Below, piece after piece: positions 1 through 64,000 of a stretch of 64,000 bases of DNA (the stretch's first letter is position 1; each line of letters starts with the position of its first letter). Both the position numbers and the translations under genes were made by a program. The notes under the pieces are model-generated. The model was not told the DNA's origin and ran no database searches. It was given only the letters and a program-made list of their open reading frames with translations. The DNA comes from Cyclobacteriaceae bacterium (GTDB lineage: Bacteria > Bacteroidota > Bacteroidia > Cytophagales > Cyclobacteriaceae). The stretch is from the NCBI GenBank assembly GCA_026129485.1, contig JAHCHY010000011.1:1-64000 (forward strand), in the 5' to 3' direction.

Positions 1-2006
1 GAACGGTGCGCATTGATTTCAACCCGGAGCAGGTAGCGCTTTCTAAGCTGGCCCGGCTGCTTATATCGCTGGGTTATGCTCCGCGCATCAACCTGAAAAA
101 AGAAGTTCAGCCCGTAACCCCGGCCATGCGACAATTAGTTACCCGGCTGGCTATTGCAGGCTTTGCCTTTGGTAATGTTATGTTGCTTAGCTTTCCGGAA
201 TATCTGGGACTTAACGAGAGTGATGTAGCCTTGCAGCGGCTGTTCTCGTGGATAAATGTGGCGCTTGCCATACCGGTAACGTTTTACAGCGGTAAAGAAT
301 ACTTTACCAATGCATGGAAAAGCTTTCAGCAGCGCCAGATCAACATTGATGTTCCTATTGCCGTTGGTTTGCTGGCTTTGCTGCTGCGCAGCGTGTATGA
401 TATTGCAACACAGACAGGGCCCGGTTACCTCGATTCATTAACCGGCTTGGTCTTCTTTTTACTGATCGGCAGGTGGTTTCAAAGCAAAACGTACGACAGC
501 CTTGCCTTTGATCGTGATTATAAATCTTATTTTCCGCTGGCCATTCAAAAATGGATGCAACAGGAATGGCGCCCGGTTGTGGTATACGAGCTGGAACCCC
601 GGGATGTGATTCGCGTGCGCAATATGGAAATCGTGCCGGCCGATTCTGTTTTGAAGAGTGATGCGGCATACTTCGATTATAGTTTTGTTACCGGTGAATC
701 GAAGCCTGTAAAAGTTAAAAAAGATGAACGGGTGTATGCGGGCGGTAAGCTGGTGGGGAATCCTGTAGAGCTGGTTGTGCAGAAGAAAACAGCACAAAGC
801 CAGCTAACCAGCTTGTGGAACGAAGCGGCTTTTCAGAAACAAAACGAAAGCGTTTACAAAAAGATAATTGATAAGGCAGCACGCAGGTTTACGTGGATTG
901 TACTGTTGCTTGCCATTGGCACAGGTATATCCTGGTTTTATTACGATGCTTCGCGTATGTGGCTGGTGATTACATCGGTGCTGATGGTAGCCTGCCCGTG
1001 TGCGCTTGCGCTAACCACTCCGTTTACGTATGGCAATATGTTGCGGGTGTTTGGCCGGTATGGTTTCTATCTGAAGAACGCTGACGTGATAGAACGGATT
1101 GCTGCTGTTGATTCGATTGTGTTTGATAAAACCGGCACGGTTACACACGGTGCTTCGGCTGTAACATTCTGCGGATCGTTGTCAGTGCAGGAATCAGGAT
1201 GGATCAGGTTGCTGGCAGCAACATCTGCACATCCGCTTAGCAGCCTGGTGGCCCGGTACATTAAAGATAAGTCTGACGCCAGCGTTAATGATCTGAAAGA
1301 GCTTCCCGGTAAGGGAATACAGGCCGTAGTGGCTGGCAGAAATATTCATATAGGGTCGGCTGAGTTTACCGGTAATCCCGGTGGTGGAGAAACAGCGTCC
1401 CGGGTTTTTGTTTCCATTGACGGATTGCCCCGCGGTTATTTTGAGATCGAAACTTCCGTCAGGCCGGAAGCGCGAAGTCTTGTTGCCCGTTTAGGCGACC
1501 GGGTTAAAGCTTTGTTATCGGGCGATCAGCCTGTGGAGGAAGGGCGGATGCGTGCTGTTTTTCCGGCTCATGTTCAGCTATTGTTCAACCAATCGCCACA
1601 CGATAAGCTCAGCTTTGTTTCTGATCTGCAGAAGCAGCACCACAAGGTGATGATGATTGGCGATGGGCTGAATGATTCAGGCGCTTTGCAGCAAAGCGAT
1701 GTGGGCGTTGCCGTTACTGACGATACCGGGGTGTTTACTCCGGCCAGCGATGGTATTCTGGCCGGTAACATGCTGGGCAAGCTGGATTCGTTTCTGCGGC
1801 TGGCAAAAAAATCCACAGTCATTTTAAAAACCGGTTTTGTAATTTCATTTTTTTACAATGCTATCGCGTTAAGCGTGGCTATGAGCGGGTTCTTAACTCC
1901 GTTGTTTGCCGCTATTCTAATGCCGATAAGCAGCATAAGCGTGGTAGGATTTAGTTCATTGGCTGTAAATTGGGTGGCTAAAAGAGAATTCAAATCAAAA
2001 CACTAA
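1..2006 (+). CDS. ccoI: Copper-type P1B ATPase, CcoI/FixI-like (5' partial)
   Basis: Heavy-metal-transporting P-type ATPase of the inner membrane. Relatives in this context supply copper during assembly of cbb3 cytochrome oxidase. The frame is open from the left edge, so the N-terminal metal-binding part is missing; the GTG at base 6 is only the first in-frame start-like codon. Counting from that codon, the membrane CPC motif is near residue 330, the phosphorylated Asp (FDKTGT) near 373, an HP motif (AHPLSS) follows, and the hinge GDGLND is near 553. Transmembrane helices flank the CPC motif and occupy the C-terminus. It is followed 4 bases later by ccoS, which supports the CcoI assignment over a plain CopA detoxification pump. 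Confidence 0.9.
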   Translation, partial: TVRIDFNPEQVALSKLARLLISLGYAPRINLKKEVQPVTPAMRQLVTRLAIAGFAFGNVMLLSFPEYLGLNESDVALQRLFSWINVALAIPVTFYSGKEYFTNAWKSFQQRQINIDVPIAVGLLALLLRSVYDIATQTGPGYLDSLTGLVFFLLIGRWFQSKTYDSLAFDRDYKSYFPLAIQKWMQQEWRPVVVYELEPRDVIRVRNMEIVPADSVLKSDAAYFDYSFVTGESKPVKVKKDERVYAGGKLVGNPVELVVQKKTAQSQLTSLWNEAAFQKQNESVYKKIIDKAARRFTWIVLLLAIGTGISWFYYDASRMWLVITSVLMVACPCALALTTPFTYGNMLRVFGRYGFYLKNADVIERIAAVDSIVFDKTGTVTHGASAVTFCGSLSVQESGWIRLLAATSAHPLSSLVARYIKDKSDASVNDLKELPGKGIQAVVAGRNIHIGSAEFTGNPGGGETASRVFVSIDGLPRGYFEIETSVRPEARSLVARLGDRVKALLSGDQPVEEGRMRAVFPAHVQLLFNQSPHDKLSFVSDLQKQHHKVMMIGDGLNDSGALQQSDVGVAVTDDTGVFTPASDGILAGNMLGKLDSFLRLAKKSTVILKTGFVISFFYNAIALSVAMSGFLTPLFAAILMPISSISVVGFSSLAVNWVAKREFKSKH

Positions 2007-2010
2007 AGGT

Positions 2011-2163
2011 ATGCTCATTATCGTTCTCCTCATTTTCATATCGTTAACCATAGCCATTGTTTTCCTGGTGGCATTTGTGTGGAGCATGCGCAGCGGCCAG
2101 TTTGACGATACCTACGGCCCTTCGGTAAGAATGTTGTTCGAGGATAAAAAGAAAAAAAATTAG
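2011..2163 (+). CDS. ccoS: cbb3-type cytochrome oxidase assembly protein CcoS
   Basis: A 50-residue protein starting with ATG 4 bases after the ccoI stop. It has one N-terminal membrane helix (about residues 2-24), then the family pattern WSMRSGQFDD, and a lysine-rich tail. CcoS is a small single-pass protein needed for maturation of cbb3 oxidase, and it normally sits beside ccoI, as here. The length and the motif after the helix match the family well. The oxidase subunit genes themselves are presumably to the left of the window. Confidence 0.88.
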   Translation: MLIIVLLIFISLTIAIVFLVAFVWSMRSGQFDDTYGPSVRMLFEDKKKKN

Positions 2164-2195
2164 CCGGTTGGCAGCAGAGTGCCTAACTTTTAGGC

Positions 2196-2666
2196 ATGGA
2201 AATACTGTGGTTTGTTGTTGGGGGCTTGCTGATCCTGGTCGGGATAGCCGGTTGCTTTTTGCCGGTACTGCCCGGGCCTCCGTTGGCTTTTCTTGGACTT
2301 TGGGTTCAGCAACTGAAGGAACCGAACCCGTTTACAGCAAAATTTCTCTGGACATGGTTTGGCGTAACGCTGGTAGTTACGGCTATTGATTATTGGGCGC
2401 CTGTGTACGCCACTAAAAAATTCGGAGGCAGCAAGGCGGGTATCTGGGGTTGTATGATTGGTTTGATTTTCGGCTTCTGGCTTGGGCCGCTGGGTATTAT
2501 TATCGGGCCTTTGGCTGGCGCTTTTATAGGCGAGATGATGAACAACCAGGATTCTTCCAAAGCCGTGCGGGCTGCTTTAGGTTCTTTCATCGGGTTCCTG
2601 ATTAGTACGTTGCTGAAGCTGATCGTGTGTGTGATGATGTTCTGGTATTGGGTAGTGAGCTGGTAA
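2196..2666 (+). CDS. DUF456 family membrane protein
   Basis: A 156-residue hydrophobic protein. It has glycine-rich membrane helices at about residues 4-30, 48-65, 78-105 and 125-152, and the family signature GCFLPVLPGPPLAFLGL near residue 20. The family has no established biochemical role. The gene lies 32 bases after ccoS on the same strand and may be read through from it, but nothing links it to the oxidase. A long palindromic element follows it. Confidence 0.8.
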   Translation: MEILWFVVGGLLILVGIAGCFLPVLPGPPLAFLGLWVQQLKEPNPFTAKFLWTWFGVTLVVTAIDYWAPVYATKKFGGSKAGIWGCMIGLIFGFWLGPLGIIIGPLAGAFIGEMMNNQDSSKAVRAALGSFIGFLISTLLKLIVCVMMFWYWVVSW

Positions 2667-2693
2667 AAAACTTTAAACAGACCTAAAACGAAA

Positions 2694-2812
2694 GAGGCTG
2701 TATCAAAAGTGTACCCACTGTCAGGTCGAGCTTGTCGAAACCGGTTTTTCTGTGCTCAAAAAGCCTTCGACAAGCTTAGGCTGACAAATGATCTGACTTT
2801 TGATACAGCCCG
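2694..2812. repeat. Nested palindromic element (dispersed repeat or terminator)
   Basis: The outer arms are a perfect 15-bp inverted repeat (2696-2710 GGCTGTATCAAAAGT against 2796-2810). Inner 21-base arms (2719-2739 and 2766-2786) pair except for four central bases and contain AGCTTGTCGAA. The element sits between two convergent genes, so the folded RNA could terminate both. A second element with a related inner core but different outer arms lies at 41484-41613, which points to a mobile or dispersed non-coding repeat family. Confidence 0.7.
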
Positions 2813-2829
2813 TTTTTAGCGTAAGCTGT

Positions 2830-5800
2830 TTATTGCTGCCCGATCATCATGAACGGAGCCCAGTAATACGGTTCAGGATACTCCACACGCAATTCTTTTT
2901 TGGCATCGGTAAAGCTTTGGCGCATATCATTCGTGGCGAGCCATTTTCTATAGAAGTTGATGATCAGCTTCTGGGTAGCGTCATCATCTACTTTAAACAT
3001 GCTCATGATAAGTACTTTTGCCCCGGCCACGAGGAAGGCCCGTTGAAGTCCGTAAACACCTTCACCATTTTCAATTTTGCCCAAGCCTGTTTCGCAGGCG
3101 CTAAGCACCACCAGGTCGGTCTGGTCAAGGTTCAGGCTCATGGCCTCGTATGCAGTAAGAATACCACTGGCAATATTGTAATTGTATTTGGTTTCATTAA
3201 AAATGTCGCCTGCACCGGTTAACAGCAATCCTGTCTTGAGCAATGGGTTCTCTGCCATGGTAGCTTCGCTTTCAGTTAATTGCTCCAGTTCATCCTGGTC
3301 GATTGCAGGTGTATAGAAACCGTGTGTGGCAAAGTGCAGGATCTTGGGGCTGCTCAGGTCTTTTACTTTGTCTTCGCTGGCATACGTTTCCACATACTCG
3401 TTGGTAGACCAGCTTCGTTGCTTTAGCAGGCCATCTAATTGGGCGACCTCGCGCTCGGTGCCGGGCAATGCAGCAATGTTACCGGTTGATGCCGTTAAAT
3501 AAAACTTCGGATTACCAAACATGGTGGCCGTATTCGATGCAGCCACGGGCCGGGATCTTACTTTGTTAAGGTATAAGTCTTTGGTGTTGCTTACCAGCAC
3601 AATATTGGCATTGTCGATTATGTACTTACCATCCGGAGTAGGAATGGCTTCGAGGTTGATCTGGTTATATACACCATCGGCCGAGAGGTAAATCGTGGTA
3701 GCTGTTCCGATTCCTTTCTGAATCGGTTCCCAGAATACTTTGTACGAATTCTGATCCTGTATTTTCCCGATAATGGAATTGCGGTAATACCGGAAGTAAC
3801 GGGTTTCCATTTGAAGGCCCTGCGGCATGATGATAGCCTTTGGTCTTGCGTTGTCATTTTTTACATACAGGGCTACATATACTACCGAATCGGTGAATGT
3901 ATGATTGAAGTGGCGATAACGCACCATTTCAATAGCTACATCATTCTTGCCGATAGCCTTCTGCACATCCGTATATTTGATTTTCTTGTTATCAAAGCTT
4001 TGCCCGAACAATTCTGATTTCTGGCTGATCTCGCGTTCCAGCTTTTCAGCTTCGGCAGTCATCTGGTTAATATCAAATCCATTGTCGGCCAGCTGTTGAG
4101 TGCTCATGGAAAGCGCATTGGTCAATTGCTCTTTCTTTTCAACCCATAGATTGTAAGATGTTTTAAGCGCTTCATCCGTGCTGTTCAGGATGCGTTCGCG
4201 TATTTTGATGGAAGTGCTTAACAAAAGCGCCTTGGTTAGCAACTGGTAGTCGTACACTTTGCCGGCCAGGTCGCGAAAATCTTCCAGTTGACTAAACGCA
4301 AGTGTGTTGTAAAACTCGAAGTCGCCCTTGATGGTATTCCAGTACTTGGCTTTTTCGCGTTCGCTCAATGCCGGGAAAATTTGCTTGATGTAAGCTTCAT
4401 AGTTGTTAAGGGCTTCTTCAATATTCGATTTAGCGCGTTTATAATTCTTCTCCATGTAGTAAACTTTGGCTTGCTTGGAGAGAAGCTTTACATATTCAGG
4501 GTGCGTTTTGCTAAAATAATCCTCATAGATTTTTTTCGCCTGCACATAGAATTCTTCTGCGCGCTTGTAGTTTTTAGTGGCATAATACACATCACCGGTT
4601 AGCGCGTAAATGTTAGCTGCATTGATGTTGGTTTTGGTGCCGGTTTTGGTGCGCCAGATCGCCTCTGCCTGGGTAAGCACGCTGAAGGCTTCCGGGTATT
4701 TCTTTTGCGAGATATAAAGGGACGCTACGTTCTTAAGGATTTCGGCATACTGCGGGTTTTGATTTCCCAGCTTATCGCTCATGATATTGCGGGCTTCAAA
4801 AAGCAGCTTCTCGATTTCTGCGGGCTTATCGCCTTTATGAAATTTGGTCATGCCTAATTGCGATAATACTTTGGCGACCTCTATGTGGTTACGGCCAAAT
4901 TGTTTTTCGAGGCTGGCCAACGATTTTACCAGCATCTGTTCAGCATTGTCATAATCGCCAATGGCATAGTCTATGTCGGCCAACAGCTTTTGTGCAGGTG
5001 CGGTTTTGGTAGAGCGTTCGCCATACACGGTGGTGGCAATTTTATTTACGCGCTGGGCCACTTTTTCTGCTTCGGTGTAATCACCTTTGGCAAGCAATAA
5101 ACGTCCCTTATCAACCAAGGGATCGATTAAACGCACGGAGCTGGTACCATATAATTTTTCCGACTCTGTAATCAGGTCGTTCAGAATGCCTTCTGTTTGG
5201 GAATAACGGCCTAATTGGATCAATAAAGATGAAAGCTCTCTTGCGGTACTTAGCTCATCCAGGCCGGTTAGCTTTTTGGCCCGGCTGATTACACGCGCGG
5301 AGCGATCAAGATTGGCCTCGGCCTCATCAAACATTCCCTTAATTCCATATAAGGTGGCCTGGGTTTCGATGGCTTGCACATAATAGATTTTCTTATTCTC
5401 CTCTTTCCGGAATTTATCCAGAATTTTGATAGAAGAATTTAGGTGATCTTCAGCCTTTTCGTACTGCCCTAATTTTATTTGAAGCCTTGCTATTTTGGTG
5501 AGCTCGTCTGCAAATTCGTAATCTCCATTATCAAATTTATTTTGAGCAACATACAGGGCTTTCTGGAGAACCTGGTCTGCATCGGAATACCTGTCGGTAA
5601 GCTCATATAATGCAGCCATGTGGTTAAGAATATCCAGGTGATCTTTATGCGAAGGCCCTATTTCTTTAGAAACAACTTTTACATAGCTGTCCTCGTAAAT
5701 TTTAGCTGCTTCGTTAACCTTGTTTGTATTGTCGATATAAAAATTGGCAAGCTGTAAGCGAGCCAGGTGCGTTTCGGGGGCATCGCTTCCAAACAGGTCA

Positions 5801-7056
5801 GCTTTGATTTCAACAATTTCATTCAGATATTTTTCAGCATTGGTATAGTTCTTTTTGTATAAGGCCAAGCCATATAAAAATTCAATTACATTGGCGGTTA
5901 TGATGTTATTTTTAGGTAATGATGCCGTATTAGCGATAAGATTATTAGCCTGTGCTTCAAGGTTTTTAGTGCGGTCTTTATCTAATTTGGCATCGAACTC
6001 AACAGCCTTTAGACGCACGTTATAAATACTTTTAGAAGTATAGTTCTTGGCGATCATCTTCTCATACTCCAGCTTGGTGTTAAGGTATTTGGCCGAACTA
6101 CCGCTTTTTTGTAATTCCCGCAGGTAATTTTCGTAAATGGGGATAGCCAGGTAATGACCGGGATTGTATTTTATTTTCAGGTTGTTAAGTGTAGTGCTGT
6201 AATTCACATCTTTTCGCAGGCCGGCCTGAAGGCCGTGCATCAGGTAATGATTGGCAATCAAAAACTGGTTGCGTACATATTCAATGTTGGATTGCCCCAG
6301 GTTCTTTTTCAGGAAGTCAGTATTTATATCAAAAATAGAATCGGCAGCATTATTTCTTCCCATCGAACTCAGAGACCAGCCCAACAATGATCTTAAATAA
6401 CCATACTTTTCATACCGCTCAGTTAATTCTTCATCTGAAAGCTTCCTGCTTTTCAGATTCCCTTTGTCATCCACAAAAGTTTCCTGCTTTACTGCCCGGC
6501 CTGCATAGAATCTTTCCTGCTCGTTCAATATTTCAATCGCTTCCGAATAGTATCCCTGCCCGGTTAAGGTTTCGGCCAAAGCCAGCTCATACCTTCCTTT
6601 GGTCAGATCTTTCATAAAATCGCCACCTTCCAGCACTTCTTTGGCTTGTGTAAGGTACTCGCGTGCTACCCTATAGGAACCATTCATATTATGCAGCTCG
6701 GCAGCTTCAACCAGGATCAGTCCATACGATTTGCTGTTTTCCTGGTGGATCCCCTTGCTGCTTGAAACAGCCTGTTGCACATTAGTTTCAAACTCATTGA
6801 TATACCCTGAAGCAAGATTGTATTTGGCCAACCTCATGTAGTATGTTGGCGTGTATACATTTTGCTGCCCCAGCTTTTTAAAGGCTTTCTTTTTAAACTT
6901 ATTCAATCCTGAGATCGCTTTGCTGTAGTTACCCGTGGTGTAGGATGCTTCAACTTTAGTCAGCATCTTATCGTATTTAGCTTGTGCAACCGCCAGCGCG
7001 GGGCTGATCCATAAAAGCAAAACCACTACTTTCTCCAGGCTCATAAATCGTTTCAT
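2830..7056 (-). CDS. Exported TPR-rich protein with C-terminal CHAT peptidase domain
   Basis: A 1408-residue protein with a type I signal peptide (cleavage probably after AVAQA near residue 26). About 900 residues of tetratricopeptide repeats follow, then a helical linker and a CHAT domain. CHAT domains are caspase-like cysteine peptidases. The expected catalytic pair is present: His in HFATHGFY near residue 1240 and Cys in LSACETGLG near 1319. TPRs normally bind a partner protein. In characterised systems some CHAT proteins act in defence or cell-death pathways, but an exported one implies a role in the envelope or periplasm. The substrate is unknown. It stands alone and converges with the DUF456 gene. 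Confidence 0.85.
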   Translation of the reverse strand: MKRFMSLEKVVVLLLWISPALAVAQAKYDKMLTKVEASYTTGNYSKAISGLNKFKKKAFKKLGQQNVYTPTYYMRLAKYNLASGYINEFETNVQQAVSSSKGIHQENSKSYGLILVEAAELHNMNGSYRVAREYLTQAKEVLEGGDFMKDLTKGRYELALAETLTGQGYYSEAIEILNEQERFYAGRAVKQETFVDDKGNLKSRKLSDEELTERYEKYGYLRSLLGWSLSSMGRNNAADSIFDINTDFLKKNLGQSNIEYVRNQFLIANHYLMHGLQAGLRKDVNYSTTLNNLKIKYNPGHYLAIPIYENYLRELQKSGSSAKYLNTKLEYEKMIAKNYTSKSIYNVRLKAVEFDAKLDKDRTKNLEAQANNLIANTASLPKNNIITANVIEFLYGLALYKKNYTNAEKYLNEIVEIKADLFGSDAPETHLARLQLANFYIDNTNKVNEAAKIYEDSYVKVVSKEIGPSHKDHLDILNHMAALYELTDRYSDADQVLQKALYVAQNKFDNGDYEFADELTKIARLQIKLGQYEKAEDHLNSSIKILDKFRKEENKKIYYVQAIETQATLYGIKGMFDEAEANLDRSARVISRAKKLTGLDELSTARELSSLLIQLGRYSQTEGILNDLITESEKLYGTSSVRLIDPLVDKGRLLLAKGDYTEAEKVAQRVNKIATTVYGERSTKTAPAQKLLADIDYAIGDYDNAEQMLVKSLASLEKQFGRNHIEVAKVLSQLGMTKFHKGDKPAEIEKLLFEARNIMSDKLGNQNPQYAEILKNVASLYISQKKYPEAFSVLTQAEAIWRTKTGTKTNINAANIYALTGDVYYATKNYKRAEEFYVQAKKIYEDYFSKTHPEYVKLLSKQAKVYYMEKNYKRAKSNIEEALNNYEAYIKQIFPALSEREKAKYWNTIKGDFEFYNTLAFSQLEDFRDLAGKVYDYQLLTKALLLSTSIKIRERILNSTDEALKTSYNLWVEKKEQLTNALSMSTQQLADNGFDINQMTAEAEKLEREISQKSELFGQSFDNKKIKYTDVQKAIGKNDVAIEMVRYRHFNHTFTDSVVYVALYVKNDNARPKAIIMPQGLQMETRYFRYYRNSIIGKIQDQNSYKVFWEPIQKGIGTATTIYLSADGVYNQINLEAIPTPDGKYIIDNANIVLVSNTKDLYLNKVRSRPVAASNTATMFGNPKFYLTASTGNIAALPGTEREVAQLDGLLKQRSWSTNEYVETYASEDKVKDLSSPKILHFATHGFYTPAIDQDELEQLTESEATMAENPLLKTGLLLTGAGDIFNETKYNYNIASGILTAYEAMSLNLDQTDLVVLSACETGLGKIENGEGVYGLQRAFLVAGAKVLIMSMFKVDDDATQKLIINFYRKWLATNDMRQSFTDAKKELRVEYPEPYYWAPFMMIGQQ

Positions 7057-7237
7057 CTGTTAATAATTTTTTGTTTATGGTCAGATGCAGCTTTTTTTAG
7101 TGAAGACCAGATGAAATCTGTTGAACTTCCCAAAATAAAGCTTCAATCGTATTTTAAATTTCCGGGAATTAAAATTACAAATTCTTTTGGCTGTTGCCAG
7201 CTAAAAATAACCCCATAACCGGGTAGTAAGAAAGTTT

Positions 7238-7429
7238 TTACCGGCCTGATAATAAGGTATTCAGGATTTCGCGGTCCGATTCGGCTACGGGCAGGGCCTG
7301 AAAAATCCCGACCGCACCGGCTTTACGGGTTGGCGTCATTGGGTTCCCGGTGGCCGCTTCCGTCCATGCTTCGGATGCAGGTGTTCGAAAATGAATTTCG
7401 ATACTGTTATTTTTTTCGGTTATCGCCCA
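7238..7429 (-). pseudogene. Start-less 63-codon frame, possible gene remnant
   Basis: The minus strand is open for 63 codons ending at TAA (7240-7238) and follows directly after an in-frame stop. The first ATG lies mid-frame (MTPTRKAGAVGIF). The composition looks protein-like (FRTPASEAWTEAAT, then FQALPVAESDREILNTLL) and the GC content rises only here. It could be the tail of a decayed gene, a small protein using a rare start, or chance. No family was recognised. Confidence 0.25.
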
Positions 7430-7553
7430 TTAATTCGATTGAAATTCAGGTTTTCAAGCTGAGCTATTGTATTGAGTAAAGCAATTTTTTTATGATTTTC
7501 AACATAAGCGCTACAAAAAAATATCCCGGAAAAAGCAAAGCCCGATTTTATTT

Positions 7554-7581
7554 TTTGTTCTTTATTTTTTTTACACCTTTG
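7554..7581 (+). promoter_or_regulatory. Probable dnaA promoter
   Basis: TTTG (7554-7557) and CACCTTTG (7574-7581) are 16 bases apart. The second matches the Bacteroidota -7 box TANNTTTG at five of its six fixed positions. This gives a leader of about 58 bases before the dnaA ATG. The match is imperfect, so the call is tentative. Confidence 0.4.
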
Positions 7582-7587
7582 TCTCCC

Positions 7588-7609
7588 TTCCCTAAAAAAT
7601 TTTAGGGAA
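7588..7609. promoter_or_regulatory. Perfect inverted repeat in the dnaA leader
   Basis: Ten-base arms TTCCCTAAAA and TTTTAGGGAA flank two A residues, 35 bases before the dnaA start and just downstream of the probable -7 box. This position suits an operator or an mRNA hairpin that limits dnaA expression. No trans-acting factor can be named. Confidence 0.5.
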
Positions 7610-7644
7610 AATTCATCAAACCGATAGCTAAAAAATATTACTAA

Positions 7645-9078
7645 ATGGTAGTTGATTCTGCAACTGTTTGGAGCGACTGTCTCGATATAATTCGCCAGGA
7701 AGTGGATGAGCAAAACTTCAATACCTGGTTTAAGCCGATAAACCCTGTAAGAACTGCCGATGATGTGTTGACGATCCAGGTGCCTTCGCAATTCTTTTAC
7801 GAGTGGCTGGAAGAGCATTATGTGCCGGTTTTGAAAAAAGCTATTCACCAGGTGCTGGGCCCTAATGGGCGATTAGAGTATTCGGTAGTGGTGGATAGCG
7901 GCAATCAGCAAAACCCGCCTGTTTTTGTAAACTACCCGAATGGCAATGGTGTAAAGCGTAATGGTGCACAAACGGCAAACGGCAACGGATTTCACGAAGA
8001 TTATTCTCCCTTTACATTCAAGGCGCTGAATCCGCAAACCGTTAACTCAAGGCTTAATCCTGCCTATTCGTTCGATAATTTTGTAGAAGGGGATTGCAAC
8101 CGCCTGGCACGGTCGGCAGGAGTGGCTGTGGCGAAAAAGCCGGGCACTACTTCGTTTAACCCGTTGATGTTGTACGGTGGAGTAGGCGTAGGGAAGACAC
8201 ACTTAGTGCAGGCTATCGGTAACGAAATTAAAAAGAACCTGCCCGATAAAATTGTGCTGTATGTAGATCAGAACGATTTTACCAACCAGTTTTTGAATGC
8301 ACTTCAAAACCATAAAATACAGGAGTTTCAGAATTATTACCTGCAGGTGGATTTGCTGATACTCGATGATGTGCAGTTTTTGGCGGGTCGTGAAAAAACG
8401 CAGGAGATGTTCTTTCATATCTTCAACCAGTTGCACCAATCGGGCAAGCAGATCATTATGACCAGCGATTGCCCGCCCCGCGACCTGAAAGGCTTTCAGG
8501 AGCGTTTGCTTTCGCGGTTCAAGTGGGGATTAACAGCCGATTTGCAGGAGCCTGATTTTGAAACCAAGCTGGCCATCATCCACAACAAGATGCAGTCGGA
8601 CGGAATTGAGATCCCTACCGAAGTAGCCGAATACCTCGCTTTTAGTGTAGATACTAACCTGCGCGATATGGAAGGTGTGTTGAACTCGCTCTTGTTCCAT
8701 GCTACGCTGCTTAAGAAAGATATTGACCTGGAGTTAGCGAAAGAAGTGCTCAAGAACATTGTTAAAGAGATACAGTCGGATGTAAGCGTGGATTACATTC
8801 AGAAAACAGTGGCCGATTATTTTAAGGTAGGCTTAGACCAGATGAAGAGCAAGGTGAAGAAGCGCGAAATTGTGATTCCGCGCCAGGTAGCCATGTACTT
8901 CTGCAAGCGTTATACACAATTAACACTTGCGTTGATTGGCGAAAACTTTGGCGGCCGCGATCACAGCACCGTTATTCATGCCCTCGAATCGGTGGAAGAT
9001 ATGATGAAAACCGATGCGAACTTCAAGAACAGCGTGGAAGACCTCACCAAGAAGTTTAAGTCCCGGATGACGGCTTAA
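7645..9078 (+). CDS. dnaA: Chromosomal replication initiator protein DnaA
   Basis: A 477-residue AAA+ ATPase that opens the replication origin. It has the N-terminal domain I (NFNTWFKPI near residue 24) and a variable linker rich in Asn and Gly (about 90-135). Walker A GGVGVGKTH is near 178, Walker B LLILDDVQF near 238, and the arginine-containing LLSRFKWGL near 290. The C-terminal DNA-binding helix-turn-helix carries the DnaA signature GGRDHSTVIHAL near 436. Length and all key motifs are normal. It starts with ATG after a leader with a palindrome and converges with the HtrA gene across 13 bases. Confidence 0.98.
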   Translation: MVVDSATVWSDCLDIIRQEVDEQNFNTWFKPINPVRTADDVLTIQVPSQFFYEWLEEHYVPVLKKAIHQVLGPNGRLEYSVVVDSGNQQNPPVFVNYPNGNGVKRNGAQTANGNGFHEDYSPFTFKALNPQTVNSRLNPAYSFDNFVEGDCNRLARSAGVAVAKKPGTTSFNPLMLYGGVGVGKTHLVQAIGNEIKKNLPDKIVLYVDQNDFTNQFLNALQNHKIQEFQNYYLQVDLLILDDVQFLAGREKTQEMFFHIFNQLHQSGKQIIMTSDCPPRDLKGFQERLLSRFKWGLTADLQEPDFETKLAIIHNKMQSDGIEIPTEVAEYLAFSVDTNLRDMEGVLNSLLFHATLLKKDIDLELAKEVLKNIVKEIQSDVSVDYIQKTVADYFKVGLDQMKSKVKKREIVIPRQVAMYFCKRYTQLTLALIGENFGGRDHSTVIHALESVEDMMKTDANFKNSVEDLTKKFKSRMTA

Positions 9079-9091
9079 GTTACGCTGCGGC

Positions 9092-10525
9092 TTATTGCAG
9101 CGTAAACGTAAGTGGCATCTGTTGCTTCGATCCGTTAATACCGTACAGGTAAACCCGCCCCTTGTAACTGTTAAAAAACTCAATCACATCAGCCGGGTTT
9201 TTCACCTGCCTGCGGTTGATCTGGATAATCGTATAGTTATCCGGAAACTGGATGCGTTTCAATAAGCCATCGGTAATATTGAAAACCTTAACACCATAGT
9301 CCACAGCTTCGAGGCTGGCGCCCAGCGTGGCATCAGTATAGATCACGCGCTTGATTACATTAGTATCGCCATTTTTATTCAGTAAGGTAAGCGATGTTGT
9401 ATTGGTCTTGTTGCTTCGTGCATAGGTAACGGAGATTTTATCACCCGGGTAGCGGTAAGCCAGCTCTTCTTCAAATGCGCTTTCGCTGTTGATCTCAGTA
9501 TTGTTGATTTTGGTGATGATGTCGCCTTCCTGCAAGCCGGCATTGGCTGCCGCACCGGCACGCTCTATTTTCCCGACAATTACTCCTTTAAATTCTTTTA
9601 TGCTCTCGTTCAATCCGAACTTGCGTGCATTCATGTAGTCATGCTCCACTACGTTACCGCCAAAGATGGCTTTTTGCGGAGTGCCGTATTTGATCAGGTC
9701 TTCTACTGATTTTCTGACAATATCAATCGGAACAGCAAAGGCATAGCCGGTGTATGAACCCGTGCGCGAAAGAATGGCCGTGTTAATGCCTACCAATTCT
9801 CCGTTCTTATTCACTAACGCTCCGCCACTGTTACCGGGGTTAATGGCGGCATCAGTTTGAATAAATGATTCAATCGGGAAACGATCATCCACAATGTTGA
9901 TCTTGCGGCCCTTGGCGCTTACCACACCCACCGTTACCGTTGAAGAAAGCGAGAACGGATTTCCCACGGCAATTACCCATTCGCCAACGGCCAGGTTTTT
10001 GGAGCTGCCCAATGTAACGGCAGGCAGGTTGTTTTCTTTTATTTTTAATACAGCAAGGTCAGTAGAAGGGTCGGTGCCGATCAGCTCTGCCTCGTAAGAT
10101 TTTTTATTGTAGAGTACCTGAATTTTTTCAGCAGCTTCAATTACGTGGTTGTTGGTAACAATGTAGCCATCGGCAGAAAAGATCACACCCGATCCGCTGC
10201 TTACCTGGGTCTGCGATCCGCTACCCCCAAAGAACCAATCCCAATAGGTATTGGCCGACCGGCCCTGCGAAATGCTGTTGATATATACTACGCTTGGGGT
10301 TGCCTTCGCGGCAGCAAAGCTAAAGTCAGTTGTTTCGGCAGCATTTGCGGATTCGCCCGGTTGAATGATATTCGGACGGTAAGTTTCGGTGGGAGAATAA
10401 TCCGTTACCTGGAATGAAGCCTGCTTTTGTTCGCGAGCCTGCTTTTCCTGCTGGTATGAAAAAAAAGCGAAAGCGCCTGCAAGGCCGGAAATAAAACCAA
10501 TCACAACAATCTTAAGCGTATTCAT
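9092..10525 (-). CDS. HtrA/Deg-family periplasmic serine protease
   Basis: A 477-residue trypsin-like protease for envelope protein quality control. An N-terminal hydrophobic segment (about residues 5-24) anchors or exports it. The triad is visible: His in TNNHVIEAA near 128, Asp in STDLAVLKI near 158 and Ser in NPGNSGGALV near 231. A PDZ domain follows (about 300-385), with GLQEGDIITKIN as its carboxylate-binding part. A shorter, degenerate second PDZ-like segment forms the C-terminus. DegP, DegQ and DegS cannot be separated on sequence alone. It has a long spacer upstream shared divergently with the GH3 gene. Confidence 0.92.
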   Translation of the reverse strand: MNTLKIVVIGFISGLAGAFAFFSYQQEKQAREQKQASFQVTDYSPTETYRPNIIQPGESANAAETTDFSFAAAKATPSVVYINSISQGRSANTYWDWFFGGSGSQTQVSSGSGVIFSADGYIVTNNHVIEAAEKIQVLYNKKSYEAELIGTDPSTDLAVLKIKENNLPAVTLGSSKNLAVGEWVIAVGNPFSLSSTVTVGVVSAKGRKINIVDDRFPIESFIQTDAAINPGNSGGALVNKNGELVGINTAILSRTGSYTGYAFAVPIDIVRKSVEDLIKYGTPQKAIFGGNVVEHDYMNARKFGLNESIKEFKGVIVGKIERAGAAANAGLQEGDIITKINNTEINSESAFEEELAYRYPGDKISVTYARSNKTNTTSLTLLNKNGDTNVIKRVIYTDATLGASLEAVDYGVKVFNITDGLLKRIQFPDNYTIIQINRRQVKNPADVIEFFNSYKGRVYLYGINGSKQQMPLTFTLQ

Positions 10526-10654
10526 AGTATCTGTTTTGAATTCAAAAACGAATCAGGGTATTGAGATGTTTCCCGATGCGGCAAAGTTGCCCAATCCATA
10601 GACAAAAATTATCCCAAAACCTGAAAACCGGAAGGTTTGTCAGTTTACAGGTTG

Positions 10655-10685
10655 CTTGTACCTGCACGGGATAAGCTTATTTTTG
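10655..10685 (+). promoter_or_regulatory. Promoter of the GH3 gene
   Basis: CTTG (10655-10658) and a perfect TANNTTTG box (TATTTTTG, 10678-10685) are separated by 19 bases. The ATG of the GH3 gene begins only 8 bases after the box, so the transcript would start at or next to the start codon. Confidence 0.5.
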
Positions 10686-10692
10686 CAGTCCT

Positions 10693-12189
10693 ATGGGTAT
10701 TCGTGCTGCGCTGGCCAGGCCGTTTGCAAAATATATTGCCGGCCAAACCAAAAAATGGTCGTCCAGACCAGGGTATTATCAGGCTCAAACACTTGATCAA
10801 CTGATTTTTGCTGCACGGCCAACGCTGTTCGGGCGCGATCATGGCTTTGATGCCGTTAAAACGTATGAGGATTTCAAAAAGCAGGTTCCGGTTCGCGATT
10901 ATGAAGACCTGAAACCCTATATCGAAATAGTGCTTCGCGGAGAAGCGGATATACTCTGGCCGGGCAAGCCTGCTTACTTTGCCAAAACTTCGGGTACAAC
11001 TTCGGGTACCAAGTATATTCCTATCTCCAAAGAATCGGCACCGGGTCATTTTATCAGCGCCCGCAATGCTACATTGAGCTATGTGCACGAAACCGGGAAG
11101 TCGGCTTTTTTAGATGGCAACCTTATTTTCCTTTCGGGAAGTCCTGAGCTGGATGAAATAGCGGGTATTAAAACCGGACGTTTATCCGGTATAAGCAACC
11201 ACATGGTGCCGGGTTTTCTACGAACCAATCAAAAGCCCAGCTATGCCACCAACTGCATCGAAGACTGGGAAGAAAAGCTGGAAAAAATTATTGATGAAAC
11301 GCTTCACGCGAACATGACGCTGATCTCGGGCATACCGCCCTGGGTGCAGATGTATTTCGATCGCATAGTAGCGCGTACCGGTAAAAAGATTAAAGATGTA
11401 TTCCCGAATTTTTCGGTATTTGGATATGGCGGGGTAAACTTTGAGCCCTATCGCGCCAAGCTGTTTGATACGATTGGCAAGCAGGTCGATTCCATTGAAA
11501 CTTACCCGGCATCGGAAGGCTTTATCGCTTACCAGGATTCGCAACATGCCGAGGGTATGCTGATGCTGCTGAACAATGGTATTTTCTACGAGTTTATTCC
11601 GGCCGAAGAATATTTTAATGAAAACCCGACAAGGCTCTCTATCGAAGAAGTTGAATTAGGGAAGAACTATGCCTTGATCATCAACAGCAATGCAGGCTTA
11701 TGGGGTTATTCCATTGGCGATATGGTGAAGTTTGTTTCAAAAGATCCGTATCGCATTGTAGTGGCCGGAAGGATCAAGCATTTTATCTCCGCTTTTGGCG
11801 AGCACGTAATTGGCGAAGAAGTAGAGAAAGCCATGAAGTTTGCTACACAGAAATTCCCGGAAGTGGAGCTGGTAGAGTTTACCGTGGCTCCCAACGTAGC
11901 GCCTGCCGAAGGTATGCCGCACCACGAGTGGCTGATTGAATTTGCCCATGCACCAAAGGATATGGAAGCCTTTGCATTGGAGCTGGATAACCGGTTGCGT
12001 GAGCTGAATGTATATTACGATGACCTGGTTGCAGGCAATATTTTGCGCACGCTTAAGATCACACCATTAAAAAGAAATGCATTTATCGAATACATGAAAT
12101 CGCAGGGTAAATTGGGCGGCCAAAACAAAGTGCCCAGATTGAGCAATGACAGGAAGATTGCGGATGAGATTGGTAAATTGATATTTTGA
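10693..12189 (+). CDS. GH3 auxin-responsive-promoter family protein (acyl-adenylating enzyme fold)
   Basis: A 498-residue member of the GH3 family, which in plants conjugates amino acids to acyl acids via an acyl-adenylate. The ATP-binding loop is at about residue 97 (KTSGTTSGTKYIPIS), and the adenylate-contacting segment ETYPASEGF is near 270. A mobile C-terminal domain follows (from about 360, AGRIKHFISAFGEHV). Length and start (GIRAALARPFAKY) match bacterial relatives, which are common in Bacteroidota, but their substrate is unknown. It is monocistronic or leads into the small gene after it. Confidence 0.88.
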   Translation: MGIRAALARPFAKYIAGQTKKWSSRPGYYQAQTLDQLIFAARPTLFGRDHGFDAVKTYEDFKKQVPVRDYEDLKPYIEIVLRGEADILWPGKPAYFAKTSGTTSGTKYIPISKESAPGHFISARNATLSYVHETGKSAFLDGNLIFLSGSPELDEIAGIKTGRLSGISNHMVPGFLRTNQKPSYATNCIEDWEEKLEKIIDETLHANMTLISGIPPWVQMYFDRIVARTGKKIKDVFPNFSVFGYGGVNFEPYRAKLFDTIGKQVDSIETYPASEGFIAYQDSQHAEGMLMLLNNGIFYEFIPAEEYFNENPTRLSIEEVELGKNYALIINSNAGLWGYSIGDMVKFVSKDPYRIVVAGRIKHFISAFGEHVIGEEVEKAMKFATQKFPEVELVEFTVAPNVAPAEGMPHHEWLIEFAHAPKDMEAFALELDNRLRELNVYYDDLVAGNILRTLKITPLKRNAFIEYMKSQGKLGGQNKVPRLSNDRKIADEIGKLIF

Positions 12190-12232
12190 TTGGCGATTCG
12201 TGATTATTGACTTGTGATTATTGATTTAAAGG
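12190..12232. repeat. Left short-repeat array of four-helix-bundle element 1
   Basis: Contains tandem copies of GTGATTATTGA separated by a few bases, ending just before the small gene. The complementary pattern (AATCACTAATC units) lies on the other side of the gene at 12593-12630. The gene is therefore bracketed by inverted low-complexity repeats. Confidence 0.55.
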
Positions 12233-12583
12233 ATGACGAATAAAGAGCTTGAGAGTAGATTAATTGACTTTGCTATCAAAGTCTTGAGCCTGGTGAAGTC
12301 ATTACCGGAGGACAGGGTAACCAATCACCTTTGCGGTCAGCTTCTGCGTTCTGCAACATCGCCCGCATTAAACTATGGGGAAGCTTTAGGTGCAGAGTCT
12401 AAAAAAGATTTTGTTCATAAGCTTGGCGTTGTGTTAAAAGAGCTTCGGGAATCATTCAATTGCTTGCGGATACTTTCCGGCTCCGGCTATTTACCTGAAG
12501 ATCATCCGGTAACCAAAGAATGTAATGAATTGATTTCCATTTTTGTGAAATCTATTGAAACCACAAAACGAAATATGAAGTAG
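12233..12583 (+). CDS. Four helix bundle protein (S23/bAvd-like)
   Basis: A 116-residue, wholly helical protein of the S23-type four-helix-bundle family, first seen in 23S rRNA intervening sequences and related to the Avd accessory protein of diversity-generating retroelements. Diagnostic stretches are LIDFAIKVLSLVKSLPEDR, LLRSATSPALNYGEA and KLGVVLKELRESFNCLRIL. Freestanding copies have no established function. It lies between GH3 and dxr, bracketed by inverted short repeats. No retroelement reverse transcriptase is visible nearby. A second, diverged member is at 21747. Confidence 0.88.
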   Translation: MTNKELESRLIDFAIKVLSLVKSLPEDRVTNHLCGQLLRSATSPALNYGEALGAESKKDFVHKLGVVLKELRESFNCLRILSGSGYLPEDHPVTKECNELISIFVKSIETTKRNMK

Positions 12584-12630
12584 CGTTTCAATCACTGATC
12601 ACTAATCCTAAATCACTAATCTAAAATCAA
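12584..12630. repeat. Right short-repeat array of four-helix-bundle element 1
   Basis: Several ATCACTAATC/ATCACTGATC-like units run from the end of the four-helix-bundle gene to the base before the dxr start codon. They are inverted relative to the array at 12190-12232. They leave dxr without its own obvious leader. Confidence 0.55.
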
Positions 12631-13788
12631 TTGTCTTTAAAGAAGAAAATAGCCATCCTCGGTTCCACCGGCTCCATCGGCACACAAGCGCTGGAAGTTA
12701 TAGCTGCACATCCTGATGTTTTTGAGGTAGAAGTGCTAACCGCTCAGCGCAATGCCGACCTGTTGATTGAGCAGGCACACAAATTCAAACCAAATGCAGT
12801 GGTTATTGCGGATGATTCGCACTGCGAAAAAGTAAAAGCAGCCCTGCTGCTGTTGGATATAAAAGTCTTTGCCGGAGAAAATGCGCTGGCTTCGGTGGTG
12901 CAGATGGAATCCATCGACCTGGTGCTTACCGCGTTGGTGGGCTATTCGGGATTAAAGCCAACCATTAAAGCCATTGAAGCCGGGAAGAACATCGCGTTAG
13001 CCAATAAAGAAACATTGGTAGTAGCGGGTGAATTAATTACCACGCTTGCGCGTGAAAAAGGAGTGAATATTTACCCGGTAGATTCGGAACACTCTGCCAT
13101 TTTTCAGTGCATGGTGGGTGAATTTCATAACCCGATCGAAAAGATCATCTTAACCGCATCCGGGGGCCCTTTTCGTGGTAAAAAGAAAAATGAATTGGCG
13201 CATGTAACCAAGGCGCAGGCTTTGAAGCATCCCAACTGGACGATGGGCGCCAAAGTAACCATCGATTCGGCTACGCTCATGAACAAAGGGCTGGAGGTAA
13301 TTGAGGCGAAATGGCTTTTTGGGCTTAAACCCGAACAGGTGGAGGTGGTGGTGCATCCGCAGTCCATCATCCATTCTTTAGTACAGTTTGAAGATGGTTC
13401 CGTAAAAGCGCAACTGGGCCTGCCCGATATGCGTTTACCCATTCAGTTTGCGATGGCATACCCCAACCGGGTTAAAAGCGATTTTCCCCGGTTTGATTTT
13501 GCCCGGTACCCGGCCCTCACATTTGAAAAGCCCGATACGGAAACTTTTCGTAATCTTGCGCTTGCATTTGAAGCGATGGGCAGGGGCGGCAATATGCCCT
13601 GCGTGCTGAATGCGGCCAACGAGATAGCCGTGCAGGAGTTTTTGCAGGATCGCATCGGCTTTTTGCAAATGTCGGATGTAGTGGAACAATGTTTGAGTAA
13701 AATAAATTATATAGCCAGTCCTGCCCTTGAGGACTACGTGAATACAGATAAAGAAACCAGAATAAGAGCCAAAGAACTGATTAACTGA
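12631..13788 (+). CDS. dxr: 1-deoxy-D-xylulose-5-phosphate reductoisomerase
   Basis: A 385-residue cytoplasmic enzyme that converts DXP to 2-C-methyl-D-erythritol 4-phosphate with NADPH, the committed step of the MEP isoprenoid pathway. It shows the NADPH-binding GSTGSIGTQALEV at the N-terminus, the metal-binding region PVDSEHSAIFQ near residue 150, and MNKGLEVIEAKWLF near 215. The only suitable start is TTG, placed right after the repeat array; the family's usual N-terminus (KKIAILGSTGSIG) begins five codons later. It overlaps rseP by one base (TGATG), so the two are translationally coupled. Confidence 0.96.
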   Translation: MSLKKKIAILGSTGSIGTQALEVIAAHPDVFEVEVLTAQRNADLLIEQAHKFKPNAVVIADDSHCEKVKAALLLLDIKVFAGENALASVVQMESIDLVLTALVGYSGLKPTIKAIEAGKNIALANKETLVVAGELITTLAREKGVNIYPVDSEHSAIFQCMVGEFHNPIEKIILTASGGPFRGKKKNELAHVTKAQALKHPNWTMGAKVTIDSATLMNKGLEVIEAKWLFGLKPEQVEVVVHPQSIIHSLVQFEDGSVKAQLGLPDMRLPIQFAMAYPNRVKSDFPRFDFARYPALTFEKPDTETFRNLALAFEAMGRGGNMPCVLNAANEIAVQEFLQDRIGFLQMSDVVEQCLSKINYIASPALEDYVNTDKETRIRAKELIN

Positions 13789-15155
13789 TGGAAGGAATGA
13801 TTATGACGGCCCAGCTGTTGCTGAGCCTTTCAATTTTAATAGCGGTACACGAGTGGGGCCACTTTATAGCAGCCCGCATGTTCAACATCCGGGTAGAGAA
13901 GTTCTATCTCTTTTTCGACTTCCTGTTCCCGATGGCTAACGTGCTTAATTTTTCCTTGCTCAAGTATAAGAAAGGCGATACCGAATACGGTATTGGCTGG
14001 TTCCCATTGGGCGGTTATGTAAAAATTGCCGGCATGGTGGACGAGAGTATGGACAAGGAGCAGATGAAATCCGAACCGCAGCCGTGGGAGTTTCGCTCCA
14101 AGCCCGCCTGGCAACGCCTGATTGTGATGATGGGTGGAATTATTGTGAACGTGATCGTAGGCATTCTTATTTTTATCGGGCTAACGTATGCGTATGGCGA
14201 TCGGTACATCCTGAATGATTATGTGAATGAGCACGGTGGCGTGCAGGCATTGGAGCTGGCGCAGCAAATCGGTATTCAGACAGGGGATAAGATCATTAAG
14301 ATAAATGGTAAGCCGTTCGAGTATTTTGATGATGTAGCCAAGCCGGGCGTGTTGCTTTCAGAAAATTCTTCCTACACGGTATTGCGTGGCGATCAGGAAA
14401 TTGAAATTCCAATACCTGAAAATTTTATTGAGCAGTTTGATCGTAAAGAGGCAGTTGCAATGTTTTTGATTCCGCGCAGGCTGCCGGTGGTAAATGGTGT
14501 AGCCGATAGCTCAATAGCTAAGCAGGTGGGCTTGAAGAAAGGTGATCTGATCGCTTCTGTGCAGGATCAGCCCGTTACTTACTTTGATGAAGTAAAAACG
14601 ATAGTTGACAACTTTAAGGGCGATTCGTTGAAATTCTCGGTTAAACGGGGTAGTGAAATTCTTTCATTTCATGAGTCCTTCAAAGGAAAAACAGGAATTG
14701 GTTTTTACATACCCCGCGAGATTGTTCCGGAAGCCGGTGAGCACCAGGTAACGTATTCATTGGGCGAATCCATTGCGCAGGGGCCGGGGCGTGCGTTTGG
14801 TGTTATTGTTGTCCAATTAAAGGCTTTCAAGAAAATATTTACCGGCCAGATTTCATTTAGAAAATCATTGTCAGGGCCGGTAGGTATGGCCCAGGCTTAC
14901 GGGGGTACGTGGGATTGGTACAACTTCTGGCGCATGACGGGCTTACTGTCTATGGTTTTGGCGTTTATGAACTTCCTGCCGATACCGGCATTGGATGGCG
15001 GTTATGTCATGTTCCTGCTGTATGAAATGATCAGCGGCCGCGAACCATCTGAGAAATTTTTTGAGAATGCCATTAAAGTAGGTATGGCCATTTTGCTGGT
15101 GCTGATGGTATTTGTGTTTTACAACGATTTCGCCAAATTGTTTACAAGCAGATAG
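13788..15155 (+). CDS. rseP: RIP metalloprotease RseP (site-2 protease)
   Basis: A 455-residue inner-membrane zinc protease that cuts transmembrane segments, typically anti-sigma factors and signal-peptide remnants. The zinc motif HEWGH is at about residues 21-25, and the third ligand motif PALDGG is near 402. Two PDZ-like domains lie between (about 140-225 and 230-300). Membrane helices are at the N-terminus, near 112-135, and in the last 70 residues. The dxr-rseP pairing is common in bacteria. The ECF sigma factor at 62.0-62.6 kb is a conceivable pathway partner, but nothing here shows it. Confidence 0.95.
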   Translation: MEGMIMTAQLLLSLSILIAVHEWGHFIAARMFNIRVEKFYLFFDFLFPMANVLNFSLLKYKKGDTEYGIGWFPLGGYVKIAGMVDESMDKEQMKSEPQPWEFRSKPAWQRLIVMMGGIIVNVIVGILIFIGLTYAYGDRYILNDYVNEHGGVQALELAQQIGIQTGDKIIKINGKPFEYFDDVAKPGVLLSENSSYTVLRGDQEIEIPIPENFIEQFDRKEAVAMFLIPRRLPVVNGVADSSIAKQVGLKKGDLIASVQDQPVTYFDEVKTIVDNFKGDSLKFSVKRGSEILSFHESFKGKTGIGFYIPREIVPEAGEHQVTYSLGESIAQGPGRAFGVIVVQLKAFKKIFTGQISFRKSLSGPVGMAQAYGGTWDWYNFWRMTGLLSMVLAFMNFLPIPALDGGYVMFLLYEMISGREPSEKFFENAIKVGMAILLVLMVFVFYNDFAKLFTSR

Positions 15156-15288
15156 TACGTTAAGCCGCATAGGCACATAATTTAGGCCGCATAGCCTTAG
15201 CAGCAACTCTAAAGACCGTTCCAATTCAATATTCCGGGCAGACAACGGATTTCCTTTATTAGCACAGTGTTTATTTTTTCGGAAGTGA

Positions 15289-15326
15289 TTGGGCAGTTCA
15301 AATCTATATCGTAATATTGCAATATT
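15289..15326 (+). promoter_or_regulatory. ars operon promoter with overlapping ArsR operator
   Basis: TTGG (15289-15292) lies 19 bases from TAATATTG (15312-15319), a close match to the -7 box. The perfect 14-base palindrome AATATTGCAATATT (15313-15326) covers that box and ends 11 bases before the arsR ATG. An operator overlapping the -7 box is the classic arrangement for ArsR autorepression. Binding is inferred, not shown. Confidence 0.6.
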
Positions 15327-15337
15327 AAAATAATAAA

Positions 15338-15670
15338 ATGGGAGCAACAAAGACAGCGCATTTTACCGGCAAACAAAACAGCATAGCGACACTTGCCAAA
15401 GCGTTAGGACACCCTGCAAGAGTGGCAATCGTTGAGTATTTGATAAAAGTGGACGCTTGCATTTGTGGCGACATCGTAAACGAGTTGCCTCTTGCCCAAC
15501 CGACAGTTTCGCAACATCTCAAAGAACTCAAAAATGCAGGACTGATAAAAGGAAGCATTGAAGGCAATGCCATTTGCTACTGCATAGATGAAAGAGCCAT
15601 TGAAAAACTGCAAACCTATTTCGGCAGCATTTCAACCAAACTCACAACCAGGAAAAATAATTGTTGTTAA
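15338..15670 (+). CDS. ArsR/SmtB family metalloregulator
   Basis: A 110-residue winged-helix repressor. The recognition region is [23 protein letters not shown] (about residues 52-74), followed by the wing GNAICYCID. Candidate arsenite ligands are Cys in DACICGD (near 42-44), CYC near 84 and a C-terminal CC. It is the first gene of the ars cassette and is likely autoregulated through the palindrome over its promoter. The codon use is A-rich and unlike dxr-rseP, which suggests transfer. Confidence 0.9.
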
Positions 15671-15687
15671 TCAAGACAATTTCAAAA

Positions 15688-16527
15688 ATGGAAGGTTCAG
15701 AACAAATCAAAGAATTGGTAAAGCAGAAATACAGCGAAATTGCTTTGCAGGACAAAGAAACCAATCAATCATCCTGCTGCGGTTCGGGTTGCTGCTCAAC
15801 GGAAGTTTACAACATTATGAGCGATGATTACAGCACTTTGGACGGTTACAATCCTGACGCTGATTTGGGTTTGGGTTGCGGTTTGCCGACACAGTTCGCA
15901 AAAATTAAAAAAGGCAAAACGGTAATTGATTTGGGCAGCGGTGCGGGAAACGATTGCTTTATTGCAAGAAACGAAACAGGCGAAGACGGCAGAGTAATCG
16001 GCATTGATTTTACGCCTGCCATGATTGAAAAAGCAAGAGCCAACGCACAGAAATCAGGATTTGCAAATGTTGAATTCAGGCAGGGCGACATTGAAAATAT
16101 TCCTGTTTCCGCAAATGTTGCTGACGTAATTGTAAGCAACTGCGTTTTAAACCTTGTTCCTGACAAAGACAAAGTTTTCAAAGAAATTTTCCGGGTTCTT
16201 AAACAAGGCGGACACTTTAGTATTTCAGACGTTGTGTTAATCGGCAATCTTCCCGAAGCATTACGCAATGCAGCAGAAATGTATGCAGGTTGTGTAGCAG
16301 GTGCAATTCAAAAAGACGTTTATCTGGAGCTCATACAAGCAAACGATTTTTCAAACATTACTATTCAAAAAGAAAAGCCAATCAACATTCCGGACGACAT
16401 TTTGAAAAACTACCTGAACGAAGAAGAACTGCAAAATTTCAAATCGGGCAACACAGGAATTTTTAGCATTACAGTCTATGCAGAAAAATCAAAAGAATGC
16501 GGTTGTGGAACAGGTTGTTGCAATTAA
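15688..16527 (+). CDS. arsM: Arsenite methyltransferase
   Basis: A 279-residue SAM-dependent methyltransferase that methylates As(III). The SAM-binding loop is VIDLGSGAGNDCFIA (about residues 75-90). Arsenic-binding cysteines fit the family: the CCGSGCCS cluster near 30, SNCVLNLVPD near 151 and YAGCVAGA near 203. The C-terminus ends in a further Cys cluster (ECGCGTGCC). The ATG at 15688 is preferred because the family begins EQIKELVKQKYSEIA; an earlier TTG at 15661 would overlap the arsR stop. It lies 17 bases after arsR in the same operon. Confidence 0.93.
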   Translation: MEGSEQIKELVKQKYSEIALQDKETNQSSCCGSGCCSTEVYNIMSDDYSTLDGYNPDADLGLGCGLPTQFAKIKKGKTVIDLGSGAGNDCFIARNETGEDGRVIGIDFTPAMIEKARANAQKSGFANVEFRQGDIENIPVSANVADVIVSNCVLNLVPDKDKVFKEIFRVLKQGGHFSISDVVLIGNLPEALRNAAEMYAGCVAGAIQKDVYLELIQANDFSNITIQKEKPINIPDDILKNYLNEEELQNFKSGNTGIFSITVYAEKSKECGCGTGCCN

Positions 16528-16648
16528 ACCGTTTTGGAAAAAATATCGTAAACCAATTATCATAACAACATCGGTAATTGTGCTGCAACTCTTTTTTGGC
16601 TTTGATCCAAAATTTTGCATAATTAATATCATTTGGCTTTTCGTTTAG
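16478..16648 (+). CDS. Putative small single-pass membrane protein of the ars operon
   Basis: A 56-codon frame that starts (ATG) inside the 3' end of arsM in another frame, 50 bases of overlap, and stops 2 bases before the arsenate reductase ATG. A GTG at 16505 is an alternative start. The encoded protein has a basic segment (KPFWKKYRKP) followed by a membrane helix (IIITTSVIVLQLFFGF) and a hydrophobic tail ending NIIWLFV. It exactly fills what would otherwise be a 120-base gap in a tight operon. Function is unknown. It could be a small partner for metal handling, or a fortuitous frame. Confidence 0.5.
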   Translation: MQKNQKNAVVEQVVAIKPFWKKYRKPIIITTSVIVLQLFFGFDPKFCIINIIWLFV

Positions 16649-16650
16649 CT

Positions 16651-17070
16651 ATGACAGAAAAGAAAATTTTAGTGCTTTGCACAGGCAACAGTTGCAGAAG
16701 CCAGATTGCGGAAGGTTACTTGCGGCACTTCGCAGATGATAAAGCCAAAGTTTATAGTGCAGGCGTTGAAACTCATGGAGTAAATCCGAGGGCGATTGAA
16801 ACAATGAAAGAAGACGGAATTGACATTTCAAATCATACTTCCAATAACATTGACGAATATCGCAACATTGATTTTGATTTTGTAATTACGGTTTGCGACA
16901 ACGCTAAAGAACGCTGCCCCCTCTTTCCGATAACAGCAAGGAAGTTTCACCAAAACTTTTCAGACCCGGCAAAAACGACAGGAACAGACGAAGAAATTAT
17001 GCAAGCGTTCCGCCAGGTGAGGCAGCAAATAAAAGACTATTGCAAACAGTTTGTAGCGGCCAATTTGTAA
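16651..17070 (+). CDS. Arsenate reductase, low-molecular-weight phosphatase type
   Basis: A 139-residue member of the LMW protein-tyrosine-phosphatase/ArsC family that reduces As(V) to As(III). The active-site loop CTGNSCRSQ (CX5R) is near residue 10. VCDNAKERCP near 88 supplies the redox cysteines used in the thioredoxin-coupled mechanism, and FSDPAKTTG near 109 is the acid loop. ATG 16651 is chosen over an in-frame TTG upstream because CX5R should lie close to the N-terminus. With arsR and arsM it forms a cassette that has no arsenite efflux pump in this window. Confidence 0.92.
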   Translation: MTEKKILVLCTGNSCRSQIAEGYLRHFADDKAKVYSAGVETHGVNPRAIETMKEDGIDISNHTSNNIDEYRNIDFDFVITVCDNAKERCPLFPITARKFHQNFSDPAKTTGTDEEIMQAFRQVRQQIKDYCKQFVAANL

Positions 17071-17139
17071 CCCGGCAGAAAAGAATGTGCTGCTAACAGT
17101 TGGCTATGTGTTCTATGTTTCTATGTGGTTCCAGAACAA

Positions 17140-19125
17140 TTATTTCCTTTCTTTTTTAGAAATCTCGAACTCAACCCTTCGGTTCAGTTGCCGGTGCTCA
17201 TCTGTAATTTCCTGTACGATGGGGCGCGAGCTGCCATAACCCATCGCATCAATCCGGCTGGCATCAAGCTTGAATTGTGTTACCAGATAATCCCTGATCG
17301 CATCGGCACGGGCCTGCGAAAGCTTTAAGTTGGATTCTTCCTTGCCGGCCGAATCGGTATGACCGGAAATCTTTAAATGTAATTCAGGATGATCGATCAG
17401 GAAGTTGGCAATCTTATTAAGATCTTCGTGCATTTCGGGTAAGATGTTAGCCTTACCGTTTTCAAACTCCAGCGATTGGAAGGCAATTTTACTTTCAATC
17501 GGTTCGGCAATCTTGTTGATCTCCCGGTCGCCATCCATAAAGAAGATTTCTTCAATACGAAAAAAATCATCGCCCTGGATAATCAGCAGGTAATTGCGTT
17601 TGTTGATCAGGCTGAAATCGAACGTGCCATCCTCGCGAATGTATTTCGGTGCAACCTCAACACCTTCGTCTAAATCAATTACCGATACAATACCTTTTAC
17701 CGGCTTGCCTTGCGGATCGTTCAGGCTGCCCTTGAGTTGTGTAACCGCTTCGGGCTGCGCTTCCATCGGCACAGGAAAAGAATATAAATCGAGGTTTTTT
17801 ACATCTTCTTCGGTTGAGCGTGCGTAATACAGGTTTTTTGATTTTGAATCGATGGTAAAATAATATTCGCTGCCGCCTCCGTTTACCAACGGCCCGGTGT
17901 TGCGCGGTTCTGTCCAGCTACCCTTGTGCCAGTTGGATTTATAAATATCAAACTCACCGAAGTTGAGCGGGTGCCCGTTCGAGCTGAAGTACAATACATT
18001 GAACTTATGATGAAAGAACGGGCTTACTTCGCTGCGCACGGTGTTGATAACCGGGCCTGCATTCTGCGCCTTACCCCACGCGCCTTTTTTATCTTTTACA
18101 GAAAAATAAATATCGGATAACCCGAAGCTGCCCGCACGATTGGAGGCAAAGAATAATGTATCGCCCGAATGCGTAAGCGAAGGATGCGAATCCCACCCTG
18201 CGCTGTTAATGTTTGGCCCCAGGTTTTTTACATCGCCCCAGGTGCTGTCGGCTTTCAGTGTGGCTACATATAAATCGCAATTCCCCAAACCATCGGGCGC
18301 TTCGCATCGTGCAAAGTAAAGCGCTTTACCATCGCGACTTAAGCAGGCAGAACCTTCGTTGTATTTTGAGTTGATGCTTTTGAAGGGCTGGGCATCATCC
18401 CAGTAGTCTTCAACCTTGTGGCTGTAAAACAGGTCTTCGTTATAGGTGCGATCAGGGTTTTCATTTCGCTTGGAAGTAAACAGGATCAGGTCATCGGTAT
18501 TGCCAACTGTGGGCCCGTAATCTTCCTTATCGGAATTGATAAACCCGCCCATGTTAAGCAGCACCGATTGTGGCGGCCGCAGCGTATCAATGTCTTTACG
18601 ATACTCTACCAATTTGTAATAAAAATCAAGCGGCACGTAATTCTCTTTCCGGTCGGGGTCAAGCATCTGGTACCGTTTGTAAATATTGTTAATGTCAAGC
18701 CCTTGCTGGTGGTGCTTCAATACAAGCTTGTAAAGCAGCAAGGCTTCACCGGGCGGGCCGTGTGTTTCGCTTAAGCGGGCCAGCCTCCAGATCATCGCTG
18801 CATTCTTGCTGAAATTTTCGATGCCAAAGTTTTTTACATACGCTTTCAGTTCGGCATACATCTGGCTTTCCTGGCCAGCGTTATCGAGGCTGCTGATTTT
18901 TTGGAGCTTTGTATTGTCCTGGTAGAAGGCAAGCTTGTTTACATTGGGAAACAGGAATATGTCAGACTGGCTGTACGCGGTGATGCTGTCGTTTAATTGC
19001 ACGATGCCGCCTTTTTTAAAACCCTTTTTCTCTTTTTGCGCGTAAACAGGAGCGCCCCATGCCGTCAGCCACACCAAAAGCACTAATAAACAAGGTTTTG
19101 TATTTTGTTTCAGAAAGGAAGGCAT
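17140..19125 (-). CDS. OmpA-family protein with TPR, PD40 propeller and CRD domains (PorE-like)
   Basis: A 661-residue exported protein with a type I signal peptide ending near AYAQ (residue 30). Domain order is a helical TPR-like segment (about 60-160), WD40-like PD40 beta-propeller repeats (about 195-445; NLDLYSFPV ends it), a carboxypeptidase-regulatory-like fold (about 458-535), and an OmpA C-terminal peptidoglycan-binding domain (ISGHTDSAGKEESNLKLSQARA near 590). This order is that of PorE, a type IX secretion component. PorE is a lipoprotein and no lipobox is seen here, so it may instead be a related OmpA paralogue. Confidence 0.85.
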   Translation of the reverse strand: MPSFLKQNTKPCLLVLLVWLTAWGAPVYAQKEKKGFKKGGIVQLNDSITAYSQSDIFLFPNVNKLAFYQDNTKLQKISSLDNAGQESQMYAELKAYVKNFGIENFSKNAAMIWRLARLSETHGPPGEALLLYKLVLKHHQQGLDINNIYKRYQMLDPDRKENYVPLDFYYKLVEYRKDIDTLRPPQSVLLNMGGFINSDKEDYGPTVGNTDDLILFTSKRNENPDRTYNEDLFYSHKVEDYWDDAQPFKSINSKYNEGSACLSRDGKALYFARCEAPDGLGNCDLYVATLKADSTWGDVKNLGPNINSAGWDSHPSLTHSGDTLFFASNRAGSFGLSDIYFSVKDKKGAWGKAQNAGPVINTVRSEVSPFFHHKFNVLYFSSNGHPLNFGEFDIYKSNWHKGSWTEPRNTGPLVNGGGSEYYFTIDSKSKNLYYARSTEEDVKNLDLYSFPVPMEAQPEAVTQLKGSLNDPQGKPVKGIVSVIDLDEGVEVAPKYIREDGTFDFSLINKRNYLLIIQGDDFFRIEEIFFMDGDREINKIAEPIESKIAFQSLEFENGKANILPEMHEDLNKIANFLIDHPELHLKISGHTDSAGKEESNLKLSQARADAIRDYLVTQFKLDASRIDAMGYGSSRPIVQEITDEHRQLNRRVEFEISKKERK

Positions 19126-19253
19126 ATAGCTAAATCATCGAAAAATCGAATAATTTTAACGGATAACCAAAACGCTGGCATACAGATTGACCTTTAAGCG
19201 GGCTATCAAATAATAATTGGAGACACCCTTTTTTTGTGTCAAATTGGCACGGC

Positions 19254-21713
19254 ATGACTATGTTTAAATCCCTCGCAATAACACCTATGGTTCAGGAAGA
19301 TTCGGATGAAATGATCCAGCTCATCAATCCGGAACAAGATTCGGATCTCAAGCCCGAAGACCTGCCCAAGGAACTTTCCATACTACCCATTAAAAACACG
19401 GTGCTGTTTCCGGGTGTGGTAATTCCCATTACGGTAACCCGGCAGAAGTCCATCCGGCTGATCAAAAAGGCTTACCAGGGAAATCGCATTATTGGTGTAA
19501 TTGCCCAGAAGAACAAGCAGGCCGAAGAGCCGGGCATGGATGACTTGTATCGCTTTGGTACGGTGGCCCGCATCATTAAAATGCTGGTGCTGCCCGATGG
19601 AAATACCACTATTATCATCCAGGGCAAAAACCGGTTCCAGATTCGTGAGTTTGTGCAGGATGAACCGTTCATGACGGCCAGCATCAACCTGCAAACCGAA
19701 CCCGTGCTTGATCTGCAAAGCAAGGAAGTAACCGCATTGGTGCAGTCGTTAAAAGATGCGGCTACCAAAATACTCAGGCTCAACCCGGAGATTCCGCAGG
19801 AAGCGCAGGTAGCGTTGGATAATATTCAAAGCACGGGTTTTCTCATTCACTTTCTTTCATCTAACCTGAATGTGGATGTTGCCGAGAAGCAGAAAATACT
19901 TGAAACGAATAACATCATCGACCGGGGCACGCTGCTGCTGCAGTACATGCTGAAAGAAATTCAGATGCTGGAGATCAAGCACGAAATCCAGAAGAAAGTG
20001 CATACCGATATAGATCAGCAGCAGCGCGATTACTTTTTGCGCCAGCAGATAAGAGTATTGCAGGATGAGCTGGGTTTTGACGGGCCTGACAAAGAAATTG
20101 AAAAGCTGCGCAAGCGCGGAGCGGAAAAGAAGTGGCCTAAGGCTGCGGCCGATCATTTCAACAAAGAATTGGATAAGCTGCAACGCATCAACCCGCAGGC
20201 GGCCGAGTTTCCCGTAGCCATGAATTACGTGGAGTTTATGCTCGACCTGCCGTGGAGTGATTATACCACGGATGATTTTGACCTGAAACGTGCGCGTAAA
20301 ATTCTGGATAAGGATCACTTTGGTTTGGAGAAAGTGAAGAACCGCATCCTGGAATACCTCGCTGTGCTGAAATTAAAGCAGGATATGAAGGGCCCGATCC
20401 TATGCCTGTACGGCCCGCCCGGTGTAGGTAAAACTTCGTTGGGAAAATCGATCGCTAAATCGTTGCAACGGAACTATGTGCGCATGTCGCTGGGTGGTGT
20501 GCACGATGAAGCGGAGATTCGCGGCCATCGCAAAACGTATGTGGGCGCCATGCCCGGTAAAATTTTACAGCATCTTAAAAAAGCAAAATCATCTAACCCC
20601 GTTTTTATTTTAGATGAGATTGACAAGGTGCGTTCCGATTTCCGGGGCGATCCCTCATCCGCTTTGCTGGAAGTGCTGGATCCCGAACAGAACAACACCT
20701 TTGGCGATAATTATTTGGAAGTTGAGTACGATTTATCGAAAGTGCTGTTCATCGCTACGGCCAACTCGTTAGATACCATTCATCCCGCTTTGCGCGACAG
20801 GATGGAGATCATTGAAATAACAGGCTACACGGTAGAAGAAAAGCTGCAAATCGCCATCAAGCATCTTGTGCCAAAACAATTAGCCGAGCATGGCTTGAAA
20901 GCGAAAGATGTCAAGTTCAGCAAAGAAGCTTTGTTGAAGATAATTGAAAGCTACACGCGCGAATCAGGTGTAAGAAATCTTGAACGTAGAATCGGTGCAA
21001 TAGTGCGCAGCGTGGCTAAGTCGGTAGCGCTGGAAGAGGATTTTCAAAAAGAGATTACCCCTGAATACGTGGTTAAAGTGTTAGGTGTGGAAATTTTTGA
21101 TGAAGAGCTTTACCAGGGTAACGATGTTGCCGGAGTTGTAACCGGCCTGGCGTGGACGCAGGTAGGCGGTGATATCCTGTTTGTGGAATCGAGCTTAAGC
21201 AGGGGTAAGGGCCAGTTGACTATTTCCGGGCAGTTGGGCGATGTGATGAAAGAATCGGCCGTAGCTGCGCTTTCGTACCTCAAATCCAACGCACAGGCAT
21301 TGGGTATCGATTACCGCGTGTTCCAGCAATACGATCTGCACATTCACGTGCCGGCTGGTGCGGTGCCGAAAGACGGCCCTTCGGCTGGTATAACCATGCT
21401 TACTTCATTAGCTTCTATCTTTACGCAACGCAAAGTGAAAAGCAAGCTGGCCATGACGGGTGAGATCACGTTGCGAGGTAAAGTATTGCCGGTAGGCGGT
21501 ATCAAGGAAAAAATACTGGCGGCCAAACGAAGCGGCATTAAAGAAATTATCCTGAGCGAAAGGAACAAACGCGATATTGAAGAAATCGAAAAGCAATATA
21601 TTAAAGGGCTTACCTTTCATTATGTTACTTCCGTAGATGAGGTATTGAAGATTGCATTGCTGAAAGAGAAAGTATTGAAGCCGGTGGAGTTTGTATTGCA
21701 GGAGACTAAATAG
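19254..21713 (+). CDS. lon: ATP-dependent protease Lon
   Basis: A cytoplasmic AAA+ protease of 819 residues that degrades misfolded and regulatory proteins. It has an N-terminal substrate-binding LON domain ([16 protein letters not shown] near residue 38), Walker [10 protein letters not shown] near 386, Walker [11 protein letters not shown], and the Ser-Lys dyad: Ser in KDGPSAG near 707 and Lys in [10 protein letters not shown] near 750. Possible starts are GTG 19236, ATG 19254 and ATG 19260; none has a clear ribosome site. Another gene follows after 33 bases. Confidence 0.96.
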
Positions 21714-21743
21714 TTGCCGGTTGCCAGTTACCAGCTTTGAGTT
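21714..21743. repeat. Left repeat of four-helix-bundle element 2
   Basis: The segment GCCGGTTGCCAGTTACCAGC lies between the lon stop and the small gene. Its reverse complement matches two stretches downstream of that gene (22149-22188), for example 17 of 19 bases in GGTAACTGGTAACCGGAAA. Confidence 0.6.
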
Positions 21744-21746
21744 ACA

Positions 21747-22142
21747 ATGAAAAGTTACAGGGAACTTGATATTTACAATGATTCAAAACGGCTTGCTATA
21801 GAGATTCACAAGATGTCCTTATCACTTCCAAAACTGGAAATGTATGAAGAAGGTAGCCAGGTGAGGCGTTCATCCAAAGCGGTGGCTTCGATGATTGTTG
21901 AGGGATACGGAAGGAAAAGATATAAAGCAGATTTCATCAAGCATTTGATTTATTCGCAAGCTGAATGTGATGAAACAATTCTACATTTGGATTTGTTGTA
22001 CGAAACAAAATCACTCATGGATCCATCATTATATCAACAACTGCGCAATGATTACGATGTGCTGAGTAAAAGAATAAACAAATTCATCCAATGGGTTGAA
22101 TCCAATTGGAATGATTTCGATGGTTCTAACCTTAATAATTAA
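21747..22142 (+). CDS. Four helix bundle protein (S23/bAvd-like), second member
   Basis: A 131-residue helical protein of the same family as the gene at 12233 but clearly diverged. Diagnostic parts are YRELDIYNDSKRLAIEIHKM at the N-terminus, EGSQVRRSSKAVASMIVEGYGR in the middle, and KHLIYSQAECDETILHLDLL. The gene separates lon from hslU. It is bracketed by inverted copies of a GGTAACTGG-type repeat, and the right copy ends right at the hslU start codon. Confidence 0.88.
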   Translation: MKSYRELDIYNDSKRLAIEIHKMSLSLPKLEMYEEGSQVRRSSKAVASMIVEGYGRKRYKADFIKHLIYSQAECDETILHLDLLYETKSLMDPSLYQQLRNDYDVLSKRINKFIQWVESNWNDFDGSNLNN

Positions 22143-22148
22143 ACCAAA

Positions 22149-22188
22149 ACTGCCGGTAACTGGTAACCGGAAACTGGTAACTGGTAAC
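22149..22188. repeat. Right repeat of four-helix-bundle element 2
   Basis: Iterates GGTAACTGGTAACCGGAAAC and CTGGTAACTGGTAAC, inverted relative to 21714-21743. The following three bases are an in-frame ATG of hslU, so any native hslU leader has been replaced or displaced. Confidence 0.6.
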
Positions 22189-22197
22189 ATGAATATG

Positions 22198-23586
22198 ATG
22201 GACTCTAAATATCTCACCCCCCAGCAAATTGTAAAAGAATTAGACAAGTACATTGTAGGCCAATACGAAGCCAAACGCAATGTGGCGATAGCTTTGCGCA
22301 ATCGCTGGCGCAGAATGAATGTGCAGTCGGAGATACAGGGTGAAATTGTGCCCAACAACATTTTAATGATTGGCGCTACCGGTGTGGGTAAAACCGAGAT
22401 CGCGAGGCGGCTGGCAAAAATTGCCGATGCCCCTTTTGTAAAAGTGGAAGCTTCCAAATTTACCGAGGTAGGATACGTGGGCCGCGATGTGGAAAGCATG
22501 GTGCGCGACCTCGTGGAGCAATCGGTAAACATGGTGAAGGCGTACAAGAAAGAAGATGTGAAAGAAAAAGCCGCACAGGCTGTGGAAGAAATTATTCTCG
22601 ATGCGCTTATACCGCCCATGCGTTCCAAGCCTGCAGGCTTTCCGGTTACAACGGAAGAAAACGGAAACGAACCATCCAGCGATGTAGAGCTGAACGAGCG
22701 TACGCGCAATCTCTTTCGCGAAAAAATAAAAAATGGCGAGCTGGAAGACCGCAAAATCGAGATCAACATCAAGCAAAGCGGCAACCCGGGCATAGGTATG
22801 GTTGGTGCAGGCGTAATGGACGAAGTTTCCATGATGAACCTGCAGGACATGCTAAGCGGGATGATGCCCAAGAAAGCGCGTAAGCGTAAAGTAACGGTGG
22901 CGGAGGCTCGCAGGATTTTATTGGAAGAAGAAGCGGCCAGGCTGATCGACATGGAAGAGGTGAAAGAGGAGGCCATACGCAGGGCAGAAGATGCCGGCAT
23001 TATTTTCATTGACGAGATCGACAAGATTGCGTCTGGCGCTTCCAAAAAAGGCGGGCCCGATGTAAGCCGTGAAGGTGTGCAGCGCGATTTATTACCGATT
23101 GTAGAAGGCAGCACGGTAAATACAAAATACGGAGTAATTAAAACCGATCATGTGTTGTTTGTAGCGGCAGGCGCATTTCATATTTCCAAGCCTTCCGATC
23201 TTATTCCTGAGCTGCAAGGGCGCTTCCCTATTCGCGTGGAGCTAACCAATCTTACCAAAGAAGACTTTGTGCGCATTTTGAAAGAGCCTAAGAACGCCCT
23301 GACTAAGCAGTACCAGGCTTTATTTGAAGCGGAAGGTGTTACCATAGCGTTTGATGATGAGGCTGTGGATGAAATAGCCAAAACAGCTTTTGAAATTAAT
23401 GCCGAGGTGGAAAATATTGGTGCGCGGAGGCTGCACACGGTAATGAGCAAGCTGCTGAACGAGTTTTTGTTTGATGTGCCCGATAAGATTGCGGCCGGTA
23501 CCCATTTGGTTATCACCCGTAAGCTCGTGCAGGAAAAGCTGAGCAGCTTAGTTAAGAACAAAGACCTGAGCGAGTACATTTTATAA
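22198..23586 (+). CDS. hslU: ATP-dependent protease ATPase subunit HslU
   Basis: A 462-residue AAA+ unfoldase that feeds proteins to the HslV peptidase. It shows YIVGQYEAKRNVAIALRNRWRR at the N-terminus (family signature), Walker A GATGVGKTE near residue 58, Walker B GIIFIDEIDKIA near 263 and GARRLHTVM near 408. MDSKYLTPQQIV is the likely start; ATG codons at 22189 and 22195 are alternatives. Longer in-frame extensions into the four-helix-bundle gene are not credible. hslV is not in this window. Confidence 0.95.
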   Translation: MDSKYLTPQQIVKELDKYIVGQYEAKRNVAIALRNRWRRMNVQSEIQGEIVPNNILMIGATGVGKTEIARRLAKIADAPFVKVEASKFTEVGYVGRDVESMVRDLVEQSVNMVKAYKKEDVKEKAAQAVEEIILDALIPPMRSKPAGFPVTTEENGNEPSSDVELNERTRNLFREKIKNGELEDRKIEINIKQSGNPGIGMVGAGVMDEVSMMNLQDMLSGMMPKKARKRKVTVAEARRILLEEEAARLIDMEEVKEEAIRRAEDAGIIFIDEIDKIASGASKKGGPDVSREGVQRDLLPIVEGSTVNTKYGVIKTDHVLFVAAGAFHISKPSDLIPELQGRFPIRVELTNLTKEDFVRILKEPKNALTKQYQALFEAEGVTIAFDDEAVDEIAKTAFEINAEVENIGARRLHTVMSKLLNEFLFDVPDKIAAGTHLVITRKLVQEKLSSLVKNKDLSEYIL

Positions 23587-23590
23587 AGGC

Positions 23591-24622
23591 ATGAAGGCCG
23601 CTCTTGTTGTTCTTCTGGGCCTGTTTCCCGCAAGCCTTTTGGCAGGAGACAAAGAAGACTCGCTTCGCAGCAGGTATGTGCAGCGCTTTCCCGATAAGTT
23701 TTTCCTTTGGCCCGTGGTTAAGCAACGCAATTTATTTTTCGACATCAGCCCGAAAAACGATCGTGCTAAAGTGCTGAACTACCGCCCGAATAACTCATTT
23801 GGTGTGGGTATGGGATTTTACCTGTTTGAAGTTGCCGTAGAAGTAACTACAGCTATCCCCTTAAATGAAAAGAGCCGTATTACCTATGGCGAATCGGATG
23901 TGCGCGATCTTCAGGCTAACTTTTTGGGTAAGAACTGGGGCGGAGATGTATATAATCAAAACTACAAAGGCTTTTATGTGGCCGATCCGAACAAGCTGGT
24001 TACTACCGATGAGGAGTATGCCAGGCGGCCTGATATTGAAATGGTGAATACCGGGATAAATGGAATTTACATCATCAACCATGAAAAATTTTCATTGCGT
24101 TCAGCTTACAATTATTCCGAGCGCCAGCTAAAAAGCGGGGGCTCATTTGTAGTTACAGGCACATTGAATAATCTTCGTTTACGATCCGACTCCAGTATTT
24201 TAGGCTCGCGTTACCGCGATTTTTTTCCGGACGGAGGCTCGTTTGATGAGATGCGTTATACCACTTTTAGCCTCGCGCCCGGTTACACGTTTAGCCTGGT
24301 CTATCGGTCATTTTTCCTGAACACATCTCTGGCTATGGGGCCGGCTCATCATTGGGTGTATTACAAACCTGCCGGTGCGCCTGAGCGATATGATATTACC
24401 ATCAATACATACGCTGATATAAGAATGGCGCTGGGCTATAACAGCCAACGGTTTTTTGCCGGTATGAGCTACATCACCCAGTCGCGTGATATTCGTTTTG
24501 ATGACATCCGTTTTACCAGCAACAGCTCGGTGTTCAAAATACTGGCAGGGTATCGCTTCCGCGAGGTAGGAATTTTGAAGAAACGCGCTATCGACCTGGT
24601 GCCGGTGGATATTACTCATTAA
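23591..24622 (+). CDS. DUF4421 family outer-membrane-type protein
   Basis: A 343-residue exported protein with a signal peptide (PASLLA near residue 17). It is rich in alternating beta strands (GVGMGFYLFEVAVEVTT, MALGYNSQRFFAGMSYITQ), as in an outer-membrane barrel. The family is typical of Bacteroidota and has no known function. It follows hslU by 4 bases, so it is probably cotranscribed, and it overlaps the convergent HxlR gene by 4 bases. Confidence 0.75.
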   Translation: MKAALVVLLGLFPASLLAGDKEDSLRSRYVQRFPDKFFLWPVVKQRNLFFDISPKNDRAKVLNYRPNNSFGVGMGFYLFEVAVEVTTAIPLNEKSRITYGESDVRDLQANFLGKNWGGDVYNQNYKGFYVADPNKLVTTDEEYARRPDIEMVNTGINGIYIINHEKFSLRSAYNYSERQLKSGGSFVVTGTLNNLRLRSDSSILGSRYRDFFPDGGSFDEMRYTTFSLAPGYTFSLVYRSFFLNTSLAMGPAHHWVYYKPAGAPERYDITINTYADIRMALGYNSQRFFAGMSYITQSRDIRFDDIRFTSNSSVFKILAGYRFREVGILKKRAIDLVPVDITH

Positions 24623-25017
24623 TCTCCCCCGCGCATAATGGTTTTGCGGTGATTGATTCCCCAGTTTACAATAGTGTTAATTACGCTGCGTAATGTTTTT
24701 CCGTAAGGGGTAATGGCATAATCAACTGTAATGGGCTTGGTAGGAAGCACGGTGCGTGTAATCAGCCGGTTGGCTTCAAGGTCTTGTAATTCTTTTGATA
24801 GCATTTTTGCACCGATCCCATCTACGGTGCGCAATAAGTCCATAAAACGCATGTTGCCTTTAAACATCAGCGCGGCTATAATCTGGATTTTCCATTTACC
24901 GCTCAGAATCTCCATCACATCGCGGGCCGCGAGTATCTTGTGGTTTTGTTCCCGGCAGTCGGATTCAGTATGGCCGGCCGGGGCTATTTCCCGGACAGGT
25001 GATAGTACATCATTCAT
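24619..25017 (-). CDS. HxlR-family transcriptional regulator
   Basis: A 132-residue winged-helix regulator. The N-terminal Cys (SDCRE, residue 21) suits the redox- or electrophile-sensing members of the family. DNA-binding residues follow in LSGKWKIQIIAALMFKGNMRFMDLLRTVDGIGAKMLSKELQDLEANRLI (about 38-86), then the wing ITVDYAITPYGKTL. It is divergent from a DoxX-type gene with palindromes between them, so that gene is the natural target. Confidence 0.9.
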   Translation of the reverse strand: MNDVLSPVREIAPAGHTESDCREQNHKILAARDVMEILSGKWKIQIIAALMFKGNMRFMDLLRTVDGIGAKMLSKELQDLEANRLITRTVLPTKPITVDYAITPYGKTLRSVINTIVNWGINHRKTIMRGGD

Positions 25018-25060
25018 CTGGCTTCAAATTTCCTGAATAAACAGAAGCCAGGCGCTATTA

Positions 25061-25095
25061 GTTTCCTTGAGGAAACCGGTTTCTGAAAGGAAACC
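25061..25095. promoter_or_regulatory. Paired inverted repeats, likely HxlR operator
   Basis: Two adjacent hyphenated palindromes share the GTTTCC/GGAAAC theme: GTTTCC-TTGA-GGAAAC (25061-25076) and GGTTTC-TGAAAG-GAAACC (25078-25095). They lie 44 bases upstream of the HxlR start, within the divergent spacer. Two tandem sites suggest cooperative binding. Confidence 0.5.
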
Positions 25096-25167
25096 CATAG
25101 TAATTGTAAACTAACTGCACGCCAGTTTTGTGCCTCACATTTGCGGGAATAATAGGCTTGGCCATTC

Positions 25168-25183
25168 TCCCGCATATGCGGGA
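25168..25183. promoter_or_regulatory. 16-base palindrome upstream of the DoxX gene
   Basis: TCCCGCATATGCGGGA is a perfect palindrome ending 27 bases before the DoxX ATG. A partial copy (TTTGCGGGAATA) lies about 20 bases further upstream. It is a candidate operator distinct from the GTTTCC sites. The binding protein is unknown. Confidence 0.4.
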
Positions 25184-25210
25184 TGACCTTAAACAAAAAA
25201 TTATTAACAG

Positions 25211-25564
25211 ATGAAACGGAACAAAATTATTTACTGGGTAGTAACCGGGCTGGTAGCTGCCGGCATGATCATGAGCGGTATCATGTACTTTACGGCAGAA
25301 GAGGCAAGAGCCAATTTTGTGCAGATCGGGTTCCCGGTTTACTTTATGGTGCTGCTGGGCGTAGCCAAGCTGTTGGGTGCAGTTGCGCTGCTGGCGCCAG
25401 TGCCTGCCAATATAAAAGAGTGGACGTATGCCGGTTTTGGATTTACGTTTATTGGCGCTGTGTGGACACACATCGCGACACAAACTCCCTGGATTGCCCC
25501 GGTTATTTTTCTTTTGTTACTGGCAGCATCGTACTACTTCTATAAAAAGGTAAGAACCGCATAA
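25211..25564 (+). CDS. DoxX-like family membrane protein
   Basis: A 117-residue protein with four membrane helices (about residues 8-26, 44-63, 69-90 and 93-110), typical of DoxX-like proteins. These are linked to quinone or thiol redox in some bacteria, but this member's role is unknown. It is divergent from the HxlR regulator and probably under its control. A terminator hairpin follows. Confidence 0.82.
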   Translation: MKRNKIIYWVVTGLVAAGMIMSGIMYFTAEEARANFVQIGFPVYFMVLLGVAKLLGAVALLAPVPANIKEWTYAGFGFTFIGAVWTHIATQTPWIAPVIFLLLLAASYYFYKKVRTA

Positions 25565-25576
25565 GCTTGGTGGAAG

Positions 25577-25618
25577 AGGCGTCTGATCTCCGAACCTTCG
25601 GGGTCTTGACGCCTTTTA
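25577..25618. terminator. Bidirectional terminator between the DoxX gene and truA
   Basis: AGGCGTC (25577-25583) pairs with GACGCCT (25608-25614), with further pairing toward a TTCG-containing loop, and a T-run follows. The stem lies between two convergent genes and can serve both. Confidence 0.65.
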
Positions 25619-26431
25619 TTAAATTTTCTGCCAGCCCTCTGTAAAATGAATGGCATCAAAGTCTGTGCATGCTGGTTGTTGCAGGTAGGGGTAATTCACT
25701 TTACTTAAAAACAAACCCTGCGGATAGGCAGGATCCCAAACTTCAGGCGTGGCTTTTTCAACGAAGTAACTTTCAAACTCATCCACACTTAGCGAACCTG
25801 AGCCTATCTTAATCAGCTTGCCCGCCAGCAGGCGCACCATCCTGCCCAAAAACCGGTCGGCTGAAATCTGAAAGCGCAGGCGATTACCGCGCTCATTAAT
25901 AAATAAACCAGCCGATGATACATTGCACCGGGTATGTTCGTAGTCATCGGGTGTCTTGCAAAAAGCCCGGTAATCATTGTAGCGCGTGAGCAGCGCAACG
26001 GCTTGCTTCATCTTATCCAGCTTCCAGCTATTATTTTCAATTAGCGTGCTCACCGGGTTCAGGAACGGGTCTTTACAGGTGTGAATAAAATAATCGTATT
26101 GCCGCAGCATGGCATCAAACCGTGCGTGCTGATACCCCTGCATGGGTAATATCTCGTAAACGGCCAGGTCAGCCGGCAGCGCTTTATTTAGCCGGAACAG
26201 CAAATCAAAATCCCATCGTGCGTTTATGTCTGCATGAAAATAAAACTGGCTGGCATGCACCTGCGCATCGGTGCGGCCGCAGCCCATAATGGTAACAGGC
26301 TCTTTCAGGATTTCGCTTAGCGCGGATTCAATCACTTGCTGGATGCTGCCCGCATTGGATTGCCGTTGCCAGCCCCGGTAGGCTGTGCCCAGGAAGGCCA
26401 TGTGAAAAAAATAGCGGTTGGATACGGACAC
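25619..26431 (-). CDS. truA: tRNA pseudouridine(38-40) synthase TruA
   Basis: A 270-residue enzyme that isomerises uridines 38-40 in the tRNA anticodon stem. The catalytic Asp is in GCGRTDAQVHA near residue 54. RPYDYFIHT-type and FLGRMVRLLAGKLIKIGSG motifs (about 195-215) are in place, the first reading LRQYDYFIHT here. Length is normal. It is monocistronic and converges with the DoxX gene. Confidence 0.93.
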   Translation of the reverse strand: MSVSNRYFFHMAFLGTAYRGWQRQSNAGSIQQVIESALSEILKEPVTIMGCGRTDAQVHASQFYFHADINARWDFDLLFRLNKALPADLAVYEILPMQGYQHARFDAMLRQYDYFIHTCKDPFLNPVSTLIENNSWKLDKMKQAVALLTRYNDYRAFCKTPDDYEHTRCNVSSAGLFINERGNRLRFQISADRFLGRMVRLLAGKLIKIGSGSLSVDEFESYFVEKATPEVWDPAYPQGLFLSKVNYPYLQQPACTDFDAIHFTEGWQKI

Positions 26432-26510
26432 TTTTGTGTAACAATTGTCCTAAAAATGTAATTATCTCCTGTTTTGTGGAAATCAATGCTCATTTTTTCT
26501 CACAAAGTCA

Positions 26511-26549
26511 ACGGGTTTTTTCACGTATTTAATACGTGAAAAAACCCGT
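26511..26549. promoter_or_regulatory. Perfect 19-bp-arm palindrome
   Basis: Arms 26511-26529 and 26531-26549 are exact reverse complements around one central T. Each contains ACGGGTTTTTTCACGTATT or its complement. It lies between the truA start and the C39 exporter start, 35 bases before the latter. It could be a hairpin that attenuates exporter expression, a terminator for upstream readthrough, or a protein-binding site. Confidence 0.6.
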
Positions 26550-26584
26550 AGTGCTGAATATGCTTGAAAATGTATGTTTGGCGC

Positions 26585-28810
26585 ATGGCTTTCCCCGCAT
26601 TTAAGCAGCTCGACCAGATGGACTGCGGCCCTACGTGCCTGCGCATGGTGGCCAAGCACTATGGTCGCCATTATCCCCTGCATGAGCTAAGGAACAAATC
26701 CTTCATTACCCGCGAAGGTGTTTCGCTGTTAGGCATCAGCGATGCGGCTGAGGCAATCGGCTTTCGTACACTGGGTGTAAAAATACCTTTTGACAAATTG
26801 CAAAAAGATGCCGTGCTGCCCTGTGTGGCGCACTGGCACCAGCGCCATTTTGTAGTCATTTACAAAATCACCAACAGGCAGGTTTTTGTGGCCGACCCTG
26901 CGGCAGGGCTGGTGAGTTATACCCATGAAGAATTTAAGAAAGGGTGGCTGTCAGCCAAAGAAAACGGGCACGAAAACGGAGTAGCCTTGTTGTTGGAACC
27001 TACTCCTGAATTTTATGAACGCGAGCCGGAAGCAGCTAAGAATAAACGTAAAAGCTTAACCTACCTGCTGGGCTACCTGGTGCAGCACCGGAGGTTTATT
27101 GTCCAGTTGATCCTGGGCCTGCTTGCCGGGAGCATCATTCAGTTAGCTTTGCCTTTCTTAACCCAGTCTATTGTAGATGTAGGCATCAACACCCAAAACA
27201 TTCAATTCATTTACTTAGTGCTGGCCGGGCAGTTTGTGTTGTTTTTAAGCAGGCTTTCAGTTGATTTCATCCGCAGGTGGATTTTATTGTACCTGAGCAC
27301 ACGGATTAATATCGCGATCATTTCCGATTTTCTGATCAAGCTCTTCAAGCTTCCGATGCCTTTTTTTGAGGGGAAAATGATTGGCGATATTCTTCGCAGG
27401 ATTGAAGACCATACGCGCATCGAGCGTTTCCTTAGCACGTCATCGCTCAATATCCTGTTTTCACTTTTTAACCTCGTCATCTTTGGCGTGGTGCTGGCAA
27501 TTTATCATGTGCCCGTCTTCCTCGTGTTCTTTGGCATGAGTGCGCTCTACGTGTTGTATGTGCTGGTGTTTTTAAAGAAACGTGCCGAGCTGGACTACAA
27601 GCGCTTTCAGCAGATGGCCGATAACCAAAGCAACCTGATACAAACTGTACAGGGCATGAGCGAGATCAAGATGAACAACTGCGAAACGCAAAAGCGGTGG
27701 GAATGGGAGCGCATACAGGCTAAGCTGTTTCACATCAATGTGCAGTCCACCCGGTTGCAGCAATTCCAGGATGCCGGAAGCTTGTTCCTGAACGAATCCA
27801 AGAACATGATTATTACGGTGATGGCTGCGTTAGCCGTAATGAGTGGCGACATGACGTTGGGCATGATGCTGGCTGTGCAATACATCATTGGCCAGCTTAA
27901 TGCGCCTGTCAATGAGTTTATCGGGTTTACACGCGATTTTCAGGATGCGAAAATTAGTTTGGAACGAATTGGAGAAATACACTCCGTAGAAAACGAAGAA
28001 AACCTCACCCCTGGCCCCTCTCCGGACTTGTCCACCGTAGCTTTAGCGAATGTGGGGGAGAGGGACTTTAAAGCTTCGATTATTGTAAAGAATCTTTCCT
28101 TCCAATACGAAGGCCCAAACTCTCCTAAAGTTTTAGATGAAATTGATCTGGTTATCCCGGAAGGGAAAGTAACGGCCATAGTAGGCGCGAGTGGCAGTGG
28201 TAAAACCACGTTAATGAAGTTGTTGCTGAAATTTTACAAACCGCAAGCGGGTAAGATTGAGTTGGGGGGCGTTCCGTTAGAGAATATACATGCTTCCACC
28301 TGGCGGCAGTGCTGCGGCACGGTTATGCAGGATGGCTTTATTTTTTCCGATACTATTGCCCGCAACATTGCGCTGGGCGATGAAGAAGTGGATTACAAAA
28401 AGCTGCTCCATGCCGTTACCGTGGCCAACATTAAAGAGCATATTGAATCCTTACCGCTCCGCTACAACACCAAAGTGGGTGCCAACGGTATTGGCTTAAG
28501 CCAGGGCCAGAAGCAACGGCTGCTGATTGCCCGCGCGGTTTATAAAGACCCTGAGTATCTCTTTTTTGATGAAGCCACCAGCGCGTTGGATGCCAACAAC
28601 GAGAAGGTGATTATGGAAAACATGGATCAGTTCTTTAAAAGTAAAACTGTTCTGGTAATTGCCCACCGGCTGAGCACGGTAAAAAATGCCCACCAGATTG
28701 TGGTGCTGGAAAAAGGGAAAATTACAGAAATAGGTACACACGAAGAATTAACTGCGGCCAAAGGCCGATATTTTGAGTTGGTGAAAAACCAGTTAGAGCT
28801 TGGTAATTGA
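26585..28810 (+). CDS. Peptidase C39-domain ABC exporter
   Basis: A 741-residue inner-membrane exporter that cuts double-glycine leaders and exports the released peptides. The C39 triad is complete: Cys14 in QMDCGPTC, His88 in QRHFVVIY and Asp104 in VADPAAG. Membrane helices span about 155-440. The nucleotide-binding domain has Walker A GASGSGKTT near 533, signature LSQGQ near 638, Walker B YLFFDEAT and H-loop AHRLST. ATG 26585 is chosen because it gives the standard short N-terminus. Oddity: residues about 473-494 are encoded by a dispersed palindromic DNA repeat. Three GG-leader peptides downstream are the obvious cargo. Confidence 0.94.
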   Translation: MAFPAFKQLDQMDCGPTCLRMVAKHYGRHYPLHELRNKSFITREGVSLLGISDAAEAIGFRTLGVKIPFDKLQKDAVLPCVAHWHQRHFVVIYKITNRQVFVADPAAGLVSYTHEEFKKGWLSAKENGHENGVALLLEPTPEFYEREPEAAKNKRKSLTYLLGYLVQHRRFIVQLILGLLAGSIIQLALPFLTQSIVDVGINTQNIQFIYLVLAGQFVLFLSRLSVDFIRRWILLYLSTRINIAIISDFLIKLFKLPMPFFEGKMIGDILRRIEDHTRIERFLSTSSLNILFSLFNLVIFGVVLAIYHVPVFLVFFGMSALYVLYVLVFLKKRAELDYKRFQQMADNQSNLIQTVQGMSEIKMNNCETQKRWEWERIQAKLFHINVQSTRLQQFQDAGSLFLNESKNMIITVMAALAVMSGDMTLGMMLAVQYIIGQLNAPVNEFIGFTRDFQDAKISLERIGEIHSVENEENLTPGPSPDLSTVALANVGERDFKASIIVKNLSFQYEGPNSPKVLDEIDLVIPEGKVTAIVGASGSGKTTLMKLLLKFYKPQAGKIELGGVPLENIHASTWRQCCGTVMQDGFIFSDTIARNIALGDEEVDYKKLLHAVTVANIKEHIESLPLRYNTKVGANGIGLSQGQKQRLLIARAVYKDPEYLFFDEATSALDANNEKVIMENMDQFFKSKTVLVIAHRLSTVKNAHQIVVLEKGKITEIGTHEELTAAKGRYFELVKNQLELGN
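28003..28065 (+). repeat. In-frame dispersed palindromic repeat inside the exporter gene
   Basis: CCTCACCCCTGGCCCCTCTCC (from 28003) and GGGGGAGAGGG (28054-28064) form an inverted pair. The part between reads, on the minus strand, FAKATVDKS. Translation gives LTPGPSPDLSTVALANVGER, a phrase typical of repeat-derived protein inserts. It occupies the loop between the membrane and ATPase domains and does not break the frame. Confidence 0.65.
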
Positions 28811-28862
28811 TGAAGATGATGTGATTTGAATTTTGAACCTCAAATTTTAAATTGATAAGCTT

Positions 28863-29183
28863 ATGAGCTTGATAGATTTTGAACGGCTTGAACGGATGCA
28901 CGACCTGATTTGTCGCAGGGCAACCGGAACACCCGATACGTTTTCTGAAAAGCTGGGTATCAGCAAAAGTATGCTGATGGTCAACCTGGCCCAGTTGAAG
29001 GAAAGGGGCGGGCCTATCCGGTACGACCTACTTAGCCAAACGTATTATTATACCCGGCCCTGCCGGCTGGTTTTTGGGTATGAAATAGACAAAGATGTGA
29101 TGGGTCAGGTTAAAGGCGGGGAAAATATTTTTGAAAAAAGACTCATTCCAATCTCATTAGAATGGGGTTTTGCAGGTTTGTAG
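28863..29183 (+). CDS. Small helix-turn-helix protein with unusual C-terminal extension
   Basis: A 106-residue protein. Residues about 5-75 form a winged HTH of a kind common beside Bacteroidota peptide exporters (LERMHDLICRRATGTPDTFSEKLGISKSMLMVNLAQLKERGGPIRYD, then YYYTRPCRLVFGYE). It is a candidate regulator of the island. After residue 75 the chain runs into sequence encoded by the repeated leader element and contains DVMGQVKGG, which resembles a double-glycine cleavage site. Whether the tail is native or the result of fusion to the repeat is open. Confidence 0.65.
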   Translation: MSLIDFERLERMHDLICRRATGTPDTFSEKLGISKSMLMVNLAQLKERGGPIRYDLLSQTYYYTRPCRLVFGYEIDKDVMGQVKGGENIFEKRLIPISLEWGFAGL

Positions 29184-29237
29184 GGCAGGGGGCTTGAACC
29201 CATGCCGCGGATACCGAAAAGCGAATGAGTAGGTAAC
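29109..29237 (+). promoter_or_regulatory. Conserved leader element, copy 1
   Basis: First of three related segments of about 125 bases. Shared landmarks are TTAAAGGC, CATTCCAATCTCATTAGAATGG, TTTTGCAGGTTTGTAG, a G-rich/C-rich hairpin around CTTGAACCC, and CCGCGGATACCGAAAAGCGAA. Its first half also encodes the end of the HTH gene. It ends 21 bases before peptide gene 1. It is likely an RNA leader or promoter region. Confidence 0.55.
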
Positions 29238-29258
29238 TTACTTTGTAAATCTAATTTT

Positions 29259-29498
29259 ATGAAAATTGCTAACTTCGTTCAATTTAAAATTGAAGATGAA
29301 AAACTCAAAAACATCAAAGGTGGGATGGAAATCTGGTGTTCGGTAAATGTAGGGTTTCCTGATGGATCTGGTTTTGTGAACATTGGTCAATGTTCAGGAA
29401 GTACTACTGAAGATTGCAGTAATTATGGTTCTACTCTTTGTAATTCTTACATGGGTGGCATGGGTGCAACTTCTTGTGAAGTTGTATGTACAGCATGA
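29259..29498 (+). CDS. Double-glycine-leader Cys-rich peptide 1
   Basis: A 79-residue precursor. The leader is 22 residues (KIEDEKLKNIKGG at its end), matching C39-processed leaders with hydrophobic positions before GG. The 57-residue core begins MEIWCSVNVG, is rich in Gly and Ser, and has six Cys (near residues 27, 46, 54, 62, 74, 78), enough for three disulfides. It lies directly behind leader copy 1 and is followed by a strong hairpin. Likely exported by the C39 transporter; bacteriocin or signalling roles are both possible. Confidence 0.75.
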   Translation: MKIANFVQFKIEDEKLKNIKGGMEIWCSVNVGFPDGSGFVNIGQCSGSTTEDCSNYGSTLCNSYMGGMGATSCEVVCTA

Positions 29499-29524
29499 TA
29501 TTTACTCAATGAATTTATGATTGG

Positions 29525-29595
29525 ACATCTCAATCACCTACGATGCTTATATTTTCACTTAACAACAAGCAAGTGGTGATTGAGATGTTCTTTTT
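29525..29595 (+). terminator. Hairpin with T-run after peptide gene 1
   Basis: A perfect 14-bp stem (29525-29538 ACATCTCAATCACC against 29575-29588) with a 36-base loop is followed by TTCTTTTT. It lies between peptide 1 and the thioredoxin gene, so it could stop most transcripts and keep peptide mRNA in excess. Confidence 0.6.
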
Positions 29596-29683
29596 AAATT
29601 TTAAAATACTTATGTAACCGTAATACAATCTCACTATTGAAACCTCAAATTAGATACGTTAATCAAGACCAGAGTTTATAGTT

Positions 29684-31090
29684 ATGCGAATTTTGTACTT
29701 AATAATATCCCTTATTTCATCCTGTAGTTTTTTTTGCTCTGCGAATTCATCCACGATCGTTATAGACAATGAAAGTGATTTTAAAGCTTTTGGTTTTTTC
29801 TATAGTGATAGATTTAATGATGTCAAGAATTCATTAATGGTAAGGCAAAAGGATTTAGCAGGTAAATATTTAAACCGCTATGTCATTACTACTGATGCGC
29901 CTTTAGTGGTTGTATTCACTAATGGTGGTATTATGAATGGTTATCCGGTCTTACTCTATCCAGGTGATACTTGTCGTGCATATAATGGGGAACATGGTTT
30001 TGTTTTTCGAAGTAACAATCATGGGGTTGGCGATCTGGCAATTCTCAACGAGATGGAACAGGCACATGGCTTTGTTATACCTGAAAATTTGGGGCTCACC
30101 ATTAGCAATCGGCTGGATGTAATGTATATAGTTGAACGTATTAACACTACGTACTTAAACAGAAGGCGATTTATTTTAGAGTATCAAAAGAAACAGACTG
30201 TTTCTGACGAATTTAAAATCGCAATAGAAAAACTCATTCACCAAAAGTATGTTACAAGCCTGCTTTTTCCTGTTTATGCAGGTCAGGATTCGGCTGGATA
30301 TGATTTTGAAAACCTTCCGCCTGAGTATCATACTATTCTCAAAAAGGAAATTGAAGGCGCGTTCGATGATTCTCAGATACATTCTCAATCATATCAATTA
30401 GTACTTTGGAACTACTGTAAATACCTGTCCAGAAATTCACTAAACACAAAAGAAGAATTTGTTTCTATGTTTAGGAACGCAAAAAATCATTTTTCCGGTA
30501 AGTCCAGAGAGTTTTTAATGTTTCTTATTCTTAAAAAATATACCGGCAAAGGATTACCTGATTTTCAGCATAATGCAGAAGTATTTTTGAGTGAATATCC
30601 TGAATCGGACTATAAAAAGTACTTGATTCGTTTAATACCCAGTGAGCTGACAAATGATATGATCGCATTGTCAGAAGAAAAATTAAGTACCTACAGAGAT
30701 ACTGATGTAACATGGAAAGAGATTTTAAATTCATACAAAGATAAAATTATCTATATTGATTTTTGGGCCAGTTGGTGCAAACCATGCATTCAAGAAATGC
30801 CCCATTCAGATAGATTACGTGATTCATTAAATGCTAAGAATATTATATTTCTGTATGTATCTGTAGATCAAAAGAAAGATGCATGGGTAAGAGCAGTAAA
30901 TAAACAGAGATCAAGTACAGACCAACATTTTCTGTTTCAAGGTAATTCACAGCTCAAAACCCTGTTTGCTTTACAGGCTATTCCGAAATATATTATTGTT
31001 GATAAGAGGGGAAATATATTTTCACCTGATGCACCGCGCCCGTCTGACCCACGCCTTAAGGAAGTATTGGTGAAATTGTTGAATGAATGA
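29684..31090 (+). CDS. Exported TlpA-like thiol-disulfide oxidoreductase
   Basis: A 468-residue protein with an N-terminal export signal; ISSC at residues 11-14 is a possible lipobox. Residues about 30-330 have no recognisable family. The C-terminal thioredoxin domain carries FWASWCKPC (Cys365 and Cys368) and the cis-proline stretch LQAIPKYIIVDKRG. Its place between Cys-rich peptide genes suggests it handles their disulfides or protects the producer. Its last 22 codons are duplicated downstream (32851-32919). AT-rich composition matches the rest of the island. Confidence 0.8.
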   Translation: MRILYLIISLISSCSFFCSANSSTIVIDNESDFKAFGFFYSDRFNDVKNSLMVRQKDLAGKYLNRYVITTDAPLVVVFTNGGIMNGYPVLLYPGDTCRAYNGEHGFVFRSNNHGVGDLAILNEMEQAHGFVIPENLGLTISNRLDVMYIVERINTTYLNRRRFILEYQKKQTVSDEFKIAIEKLIHQKYVTSLLFPVYAGQDSAGYDFENLPPEYHTILKKEIEGAFDDSQIHSQSYQLVLWNYCKYLSRNSLNTKEEFVSMFRNAKNHFSGKSREFLMFLILKKYTGKGLPDFQHNAEVFLSEYPESDYKKYLIRLIPSELTNDMIALSEEKLSTYRDTDVTWKEILNSYKDKIIYIDFWASWCKPCIQEMPHSDRLRDSLNAKNIIFLYVSVDQKKDAWVRAVNKQRSSTDQHFLFQGNSQLKTLFALQAIPKYIIVDKRGNIFSPDAPRPSDPRLKEVLVKLLNE

Positions 31091-31301
31091 ACATGATTTC
31101 GGTGCCTAATATGATTATGCGGTCTTGGCAGGTTGCAAGCTGGTGAAGATACCAACTTGAGCGGAGGACAGGGTGCCATGAGCAAGATTAAAGGCTGGAA
31201 ATATTTTTATAAAAAATGGTCATTCCAATCTCATTAGAATGGGATTTTGCAGGTTTGTAGAGCGGGGTCTTGAACCCCTGCCGCGGATACCGAAAAGCGA
31301 A
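31022..31301. repeat. 280-bp direct repeat, copy A
   Basis: Ungapped match to 32851-33130 with about eight differences. It starts within the last 23 codons of the thioredoxin gene and runs through the spacer into leader copy 2. With copy B it brackets peptide gene 2 and the following gene, so the 1.8-kb unit could be lost or amplified by homologous recombination. Confidence 0.9.
31133..31237 (+). CDS. Possible miniature GG-type peptide (copy A)
   Basis: A 34-codon TTG-started frame. A short acidic stretch (MQAGEDTNLSGG) is followed by a basic aromatic tail (GAMSKIKGWKYFYKKW). The pattern mimics a tiny GG-leader peptide. It lies in the duplicated repeat and has no independent support; it may equally be the end of a lost gene. 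Confidence 0.2.
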   Translation: MQAGEDTNLSGGQGAMSKIKGWKYFYKKWSFQSH

Positions 31302-31312
31302 AGAGTAGGTAA
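31187..31312 (+). promoter_or_regulatory. Conserved leader element, copy 2
   Basis: Nearly identical to copy 3 and clearly related to copy 1, which has one extra base in its first third. It contains the hairpin GGGGT-CTTGA-ACCCC (31264-31278) and ends 18 bases before peptide gene 2. Confidence 0.55.
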
Positions 31313-31330
31313 TCTTTTTTTCTGAAAATT

Positions 31331-31600
31331 ATGAGAAACAGGCTTATTAATTTTAAAGAATTTGAACTAAGTTCAACTGAACAAACCAGGATTTATGGAG
31401 CAAGCGATTTGTCTTATTGCTCAACTGCTTATGCAATCCGTTCATGTAATCAACTTGATAGCGGAGCAATGCAAGGGTGGAGCTATGGTTGGGCAGCAGG
31501 GGGCTGTTCGGTTTACTCTGGGGCTCAACTCTGGAATGCTGCCGCTGCACAGAGCATTCCTATGGATGGTAGTTGTGATACAGGATGGCTTATCTATTAA
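31331..31600 (+). CDS. GG-type-leader Cys-containing peptide 2
   Basis: An 89-residue precursor. The 24-residue leader ends FELSSTEQTRIYGA, so the cleavage site would be Gly-Ala, an accepted variant. It shares FK-FEL with peptide 3. The 65-residue core is Gly-, Ala-, Ser- and Trp-rich with four Cys (near residues 30, 39, 59 and 82) and an aromatic end (GWLIY). It lies inside the cassette bracketed by the 280-bp repeats. It is unrelated in core sequence to peptides 1 and 3. Confidence 0.68.
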   Translation: MRNRLINFKEFELSSTEQTRIYGASDLSYCSTAYAIRSCNQLDSGAMQGWSYGWAAGGCSVYSGAQLWNAAAAQSIPMDGSCDTGWLIY

Positions 31601-31615
31601 TGGACAAAATCTAAA

Positions 31616-31631
31616 TCACAATCGATTGTGA
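31616..31631 (+). promoter_or_regulatory. Palindrome between peptide gene 2 and the next gene
   Basis: TCACAATCGATTGTGA is a perfect 16-base palindrome ending 4 bases before the next ATG. As RNA it could reduce translation of the downstream gene relative to the peptide. Confidence 0.45.
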
Positions 31632-31635
31632 GAAT

Positions 31636-32838
31636 ATGAAAATGACCGTCATCCTTTTGATGTTCCAAATAATCTTTAGTCAGGTTAATGGACAGCTGAA
31701 AGGAAAGATAGTAAATGAAGATGGAGAGCCAATAGAAGGAGTTTATATCTTTTCTTACAGGTCGCAATTCAAACACACTTTTTCCGACAGGGAAGGTGTG
31801 TTTGCTATTTATTTTGAAAAAAGAAACACAAACTGCGAGCTGTTGTTTTATTCGGCAAATTATGCTGATACTCTTTTAACGGTTACCCCATCTGATAGCT
31901 TGATTTATCTTAAGTTATCGAAAAGGGCGGCATATGAAAGGCAGCATATCGCAGAAATTGAAGATGCAGGTATTGTTAACGTTGTAGAAAATGCAATTGA
32001 AGATTTATCCAGCAAAGTTCCTACATCTTCCCACCAATTAAGTGCTTTTTTAAGAGTTATTTCTACGAATAAAGGATTTGCTGTTGGTTTAATGGAGGCA
32101 TCAATCCGGATAGACGATCCTGGTTATTCATCTAAAAAACCAGTTGCCATAGTTGTTGATCAGTTAAGGGTAAGTATGTCCCGTGATAGTTCCCTTGTTA
32201 TGCCTGTACGTATCAAGAATCCTTTTATATCATTTAACCCGGTCTATCGGGCGTATGAATCCAGTCATGTACGCTTGATTCGAAAACATGGTACTGTGTT
32301 GAGTTCTTCACGTGATTTTGTTAAAGACACAAATTTTTTCATTGTAAGGCACGTACGCCATGACTCCAATAACTATGTTGAAGTTTATTTTGAAAAGAGT
32401 GCCGGAACTTTTTCTGAGAACGGTTTTCTTAGAATAAATGCCCAAAATAAATCAATAAAAGAATATAAACGAACGTTGTTTACAGATGACGAAGTTATAG
32501 ATGAGATTGAGTTAAAATTAGCAAGACGAGATGATGCTTATTATCCTACATACATTCGTACTTATCAGATTGCTCCTAACCTGATTCCCGGAGTAGGAAA
32601 GACATTCACCTATAACATATCAGAATTGTTTATAGAAAGAAATGATATAAGAACTCATGGTATTCATATTGAACCAAGAGAGCCGATGCCATTTGCCGGA
32701 AGATATGTTTATAACCCAGACTTTTGGGAAAATTATAACATGTTAAAGAAGCACCCGATTTCCGGTGATACGGGATTGCTGTTTATAGAGTGGACAAAAG
32801 ATTCTATGGAAAAAGAATTTATAGCGAATTCAAAATGA
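31636..32838 (+). CDS. Exported protein with carboxypeptidase-regulatory-like domain
   Basis: A 400-residue protein with a signal peptide (cleavage near VNG-Q, residue 19). An N-terminal CarboxypepD_reg-like beta sandwich (GKIVNEDGEPIEGVYIFSYRS to about residue 95) is followed by about 300 residues with no recognised family, rich in beta strands. Such proteins are usually outer-membrane or surface associated in this phylum. The gene is 35 bases after peptide gene 2, within the repeat-bracketed cassette. Processing, surface anchoring or self-protection are possible roles; none is shown. Confidence 0.6.
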   Translation: MKMTVILLMFQIIFSQVNGQLKGKIVNEDGEPIEGVYIFSYRSQFKHTFSDREGVFAIYFEKRNTNCELLFYSANYADTLLTVTPSDSLIYLKLSKRAAYERQHIAEIEDAGIVNVVENAIEDLSSKVPTSSHQLSAFLRVISTNKGFAVGLMEASIRIDDPGYSSKKPVAIVVDQLRVSMSRDSSLVMPVRIKNPFISFNPVYRAYESSHVRLIRKHGTVLSSSRDFVKDTNFFIVRHVRHDSNNYVEVYFEKSAGTFSENGFLRINAQNKSIKEYKRTLFTDDEVIDEIELKLARRDDAYYPTYIRTYQIAPNLIPGVGKTFTYNISELFIERNDIRTHGIHIEPREPMPFAGRYVYNPDFWENYNMLKKHPISGDTGLLFIEWTKDSMEKEFIANSK

Positions 32839-32850
32839 AACTCAATTTTC

Positions 32851-32919
32851 TCACCTGATGCACCACGCCCGTCTGACCCACGCCTTAAGGAAGTATTGGT
32901 GAAATTGTTGAATGAATGA
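32851..32919 (+). pseudogene. Orphan 3' end of the TlpA-like gene
   Basis: Twenty-two codons plus stop identical in protein sequence to the end of the gene at 29684 (SPDAPRPSDPRLKEVLVKLL). No start codon or upstream coding part exists. It is a by-product of the duplication. Confidence 0.85.
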
Positions 32920-32961
32920 ACATGATTTCGGTGCCTAATATGATTATGCGGTCTTGGCAGA

Positions 32962-33066
32962 TTGCAAGCTGGTGAAGATACCAACTTGAACGGAGGACAG
33001 GGTGCCATGAGCAAGATTAAAGGCTGGAAATATTTTTATAAAAAATGGTCATTCCAATCTCATTAG
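32962..33066 (+). CDS. Possible miniature GG-type peptide (copy B)
   Basis: The same 34-codon frame as at 31133, with one residue changed (NLSGG to NLNGG). Because the whole 280-bp block is a recent copy, the intact frame is not evidence of selection. Confidence 0.2.
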   Translation: MQAGEDTNLNGGQGAMSKIKGWKYFYKKWSFQSH

Positions 33067-33135
33067 AATGGGATTTTGCAGGTTTGTAGACAGGGGTCTT
33101 GAATCCCAGCCGCGGATACTGAAAAGCGAATGACC
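33016..33135 (+). promoter_or_regulatory. Conserved leader element, copy 3
   Basis: Third copy of the leader. It precedes the LolA-like gene rather than a peptide gene; peptide 3 follows that gene immediately. The hairpin here reads GGGGT-CTTGA-ATCCC, still able to pair with one G-U. Confidence 0.5.
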
Positions 33136-33190
33136 AAATTAATTTGTGAGAAAGTTTCAATACTTCTATTTCATAAAACCTCCAATCCAT

Positions 33191-33973
33191 ATGGTAAGAA
33201 GCATTTGTCTTAGCTGTTTCATGTTTATGCCTGTTTTATGGTGTGATGCCTTAGCGAAAAGTCAGATTTTGGCTCAAGATTCGACTCAAGTGATTTTGAG
33301 TCATTATCTAATGACGGCTGGTGGTATGGAAAAGTGGAGAGCCTTGCAAAGTGTTGTTCTATCAATGACCCAGTACCCTAAAGGTGAAAGTGTTATTAAG
33401 ATAGCCTCAATTCATAATGGCCAGGTATATGATCGCTGGATATCTTATTCAAACAACGGAGATTCTTCAACTACATGTTTCAATGGGGATAAATACTGGC
33501 GTCAGGTTAAAGGTGATCCACCAGAATCATTTGATTTTTATGCGCCTGTTTATGCAAAATATGCACGATTAAGTGAGCCAACTTTCATGTTAAATGCAGA
33601 TTCGATTAAGCTTGATGGAACGGTTGAGTTTATCGCAGGAGATAAAAAAGCATTGTGTTATCAACTTGCACTTTATGTTGATGGCAGCCGATATTATAAA
33701 TACATTAATGCAAGCACATACTACCTTGAAGGTTACTCGCGTGGCGAGCCCGGAGATCCGGTAACTTCATTGAATGATTACAGAGAAATTGATGGCTTGT
33801 TAGTTCCGTTTGAAGAGATTACTTATCGAGGGAAGAGTATTGAATCCAGATTTGTTAAAAAAGCGATCTTCTTCAATAAGAATATACCTATGCAAGTCTA
33901 TGATTACCCAAAGGGGTCAACGAATATTATTTCTAATACTTTATTATTTAACTTAATCCAAAAAGACAAATGA
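33191..33973 (+). CDS. Exported LolA-like protein
   Basis: A 260-residue protein with a signal peptide (MVRSICLSCFMFMPVLWCDA). ATG 33191 is preferred to an in-frame GTG at 33146 because it places the hydrophobic signal at the start. The body resembles outer-membrane lipoprotein-sorting (LolA/LppX-like) folds: SHYLMTAGGMEKWRALQSVVLSMTQ near the start and the late stretch YREIDGLLVPFEEITYRG. Such folds carry hydrophobic ligands. It overlaps peptide gene 3 by 4 bases (ATGA), so the two are translationally coupled. Confidence 0.6.
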   Translation: MVRSICLSCFMFMPVLWCDALAKSQILAQDSTQVILSHYLMTAGGMEKWRALQSVVLSMTQYPKGESVIKIASIHNGQVYDRWISYSNNGDSSTTCFNGDKYWRQVKGDPPESFDFYAPVYAKYARLSEPTFMLNADSIKLDGTVEFIAGDKKALCYQLALYVDGSRYYKYINASTYYLEGYSRGEPGDPVTSLNDYREIDGLLVPFEEITYRGKSIESRFVKKAIFFNKNIPMQVYDYPKGSTNIISNTLLFNLIQKDK

Positions 33974-34200
33974 AAAATTTAATCCAATCATTTAAGAGTT
34001 TTGAATTGAAAAGAGGTGAACTAACAATGATAAAAGGTGGTAGCGGTTGCGCGTGTCATCAAGCAGCACCTTATGCGTGTACTGCTGGAGGCTATGTACC
34101 GGGTACAAGTGGCCACTATAATTGTATGGTTGATGTTTATCAAGATTGCTGCAATATGCCTGCTACAGGATGTACTTGTAATCCTGTTAATCCGGGTTAA
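33970..34200 (+). CDS. Double-glycine-leader Cys-rich peptide 3
   Basis: A 76-residue precursor. The 24-residue leader ends FELKRGELTMIKGG, a canonical C39 site. The 52-residue core has eight Cys in the order CAC, C, C, CC, C, C (SGCACHQ, then DCC, then TGCTC), the highest density of the three, enough for four disulfides. Its start codon overlaps the preceding gene by ATGA coupling. A weak hairpin follows, then the VKOR-fusion gene. Confidence 0.75.
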   Translation: MKNLIQSFKSFELKRGELTMIKGGSGCACHQAAPYACTAGGYVPGTSGHYNCMVDVYQDCCNMPATGCTCNPVNPG

Positions 34201-34296
34201 TCTGTATTGCATGACTTGTTTATTTTCAATAAAATAGAAGTCTTACACTTCCATCCTTTATCTTTTTTCGTGCATTTCAAACCAATATTTTAACCC

Positions 34297-35895
34297 TTGA
34301 GAGAAACTTTACTTGATATTATATCAAAGTCATTTCATATTAATGTGTCAAAGGACACTCGTGATAATAATAACCAAAATGCAAGTTCGAGTTTGCTTTT
34401 GCTTTCAGATCAACTGAATGAATGGAGCGTAGATAATTTAGCGGTTAAGCTTCAAAAGGAACAATTATTAGAAATACCCTATCCGGCTATTGCACATCTA
34501 AATACAAATGGCGGAACTTTTGTTGTACTTCAAAAGATAGAAGCTAACTTACTTTATTATGCCTACCCATATATAGGAGCTATTTCGGAAACTATAGAAG
34601 AATTCGATAAAAAATGGACTGGGGTTGTGTTATTAGTTGAAACGAGCGATAAATCTGGCGAGCAAGATTACAAGCAAAAGCACAAACAAGAGATATTTGA
34701 ACAGGTAAGCCTGTATGTGTCAGTATTACTTTTATCCATTTTATGGGCTTTGCCTCTTTTCTTTATCATGTGGTCTGGTATGGCCATTTATCTTTTAAAC
34801 AGCGTTGGGGCGGTGTTGTCTTTTCTGCTTTTTAAGAAGCAGTTTGGATTAAGTAGCGTTACCATAAACTCTTTTTGTAAGATGGGAGCTAAAAGTGATT
34901 GCGATGCAGTGATCAATTCGCCTGCTTCAAAACTGTTCGGGGTTATCCATCTTTCGGAATTGTGCTTCTGGTACTTTGCAGGAAGCGTGCTATCTATTGT
35001 GTTTGGTGTTTTTTCGTCCGTTTCGGTCGCGCCTTTTCTTTTTGCACTTTCAATGCTGGCAACAGGATTAAGTTTTTTTACTGTATATTACCAGGGTGCG
35101 GTTATTAAAAAATGGTGCCCACTTTGCCTTATGGTAACGGCTGTGCTTTGGTTAGAGGCGGGTGTTTATTTGTTATCAATTCCTGAACTTGTAATTAACA
35201 TAAAATCATTTTCAGTTCTGTTTGTAGGGTTTTCATTACCCCTTATTTTCTGGCTGAGCGTACGTAAACGGTTCATCGATTCCTTTAAGCTACCCTCGCT
35301 TCAACGCAACCTAAACAGGTTCTTGCAGAGCGAAAGAATATTTCAGAATACGTTACAGGATCAACCTCATATTGAAACGGGTTTATTTACGCATGAATTA
35401 CAAACCGGTTCACCCGATGCGCCTGTGCAGCTTACGGTAGTCGGTAATCCGCAGTGCGGCCCCTGTGCGTACACTCATGCAGTATTGGATAATTTGAAAA
35501 TATCGTTGGATGAAAAAGTAAACATCATTTACCGGTTTACAGTAAACTCAGGGAAGAAAGGCACTTCTGCTTATCAGGTGCTGGAAACTGTATTTGCCAT
35601 TCAGCAAACAGAATCCAGCGAAAGCGCATTAAGAGCTTTAACGGCATGGTATCAATCCAATAGTAATTTGGAAGGCTGGAAGAAACGTTATGAGCCAAAT
35701 CGCGAACAAGAAAACCCTACGGTAACCCATATTTTAAAGGAGCATGAGCAATGGTGTGCTAAGGTGGCCATACAAAAAACACCCTCACTAATTATAAACG
35801 GGAGAATGCTGCCAGAAGAGTTTTCAGTGAATGACCTGAAGTTCCAGCTTCGCAGGCTGGCTGAAAAAATTACCGAGCCCGAACTAATCTCCTGA
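34297..35895 (+). CDS. C39-like/VKOR/thioredoxin fusion, disulfide-forming membrane protein
   Basis: A 532-residue protein starting with TTG (no ATG is placed to serve). Residues 1-125 resemble a C39 domain that keeps a His-containing segment (IAHLNTNGGTFVVLQ) but has no catalytic Cys. Membrane helices from about 143 form a vitamin K epoxide reductase domain with Cys194, Cys202 and the redox pair Cys274-Pro-Leu-Cys277. A DsbA/thioredoxin-like domain follows with Cys387-Gly-Pro-Cys390 and cis-Pro in KTPSLIING. VKOR-Trx fusions make disulfides in exported proteins, so the neighbouring Cys-rich peptides are the expected substrates. Its 3' end overlaps the convergent HlyD gene by 26 bases. Confidence 0.85.
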   Translation: MRETLLDIISKSFHINVSKDTRDNNNQNASSSLLLLSDQLNEWSVDNLAVKLQKEQLLEIPYPAIAHLNTNGGTFVVLQKIEANLLYYAYPYIGAISETIEEFDKKWTGVVLLVETSDKSGEQDYKQKHKQEIFEQVSLYVSVLLLSILWALPLFFIMWSGMAIYLLNSVGAVLSFLLFKKQFGLSSVTINSFCKMGAKSDCDAVINSPASKLFGVIHLSELCFWYFAGSVLSIVFGVFSSVSVAPFLFALSMLATGLSFFTVYYQGAVIKKWCPLCLMVTAVLWLEAGVYLLSIPELVINIKSFSVLFVGFSLPLIFWLSVRKRFIDSFKLPSLQRNLNRFLQSERIFQNTLQDQPHIETGLFTHELQTGSPDAPVQLTVVGNPQCGPCAYTHAVLDNLKISLDEKVNIIYRFTVNSGKKGTSAYQVLETVFAIQQTESSESALRALTAWYQSNSNLEGWKKRYEPNREQENPTVTHILKEHEQWCAKVAIQKTPSLIINGRMLPEEFSVNDLKFQLRRLAEKITEPELIS

Positions 35896-37129
35896 ACTCA
35901 TAAAAAAATCTTTCTAACAACCTCAGGTCTTCCGTTATGATTTCCGTAGTGCCTGTTAGCTGCTGCTTAAAAGGTATCGCTTTCTTTTGCGAGGTAATGA
36001 GATCGGGCGTGAGCGCAATGCTTACAAAGTATTTCGCTTCGCTGGGAATTTCAGAAACGGATTGAACCGTGCCCCGCAGCAGCCCAAACTGCTCGTAAGG
36101 ATAATTCTGCAACCGGATATTTACCTGCTGGCCTGCTTTTACTTTACCGGAGCCCTGTATGGGAAGTTCAGCACGGGCAATTAGAACCCCCTGGTCAGGT
36201 ATAACAGAGAATAAAGACTTTCCAACTTCCACGTACAAATCGTTTTCTAAAAAACCGAGGTAGGCCACATGGCCGGTAACCGGTGCGGTAAGCAAGTACG
36301 TTTCCTTCCACCTTGCAACCTGGCTGAGCAATTCCTGCCGCGCATTGGCAACACTTAATTTCAGTTTTTGAGCCTGCTCTTCTTTTTGCAGCTCAAGGTT
36401 GGTAACCTGCTGCTGTAACTGGCCGGCTTGCAGCTCGTTGTTGATCAGGCCGGTTTCCAGTGTACGCACATTGCGTTGCTGTTGCAGCCATGCAGTTTTG
36501 GCATTGTTATAATCCAAAGCGGCAGTTACTTTCTGTTCAAACAGGATTGAATCGGTTTTAAATTTCTGTAAGGCTAATTGCAATTCCTGCTTGGCTAATT
36601 GTTGCTGTGCCGTAAGCGACCGGTTCAGCTTCTGGTAAGTGATGAGTTGCCGGTTTAGCTGTTCAATTTGCTTGTCAAATGAGGCTGTTTCGTTAAACAC
36701 GGTAAGATTAACCCGGGCTTGTGTAAATGCCGAGAGGTAGGGTTGCAGATCACCTACAGAACCACCGGGCAAAATTGGTAAGTCGTTTACCGCCTGCTGC
36801 TCTAACTCCAAAACGGCTTGCAGGTTGGTATTGGATTGAACAACAGCAATAATATCTCCGGCATGGCAAGAGGCATTATCCTGCTTTAACAGGTGGATGC
36901 GCCCGCCTGTTCGGGCCACCAGGTTTACCGGTGCCGGTGTGGAGGTAATTACAACAGGTGCGGTAAGCAGGTCAGGGTATTTAATGAACCACGTAACGCC
37001 CAGCATGGTCAGCATAACAATGAAAATTACCGTAATGCCCCAGCGGATCAGTCCACCGGGTATCTGGCCAATAATTTCCTGCACTTCTTCGCTGCGGATT
37101 TCCAAGCCCGGTTTGTTACCTGTTTCCAT
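35870..37129 (-). CDS. HlyD-family periplasmic adaptor protein
   Basis: A 419-residue membrane-fusion protein that links an inner-membrane exporter to the outer membrane. One N-terminal membrane helix (about residues 28-50) is followed by a biotinyl-lipoyl-like half (VNLVARTGGRIHLL), a long coiled coil (about 115-270, many Gln and Leu), the second lipoyl half (LLTAPVTGHVAYLG) and a beta-barrel end (KVKAGQQVNIRLQNYPYEQFG). ATG 37129 is taken; an upstream TTG would add six residues. It is the likely partner of the C39 exporter although on the other strand. No TolC-like gene is in the window. Confidence 0.88.
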   Translation of the reverse strand: METGNKPGLEIRSEEVQEIIGQIPGGLIRWGITVIFIVMLTMLGVTWFIKYPDLLTAPVVITSTPAPVNLVARTGGRIHLLKQDNASCHAGDIIAVVQSNTNLQAVLELEQQAVNDLPILPGGSVGDLQPYLSAFTQARVNLTVFNETASFDKQIEQLNRQLITYQKLNRSLTAQQQLAKQELQLALQKFKTDSILFEQKVTAALDYNNAKTAWLQQQRNVRTLETGLINNELQAGQLQQQVTNLELQKEEQAQKLKLSVANARQELLSQVARWKETYLLTAPVTGHVAYLGFLENDLYVEVGKSLFSVIPDQGVLIARAELPIQGSGKVKAGQQVNIRLQNYPYEQFGLLRGTVQSVSEIPSEAKYFVSIALTPDLITSQKKAIPFKQQLTGTTEIITEDLRLLERFFYEFRRLVRAR

Positions 37130-37267
37130 ATCCTTCCAAAATAACAAGAAAAAAAACCGGTTGAGCCATCCGGCCTTAAAAATAATACTATTTGTTCCGC
37201 AGCATATTATTTGAGATTTTCGTTATTCACATCAATGCCAACAGGCAATTTGTATAAACTTACACAC

Positions 37268-38128
37268 ATGAACCAACCTGCTTTTTACCTGCTGCTGATT
37301 CTTATTTCAAACGTAGCCTTTGCCCAACCCGGAAAAGTGTTAGACAGCGAATCGCTACCCAGCAAAATTCTGGGTGGCAGCCGCAAGTATGCCGTTTACC
37401 TGCCTCCCGATTATGAAACCTCAAAAAGAAGCTACCCGGTTTTGTATCTGTTGCACGGTGCCGGTGATGATCAAACCGGCTGGGTACAGTTTGGTGAAGT
37501 GCTGCACATTGCAGATAAAGCAATTGCCAATGGCACGGCCACGCCTATGATTATTGTAATGCCCGATGCGAAGACCGGGCAGATGGGTTATTTCAACAGC
37601 ATTAAAAATGATTGGCGCTACGAAGATTTCTTTTTTGAAGAATTTATTCCGTACATCGAAAAGACCTACCGGGTAAAAAGTGAAAAGCGGTACCGGGCCG
37701 TGGCAGGCCTTTCCATGGGTGGCGGAGGTTCATTTATGTATGCGCTGCACCGTCCCGAAATGTTTTCATCCGCTTGTCCGTTAAGCGCTTATGTAGGGCC
37801 ACTCACCATCGATGAACTTAAAAGCTTTCTTGGCCGTACCAATACGAAGGCTACCGATGCCGAGCTGGAAACCTATTTCAAAAAACATAATGCCATCAAT
37901 CTCGTAAACGACATTAAAGACGACCAGAAAAAAGCTGTGCGGTGGTATATTGATTGTGGTGATGATGATTTTCTTTACGAGGGCAACTCCCTGATCCATA
38001 TAGCCATGAAGAAAAAAGAAATTCCGCACGAGTTTCGCGTGCGCGATGGAGGCCACACCTGGACATACTGGCGCACCGCATTGCCTGATGTGCTGCGATT
38101 TGTTTCAGAAGCCTTTCACCAATATTGA
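37268..38128 (+). CDS. Exported esterase (alpha/beta hydrolase, esterase D type)
   Basis: A 286-residue hydrolase with a signal peptide (LLLILISNVAFA). The nucleophile Ser is in AGLSMGGGGSF near residue 159. The acid is likely in CGDDDFLYEG near 236, and the His is in RDGGHTWTYW near 268. It belongs to the esterase D/feruloyl-esterase-like group and its substrate is not evident. It overlaps nothing upstream. The start at 37268 is chosen because the signal peptide begins there. It is 20 bases before the TldD-like gene. Confidence 0.85.
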   Translation: MNQPAFYLLLILISNVAFAQPGKVLDSESLPSKILGGSRKYAVYLPPDYETSKRSYPVLYLLHGAGDDQTGWVQFGEVLHIADKAIANGTATPMIIVMPDAKTGQMGYFNSIKNDWRYEDFFFEEFIPYIEKTYRVKSEKRYRAVAGLSMGGGGSFMYALHRPEMFSSACPLSAYVGPLTIDELKSFLGRTNTKATDAELETYFKKHNAINLVNDIKDDQKKAVRWYIDCGDDDFLYEGNSLIHIAMKKKEIPHEFRVRDGGHTWTYWRTALPDVLRFVSEAFHQY

Positions 38129-38148
38129 TTACTTGTAATTTGAGCTTA

Positions 38149-39822
38149 ATGAAATACATTTTCTTGATTTTAGCGCTGGCAGGTTCAACCTGCCTGCCTG
38201 CGCAGGATGTGCTGCTGGATGTTTTAAAGGAAGAGCTTGGCCGCGAAGTAAAAGAGTTTGCAAAAGTTGAAGCTCCGCCTTATTACCTGGCGTACCGGGT
38301 TAATGATGTGAGCTACACACAAATGGAATCGTCATTCGGAAGCTTGGTACAGTCGTACAGCAACCGCAACCGGTTTTTATTTACAACCGTGCGGGTAGGA
38401 GATTACCAGTTCGACAACACACACCCGGGTGAAGAAACCCGGTGGGGCTATGACGATGCCGGTCCGGGTGGCCGATCCATACAGATTTCTTTGGATGATT
38501 CGCGTGAAGCCATTCGGTATTCCGTTTGGCGCGTAACCCAAAACAGCTATAAGCAGGCGCGCGAAAAGCTGAAGTCTTTAAAGAATAGCCCGGCCGGTGC
38601 AAAAGCTAAATATGCTGATTTTTCGAAAGCCACTGCCGAGCAGTATTACGAAGCCCCCCTGCCGGCCAATTGGTTTAACGCTGATGAATGGCAGGAAAAA
38701 ATACGCAGGTATTCAGCTCCTTTTCAGAAAAATGCCGACATGGTTTCGGGCGATGTGAGCCTGCAGTTGGTGAGTGAACGAAAATATTTCGTTTCGTCAG
38801 AAGGTACCAGCGTGGTGCAAAATCAACGGTATGTGTACCTGATGATCAATGGAAACATTCGGGCAAAAGATGGCGACATTGTGCCGCTGCATAAATCGTT
38901 CTTTGCATTTAGCCCGGAAGGGTTACCTGGCGATGAGGTAGTATTGCGCGAGGTTGATAAGCTGATAACTATTCTAACCAGGCTAAAAGACGCGCCCTTA
39001 GCCGAGCCTTATACCGGGCCTGCCATATTAGATGCACAGGTAGCGGGTGTTTTCTTTCATGAAATTTTCGGGCATCGCGTGGAGGGTGAACGCTTACGCA
39101 ACGATATGGACAGCCAGACATTCAAGGAGAAAATCGGGCAACCGGTTTTAAACAAAAACCTGAGCGTGATCTTCGATCCTTCATTAAAAGAATTTCAGGG
39201 TAAGCCACTCAACGGTTTTTATAAATATGATGATGAAGGCGTAAAAGGACAGCGCGTGGTGGTGGTGGATAATGGTATCCTGAAAACATTCCTGATGTCG
39301 CGCACCCCGCTTGAATCTGTAAAAGTATCGAATGGCCATGGCCGGGCCGATGCCAGCAGCAACCCGGTATCTCGGCAATCCAACCTGGTTGTGGAGGCCA
39401 CTAAATCCGTTACGTTTCAGGATCTGAGAAAGATGCTGGTACAGGAAGCTAAGAAGCAAGGTAAATCGTATGGCTATTATTTTAAAGATGTGGTGGGCGG
39501 CTTTACCACCACCGACCGGTTTAACCCGAATGCGTTTAATATTTTTCCTACCGAAGTATACCGCGTTTACACGGATGGCCGACCCGATGAACTGGTGCGC
39601 GGTGTTGACCTGATCGGAACCCCGCTGGCTATGTTTGCCGAGATAACAGCAGCCGATAAGCAGGCAGCTATCTTCACAGGCTTCTGCGGAGCGGAGTCGG
39701 GCAGCGTTCCGGTTACGGCTATTTCACCTTCGTTGTTTGTGCGGAGAATTGAAACCCAGAAGAAACCGCAAACCGATATTGAATCTACTGTTTTGAAAAC
39801 TCCAACTGTTAACGAATACTGA
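38149..39822 (+). CDS. Exported TldD-like metallopeptidase
   Basis: A 557-residue protein of the TldD/PmbA family. The zinc motif HEIFGH (HEXXXH) is near residue 304, and the further conserved Cys in TGFCGAESG is near 512, so it should be catalytic. Unlike E. coli TldD it has a signal peptide (KYIFLILALAGSTCLPAQ) and must act outside the cytoplasm. It is followed after one base by a zinc-less paralogue, mirroring the TldD/TldE heterodimer that trims peptides such as microcin B17. Confidence 0.85.
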   Translation: MKYIFLILALAGSTCLPAQDVLLDVLKEELGREVKEFAKVEAPPYYLAYRVNDVSYTQMESSFGSLVQSYSNRNRFLFTTVRVGDYQFDNTHPGEETRWGYDDAGPGGRSIQISLDDSREAIRYSVWRVTQNSYKQAREKLKSLKNSPAGAKAKYADFSKATAEQYYEAPLPANWFNADEWQEKIRRYSAPFQKNADMVSGDVSLQLVSERKYFVSSEGTSVVQNQRYVYLMINGNIRAKDGDIVPLHKSFFAFSPEGLPGDEVVLREVDKLITILTRLKDAPLAEPYTGPAILDAQVAGVFFHEIFGHRVEGERLRNDMDSQTFKEKIGQPVLNKNLSVIFDPSLKEFQGKPLNGFYKYDDEGVKGQRVVVVDNGILKTFLMSRTPLESVKVSNGHGRADASSNPVSRQSNLVVEATKSVTFQDLRKMLVQEAKKQGKSYGYYFKDVVGGFTTTDRFNPNAFNIFPTEVYRVYTDGRPDELVRGVDLIGTPLAMFAEITAADKQAAIFTGFCGAESGSVPVTAISPSLFVRRIETQKKPQTDIESTVLKTPTVNEY

Positions 39823-39823
39823 T

Positions 39824-41467
39824 ATGAAGATGCGCATCTTCTTTTTTATAACATTTATTGCACTAACCCGGCAAGGCTTTGCTCAGCCCAATGTAATTCA
39901 GAAAGCCATGCAGGACGAAATTGAGCGAAGCATGAAAGAGTTGCAGTTAGATACCCTGCAGAAACCCTGCTATGTAAGCTGCTCTATCAACGACCTTACC
40001 ATGTATTCCATTTCGGCTGCGCTGGGCGGTGTGGTTAGCTCCAACGAGATCAAAAACCGCGTAAAGGGTAACCGGGTGTTGGTGGGTACTTATGAATTAA
40101 ATGATGAGAGCTTAGACAATAATTTATTCTCCTCGCCCGAAATGAACGACATACAGGTGCCCCTCGATGATGACTACCTGGGTGTGCGCAGGGCGTTGTG
40201 GGTTTCGATTGATAATGTGTATAAAAACGCTGCGCGTCAGCATGCCAAAAATGTGGAAACCTGGAAAGAGCAAAAAAAACCGCTGGAAGAAATTCCGCAT
40301 CGTGTATTTGCTAAAGTCCCCGCTGTAAAGCTGCAGCTTAACGAGGAGTTTCCGGCTTTTGATAAAACGAAGTGGGAAGATAACATGCGCCAGCTTACGC
40401 AACGATTTGTGAAGTCCGGCTATCCGGCATCCAACCTTTCGCTCAGCTATGCAAAAGGGTATGAATATTTTGAGAGCAGTGAAGGCACATCGTTAAAGCT
40501 TCCGGTTCAACGCGCCATATTGCAACTGGCAATTATCGGTCGCGATGATGCGGGAGAGCTGGTATTTGACCAGGCCGTATGGGCTGCCGCACATCCCGGT
40601 GAGTTGCCCACCCTGGCCCGGCTTGAGGCGGAGATAGACTCCCGTTTAAAAAAGCTGGATGAAAGGAAGAAGACGGCAAAGTTTGACGATGAATACACAG
40701 GCCCCGTTTTGGTGGAAGGTAATTCGGTGGCTGATTTAATGTCGGGCCTGTTTTTTATGGGGCGCGAACGCCTGTTGTTTGACAATAACATCCCGGGCCT
40801 GACCGGCTTCAGAAACGATACCCGTAATTCAATGGAATCGAGAATCGGGAAGAATATTGCGTCAACCGCGTTAACCGTAAAGGCATTGGCGCGAACCAAA
40901 GAATACCAGGGAGTAAAATTGCTTGGGGCGTTCGAAGCGGATTCGGAAGGCGTAGTGCCACCCGATGAGCTTACGCTGATTGACAAAGGCGTGCTGAAGG
41001 ATATGCTCAACGACAGGAGCCTTACGTCAGCATCGCAAACAGCCAATGGCCACCGCGATGGCCCGGGTGTAATCCGGGTTGCTGTGAGCGAGCAGTACAG
41101 CCCGGCCCAGCTCAGGCAGAAATTGATGGCGCAGGCCAAAGAAGAAGGACTTGACTATGCGCTGATCATCCGAAACGAAAATTTTGGTCGCATAGGCATG
41201 TTCAACGTATACAAGGTTAACCTCGAAACAGGCGCAGAAGAATTTCAGCGCCAGGCGCGGTTCGGCTCGCTTTCTTTGCGAAACCTCAGGAAGATTTCTG
41301 CCACCGGGGCAGATGCAGCCTACAACCTGCCGGGTTTCGGAGCAGAAGGCAACTTTACCTCGTACATCGTTCCGCAGGCAATCCTGTTGGGTGAAATGGA
41401 AATTGTACGGGCCGAAATTCCATCTTATAAAGAGGATGAATTTGTAAAAGATCCGCTCAAACCATAA
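39824..41467 (+). CDS. Exported TldE/PmbA-like partner without zinc site
   Basis: A 547-residue paralogue of the preceding protein with its own signal peptide (FFFITFIALTRQGFAQ). At the position of HEXXXH it has MSGLFFMGRERLLF, and the late Cys is absent, so it is probably the non-catalytic partner. The family fold is still recognisable in GNSVADLMSGLFF and GMFNVYKVNLETG. It is translationally close to the TldD-like gene. A long palindromic element follows. Confidence 0.8.
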   Translation: MKMRIFFFITFIALTRQGFAQPNVIQKAMQDEIERSMKELQLDTLQKPCYVSCSINDLTMYSISAALGGVVSSNEIKNRVKGNRVLVGTYELNDESLDNNLFSSPEMNDIQVPLDDDYLGVRRALWVSIDNVYKNAARQHAKNVETWKEQKKPLEEIPHRVFAKVPAVKLQLNEEFPAFDKTKWEDNMRQLTQRFVKSGYPASNLSLSYAKGYEYFESSEGTSLKLPVQRAILQLAIIGRDDAGELVFDQAVWAAAHPGELPTLARLEAEIDSRLKKLDERKKTAKFDDEYTGPVLVEGNSVADLMSGLFFMGRERLLFDNNIPGLTGFRNDTRNSMESRIGKNIASTALTVKALARTKEYQGVKLLGAFEADSEGVVPPDELTLIDKGVLKDMLNDRSLTSASQTANGHRDGPGVIRVAVSEQYSPAQLRQKLMAQAKEEGLDYALIIRNENFGRIGMFNVYKVNLETGAEEFQRQARFGSLSLRNLRKISATGADAAYNLPGFGAEGNFTSYIVPQAILLGEMEIVRAEIPSYKEDEFVKDPLKP

Positions 41468-41483
41468 CCGATTAGAAAGTTTA

Positions 41484-41613
41484 TAACCGGAGTTACGCAA
41501 AAACACCATCTCGAATGTCAGACAGAGCTTGTCGAAGTCTTTTTTTGGTTCTGAATTAAATAGTTTTCGACTGGCTCAAACTGACAATCAGTGTTTTTGC
41601 GTAACTCCGGTTA
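41484..41613. repeat. Nested palindromic element, second copy type
   Basis: Perfect 23-bp outer arms (41484-41506 and 41591-41613), containing GGAGTTACGCAAAAACAC, flank an inner imperfect inverted repeat with TGTCAG-GAGC-GTCGAA spacing. That inner core is shared with the element at 2694-2812, while the outer arms differ. Confidence 0.75.
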
Positions 41614-41654
41614 ATAAGTCGGCAGACGCCTTACCGGTGCTGTTGCATCTCTGC

Positions 41655-41662
41655 TAACTTTG
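41655..41662 (+). promoter_or_regulatory. -7 box of the WG-repeat gene
   Basis: TAACTTTG matches TANNTTTG exactly and ends 4 bases before the ATG. The upstream -33 element is weak (TTAC at 41631-41634). Confidence 0.5.
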
Positions 41663-41666
41663 CGGT

Positions 41667-44270
41667 ATGAAGTTCAGGTTACAGGTTTGGGTAATGTGGT
41701 TGAGTGCGTTGGTGCTATTCAACGCAGTGCCCTTGCATGCCCAGCTAAACCAATCGCGTGTAGCGCAAAACAGGCTTCAGTCCGGTAAATGGGAAAAAGC
41801 GTACCGGTTGCTGCGTAAATCTTTGCGTAAAGATTCTGCCGATGTGGAAAGCCAGGTGGTGCTTACGCAATGGTTTCTGGCAAAAGGTAATCCCGGCTAC
41901 CAGGTTGATTCTGCTGACTATTATTTAAGAAAATCAACGTCTGCTTTTAACAGGCTTTCACCGCGCGAACGCGATCGTGTGCAGCGGTTTCCGGTTGATA
42001 GTATGGTATTAGCTTCGCTTCGCCTGCAAATTGATAGCTTGGCGTTTGAAGAAGCCAAGCAGGTCAATACGGAAGAAGTTTACATGCTTTACCTCACCCG
42101 CTTTCCCAAAGCAAAACAGGCACGACAGGCAACTGAGCTGCGCGATGAGGTCAGCTACCTGGATGCCCTGAAGGAAAATACGTACACGGCATTCCGGGAG
42201 TATTTGCAAAAGTACCCGGGCTCGCTGCGTGCCGATGAAGCAAAAACCCGGTACGAGAAGCTGTTGTATGAAGAAAAGACGCGCGATAAAAAGTTGCAGA
42301 GTTACCGGGGCTTTGTGGCACAGCATCCCGCCAGTCCCTATGCCGCGCAGGTGCATCAACAGATTTTTGAGATCATGACAGCCGCAGGTCAGCCTGAAAA
42401 TTTTCTCCAGTACCTGTCGGCATACCCGGCAACCCGGAATGCACAACAGGCGCGCGATTTATTATTTCACCTGTATAAGGAATGGGAAGAAAAAATCCCG
42501 GAAATAATTCTGACCGATTCGCTTCGCAATGTGCTTGTTATGGATAGCCAAAGCTGGATTACGATTTATAAAAACGGGTTGTTCGGGTTTATGGATCAAT
42601 CGGGTGTTGAGGTGCTTTCACCCCGTTTTGATGATGTAGAAGAAGATTATAAATGCGAAGCCATCCGGGATGATATCCTGGATCTGAAAGAAGGTATATT
42701 TAGCCGCACCGGGAAAAAATTAGCAGGTGCGGGAACAGAAGTAACATCTATCGGTTACGGTTTTTTGAAGGTAAGTCATAAAAATTGCACGCGACTGATT
42801 CACAAGTCGGGCCTTGAAATTGTTTCGGGCTGCTACGATGATTTTAAAATTGCCGGTGGAAGCTTTGTAGTGGCCTATCGTAAAAACGAAGCTGACTTGT
42901 TTACGCTTGCCGGAAGGCAATTGCCGGTGCCCGGTTTGTCGGATGCCCGCGAAATAGAAGATGTGCTGGTACTGACAAGGCTTGGAAAAAAAAACTTAGT
43001 TACACCGCAGCAGGTTGCCGCGCTGGCTGATGGAATGCCCCTGAGCGATCAATTCGTGTTTGACGATGTAGTGGCATTAGCGAAAGGATTATTGCTGGTG
43101 CGCAATGGCGCGCTGGAAGGGATCATCAACAGCAACCTTGAATTTACCGTGGCGCTCGACCGGCATACATTGGTGCAAACCCCGTTTGCCTTGCTGGAAA
43201 CACGACCTACCGGCACATTGGTGCATGGATTACCGGGTGAGCTGAAAGGAAAGGAGTGGCATAAGGTTTCCTATCACCAGCAATGGTTGCTGTTGAGCTC
43301 GGAAGGACAGGTTCAATTGTATCACATGCCTTCGCGCAAGATGGCTTCTGTAAAAGCGGATAGCGTGTGGTTTGAGCAACGCCTGGCATTTGTGCAAACG
43401 GGTAGCCAGGTGATGGTGTTTCTTTCGGCCACACATGCTATTGAATTGCAGCCGGATTCAAAGATCAGGTTTATTGCTTCGCGCGATTCGGTTCGGTTTT
43501 TCTATACCGAAAGCCGGAATAAGAAGCTCACCGTTTTTAACCTGGCAGATGGCGGGCAAAAATTTGTAACCGAATTTGAGCTGGTCGAGTCAATAGGCGA
43601 TCATTTTGTGGTAAGCAAGGCAAGCCGGAAAGGTTTGGTGAACAGCCAGGGAAAAGTAGTGGTGCCGGTTGAGATGGAAACCATCATTCTGAACCCGGAA
43701 GGTCAGCTATCCTTGCTGAAGAATAAAAAATTCGGGTTATATGATTTTAAGCTGGATAAGCTAATCAAACCGGAATTTGAACGTAACCTTGTGCCATTGA
43801 ACGCAACCTGCCTGGTGGCCTTTCGTGACGGCAAGTATGGTATTGTAGGCTGGGACATGAAGCCCCTTACACCTTTTGAATACGATGAGATTGTGCCCTG
43901 GCAGGGAGATGAGATCTGGGTAAAGCAAAACCGCCAGTGGCTGTTGCTTGATTTTAAGACGAAAGAGATCGTGCACGATAAGGTGCGGTCCTTTACCTGG
44001 ATTAAAAAGAACAATACGGAAAGCATTCTGCGCATACAGCGCGAAAACTTTTTTGGAATAATCAGCAGCACACGTGGCGTAATCATTCCGGCTACCTTTC
44101 ATCAGGTAATCAATCTCGGCACCGGTGAAGTGCCATTTTACTTTACCGAAAAGCAGGTGGAAGAAGCCGGTATTTACGTGGTGATCTATTATGATGCATT
44201 CGGCAAATTAGTGCGCAGGCAGGCTTTGGAAGAAGAAGAGTATGAGCGATTGGTGTGTGATGCCAATTGA
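41667..44270 (+). CDS. Exported TPR and WG-repeat protein
   Basis: An 867-residue protein with a signal peptide (cleavage near PLHAQ, residue 26). An N-terminal helical TPR-like region (about 30-275) precedes a long array of WG-type beta repeats (about 295-850; examples are YKNGLFGFMDQSG, NKKFGLYDFKLDKL and RDGKYGIVGWDMKPLTPFEYDEI). WG repeats are thought to mediate protein binding, and no enzyme motif is visible. The promoter box lies almost against the start codon. It is probably monocistronic. Confidence 0.8.
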   Translation: MKFRLQVWVMWLSALVLFNAVPLHAQLNQSRVAQNRLQSGKWEKAYRLLRKSLRKDSADVESQVVLTQWFLAKGNPGYQVDSADYYLRKSTSAFNRLSPRERDRVQRFPVDSMVLASLRLQIDSLAFEEAKQVNTEEVYMLYLTRFPKAKQARQATELRDEVSYLDALKENTYTAFREYLQKYPGSLRADEAKTRYEKLLYEEKTRDKKLQSYRGFVAQHPASPYAAQVHQQIFEIMTAAGQPENFLQYLSAYPATRNAQQARDLLFHLYKEWEEKIPEIILTDSLRNVLVMDSQSWITIYKNGLFGFMDQSGVEVLSPRFDDVEEDYKCEAIRDDILDLKEGIFSRTGKKLAGAGTEVTSIGYGFLKVSHKNCTRLIHKSGLEIVSGCYDDFKIAGGSFVVAYRKNEADLFTLAGRQLPVPGLSDAREIEDVLVLTRLGKKNLVTPQQVAALADGMPLSDQFVFDDVVALAKGLLLVRNGALEGIINSNLEFTVALDRHTLVQTPFALLETRPTGTLVHGLPGELKGKEWHKVSYHQQWLLLSSEGQVQLYHMPSRKMASVKADSVWFEQRLAFVQTGSQVMVFLSATHAIELQPDSKIRFIASRDSVRFFYTESRNKKLTVFNLADGGQKFVTEFELVESIGDHFVVSKASRKGLVNSQGKVVVPVEMETIILNPEGQLSLLKNKKFGLYDFKLDKLIKPEFERNLVPLNATCLVAFRDGKYGIVGWDMKPLTPFEYDEIVPWQGDEIWVKQNRQWLLLDFKTKEIVHDKVRSFTWIKKNNTESILRIQRENFFGIISSTRGVIIPATFHQVINLGTGEVPFYFTEKQVEEAGIYVVIYYDAFGKLVRRQALEEEEYERLVCDAN

Positions 44271-44340
44271 GCGGATGAAACTGCTTCCGGAGTTTGTATC
44301 ATAATTTCATATGTTTAATATTTTTCATTTTATGGTTATA

Positions 44341-44398
44341 TGGAATATCCATGTCTGATCATCATCCCTGTGGATGCACGCGGTGTATGGATATTTCA
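44341..44398. promoter_or_regulatory. Spaced inverted repeat upstream of pafA
   Basis: TGGAATATCCATG (44341-44353) and TATGGATATTTCA (44386-44398) are inverted with two mismatches, about 83 bases before the phosphatase start. It is a candidate regulatory site, for example for phosphate control; no factor is assigned. Confidence 0.3.
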
Positions 44399-44480
44399 TG
44401 TTAAAACAACTCTTAACCTTTCACAAAAGTTTAATTTAAAATAAAAGCAGTTGTGCGTATTATTGAGAAAAATCATAGCT

Positions 44481-46115
44481 ATGAAACGCCTTGTTCTTTG
44501 CCTCCTTATTTCTTTTCCGGGTTACGCAGTTTTGGCACAAGACCAACCCAAACTGGTGGTGGGTATTGTAGTAGATCAGATGCGGCAGGAATACCTGTAC
44601 CGGTATGAATCGAAGTTTGGAACGAACGGATTCAACCGCCTGGTGCAGCAGGGCTTCATGCTTAAAAACGCACATTACAATTATGTGCCCACCGAAACCG
44701 GCCCGGGTCATGCTTCGATTTACACCGGCACTACACCCGCTATTCACGGTATTGTAGCCAACGATTGGTACGATCGCACTTTAAAGAAAGATATAAACTG
44801 CGTGGGCGATGATCAGCAGACAACCGTGGGGTCTGAACGTGGCGGCAAGGTTTCTCCGGCCCGCCTGCTTTCCACGACTATTACCGATGAATTAAAGTTA
44901 GCCACCCAGAAGCGGGCGAAAGTTGTGGGTGTTTCCATTAAAGACCGCAGCGCGGTGCTTCCATCGGGGCATATGGCAGATGGAGCTTACTGGTATGATG
45001 GTTCTTCCGGGAATTTTATTACCAGCACCTACTATAAAACGGCATTGCCCGATTGGGTCCAGAAATTCAATCAGCGCAAGCTGCCCGAGCAGTATCTTTC
45101 GCAGGAATGGACAACCCTCTTGCCGTTAAGTCAATATACGGAAGTCGGCCCCGATGAATCGCCTTATGAATGGAAGTGGAGGGGAAAAGAAAAGGCCGTG
45201 TTTCCGTATAAGCTGAATGAATTACGAAAAGACAACGGTAATTACGACCTGGTTGGCAATACCCCGTGGGGTAACACCCTGATTGCCGAAATGGCTAAAG
45301 CTGCCATTGCAGGAGAGGGGATGGGTAAAGATGATATTACCGATTTCCTTACCGTTTCGTTTTCCAGCACCGATCGCATCGGGCACGGTACCGGGCCCAA
45401 CTCCATAGAGCTGGCCGATACTTACCTGCGGTTAGATAAAACATTAGAGGATTTTTTCAGCTACCTCGATAAAGAAGTTGGCGTTGGAAAATACACCGTG
45501 TTCCTGACGGCTGATCACGGTGTGGCTGAAGTGGCGCAGTACCTGAAAGATAACCGGGTACCTGCCGGCTATTTCCGTCCGTCACGTGTGGAGGCAACCC
45601 TGAACGAATACCTTCAGCAGTATTTTCCGGGTAAAACCGTTGTAGAGAAAGTAACCACCGAACAGGTTTACATCAATCAGCAGGCATTTGATGACGATCC
45701 GCGTGCAAGCGGAATAGATTTGCTGATTGCAACCGAGCTGATTACAAAATACCTGCTGGCAACAGAAGGTATTGCGCAGGTCTATACCGCTGCTACCATC
45801 CGCCAGATCAATACAGATGAAACAGGCATTCGCGGAAAGGTAATCAGGGGCTTTAATCCCAAACGTTGTGGCGATATTGCTTTTGTGCTGGAGCCGGGCT
45901 GGTACTCGTGGGGAGGTATAACGGGTTCAACGCATGGTTCGGCCTATACGTACGATACACACATCCCGATCGTGTTTTATGGAGCCGGAATCAAAAAAGG
46001 TTATTCTTCGCAGTACCACACTATTACCGACATCGCGCCCACGCTTTCGGTTTTACTGAAGATTAAATTTCCGAGCGGGGCTACCGGTCAGCCCGTAACA
46101 GAGATCCTGGATTAA
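44481..46115 (+). CDS. pafA: PafA-type periplasmic alkaline phosphatase
   Basis: A 544-residue phosphomonoesterase of the alkaline phosphatase superfamily with a signal peptide (RLVLCLLISFPGYAVLAQ). The nucleophile is the Thr in PTETGPGHASIYTG near residue 71-73, as in PafA. Metal-binding motifs include VGIVVDQMRQEY near 37, SSTDRIGHGTGP near 306, TADHGVAEV near 352 and THGSAYTYDTHIP near 487. It releases phosphate from organic esters outside the cytoplasm. ATG 44481 is chosen by the signal peptide. Confidence 0.9.
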   Translation: MKRLVLCLLISFPGYAVLAQDQPKLVVGIVVDQMRQEYLYRYESKFGTNGFNRLVQQGFMLKNAHYNYVPTETGPGHASIYTGTTPAIHGIVANDWYDRTLKKDINCVGDDQQTTVGSERGGKVSPARLLSTTITDELKLATQKRAKVVGVSIKDRSAVLPSGHMADGAYWYDGSSGNFITSTYYKTALPDWVQKFNQRKLPEQYLSQEWTTLLPLSQYTEVGPDESPYEWKWRGKEKAVFPYKLNELRKDNGNYDLVGNTPWGNTLIAEMAKAAIAGEGMGKDDITDFLTVSFSSTDRIGHGTGPNSIELADTYLRLDKTLEDFFSYLDKEVGVGKYTVFLTADHGVAEVAQYLKDNRVPAGYFRPSRVEATLNEYLQQYFPGKTVVEKVTTEQVYINQQAFDDDPRASGIDLLIATELITKYLLATEGIAQVYTAATIRQINTDETGIRGKVIRGFNPKRCGDIAFVLEPGWYSWGGITGSTHGSAYTYDTHIPIVFYGAGIKKGYSSQYHTITDIAPTLSVLLKIKFPSGATGQPVTEILD

Positions 46116-46130
46116 CCGCATTTGGTGTGG

Positions 46131-46160
46131 TGTAAGTAAACGTACGAGTGAGTACCTTTG
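46131..46160 (+). promoter_or_regulatory. Promoter of the nuoABCD operon
   Basis: TTTG (46131-46134), 18 bases, then TACCTTTG (46153-46160): a full match to the Bacteroidota consensus TTTG-N(17-23)-TANNTTTG. It leaves a leader of at most about a dozen bases before nuoA. Confidence 0.7.
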
Positions 46161-46172
46161 GGTATGCTTTCA

Positions 46173-46649
46173 ATGCCCGGAGGTTTCTTGCTTCAGTTTA
46201 TATTTTTCCTGGCGGGTGGGCTGGCCTTTGTGCTGGCAGCGCTTTTTGTATCAAAACTGCTCCGGCCCGATCGCCCCAGCGTACAAAAGCAAATGCCGTA
46301 CGAAAGCGGTGAGATGCCGCAGGGCCCGGCATGGGTTCAGTTTAACCTGCGGTTTTATGTATTGGCGCTTGTCTTCATTCTCTTCGAGGTTGAAGTGGTA
46401 TTCATGTTCCCGTGGGCGGTGGTATTTGGCGATGCGGAGCTACACCAGCAGACCGATGGCGGTTGGGGCTGGCTTGCTTTTGGCGAGATGCTGGTTTTTA
46501 TTTTCATCCTCATGTTAGGACTGGTATATGCGTGGAAGATGGGGCACCTCGATTGGGTTAAATCCAAACCTGATGTGCGCGATGTTAATTCGCCTGTGCC
46601 ACCGGGTATGTATCAAACCATTAACGAAAAATACAAACGCAACGTATGA
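46173..46649 (+). CDS. nuoA: NADH-quinone oxidoreductase subunit A
   Basis: A 158-residue membrane subunit of complex I with three helices (about residues 4-26, 60-82 and 95-118). It has the family motif [46 protein letters not shown] 46173 is preferred over ATG 46164 because the promoter box ends at 46160 and transcription must start after it. It overlaps nuoB by ATGA. Confidence 0.93.
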
Positions 46650-47167
46650 AAGGATTACTCGACCAGCAATTTGAAAATGGCGGAGTAATGATTACCCGTG
46701 TGGATGACCTGCTCAACTGGGCGCGTTTGTCTTCACTTTTCCCGATGACATTTGGGCTGGCCTGCTGTGCTATTGAGTTTATGAGCACCGGCACTACGGT
46801 GTACGATATGGATCGGTTTGGTGTAATGCCACGCGCTACCCCTCGCCAGGCTGACCTGATGATTGTATCCGGAACCGTTACCTTCAAGATGGCCGATCGT
46901 ATTCGCCAGTTGTATGAGCAAATGGCTGAGCCGCGCTATGTTATTTCGATGGGCTCATGTTCCAATTGCGGGGGCCCGTACTGGCAGCATGGCTACCATG
47001 TAGTAAAAGGGGTGGATCGTATTGTGCCGGTAGATGTGTATGTGCCCGGCTGCCCGCCCCGTCCGGAAGCGCTTATTGGCGGTATCCTGAAGCTGCACGA
47101 AAAAATCAGGAATGAAAGCCGGGTGAAGCCTGTGGCTTTGGAAAATTTAATTGATCGGAATGGATAA
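46646..47167 (+). CDS. nuoB: NADH-quinone oxidoreductase subunit B
   Basis: A 173-residue peripheral-arm subunit carrying Fe-S cluster N2. Cluster ligands are visible in LACCAIEFM near residue 47, [11 protein letters not shown] near 107, and [11 protein letters not shown] near 140. It is coupled to nuoA (ATGA) and to nuoC (8-base overlap). Confidence 0.96.
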
Positions 47168-47633
47168 TGCCGGGTTAACAGCATGCGTACAAAGGTTGGC
47201 GGGCAAGGCGGAAGAAATCAAAAACGCCTTACCGTTAAGCCTCGTCATTGAAGCCTCGTCATTGGTCGATGTATGTGAGGGCCTTCACAAAAATCCGGAA
47301 ACCTATTTCGATATGCTTACCTGCATTACCGGTGTGGATAACGGCCCTGAAGCAGGAACTATGGAAGTGATCTACCATTTTTATTCCATCCCGTTCAACC
47401 ATGCGCTGATGCTGAAGGTAGTGTTGCCCCGCGAAAATGCTGAAGTAGAAAGCGTTACAGCAATCTGGAAGTCGGCCAATTGGCTGGAGCGCGAAGTGTT
47501 CGATATGTTTGGAATAAATTTTAAAAACCATCCGGACTTGCGCAGAATTTTAATGCCTGCCGATTGGGTTGGCTATCCGCTGCGGAAGGATTATGAACAC
47601 GAAGAGTCTTATCGGGGGATCAAAATTGATTAA
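47160..47633 (+). CDS. nuoC: NADH-quinone oxidoreductase subunit C
   Basis: A 157-residue subunit of the peripheral arm. The 30-kDa-subunit signature [25 protein letters not shown] ends near residue 135, followed by GYPLRKDYE. The separate C and D genes are the ancestral form; some bacteria fuse them. ATG 47160 is preferred over a TTG at 47151. Confidence 0.95.
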
Positions 47634-47675
47634 TTGACAGTCTAACATCTAACAACCAACAACTCCTATTACTCC

Positions 47676-48890
47676 TTGAACCCCCAGCAATACACATATA
47701 GCGAAGATAACCTGGTAAACTCTGAACCTAATAAGTTCGATGCAGCTAAGCTGAAGTCGGAAGAGATGATCATTAACCTCGGGCCGCAGCATCCGTCCAC
47801 ACATGGTGTATTGCGGTTGGAGGTATTGTCCGATGGCGAGATCATCAAAGAAGTAGTGCCGCACATCGGCTACCTGCACCGGTGTTTCGAAAAGCATGCC
47901 GAGCAGTTGCCGTATAACCAGATCATTCCGTTTGTCGATCGCATGGATTATCTGGCTTCGATGAATTCCGAACATGCCTACGCGATGGGTGTTGAAAAAA
48001 TGCTGGGCATAACCGGGCAGATTCCCAAACGCGTGGAGTATATCCGCGTGCTGGTGGCGGAGATGAATCGCATTGCTTCGCACCTCATAGCAGTGGGAGC
48101 TTTTGGTTTAGACTTAGGAGCATTCACACCTTTTTTCTGGATCATGCGCGACCGCGAGCATATTCTGCGATTGCTGGAATGGGCCAGTGGTGCACGGATG
48201 CTTTACAATTACATCTGGGTGGGTGGCTTGTTTTACGATCTGCCTGTCGGCTTCGAGCAGCGTTGCCGCGAATTTATTACTTACTTTAGACCCAAAGCGA
48301 TAGAGCTGGAGCAGTTGCTGGTCGATAATAAAATTTTTATTGACCGTACAGCGAATGTTGGCGTGCTGCCGCTTAACCTCGCCATTAACAGTGGCGCTAC
48401 CGGCCCTATGTTGCGGGGCTCCGGTCTTCGTTTTGACTTGCGAAAAGTAGATGGCTATTCGGTTTACCCGGAGCTTGATTTTGATATACCGGTTGGCGAA
48501 GGGAAGATGGGCGCGGTAGGCGATTGCTGGGATCGTACCTGGGTGCGTGTGCGGGAGATACATGAATCGCTGAACATCATGCAGCAGTGCATCGATAAGC
48601 TGGAAGGCGAGCACAGGCGAACACGTGATTTTGATCCGCAGGCAATTGTTCCGAAAAAGATCAGGCCACAGGTGCAGGAAATTTATGTGCGGGCCGAAAA
48701 CCCAAAGGGAGAGTTGGGCTTTTACTTTCGGGCCGATGGTAAAAGTGATATACCTTTCCGCTGTAAGGTAAGAGCCTGTTCATTTGTAAACCTTTCCATC
48801 TTGCCCGAGCTTTGCAGAGGAGTGCTGATTGCCGATTTGATTGCCATACTGGGATCGATTGATATTGTTTTAGGCGAAGTAGATCGCTGA
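47676..48890 (+). CDS. nuoD: NADH-quinone oxidoreductase subunit D
   Basis: A 404-residue subunit forming part of the quinone-binding cavity. It shows [14 protein letters not shown] near residue 34, [14 protein letters not shown] near 65 and the C-terminal [12 protein letters not shown]. It starts with TTG, 42 bases after nuoC, and overlaps nnrD by one base (TGATG). The remaining nuo genes (E onwards) do not follow. Confidence 0.95.
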
Positions 48891-50377
48891 TGATAAAGCT
48901 TTTTACATCTGAACAGGTTAAAACGTGGGATGCTTACACCATCCGCGAAAGCGGTATTACATCTTTTGATTTAATGCAACGAGCCTGCCGCGCTTTTGTT
49001 AGCTGGTTTACGGAACGGTACAATGCTTCGCACAAGGTTTGTATCGTGTGTGGGTCGGGCAACAATGGTGGCGATGGATTAGGCATTGCGTTGTTGCTGC
49101 ACGAATGGAATTATCCCGTTGATGTACTTATAGTGCGTGGCAGTAACGCTACCCCCGATTTTAATGCAAGCCTTAAGCTGCTGGAAGGAAGAATTAAGGC
49201 TAAAGAGATTACTTCGCCAGCAATGGAAATCAACCGGGGTTCTGTTGTAATTGATGCCTTGTTGGGCACCGGTTTGTCGCGGGAGCTATCGGGCTTGTAT
49301 GCGGATGTAATCAGAAAATTAAATGCGCTTGATGTTGTAAGGATTGCAGTTGATGTGCCTTCAGGCTTGCGGGTTGATGCGCCTTCTTCAGGAGAAATTT
49401 TTAAGGCCGATCACACCGTTACTTTCCAGGCGCCCAAGCTTGGTTTTTTGTTGCCTCAAAACCGGGTATTCGTAGGGCATTGGCATGTGGTTGATATCGG
49501 GTTGAGCAAAGCGTTTGCAAAAGAAACGCCTGCAAAGCATTTCCTGGTGAATCTTAAATCAGTAAAACGATTAATTAAGCCGCGCAACCAGTTTAGTCAT
49601 AAGGGAAACTTCGGGCATGCATTGCTGATTGCCGGATCGAAGGGTAAGATGGGGGCTGCTGTGTTAGCTGCACGTGCTGCATTGCGTTCGGGTGTTGGTT
49701 TGCTCACGGCTCATGTTCCGGCTGAAGGTAATGTAATCATGCAGTCGGCTGTGCCCGAGGGGATGACTACACAAGATGTATCGCCTGATTATTTTTCCGG
49801 TCGCGAGGTGGAAAGCTTTTACTCAACTGTAGGTATTGGCCCCGGGTTAGGACAAGCGCCCGAAACCCTGAACGGATTTAAACATTTGCTCAGCCAATGC
49901 ACACAACCTATGGTGCTGGATGCCGATGCGCTGAACCTGCTTGCAGCCAACCCGGATTTGAGGACTAAAATTTCTGAGGGTAGCCTGCTTACCCCGCACC
50001 CGGGAGAGTTTAAAAGATTAACAGGAGAATGGCTGGATGATTTTGATAAGCTGAAAAAACAAAATGCATTGGCCGAGCAGCTGAAGTCAGTCATACTATT
50101 GAAAGGCGCTTACAGCTCAATTGCCTTGCCGGATGGCTCGGTTTACTTTAATACGACCGGCAACCCGGGCATGGCTACCGGTGGCAGTGGTGATGTGCTA
50201 ACCGGGGTGCTTACATCTTTGCTGGCCCAGGGTTATCCGGCTGCGGAGGCTGCTGTTATAGGAGCGTATGTACATGGAATGGCAGGCGATCTTGCCGCAC
50301 GCGCTATCGGTGAAACCGGGCTAATTGCCGGTGATCTCGTGAATTATCTTCCTGCGGCATTTAAAAGACTCGTTTAA
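48890..50377 (+). CDS. nnrD: Bifunctional NAD(P)HX epimerase/dehydratase
   Basis: A 495-residue enzyme that repairs hydrated NAD(P)H. The N-terminal YjeF epimerase domain has GSGNNGGDGLGIAL near residue 55. The C-terminal ribokinase-like dehydratase domain has HKGNFGHALLIAGSKGKMGAA (about 232-252), GIGPGLGQ and the ATP-site TTGNPGMATGGSGDVLTGVL near 425. It is translationally coupled to nuoD, a sensible pairing because complex I activity turns over the NADH pool. A hairpin follows. Confidence 0.94.
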   Translation: MIKLFTSEQVKTWDAYTIRESGITSFDLMQRACRAFVSWFTERYNASHKVCIVCGSGNNGGDGLGIALLLHEWNYPVDVLIVRGSNATPDFNASLKLLEGRIKAKEITSPAMEINRGSVVIDALLGTGLSRELSGLYADVIRKLNALDVVRIAVDVPSGLRVDAPSSGEIFKADHTVTFQAPKLGFLLPQNRVFVGHWHVVDIGLSKAFAKETPAKHFLVNLKSVKRLIKPRNQFSHKGNFGHALLIAGSKGKMGAAVLAARAALRSGVGLLTAHVPAEGNVIMQSAVPEGMTTQDVSPDYFSGREVESFYSTVGIGPGLGQAPETLNGFKHLLSQCTQPMVLDADALNLLAANPDLRTKISEGSLLTPHPGEFKRLTGEWLDDFDKLKKQNALAEQLKSVILLKGAYSSIALPDGSVYFNTTGNPGMATGGSGDVLTGVLTSLLAQGYPAAEAAVIGAYVHGMAGDLAARAIGETGLIAGDLVNYLPAAFKRLV

Positions 50378-50401
50378 CACAATTTTTAATAAAAAATTGT
50401 G
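50378..50401. terminator. Hairpin after nnrD
   Basis: Ten-base arms CACAATTTTT and AAAAATTGTG flank four bases immediately after the stop. It is a weak, AT-rich terminator that probably ends the nuoABCD-nnrD transcript. Confidence 0.5.
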
Positions 50402-50465
50402 ATGACCTTTAAACTTTTGGCCTCTAACTTGCATCTAAACTGCACAGATTCGCGTAAAAAGCCTT

Positions 50466-50822
50466 ATGAACCTGAAGAAAGCCATACTTCTGATCGTCCT
50501 TATAGCGGTAGCTCATCTGGGCTATGGTCAATATCGTGAAGAAAGTTTTGGCCCTCATGCACCCGATCCCATCAAGCAGGTGCAGGTTTACCCCAACCCG
50601 GCAGTCGAATTTCTGAACATCAAATTTGAAGCGCCCCAGGCAAAAAAGATCCGTCTTTCTGTTCATAATATCCTGGGCAATACGCTGGAGGTTGAAACCG
50701 AGGTGGTGGACGAACACGAGATCAGGCTGAAAGTAAAAGATCTGGCTGCGGGTTATTACTTCGTTTCCGTGCGCGATGAACAGGCAACCCTGCGCGGTAC
50801 CTATAAGTTCCTGAAAAGGTAA
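50466..50822 (+). CDS. Minimal secreted protein with type IX sorting-like domain
   Basis: A 118-residue protein made of a signal peptide (KAILLIVLIAVAHLGYGQ), a spacer of about 20 residues, and a domain resembling the type A C-terminal signal of type IX secretion: VYPNPAVEFLNIKFE, LSVHNILGNTLE, then LAAGYYFVSVRDE and a basic end. Normally this domain is attached to a large cargo; here there is none. It may be a small surface protein or a pared-down cargo. Confidence 0.7.
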   Translation: MNLKKAILLIVLIAVAHLGYGQYREESFGPHAPDPIKQVQVYPNPAVEFLNIKFEAPQAKKIRLSVHNILGNTLEVETEVVDEHEIRLKVKDLAAGYYFVSVRDEQATLRGTYKFLKR

Positions 50823-50876
50823 TTTCACTTTAGTTTAATCGTAAGCTTTTCTATTTTGAGGTCTTAACCCAGGGCC

Positions 50877-52316
50877 TTGAATTCAGTTATTATTGCGGTT
50901 GATATCGGAACTACCAGCGCCAAAGTGCTGGCGGTTGTTTCAACCGGACAGGTTGTTGCGCAGCGCCAGGTGTTTTATTCCACCCGCTACCCGCTACCCG
51001 CGTATGCCGAGCAAGACGCTGATGAAATTCTGGCGGCTGTAATTGCTTCGCTAAAGAACATTGCCACTCAAGTTGATTTATCAAAAGTATTGGGTATTGT
51101 TTTCAGCAGCGCCATGCACAGTGTGTTGGCTGTTAATGAGCAAGGTGAGGCGCTGACCCCGCTTATTACCTGGGCTGATACCCGTAGCTCAGCAGAGGCC
51201 AGACAAATACGCAGTTCTGCTATTGCGTTGGAGCTGCAGCATCAAACCGGTACCCCGGTTCATCCCATGTCGCCTTTGTGTAAGCTGATGTGGATGCGCG
51301 AATCTGAACCGGAAGTATTCAAGTCAGCTTATAAGTTTATATCCGTAAAAGAGTTTGTGTGGTATCACCTTACGGGAGAATTCAGTGTGGATTACTCCAT
51401 AGCATCGGCCACCGGGCTGTTTAATATCCATAAGCTTCAATGGCATAAGCCTGCTTTGAAGATGGCGGGTATTACAGAGCAATCTCTTTCTGCTCCCGTA
51501 CCGGTCGAACATCAGGCCGGGATAACCAATCCTGATTTGTCGGGCTACAGGCATGTGCCGCTTATGATCGGGGCAAGTGACGGATGCCTGGCACAGTTGG
51601 GCAGTGATGCCATGCAGCCCGGGATACTGACGGTTACATTAGGAACCAGTGGTGCGGTAAGACGCTCGGCCACGCGCCAGCTTCACGATCCGTCAGGCCG
51701 GTTGTTCAATTACCTGCTAACGGGCGACACTACCGTGGCCGGAGGCGCTACCAACAATGGTACTGCCGTGATGGATTGGTTTATAAAAGCGTTTGCTACT
51801 GAGAATCTGGCGACTGTTGTTGCAGATGTGTGCACAAACATTCCTGCCGGCAGTGATGGATTACTGGCATTGCCTTTTCTGCAAGGTGAACGGGCCCCGG
51901 TTTATGATCCGCATGCACGCGGAGTATTTTTTAATGTCAGCATGCAGCACACCCGGCAGCATTTTGCCCGTGCCCTGCTCGAATCCATTTGTTATGAATT
52001 GAAATGGATTGCCGAAAGTGTGGAATTTGTTTGCGGTGTTTCCGATAAGGTGGTGGTAAGTGGCGGTATCACGCATTTTCCTGGCTGGCTGCAGATGCTG
52101 GCCAATGTTTATAACCGTACGCTCATTGTTTCGTCAGGGCACGATGCTTCGGCTATGGGGGCAGCATGCCTTGCTTTTCAAACCCTCCAGGTACCTTTTA
52201 AGATGACCGGTCATGTTCACGCTGTGTTCAAACCTGATGCGGGTCAGGTTCAGTATTATGAGGCGGGCTATCGGAAATTCCGGGAGTTGTATCAGGCCGT
52301 GCATAAGCTGTTTTAG
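50877..52316 (+). CDS. Gluconokinase (FGGY carbohydrate kinase)
   Basis: A 479-residue sugar kinase. The N-terminal ATP-binding phosphate loop is VDIGTTSAKVLA, IVFSSAMHSVLAVNEQGEALTPLITWADTRS near residue 80-110 is typical of gluconate kinases, and the C-terminal FGGY domain has GGITHFPGWLQMLANV near 393. It starts with TTG. The next gene on the strand is 6-phosphogluconate dehydrogenase, which uses the product, so gluconate entry to the pentose phosphate pathway is the likely role. Confidence 0.88.
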   Translation: MNSVIIAVDIGTTSAKVLAVVSTGQVVAQRQVFYSTRYPLPAYAEQDADEILAAVIASLKNIATQVDLSKVLGIVFSSAMHSVLAVNEQGEALTPLITWADTRSSAEARQIRSSAIALELQHQTGTPVHPMSPLCKLMWMRESEPEVFKSAYKFISVKEFVWYHLTGEFSVDYSIASATGLFNIHKLQWHKPALKMAGITEQSLSAPVPVEHQAGITNPDLSGYRHVPLMIGASDGCLAQLGSDAMQPGILTVTLGTSGAVRRSATRQLHDPSGRLFNYLLTGDTTVAGGATNNGTAVMDWFIKAFATENLATVVADVCTNIPAGSDGLLALPFLQGERAPVYDPHARGVFFNVSMQHTRQHFARALLESICYELKWIAESVEFVCGVSDKVVVSGGITHFPGWLQMLANVYNRTLIVSSGHDASAMGAACLAFQTLQVPFKMTGHVHAVFKPDAGQVQYYEAGYRKFRELYQAVHKLF

Positions 52317-52479
52317 AGGCTGTGCCTTAAAGATTAATTGCGATTTTGATGCTTATCAAACGATTGCGGTATCAGAATAATGCAAATCGCCAAAAACCGG
52401 GTTTCGGTTATAGGCACATATCGTTTACTTTGCTTTTGGCCCGTGGCCTGAAATTCCGGATGACTAAAATCTTTAACGA

Positions 52480-53376
52480 ATGCAAATTGGACTAATCGGA
52501 TTGGGGAAGATGGGTTATAACCTCGCCCTCAATTTTAAAAGCAAAGGGCATGACGTAGTGGCGTTTGATGTGAACAAGTCGGCAATGGAGAAAATTGCCA
52601 CCGAGCAAATTGAAACCGCACCAACGATTGGCGATCTGGTCCTGGCATTAAAGGGACGAAAGGTGATCTGGATTATGGTGCCTGCCGGAAATGTAGTGGA
52701 TGTAGTATTGAGCAACCTCAAATATCATCTGGCACCGGATGACATTGTGATTGATGGTGGCAATTCGCATTTCAAAGATACGCTTACCCGGGCCCGCGAC
52801 CTGGAAAAATTGGGTATTCATTACCTGGATTGTGGAACCAGTGGCGGGGTTTCAGGGGCCTTGCATGGCGTGTGTACCATGATTGGCGGGAAGAAAGAAG
52901 CCTTTGATTACTGTGAAGAGATTTTCAAATCTGTTTCTGTCCCCAATGGCTATCTCTATTGTGGTAAGTGCGGTAGCGGTCATTTCACCAAGATGGTGCA
53001 TAATGGTATTGAATATGGTATGATGCAGGCTATTGCCGAAGGCATGGAAGTATTGCACCGGCATGACCCGGAGATGGACCTCGCGGCTGTATCGAAAGTG
53101 TGGAATCATGGATCGGTAGTGCGTAGTTGGCTGATGGAGCTTACACAACATGCGCTGGAAAAAGACAAAAACCTCGAATCGATAAAAGGTGTAATGCACT
53201 CATCCGGTGAAGGCAAGTGGACGGTAGAAACCGCACTCGAAATGGGTGTGCCCACGCCCGTTATTACCATGTCGCTGCTGATGCGTTACCGTTCGCAGGC
53301 TGAAGATACTTTCTCAGGCAAGATCGTAGCTGCACTGCGCAATGAGTTTGGCGGCCATGCGGTGGAGAAGAAGTAA
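52480..53376 (+). CDS. gnd: 6-phosphogluconate dehydrogenase, decarboxylating (short form)
   Basis: A 298-residue enzyme converting 6-phosphogluconate to ribulose 5-phosphate with NAD(P) reduction. It has the cofactor fold LIGLGKMGYNLA at the N-terminus, the signature VIDGGNSHFKDT near residue 88 and CGKCGSGHFTKMVHNGIEYGMMQ near 167. It is the shorter bacterial type (about 300 rather than 470 residues). The 163-base spacer before it holds no gene. A terminator follows. Confidence 0.94.
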   Translation: MQIGLIGLGKMGYNLALNFKSKGHDVVAFDVNKSAMEKIATEQIETAPTIGDLVLALKGRKVIWIMVPAGNVVDVVLSNLKYHLAPDDIVIDGGNSHFKDTLTRARDLEKLGIHYLDCGTSGGVSGALHGVCTMIGGKKEAFDYCEEIFKSVSVPNGYLYCGKCGSGHFTKMVHNGIEYGMMQAIAEGMEVLHRHDPEMDLAAVSKVWNHGSVVRSWLMELTQHALEKDKNLESIKGVMHSSGEGKWTVETALEMGVPTPVITMSLLMRYRSQAEDTFSGKIVAALRNEFGGHAVEKK

Positions 53377-53398
53377 TCCGAAACTCAGGTAACAAAAA

Positions 53399-53428
53399 CG
53401 TCAGGGGTTTGTGCCTGACGCTTTTTTT
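53399..53428 (+). terminator. Terminator after gnd
   Basis: CGTCAGG (53399-53405) pairs with CCTGACG (53414-53420) around an eight-base loop, followed by seven T residues. Textbook intrinsic terminator just before the convergent peptidase gene. Confidence 0.85.
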
Positions 53429-53438
53429 ATGACGAGGT

Positions 53439-54647
53439 TTAGAAAGTAACCGACAGCGTTAATATTTCATCTTTACGCTTCACCTTTACAGGAACCGTCT
53501 GGCCTTTTTCAAATTTCCCTAGGGCTTCCATGTAGTTGTTGATGTCTTTGATTTCAAGATCGCCCATCTGGATAATCACATCACCGGTTTGGATGCCTGC
53601 CTGTTGTGCCGGGCGGCCTTCGGTTACACCATCAATTAATAAGCCGGGCTGATCGGAAGTATAGCTGGGCATTACACCTAACGTAACTTTAAAGGAAGTT
53701 CGTGCAGACATAGTTTTTTGTTTTGTAGTTAGAAAGGCAAGCTTCGGTTCGTTGTCTAATTTTTCAATTACGGCTACAATAAGCTCCAGCACCTGCTTTT
53801 CACCACCGTAGTTGATTTTTTCCGAATCATCAGAAGGCTTGTGATAATCGCTGTGCGAACCGGTAAAGAAGTGTAAAGCCGGTATATTCTTCAGGTAAAA
53901 GGATGAATGGTCGGAAGGCCCCATACCGGATGAATCTGTTTTAATTGTTAACGGGGTTGAAATATTCTTGAGTATGGGCTCCCACACCGGACTGGTACCG
54001 GTTCCGCTTACGGAGATACTTTTGGTGTCCGGGTTAAGGCGGCCAATCATATCCATATTAATCATGTAGCTGACGTTACTGATATCGATGGTTGGATGTT
54101 CGGTAAAATATTTCGATCCGTAAAGTCCCAGCTCTTCTCCGCTGAAGCAGATAAACAGGAAATTGCTTTTTTCTTTCACCTTGTTTTGGGAGAAGTAACG
54201 GGCCAACTCCAGCACACCGGCTACACCGGAAGCATTGTCATCCGCTCCATTGTGGATTTTTCCTTTCGGGTTGGCATCCAGCGAGCTTCCGTTTTCACCC
54301 AGGCCCAGGTGATCGTAGTGGGCGCCAATAATAATGGTCTTGTCAGCGTTGTTGTCTAAGTAGGCGATGGCATTATGCGCTTTTCCTTCTTCACCGGTGC
54401 CATGTACTCCGGCTTTAAAAGGAAACTCCTGCTGAAACCCCTGTTCGCCCTTAGGTACAAGCTTTAGCGCCTTAAACTCTTTCTCAATATACTGCAAAGC
54501 TTTACGCTCGCCTTCAGAACCGGAAAACCGTCCCTGCATATCGTCAGCGGCCAGCACGGTTACATGCGTTTTGATTTTTTTCTCTTCAATCTTTTGAGCA
54601 AATGTTCCGGCAACGGGAATCAGCAAGGCAGCAATAAGTAGACGCAT
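53439..54647 (-). CDS. Exported M28-family peptidase with C-terminal PDZ domain
   Basis: A 402-residue zinc aminopeptidase-type enzyme. A signal peptide (LLIAALLIPVAGTFAQ) precedes the M28 domain with metal ligands in GAHYDHLG near residue 107, NGADDNASG near 134 and SGEELGLYGS near 168, plus HSDYHKPSDD near 266. A C-terminal PDZ domain (from about 315; GIQTGDVIIQMGDLEI) may bind substrate tails. ATG 54647 is used because it begins the signal peptide. It is divergent from the stress-protein gene. Confidence 0.9.
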   Translation of the reverse strand: MRLLIAALLIPVAGTFAQKIEEKKIKTHVTVLAADDMQGRFSGSEGERKALQYIEKEFKALKLVPKGEQGFQQEFPFKAGVHGTGEEGKAHNAIAYLDNNADKTIIIGAHYDHLGLGENGSSLDANPKGKIHNGADDNASGVAGVLELARYFSQNKVKEKSNFLFICFSGEELGLYGSKYFTEHPTIDISNVSYMINMDMIGRLNPDTKSISVSGTGTSPVWEPILKNISTPLTIKTDSSGMGPSDHSSFYLKNIPALHFFTGSHSDYHKPSDDSEKINYGGEKQVLELIVAVIEKLDNEPKLAFLTTKQKTMSARTSFKVTLGVMPSYTSDQPGLLIDGVTEGRPAQQAGIQTGDVIIQMGDLEIKDINNYMEALGKFEKGQTVPVKVKRKDEILTLSVTF

Positions 54648-54770
54648 TTTTGTGTGATTTTTTTGAATGCACAAAGTAACTTCCATTTCCATAACAAAAT
54701 TACCCCTGGCAGGAGTTTTTTTAGGGATATAACCTTAAACGGCTTATTTTTGATTGAATTGAATAATACC

Positions 54771-55607
54771 ATGAAAGCTCCTAATCTTGTCCTGCTCACC
54801 GATTTTTCTCCACTTTCGAAAGTGGCCATGTTGTATGCATTGAAAATGGCTGGCCCGCTGGGCGCCAATTTTACCATACTGAATATTGTCCGGGTTGACG
54901 GTATCCCCAAGGCAAACCTGAAAACCAGGCAGCTCGAAAAAACTATTACCCAGATTGCACAGGAAGAAGGCAATCGTTTGGTGGAGGAATTAAGGGCGCA
55001 GGTAAAAGGTAATTATACGCTTACGTTTAAACCCGTTAAGGCTCGTACGGTTTCCGAGATGGTTCGCAAATATGTTACCAACCATCCCACCAATATGGTA
55101 GTCATGGGCTTGCAGGGCGCATCGGCCTTAAAGAAGGCGGGCCGTTTGGGTGGTACAACTGTTTCGGTTATCGATGAGTGCCCGGTGCCTGTGCTGGCTA
55201 TACCTGCTTATGCGAAATACAGCAACCTGAAAAGCATTGTGTACGCAACGGATATGAAAAACGTAAAGAAAGAGCTTGACATCATTGTGGAGTTTGCCAA
55301 AATATTCGGCTCGTTCGTGCACATGCTTCACGTGGCACCTTCCATCGATAAAAAGATTGAAGCTGCGGGTTTGGCTGTGGACGAGATCGTTCAGAAATAC
55401 AGCTACGATAAAGTAAAATTCAAGCTGATCCTGGAAGAGGACATCACGAAGGCTATTGGCGATTACATCAGGGAAGTGGATGCCGATGTGCTAACCACAT
55501 TTACACACAAGCTTAGCCTGGAGGATAAAATCTTCGGCAAGAGTGTAACGCGCAAGCTGGCATACCAGGGAACAATTCCGTTACTGGCTGTAAAGCGGAA
55601 AAATTAA
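54771..55607 (+). CDS. Tandem universal stress protein
   Basis: A 278-residue protein with two UspA-like folds (about 1-140 and 145-278). The first begins [23 protein letters not shown]; the second begins [28 protein letters not shown]. The ATP-binding G-X2-G-X9-G(S/T) motif is not clear in either, so nucleotide binding is uncertain. The start is ATG 54771. It overlaps the convergent asnS gene by 4 bases. Confidence 0.85.
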
Positions 55608-57031
55608 AACTCGGCATTACCCGGATAGCGCGGGTAAGGAATTACATCGCGGATGTTGGTCATACCGGTTACAAACAGAATCAGGCGCTCAAAGCCCAGC
55701 CCGAAACCACTGTGGGGTGCCGAACCGAACTTGCGCAGATCGAGGTACCACCACAGATCTTTTTCGGGCAGCTTCAATTCCTGGACGCGCTTCAATAGCC
55801 GGTCGTATCGTTCTTCGCGCTGCGAGCCGCCAATTATTTCGCCAATGCCCGGGAACAATACATCCATGGCGGCTACGGTTTTGTCATCATCGTTTTGCCG
55901 CATATAAAATGCCTTGATGTCTTTGGGGTAGTTGTAAAGAATTAACGGCTTCTTAAAATGCTTTTCTACCAGGTAGCGTTCATGCTCCGATTGTAAGTCT
56001 ACACCCCATTGCTCTACTAAGTACTGGAACTTCTTTTTCTTGTTGGGGTTAGAGCTTTTCAGAATATCAATGGCTTCGGTATAGCTCAGCCTTTGAAATT
56101 CATTTTCGGTTACAAAACGCAGGCGATCGAGCAACCCCAGCTCACTGCGCTGGTCTTGCGGTTTGGTGTTTTCTTCGTCTTGCGCGCGTTTGTTTAAAAA
56201 CTCAAGATCGTCCTTACAGTTATCCAATGCATACCTTACTAAGTATTGCAGCATCTCCGTAGCTAATTGCATGTTATCCTGAATATCATAGAATGCCATT
56301 TCAGGCTCTATCATCCAGAACTCGGCTAAGTGCCGGGTTGTGTTGGAGTTTTCGGCCCGGAACGTAGGGCCAAACGTATAGATTTCACTTAATGCAAGCG
56401 CATAGGTTTCTCCTTCTAACTGACCGGATACCGTCAGGTTGGTTTCCTTACCAAAAAAATCTTCTTTATGGTTGATGTGGCCGTTCTCATCGCGTGGCGG
56501 ATTGTCGGCATCCAGCGTGGTAACCCGGAACATGGCACCGGCACCTTCTGCATCCGAACCGGTAATGATGGGTGTATGGATATAGAAAAACCCGCGATCG
56601 TTGAAAAACTTGTGAACCGCATAAGCCATAGCATGGCGTACACGCATTACCGCCCCGAATGTATTGGTGCGCGAACGCAGGTGCGCAATCTCGCGCAGAT
56701 ATTCCAGGCTGGGCCGGTTCTTTAATTGTAATGGATAAGCTTCTGCATCACAATCGCCCAGGATGGTAAGCTCGTTCACCTTAACTTCTACAGCTTGTCC
56801 TTTTCCCATTGAGGCAATCAGCTCACCCACCACCGAAATGCAAGCCCCTGTGGTAATGCGCTTCAGCGTGGCTTCATCCAACGAACTCAGCTCAACAACA
56901 GCCTGCAGGTTTTGAATGGTGGAACCATCATTAATGGAAATAAACTGGTTGTTGCGGAATGTGCGTACCCAACCTTCTGCTTTTACCTGCTGGCCGGTGG
57001 GTTGCGTGGCTAATAATGTATTGATCTTCAT
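55604..57031 (-). CDS. asnS: Asparagine--tRNA ligase
   Basis: A 475-residue class II aminoacyl-tRNA synthetase. It has an N-terminal OB-fold anticodon-binding domain ([22 protein letters not shown]), motif 2 in [25 protein letters not shown] near residue 225-250 and motif 3 in [15 protein letters not shown] near 450. Asn specificity is indicated by the [21 protein letters not shown] stretch. ATG at 57031 is preferred; ATG at 57040 would add three residues. Confidence 0.95.
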
Positions 57032-57168
57032 GCGTCTCATCTGAAATAAACCCTCGTTTTGGGTTCGCAAAAAACGGCATTTTGTGTTTTTAATCAAAAT
57101 CTAAACTGCCCGGCAGATCAACACAGAAATGGCAGCCCGTTATCTTTTCAGATGAAGCTTTGAATTGG

Positions 57169-57176
57169 TAAATTTG
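57169..57176 (+). promoter_or_regulatory. -7 box of rpoN
   Basis: TAAATTTG is an exact TANNTTTG match ending 15 bases before the rpoN ATG. It overlaps a longer in-frame extension (from 57165), which therefore cannot be part of the message. Confidence 0.5.
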
Positions 57177-57191
57177 ACCGATTTCGTTTTC

Positions 57192-58652
57192 ATGCAAAAG
57201 TTAAGTTTAAATCAAAGCCTGCAGCAGAAGCTGTCGCCCCAGCAGATACAGTTTATCAAGCTGTTGCAGGTGCCCACAGCCGAGCTGGAAAGCCGGGTTG
57301 AAGAAGAGTTGGAGCTGAACCCGGTCTTGGAAGAAGGTTCGGACGAGCAGCAGGAAGAGGCCGAACGCCCTGAAGAGCAACCCGAGACCAGCGAGTCCGA
57401 AAGCACGAATGATGACTTAGACATCAAGGATTACCTGCGCGATGATGACTATAACAGCTACAAGACATATTCGGACGGGGATGGCGATGATGAAGATGAC
57501 CGCGAGATGCCTATTCCTATGGGTACTTCGCTGCACGAAACCCTGCTTACCCAATTAGGCTTTCTGGGGTTGGATGAACGTCAGGCCAACATCGGTAAGC
57601 AACTGATCGGAAGCATTGAAGGTGATGGTTACATCCGCAGGGAGCTGGAATCTATTGTAAATGATCTTGCCTTCTCACAGGGTATTGAAACCAACCTGAA
57701 CGAGGTTGAAGCTATCCTGAAGAAAATCCAGTCTTTCGACCCGGCCGGCATAGCGGCACGCAACCTGCAGGAATGTTTGTTGCTGCAGCTCGACCGCATG
57801 GATGATGGACAGGATGTGGATGTGATCGTGGCCAAGCGGATTATATCCGAGTGTTACGAAGAATTTACCAAGAAGCATTATCCGAAAATTTTAAAGAAGC
57901 TCGATCTGGATGATGAAGATTATATTAAGGATGCGATTGAGCTGATTGTTCGCCTGAACCCCAAGCCGGGTGGCGAAGTGAACACCGGCCTGGTGAAGAA
58001 TCAATATGTTATTCCGGATTTCATTCTGACCAACAACAACGGCAAGCTGGAGCTGGCGTTGAATTCGCGCAATGCACCGGAGCTGCGCATCAGCCGTTCC
58101 TACACCGAAATGTTCAAGGCTTACGATAAGAGCGACAAAAAAGATAAGAAGCTGAAAGAAGCCGTGTCGTTTGTAAAGCAAAAATTAGATGCCGCCAAGT
58201 GGTTTATTGATGCTATTAAGCAACGGCAGCATACCTTGCTGCGTACGATGCGCGCCATCCTGGAGTTTCAGTACGATTATTTCTTGGAAGGTGATGAAAC
58301 CAGGCTGAAGCCGATGATCCTGAAAGACATTGCGCAGATGATCAACATGGATATTTCAACGGTGAGCCGCGTGGCCAGCAGTAAAACCATTCAAACTGAT
58401 TTTGGCGTTTTCCCGCTCAAGTATTTTTTCTCGGAAGGCATCAGCACCGATTCGGGCGAGGAAGTGAGCAGCCGCGAGGTGAAGCATATCATCAAAGACC
58501 TGATTGATTCGGAAGATAAGAGCAAGCCTTACTCGGATGATAAGCTGGAGGACCTGCTGAATCAGAAAGGATATAACATTGCCAGGCGCACGGTTGCCAA
58601 GTACCGCGAGCAGTTGAACATTCCAGTAGCCCGTTTAAGAAAAGAGATGTGA
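57192..58652 (+). CDS. rpoN: RNA polymerase sigma-54 factor
   Basis: A 486-residue sigma factor that needs ATP-driven enhancer-binding activators. Region I begins QKLSLNQSLQQKLSPQQIQFIKLLQ. An acidic region II follows (about 45-115, rich in Glu, Asp). The core-binding domain is central, and the C-terminal DNA-binding part has the RpoN box ARRTVAKYRE near residue 464. The start agrees with the promoter box just upstream. It overlaps the next gene by 4 bases. Confidence 0.96.
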   Translation: MQKLSLNQSLQQKLSPQQIQFIKLLQVPTAELESRVEEELELNPVLEEGSDEQQEEAERPEEQPETSESESTNDDLDIKDYLRDDDYNSYKTYSDGDGDDEDDREMPIPMGTSLHETLLTQLGFLGLDERQANIGKQLIGSIEGDGYIRRELESIVNDLAFSQGIETNLNEVEAILKKIQSFDPAGIAARNLQECLLLQLDRMDDGQDVDVIVAKRIISECYEEFTKKHYPKILKKLDLDDEDYIKDAIELIVRLNPKPGGEVNTGLVKNQYVIPDFILTNNNGKLELALNSRNAPELRISRSYTEMFKAYDKSDKKDKKLKEAVSFVKQKLDAAKWFIDAIKQRQHTLLRTMRAILEFQYDYFLEGDETRLKPMILKDIAQMINMDISTVSRVASSKTIQTDFGVFPLKYFFSEGISTDSGEEVSSREVKHIIKDLIDSEDKSKPYSDDKLEDLLNQKGYNIARRTVAKYREQLNIPVARLRKEM

Positions 58653-59263
58653 GAGTAGCCGCTAACCTTGTTTCCGTAATTTTTCATCCGCTCCTGCTCA
58701 CCACATACCTGGTGTTGTTGCTGGGCACGTTCTTCCCTGCATTGCTTATGATTGCCCCGCAGCACTTACGGGTAATGACCGCCTTCATCTTTGGATTTAC
58801 ATTTCTGCTGCCGGTGGTAAACCTGGTTATGTTTCGTGTGTTCGGTACCATCAGCTCGTTCACGCTGGAAAATCGCGCAGAGCGGATAGTGCCATTTATC
58901 GCTATTGCATTGATTTACCTGGTTACGGCTTTTCTGTTCTTTTTCAAGCTTCGGTTTTCGCACAACTTTAATCACCTGCTTTTGATAGTGGCCCTGCTGG
59001 TGATAGCTGCGGTAGCGCTTAATTTTTTTCTGAAAGTAAGCGTGCATGCCCTGGCGGCATGGGGCGCTATTGGTATTTTGCTTCCGCTGAATAAAGCGGT
59101 AGAGCAGCCGGACCTGCTGTGGCCAACGGCCGGGGCTATCCTGGCTACCGGGTTTGTGATGGCCGCACGACTTTACCTGAACGCACACACGCCCCGCGAA
59201 ATCTTAGTGGGAAGTGTAGCCGGGTTTGCAATTGGTTTTTTCGGAGTATTGTATTTTTTCTAA
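58649..59263 (+). CDS. PAP2-like integral membrane protein
   Basis: A 204-residue hydrophobic protein with five or six helices. The C-terminal piece ARLYLNAHTPREILVGSVAGFAIGF resembles the final motif of PAP2 phosphatases (His followed by a downstream acidic residue), but the first two phosphatase motifs are not evident, so it may not be catalytic. It starts with GTG overlapping the rpoN stop, so the two are translationally coupled. Confidence 0.7.
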   Translation: MRVAANLVSVIFHPLLLTTYLVLLLGTFFPALLMIAPQHLRVMTAFIFGFTFLLPVVNLVMFRVFGTISSFTLENRAERIVPFIAIALIYLVTAFLFFFKLRFSHNFNHLLLIVALLVIAAVALNFFLKVSVHALAAWGAIGILLPLNKAVEQPDLLWPTAGAILATGFVMAARLYLNAHTPREILVGSVAGFAIGFFGVLYFF

Positions 59264-59279
59264 CGTAACGGCCTCACGT

Positions 59280-60062
59280 ATGGAATTCAAACATCTGCTG
59301 TATTCGGTTGCCAATGGTGTAGCCACGATTACCCTCAATCGTCCTGAAGTGTACAATGCCCTGAATGATGAGATCACCTACGAGCTGCAGGATGCCCTGA
59401 AAGCGTGCGCAAAAGATGAGCAGATACGCGTGCTGGTGCTTACCGGTTCAGGCAAAGCATTTTGTTCGGGGCAGGATTTGAAAGCTGCATCCGGTAAGGA
59501 AAAAAGATCGTTTATGGAATCGCTTCACAAGCGTTATAACCCTATCATTCGCGCGATGCGTACGTTACCCAAACCCATTGTGGGCAGGATAAACGGTGTA
59601 GCGGCAGGAGCGGGTTGTTCGCTTGCCCTGGCGTGCGATATGCTGGTGGCTGCCGAAGAAGCATCGCTGATAGAAGTGTTTATTAATATCGGGCTGGTGC
59701 CCGATTCAGGCTCGGCTTACTTCCTGCCCAGGTTAGTAGGCACAGCCAAAGCATTTGAATTGTGCTCTACCGGAAGGAAAGTGCCGGCTGCCGAAGCCTT
59801 GCAATTGGGGCTGGTAAATAAAGTTGTTCCATCAGCTCAGTTAGACGAGGCTGTAAAAAGCTATACCGATTATTTTGCCGCGGCACCCACGCAGGCAATC
59901 GGGTTGATTAAAAAGATGCTGAACAAATCCACGCAGGCTTCATTGGATGAAATGCTGGATTACGAAGCTTATTGCCAGGAGATTGCCGGATCGAGCTCCG
60001 ATTATAAAGAAGGTGTTACCGCGTTTCTTGAAAAACGCAAACCTGAATTTAAAGGACGTTAG
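59280..60062 (+). CDS. Enoyl-CoA hydratase/isomerase family protein
   Basis: A 260-residue crotonase-fold enzyme. It has the N-terminal ATITLNRPEVYNALND, oxyanion-hole segments GKAFCSGQDLKAA near residue 65 and GVAAGAGCSLALACDM near 108, and the later VFINIGLVPDSGSAYFLPRLVG near 135. The Asp rather than Glu at the second catalytic position resembles PaaG-type isomerases of phenylacetate breakdown, but no other paa gene is in the window. It follows the PAP2-like gene by 16 bases and overlaps a convergent gene by 4. Confidence 0.88.
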   Translation: MEFKHLLYSVANGVATITLNRPEVYNALNDEITYELQDALKACAKDEQIRVLVLTGSGKAFCSGQDLKAASGKEKRSFMESLHKRYNPIIRAMRTLPKPIVGRINGVAAGAGCSLALACDMLVAAEEASLIEVFINIGLVPDSGSAYFLPRLVGTAKAFELCSTGRKVPAAEALQLGLVNKVVPSAQLDEAVKSYTDYFAAAPTQAIGLIKKMLNKSTQASLDEMLDYEAYCQEIAGSSSDYKEGVTAFLEKRKPEFKGR

Positions 60063-60811
60063 AAGCCGTTAACCGAAATGCCAAGGGTAAGCGTGTTGAT
60101 GCCGAGGCCCTGCGGGCCTTTACCTTTCTCAAACATTTCAGACAGGTTGTAGAATGCAAACCAGCTGAAGCCGCCAATACCTACGCGGGTGTAAACACCA
60201 TACCGGAAATCATTCAGGCCAAAGCTTCTTTTCTCTTTGATCTTAACCGTTTCGCCATCGTCTTTATACTTTACTTTACTGAACGAGTTCAGGCGTAAGC
60301 CTACGCGGCCGCCAATAGCTACATTAAAGCTGCGGGCAATATCTTCGGGCTTGGTATCGAACCGGAACTCCAGCGGCATTTCAAGATAGTTGGTTACCAG
60401 CATGGATTTGTTGGCCAGCTGACCATAAACCCGTGCGGGGCTAAGCAGGTTATATTGTTCAACCTGTGTTCCTGCTGGAGCGCCATTGGGAAAGCTCACC
60501 AATTCCACCGTGTCGATCAGCATGGCCCCGTTGGTAAATTTCCAGCGCTCCATGCTTAACCCGACACCCGGGTTAAAGCTGAACTTGCTTCTTCCAAAAC
60601 GTACCGGGTACTGGTAATAAACATTAACCGTACGCGAACCCCACAAGCCTTGTTTCCAGGTATCTCCAGCGTTAAGTGCGCGATTTACACCCAGGTCAAC
60701 CAGGAACGTACCCGGTATAGACGGACGTTTGGCTTTTGTAACGGTTTCATACTGGGCGAAAGCTGCGCTGGCAAGCAACACAAAAAACAGGGTATTCAGG
60801 AAAGACTTCAT
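60059..60811 (-). CDS. Outer-membrane beta-barrel protein
   Basis: A 250-residue exported protein with a signal peptide (LNTLFFVLLASAAFA). Beta-rich alternating strands are seen (VNVYYQYPVRFG, FNVAIGGRVGLRL, RYGVYTRVGIGGFSWFAFYN), ending in LGISVNGF with the aromatic final residue typical of barrels inserted by BAM. No specific family function was recognised. Confidence 0.75.
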   Translation of the reverse strand: MKSFLNTLFFVLLASAAFAQYETVTKAKRPSIPGTFLVDLGVNRALNAGDTWKQGLWGSRTVNVYYQYPVRFGRSKFSFNPGVGLSMERWKFTNGAMLIDTVELVSFPNGAPAGTQVEQYNLLSPARVYGQLANKSMLVTNYLEMPLEFRFDTKPEDIARSFNVAIGGRVGLRLNSFSKVKYKDDGETVKIKEKRSFGLNDFRYGVYTRVGIGGFSWFAFYNLSEMFEKGKGPQGLGINTLTLGISVNGF

Positions 60812-60863
60812 TGTTCAGATTTAACTCTTTAACGATGGGCTTCGGTCAAAATTAGTTTTACAA

Positions 60864-60894
60864 AATAAAAATCCTAACCCGCTGGTGAGTTAGG
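60864..60894 (-). terminator. Terminator of the tRNA-Arg gene
   Basis: Read on the minus strand, CCTAAC and GTTAGG (60894-60889 and 60878-60873) form a stem after the tRNA, followed by ATTTTTATTTTG. It serves the leftward tRNA transcript. Confidence 0.65.
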
Positions 60895-60909
60895 AAGGTT
60901 AAAATTTAG

Positions 60910-60983
60910 TGGGCCCGGAGGGATTCAAACCCCCAACCTTCTGATCCGTAGTCAGATGCTCTATTCAGTTAAGCTACGGGCCC
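60910..60983 (-). tRNA. tRNA-Arg (anticodon ACG)
   Basis: The 74-base minus-strand sequence folds as a full cloverleaf. The acceptor stem is GGGCCCG/CGGGCCC, with a D arm, an anticodon stem TCTGA/TCAGA around the loop CTACGGA, and a T arm GGGGG-TTTGAAT-CCCTC; the discriminator is A. The CCA end is not encoded. Anticodon ACG reads CGN arginine codons after A34-to-inosine editing. Confidence 0.96.
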
Positions 60984-61057
60984 AAAAAGGTTCGCAAAGG
61001 TAACCAAATAATGGTTTTAACCAAACTTGGCTTTGTCTGCAAACCTTAGTTTTTGAG

Positions 61058-61738
61058 CTAATTCAAGACAAAATTCAGGGGCATGGTCATCTTTACCTTA
61101 ACAGGGTTACCGCGCTGGCGGCCGGGTTGCCATTTGGTAAGGGCCAACACCCGCATGGCTTCTTCATCGCAACCGCTGCCTATGCCTTTAATAACTTTCA
61201 TGTCGGTTACTTTCCCGTTTTTATCAACAACAAATTCTACAAACACCTTGCCCTGAACATAACTTTGCCGGGCCCTGCGCGGGTACTTCAGGTTTTTGGA
61301 TACGAACTTGTAAAATGCTTCGTAGCCGCCTTCGGGTAATGGTCTAAATTCCGGGGCAATGAATACGGGTTCCGGTGGTTCAGGTACGAATGCACTGGAG
61401 TCTATACCAATCGGGGCATACGGGTCAGTTTCTACCTGCGGATTTTTGTCTGGCTCGGTTAAAGATTCAGGTTCGCTATCTGGAGTAAGCACCGGAATTA
61501 CCTGTGGTAATGCAACCTTCTTTTTGGGTGCAGTTATTTTTTCAGGGATAACATGTGCCTGTACCTGAAATACGGCTTCATTGGAAATCGGATCGTACTC
61601 CCGTTTCGGATCGTTAGTGGTTACACTACGCCATTCAAAAGCTGTAATGACTAACGCCACGCTTATGCTTAGCCCGATCAGGAAAAATTTTCCCGATTGC
61701 CGGTGCACATCTTGTTGGGGGTTCTTCTTGGCTTCCAT
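61058..61738 (-). CDS. TonB-family energy transducer
   Basis: A 226-residue protein with one N-terminal membrane helix (about residues 18-36), a Pro- and Glu-rich periplasmic spacer (about 55-135), and a TonB C-terminal domain (YPRRARQSYVQGKVFVEFVVDKNGKVTDMKVIKGIG and LALTKWQPGRQRGNPV). It couples the proton-motive force to outer-membrane transport. The ATG at 61738 gives the family's normal short N-terminus. Confidence 0.9.
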   Translation of the reverse strand: MEAKKNPQQDVHRQSGKFFLIGLSISVALVITAFEWRSVTTNDPKREYDPISNEAVFQVQAHVIPEKITAPKKKVALPQVIPVLTPDSEPESLTEPDKNPQVETDPYAPIGIDSSAFVPEPPEPVFIAPEFRPLPEGGYEAFYKFVSKNLKYPRRARQSYVQGKVFVEFVVDKNGKVTDMKVIKGIGSGCDEEAMRVLALTKWQPGRQRGNPVKVKMTMPLNFVLN

Positions 61739-61782
61739 AGTAAGGTAAGTTTGGTTATACCATACTAATGCAAAGCCAGGTG

Positions 61783-62031
61783 TTACGTCACGTGCAAAAC
61801 GGTATTTGTTTTGGAAGCGGGTTGAACGCTTTGTTTTTTCTCCCAACGGGTTACTACCATAAAGATGAGCACCAGCAAGGCGATCAGTAAAAAGAATGTG
61901 AAGATGCGCGTAACCTGCTTCATGCGTTTTTCGCTGCCGTGTTGCCGGAGTACGGCATTGTAATTCCGGTATCGTTCGCTGCCCCGGGCATTCATGCGTT
62001 GTCTGCGCAACCGTATTTCATGCTTACCCAT
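61783..62031 (-). CDS. Small single-pass membrane protein downstream of an ECF sigma gene
   Basis: An 82-residue protein. A basic N-terminus (KHEIRLRRQRMNARGSERYRNYN) is followed by a membrane helix (about residues 43-62, FTFFLLIALLVLIFMVVTRW) and a short tail. Its start overlaps the sigma gene by 8 bases, so the two are coupled. The position suits an anti-sigma or membrane-tethering role, but no anti-sigma domain is visible. Confidence 0.7.
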   Translation of the reverse strand: MGKHEIRLRRQRMNARGSERYRNYNAVLRQHGSEKRMKQVTRIFTFFLLIALLVLIFMVVTRWEKKQSVQPASKTNTVLHVT

Positions 62032-62605
62032 CGTACTTCACCTTTAGATTAAAATTAGCCCTGAGCTTATCCAACGCGCGGTACGTGCGCATTTTGGCCC
62101 CACTCTCGGTCATATCCAGGATAAATGCAATTTCCTTAAAATCCTTGTCTTCAAAAAAACGAAGCTCAAGTACCTGTATCATGTCAGTGGGCAACTCGTT
62201 CATGTAGCGGATCAGCCGGTTAACCAGCTCCTCGTCCCAATCTTCTGTTGCCTGTTCAATCAGCTCGCGCACTTTCAATTCTTCAATGCTGAAAACCTTT
62301 TTGCCCTTGTTTTTCCGATAGTGTTTGTTCACTTCGTTGCCGGCTATCTTATAAAGCCAGGCCGAAAACGGGAAGCCCCGTGGTTCGTACCGGCCAATGT
62401 TATTTAGTGCATTCACAAACGTTTGAGAGCATAAATCGCCCGCAGTATCCTCATCATCGGTTTGCCGGTAGAGGTAGTTAAAGATCCGGTCAAAGTATTT
62501 TTCGTACAATTCGCCAAAAGCACGCGGGTCTTTCTTCGAACGTTCGATTATTTGTTCTTCCTTCCGGATTTCATCTTCGGTCATGCGCGTTCGGATTAAT
62601 GCCAA
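62024..62605 (-). CDS. ECF-type RNA polymerase sigma factor
   Basis: A 193-residue sigma-70-family factor with only regions 2 and 4. Region 2: FGELYEKYFDRIFNYLYRQTDDEDTAGDLCSQTFVNAL and FSAWLYKIAGNEVNKHYRK. Region 4: ELPTDMIQVLELRFFEDKDFKEIAFILDMTESGAKMRTYRAL. It directs polymerase to stress or envelope genes. It is followed by a small membrane protein and TonB on the same strand. Confidence 0.92.
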   Translation of the reverse strand: MALIRTRMTEDEIRKEEQIIERSKKDPRAFGELYEKYFDRIFNYLYRQTDDEDTAGDLCSQTFVNALNNIGRYEPRGFPFSAWLYKIAGNEVNKHYRKNKGKKVFSIEELKVRELIEQATEDWDEELVNRLIRYMNELPTDMIQVLELRFFEDKDFKEIAFILDMTESGAKMRTYRALDKLRANFNLKVKYDG

Positions 62606-62718
62606 CCGGTTACGTACCTAATAATCCGAAGGTTTTCGGAAAGTCACAAGCGCTATAAATTGTGTTGTGGTATGTGGCGGAAATCTTTAGCTTTCCTATC
62701 ACGAAAATCTAAGTAACT

Positions 62719-64000
62719 ATGAAATTTCTGCTGCTTTCACTTATCCTGACTGTTGCCGTTAGCGCCTCGGGTCAAAGAAAAAAAGAAACTCAACAAACAC
62801 CGGAACCGGTTGCAAAACCTGCGGCATCGCCCATCGAGGCAAAAATTGCCGGCCTGAAAAAGTATCCCGGCTTTATTGAGTTTTTTTATGATGAAAAGCA
62901 GGATAAGGTTCTTATTCTGATTGATAAGCTGAATACCGAATTGCTGTACGTGGAATCCCTTACTGCCGGTGTGGGCTCTAACGATCTGGGCCTGGACCGT
63001 AACCGGCTGGGACGTAAACGGGTAGTAAAGTTTGAAAGACGCGGACCGAAGGTATTGATGATTGAGCCCAATTATTCGTTCCGTGCCATTTCAAATGATG
63101 CGGCAGAACGAAGGGCGGTAGAAGAGGCTTTTGCACAGTCGGTATTGTGGGGCTTTACGGTGCTGGCTGAAGAAGGAGGTAAGGTTTTGGTAGATGCCAC
63201 GGACTTTCTTTTGCAGGATGCACACGATGTGGTGGGCACCTTACGCAATGCGCAGCAGGGGAATTATTCATTGGATAAATCACGTTCTGCATTCTACCTG
63301 CCCCGTACCAAAAACTTTCCGCAGAATACCGAGTTTGAAGTTACACTTACCTTCACCGGCCAGCCAACCGGTGCTTTTATCCGCAGTGTTACGCCCACAC
63401 CTTCCAGTGTAACGGTTCGCGAGCATCATTCCTTTATCCAGCTGCCGGATAATAATTACAAGCCACGCAAGGCTGATCCGCGTGCGGGTTACTTTGGCAT
63501 TAGCTATTACGATTATGCCACGCCCATAAGCGAACCTATTGTTAAACGTTTTATCAATCGCCACCGCCTTGAAAAGAAAGATCCGCGTGCGGCTGTGAGC
63601 GAAGCGGTAAAGCCAATCATTTATTACATGGATCCCGGTGCGCCCGAGCCTGTTCGCTCGGCATTGATGGATGGGGCCCGCTGGTGGAACCAGGCATTTG
63701 AAGCAGCCGGATACAAAGATGCGTTCCAGGTGAGGGTATTGCCGGAAGATGCGGACCCGATGGATGTACGCTATAATGTAATCAACTGGATACACCGGTC
63801 CACGCGAGGTTGGTCCTATGGTGCATCCGTAGTTGATCCGCGCACCGGTGAAATCCTGAAAGGCCACGTTAACCTGGGATCGTTGCGTGTGCGCCAGGAT
63901 TACCTGATTGCAGAAGGATTGCTTGCTCCCTATGAAGAAGGAAAGCCGGCATCAAAAGAAATGGAGGAGATGGCATTGGCGCGATTGCGCCAGCTGGCTG
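62719..64000 (+). CDS. Zinc-dependent metalloprotease, DUF5117/DUF5118 type (3' partial)
   Basis: The first 427 codons of an exported protein that runs off the right edge. A signal peptide (KFLLLSLILTVAVSASGQ) precedes a short DUF5118-like segment (KIAGLKKYPGFIEFFYDEKQDKVLILI), then the DUF5117 region (LNTELLYVESLTAGVGSNDLGLDR, FINRHRLEKKDPRAAVSEAVKPIIYYMD). It continues into the metzincin-like domain (GARWWNQAFEAAGYKDAFQV, YNVINWIHRSTRGWSYG). The HEXXH zinc site is expected beyond the window. Confidence 0.88.
   Translation, partial: MKFLLLSLILTVAVSASGQRKKETQQTPEPVAKPAASPIEAKIAGLKKYPGFIEFFYDEKQDKVLILIDKLNTELLYVESLTAGVGSNDLGLDRNRLGRKRVVKFERRGPKVLMIEPNYSFRAISNDAAERRAVEEAFAQSVLWGFTVLAEEGGKVLVDATDFLLQDAHDVVGTLRNAQQGNYSLDKSRSAFYLPRTKNFPQNTEFEVTLTFTGQPTGAFIRSVTPTPSSVTVREHHSFIQLPDNNYKPRKADPRAGYFGISYYDYATPISEPIVKRFINRHRLEKKDPRAAVSEAVKPIIYYMDPGAPEPVRSALMDGARWWNQAFEAAGYKDAFQVRVLPEDADPMDVRYNVINWIHRSTRGWSYGASVVDPRTGEILKGHVNLGSLRVRQDYLIAEGLLAPYEEGKPASKEMEEMALARLRQLA

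Follow-up and report, generated by a model that had tools for sequence, protein, structure and literature searches.

The closest described system to the gene cluster analyzed here is that of the bacteroidetocins, class IIf bacteriocins of the Bacteroidetes that kill Bacteroidales (PMC6671954). In the excerpts of that report used for comparison, deletion of a thiol oxidoreductase gene attenuated bacteroidetocin activity, and Bacteroides was described as being without general disulfide machinery (PMC6671954). Going by the same excerpts, the present cluster shares with the bacteroidetocins its origin in Bacteroidota, small Cys-containing peptides with GG leaders, a C39-type ABC exporter and no obvious immunity gene, and both systems include a thiol oxidoreductase, represented here by a fusion protein and a TlpA-like thioredoxin (PMC6671954). 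In the window, by which we mean the whole 64,000-nucleotide stretch of DNA analyzed, truA and an esterase gene flank the exporter, an HlyD adaptor, the TlpA-like thioredoxin, three precursor genes and a C39-like/VKOR/thioredoxin fusion. The features are as follows.

26585..28810, + strand: C39 peptidase ABC exporter, 741 aa (Pfam Peptidase_C39 5e-35, ABC_tran, ABC_membrane)
28863..29183, + strand: 106 aa helix-turn-helix-like protein after the exporter (read by eye; no Pfam match)
29120..29236, + strand: repeat copy 1 (117 nt) before precursor 1 (D2/D3 repeats), holding a DUF805b-like element
29259..29498, + strand: precursor 1, 79 aa; 22 aa leader ending NIKGG, 57 aa core, 6 Cys
29684..31090, + strand: TlpA-like thioredoxin, 468 aa, WCKPC (Thioredoxin_8 4e-13)
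31016..31304, + strand: direct repeat copy A, 289 nt, spanning the 3' end of the TlpA gene and the spacer
31280..31311, + strand: DUF805b cis-regulatory element (RF02914, 36.0 bits against a gathering threshold of 35.6)
31331..31600, + strand: precursor 2, 89 aa; 24 aa leader ending RIYGA, 65 aa core, 4 Cys
31636..32838, + strand: secreted-looking protein; weak N-terminal CarboxypepD_reg match (PF13620, E 0.011, below cut-off)
32845..33133, + strand: direct repeat copy B, 289 nt, before the third cassette, 96% identical to copy A
33191..33973, + strand: secreted-looking protein, 260 aa (no Pfam match)
33970..34200, + strand: precursor 3, 76 aa; 24 aa leader ending MIKGG, 52 aa core, 8 Cys
34297..35895, + strand: C39-like/extra TM/VKOR/TM/DsbA-like thioredoxin fusion, 532 aa, TTG start (Pfam)
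35870..37147, - strand: HlyD-family membrane-fusion adaptor (HlyD_3 3e-11; TIGR01843 below cut-off)

An earlier note on this DNA had described a C39 exporter with a full catalytic triad, and alignment bore this out, with Cys14, His88 and Asp104 all present in a protein that carries the C39 peptidase, ABC membrane and ATPase domains of the family. From its sequence, the exporter is predicted to cleave leaders after GG or GA and to export the products. A search of the genome found two C39 exporters, each beside a VKOR fusion. Three precursor genes with 4 to 8 Cys had also been announced, and three were found, with 6, 4 and 8 Cys; the description of all three as GG type held for precursors 1 and 3, while the leader of precursor 2 ends in GA. 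The TlpA-like thioredoxin and the HlyD adaptor both lay where the note had placed them, as judged by their Thioredoxin_8 and HlyD_3 matches. The helix-turn-helix-like gene, the two secreted-looking proteins, the direct repeats and the DUF805b elements had gone unmentioned.

Relatives of the 106 aa protein adjoin C39 exporters both with a VKOR fusion (L071, L139) and without one (L181, L182, L183), and the gene therefore appears to go with the exporter. The HlyD gene is convergent with the fusion gene, an order also seen in L062, L063 and L064. In the TlpA-like protein, the Thioredoxin_8/AhpC-TSA match covers residues 348 to 446, and a hydrophobic N-terminal signal, read by eye, indicates that the protein is probably exported; it also fits periplasmic redox chemistry. 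The protein at 31636..32838 had no relative in the loci searched. The 260 aa protein showed pairwise likeness to fusion neighbors in L003 (15.2 bits), L063 (12.9 bits) and L066 (7.2 bits), all weak scores, and its profile matches to L003 and L066 arise by construction; the L063 protein also has a thioredoxin domain, and the AF2 model of the 260 aa protein had a pLDDT of 34. In agreement with the earlier note, no lanthionine, cyclodehydratase or radical-SAM enzyme was recognized in the window cluster, either with Pfam or in a further profile search. Membership in a defense system was rejected for four window proteins (best PADLOC E value, 0.017), as was a viral relative, with no BFVD match at an E value of ≤0.001.

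Besides copies A and B, the genome contains only a part-copy of the 289-nt repeat, at 29107-29236. Since the 289- and 117-nt repeats are confined to this cluster within the genome, they were rejected as a mobile element and are better explained by local cassette duplication. They were also rejected as structured RNA, the folding z-scores of -0.25, -0.11 and -1.26 not being significant. The DUF805b element at 31280-31311 sits 19 nt upstream of precursor 2, and a DUF805b-like element at 29204-29235, 23 nt upstream of precursor 1, scored 30.3 bits with RF02914, below the gathering threshold of 35.6. A role of DUF805b as a peptide-specific switch was rejected, as a leader-like ORF follows only 5 of 37 elements, one of the five doubtful, counting elements with an ORF 8 to 70 nt downstream in 29 loci from the genus. 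Searches on the DUF805 motif yielded nothing.

One scan of named genomes yielded 79 loci with a complete or partial fusion. Among the 48 flanked by at least 8 kb of sequence on each side (fully flanked), 43 keep an exporter and/or leader-type peptides near the fusion, which supports the gene association that the earlier note had proposed looking for in related genomes; L065, L113 and L133, also fully flanked, have neither. For the cargo contrast, the fusion set comprised 81 stretches (the 79, L003 and the window), of which 38 without an exporter inside were dropped. The initial controls (14 loci with 10 peptides) were too few and were therefore replaced by 38 loci, these remaining from 43 stretches after 5 without a recognized C39 exporter were dropped. 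With a strict leader pattern, at least 4 Cys were present in 65 of 70 peptides near fusion-accompanied exporters versus 3 of 21 near exporters without a fusion. By locus, such a peptide was found in 30/43 with the fusion and 2/38 without it (Fisher P = 8e-10), and a looser leader pattern gave a weaker contrast (21/43 versus 6/38, P = 0.002). The cluster is thus a recurrent one for exported Cys-rich peptides across Bacteroidota, beyond chance co-occurrence, as expected from the note's description of an island for such peptides.

Around the fusions, 106 candidate precursors were identified in 54 of the 79 loci, with leaders of 22 to 25 aa in 91/106 and an even number of Cys in 94 of the 105 cores with at least 2 Cys. 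Among downstream ORFs at other loci (60 of 90 scanned), LANC_like and a glycosyltransferase family were each found in 2, and neither YcaO nor a radical-SAM family occurred in at least 2 ORFs, both statements referring to the best 25 of 75 families. Clusters with LanC-like or glycosyltransferase genes include those of a Parabacteroides plasmid (L190) and a Spirosoma plasmid (L191), and DUF6625 is present in L003. Judged solely by their kinship with other GG peptides, the products are probably bacteriocin-like toxins or signals.

The fusion had been noted as a C39-like/VKOR/thioredoxin protein, and the corresponding Pfam domains were recovered (Peptidase_C39, 7e-14; VKOR, 2e-13; Thioredoxin_4, 2e-8). 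The C39-like domain and first helix matched the PCAT1 exporter in a structure comparison against the PDB. The catalytic C39 Cys, however, was absent from this protein and from 77/77 aligned fusions, 13 of these by a gap; the catalytic His was kept in 8/77 and the Asp in 15/77, and the exporter-type motif DC-G-C was found in none of 73 fusion ORFs read stop to stop. The presence of the Cys in 39/39 aligned exporters is an alignment anchor rather than a control, since most of these were picked by a Cys-containing motif. In contrast to the peptidase site, the six redox Cys (C194, C202, C274, C277, C387 and C390) and the cis-Pro site were kept in 77/77, so that the loop Cys pair, the CxxC and the thioredoxin CxxC of VKOR-thioredoxin proteins were always present. 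Two of the 77 (L075, L115) begin at a contig edge, and the homologues share ancestry, so 77/77 does not represent 77 independent events. The combination of a peptidase-dead C39 domain with intact redox Cys is a new observation here, and no description of the family was found in the open-access literature searched for VKOR with bacteriocins, leaders or RiPPs. On its sequence, the fusion is probably a disulfide synthase for Cys-rich peptides.

The AF2 model of the fusion (pLDDT 92.2) contains six long helices that coincide with hydrophobic stretches. The extra helix is hydrophobic in 77/77 fusions (77 sequences were used for this count, the catalytic column and the redox Cys, and 74 in part of the helix analysis), and one additional membrane span would leave the thioredoxin domain on the side of the membrane where the C39-like domain lies. 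No signal sequence was evident by eye before the C39-like domain, and the domain that it matches in PCAT1 is cytoplasmic. The K+R charge score was negative in 77/77 fusions and positive in 25/26 control VKORs, none of which was found to carry a C39-like domain; L165 was the control that scored as inverted. The controls were drawn from 30 loci minus L155 and L172 (fusions), L158 (duplicate) and L151 (not analyzable); some are closely related, they come from other classes of the phylum, and the script used to score them differed slightly from that for the fusions. The positive-inside rule is itself statistical. By charge pattern and helix count, the fusion departs from the canonical periplasm-facing VKOR orientation, and its modeled thioredoxin domain most likely lies with the dead C39 domain in the cytoplasm. 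The order proposed in the earlier note, in which peptides are exported and then oxidized, is not supported by the six predicted helices and the inverted charge.

Taken together, the dead C39 domain, the kept redox Cys, the same-side domains and the mirrored charge favor a locus that makes small secreted disulfide-held peptides with the fusion as a dedicated synthase, cytoplasmic, quinone coupled and leader guided, acting before export. We give this reading, which is built on sequence and structure models, a probability of roughly 0.55. In HlyB-type exporters, a peptidase-dead C39-like domain binds substrate rather than cutting it, and by analogy the dead domain of the fusion suggests leader binding by a tailoring enzyme of the RiPP type. 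Precursors would be produced with a C39-type leader, which the dead domain would hold, uncut, in the cytoplasm while the core Cys were oxidized by the fused thioredoxin domain (C387/C390). As in canonical VKORs, electrons would pass from the thioredoxin to the VKOR loop pair C194/C202, then to the CxxC C274/C277 and to menaquinone. The leader would next pass to the genuine C39 exporter and be cut after GG or GA, the oxidized core leaving through the exporter and HlyD; outside, the TlpA-like protein may edit disulfides. Disulfides would thus possibly form inside the cell before export, an unusual place, and because the cytoplasm is reducing they would need kinetic protection there. If installed before export under leader guidance, disulfide formation would become a leader-guided RiPP modification. 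We see even odds for the broader proposal of widespread cytoplasm-facing, quinone-coupled synthases in which fusion to an exporter-derived C39 domain and first helix flipped a VKOR and the dead domain captures precursors by their leaders, with typically 2 to 4 disulfides installed before export.

In the main rival, which is possible but distinctly less probable, reduced cores are cut, exported and only then oxidized by a periplasm-facing VKOR-thioredoxin. Canonical VKOR-thioredoxin proteins act in the periplasm, the nearest matches of the fusion's thioredoxin domain, by fold and by profile, are extracytoplasmic oxidoreductases (BdbD and ScsC, with DsbA also among the best), and a probably exported TlpA-like thioredoxin is present in the window and in 14 of the 48 fully flanked loci. 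Such an arrangement implies that the dead C39 domain is outside or that one helix does not span the membrane. Either an N-terminal domain of ∼120 residues would have to cross without an evident signal or a helix that is strongly hydrophobic in every fusion would have to stay out of the bilayer, against the six long helices of the AF2 model and a charge pattern opposite to that of nearly all control VKORs.

It is unlikely that the fusion acts as an oxidoreductase of general or quality-control function, for instance on the exporter or other proteins of the envelope, and accompanies the peptide genes while the cargo Cys serve metal binding, thioethers or glycosylation. The LanC-like and glycosyltransferase genes of L190, L191 and the scanned downstream ORFs and the DUF6625 of L003 are consistent with that role, but the fusion is tightly tied to high and mostly even cargo Cys counts, and the window cluster is without a recognized modification enzyme. 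Least probable by far is a second, diverged leader peptidase in place of a binding domain: the domain is recognizably C39 by Pfam and by its likeness to PCAT1, yet with the catalytic Cys kept in 0/77 and His and Asp in few, this function was rejected.

The fusion gene can serve as a convenient marker in searches for secreted peptides rich in Cys. Should the cytoplasmic reading hold, it becomes testable how disulfides arise in a reducing compartment, how one added helix inverted a VKOR and how a dead exporter peptidase became a substrate-recruiting domain, and the fusion could serve the production of disulfide-rich peptides in ordinary laboratory strains. The conservative reading would still inform how Bacteroidota make disulfide peptides, given the lack of general machinery ascribed to Bacteroides in the excerpted bacteroidetocin report (PMC6671954).

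Compared by description, with Cys positions unaligned, the window differs from the bacteroidetocins of the excerpted report in its leaders (22, 24 and 24 aa, one ending in GA, versus 15 to 16 aa after GG) and cores (57, 65 and 52 aa with 6, 4 and 8 Cys, versus 42 to 48 aa with four similarly placed Cys in the best-studied members) (PMC6671954). The bacteroidetocin region, as excerpted, has four genes including one for a 5-TM protein, whereas the window has HlyD, TlpA-like and other genes (PMC6671954), and no separate 5-TM ORF was recognized at 26.5 to 37.1 kb, judged without a reference sequence. With canonical VKOR-thioredoxin proteins of the Synechococcus type (PDB 3kp9, 4nv2, 4nv5 and 4nv6), the fusion shares the four-helix core, loop Cys pair, CxxC and fused thioredoxin domain. 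It departs from them in carrying a dead C39 domain at the N-terminus, in one additional helix and in a K/R pattern that is their mirror image. The Synechococcus-type structure has five helices, with its N-terminus at TM1. The VKOR of Aeropyrum pernix reportedly promotes disulfide formation in two compartments by virtue of its topology (Hibender et al., 2017, from the title), and VKOR orientation can therefore vary; that protein is archaeal, and neither a C39 domain nor a dedicated cargo is known for it. Among PCAT1-type exporters (4ry2, 6v9z), the window exporter is a member of the family, and the fusion resembles it in its N-terminal domain and first helix but is without the catalytic Cys and, where those exporters have transporter and ATPase domains, has VKOR and thioredoxin domains. 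The dead C39 fold, joined to an ABC exporter in HlyB-type proteins, is here joined to a redox enzyme.

The gene cluster extended from 26585 to 37147, flanked by the genes for a truA-like pseudouridine synthase and an esterase, and contained, in order:

26585-28810, C39 ABC exporter
106-aa helix-turn-helix-like protein
29259-29498 (+), precursor 1, 22-aa leader ending in GG, 6 Cys
TlpA-like thioredoxin
31331-31600 (+), precursor 2, 24-aa leader ending in GA, 4 Cys
secreted-looking protein, weak CarboxypepD_reg match
33191-33973, second secreted-looking protein (33191 protein), 260 aa
33970-34200 (+), precursor 3, 24-aa leader ending in GG, 8 Cys
34297-35895 (+), C39-like/VKOR/thioredoxin fusion, 532 aa
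HlyD adaptor, the last gene, convergent with the fusion gene

This bore out the gene inventory of the earlier note with one exception, since the note had described all three precursors as GG-type and the leader of precursor 2 in fact ends in GA. Lanthionine and radical-SAM enzymes, which the note had also failed to find, were not recognised within 26585-37147, nor was a YcaO enzyme. The exporter gene carried an in-frame proline-rich insertion at 28003-28072 (LTPGPSPDLSTVALANVGERD), which resembles a repeat element inserted in the coding sequence. Between truA and the exporter gene, a perfect 19-nt inverted repeat at 26511-26549 is perhaps a bidirectional terminator, and probably also caused a chance match to mir-137 at 26503-26556. 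Adjoining the cluster was a TldD/PmbA-like metallopeptidase gene pair (38125-41467); such proteins process some peptide antibiotics in other systems.

A search of the genome turned up two C39 exporters and two VKOR fusions, and each of the exporters lay close to a fusion. In the second of these clusters (L003, contig C1) were a fusion, three precursors, two TlpA-like proteins, a DUF6625 protein, an exporter and a secreted-looking protein with weak likeness to the 33191 protein (15.2 bits). At another fusion locus, L063, a protein at 13184-14458 combined a C-terminal TlpA-like thioredoxin domain with an N-terminal part weakly like the 33191 protein (12.9 bits), a pairing that hints that proteins of this kind might work with thioredoxins.

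Within the genus the fusion was patchy, with 9 of 58 genomes carrying it as counted from search hits; in two of the nine (G004 and G044) the copy was incomplete and lay on a small contig. At class level it was present in 24 of 395 genomes, its own included (E <= 1e-30). A scan of named genomes returned 80 loci, of which 79 held the fusion or part of it. The record titles of 78 named lineages that we read as Bacteroidota, and that of the remaining one said just "bacterium". At the 80th locus, from a cyanobacterium, the match was to an exporter alone. Plasmid records with the fusion came from Spirosoma, Hymenobacter, Emticicia, Aureibacter and Parabacteroides; seven records covered at least 80% of the query and annotated the protein as "vitamin K epoxide reductase family protein." On a Parabacteroides distasonis plasmid (L190, 7860-15673), a LanC-family protein and two glycosyltransferases preceded the C39 exporter of a VKOR-fusion cluster, so that some family members may bear further modifications.

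Peptides were sought up to 6 kb from each of the 79 fusions with a strict leader pattern and no cysteine requirement. The search yielded 106 peptides at 54 loci, 102 of which had at least 4 Cys, and the Cys number was even in 94 of the 105 with at least 2. As the proper control, 43 exporters accompanying a fusion were compared with 38 C39 exporters without one. Peptides with at least 4 Cys made up 65/70 near the former and 3/21 near the latter, and counted by locus the figures were 30/43 and 2/38 (Fisher p 8e-10). With a looser leader pattern the contrast was smaller yet present, both by peptide (33/39 versus 7/34) and by locus (21/43 versus 6/38, p 0.002). Of the fusion loci, 48 had 8 kb or more of flanking sequence on either side. 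Among these, a C39 exporter was counted in 27, strict-leader peptides in 36, either in 43 and both in 20, with HlyD in 28 and a TlpA-like protein in 14; neither exporter nor peptide was counted in 5, although candidates were visible at two of these five, L063 and L126. The pairing of the enzyme with Cys-rich cargo is the best-supported result of this analysis.

A segment of 117 to 289 nt was repeated before precursor 1 (29120), before precursor 2 (31016/31197) and before the third cassette (32845/33026), with no further copies found elsewhere in the genome, and we read the cluster as having grown through local duplication of precursor cassettes. Two copies of the segment carry a DUF805b cis-element (Rfam RF02914), matched as follows:

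31280-31311, DUF805b, 36.0 bits, over gathering, 19 nt before the precursor 2 start codon
29204-29235, DUF805b-like, 30.3 bits, under gathering, 23 nt before the precursor 1 start codon

The third copy was degenerate. When the window and the fetched loci L062-L192 were scanned with a loose pattern of the element, 22 matches resulted. Eleven of them preceded leader-type ORFs; the window held two of these, and the others lay in L063 (element at 12935), L071 (8020), L072 (8844), L085 (4841), L093, L124 (15137), L127 (9740), L135 (9681) and L183. In several Bacteroidota the distance from the element to the leader-type precursor gene downstream was 18 to 27 nt. Across 29 loci fetched from the genus, 5 of 37 genes following it were leader-like. 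Since it also precedes many other genes of the genus, often for secreted-looking proteins, the element seems to be in shared use for gene control and not specific to peptide genes, and it may mark a wider regulon.

In the fusion, the loop pair C194/C202, the VKOR CxxC C274/C277, the thioredoxin CxxC C387/C390 and the cis-Pro site were kept in 77/77 aligned sequences. The N-terminal domain matched the C39 domain and first helix of PCAT1. The 77 fusions were also aligned to 39 exporters, mainly chosen by the motif containing the catalytic Cys that anchored the alignment. In the column of this Cys no fusion had a Cys (13 showed a gap, among them two fusions at contig edges), and His and Asp were kept in 8 and 15, respectively. 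No exporter-type motif was found upstream in 73 fusion ORFs read stop to stop. An AlphaFold2 model (74 sequences, mean pLDDT 92.2) contained long helices at 125-155, 159-182, 219-240, 245-270, 275-293 and 302-344, and the family alignment showed six hydrophobic stretches at the same places; we read the helices as six transmembrane helices. The first, strongly hydrophobic in 77/77 fusions, has been added in front of the VKOR domain, whose Pfam start is residue 163. With six such helices, the C39-like and thioredoxin domains are predicted to share one side of the membrane.

The earlier note had proposed that the peptides are exported and then oxidised, and this periplasmic model is the main rival; the nearest structures to the thioredoxin domain are indeed extracytoplasmic oxidoreductases (BdbD, ScsC and DsbA). 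The distribution of charge argues against it. The controls were 26 VKORs from elsewhere in the phylum, and no C39-like domain was found in them. Their Lys and Arg residues clustered ahead of TM1 and within the TM2-3 and TM4-5 loops, and alignment likewise placed basic residues in the Synechococcus protein of known structure ahead of TM1 and in its TM2-3 loop. The same loops were almost without Lys and Arg in the fusions (TM2-3 mean, 0.18 versus 3.04), where the Cys loop, the approach to the CxxC and the linker to the thioredoxin were basic instead. The charge difference score, computed by slightly different scripts for the two groups, was negative in 77/77 fusions and positive in 25/26 controls (Mann-Whitney p 4e-14, shared ancestry ignored). 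The sole exception among the controls was a stand-alone VKOR of ~161 aa without a C39 domain (L165, 1483-1968, minus strand), with inverted charge and a score of -7. An orientation change has reportedly been described for an Aeropyrum VKOR, a precedent to judge from the paper's title. Under the positive-inside rule, the inverted distribution predicts that the fusion has its active side towards the cytoplasm, the compartment of the leader-bearing precursor. Such a placement is consistent with the dead C39 domain having a binding function, and the enzyme as modelled points to oxidation before export.

The core idea of the earlier note was right: the cluster represents a genuine peptide system that recurs across Bacteroidota and has a dedicated predicted disulfide enzyme. 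Among the open-access papers searched, none on the C39-like/VKOR/Trx fusion was found. The nearest described system is the bacteroidetocins, GG-leader peptides with a C39-type exporter and a thiol oxidoreductase; deleting the oxidoreductase attenuates activity, and a gel shift is in keeping with disulfides (PMC6671954). The present peptides miss two features that define bacteroidetocins, namely leader length and core length/Cys. What sets the present system apart is the architecture of its enzyme, with its suggestion of leader-guided oxidation ahead of export.
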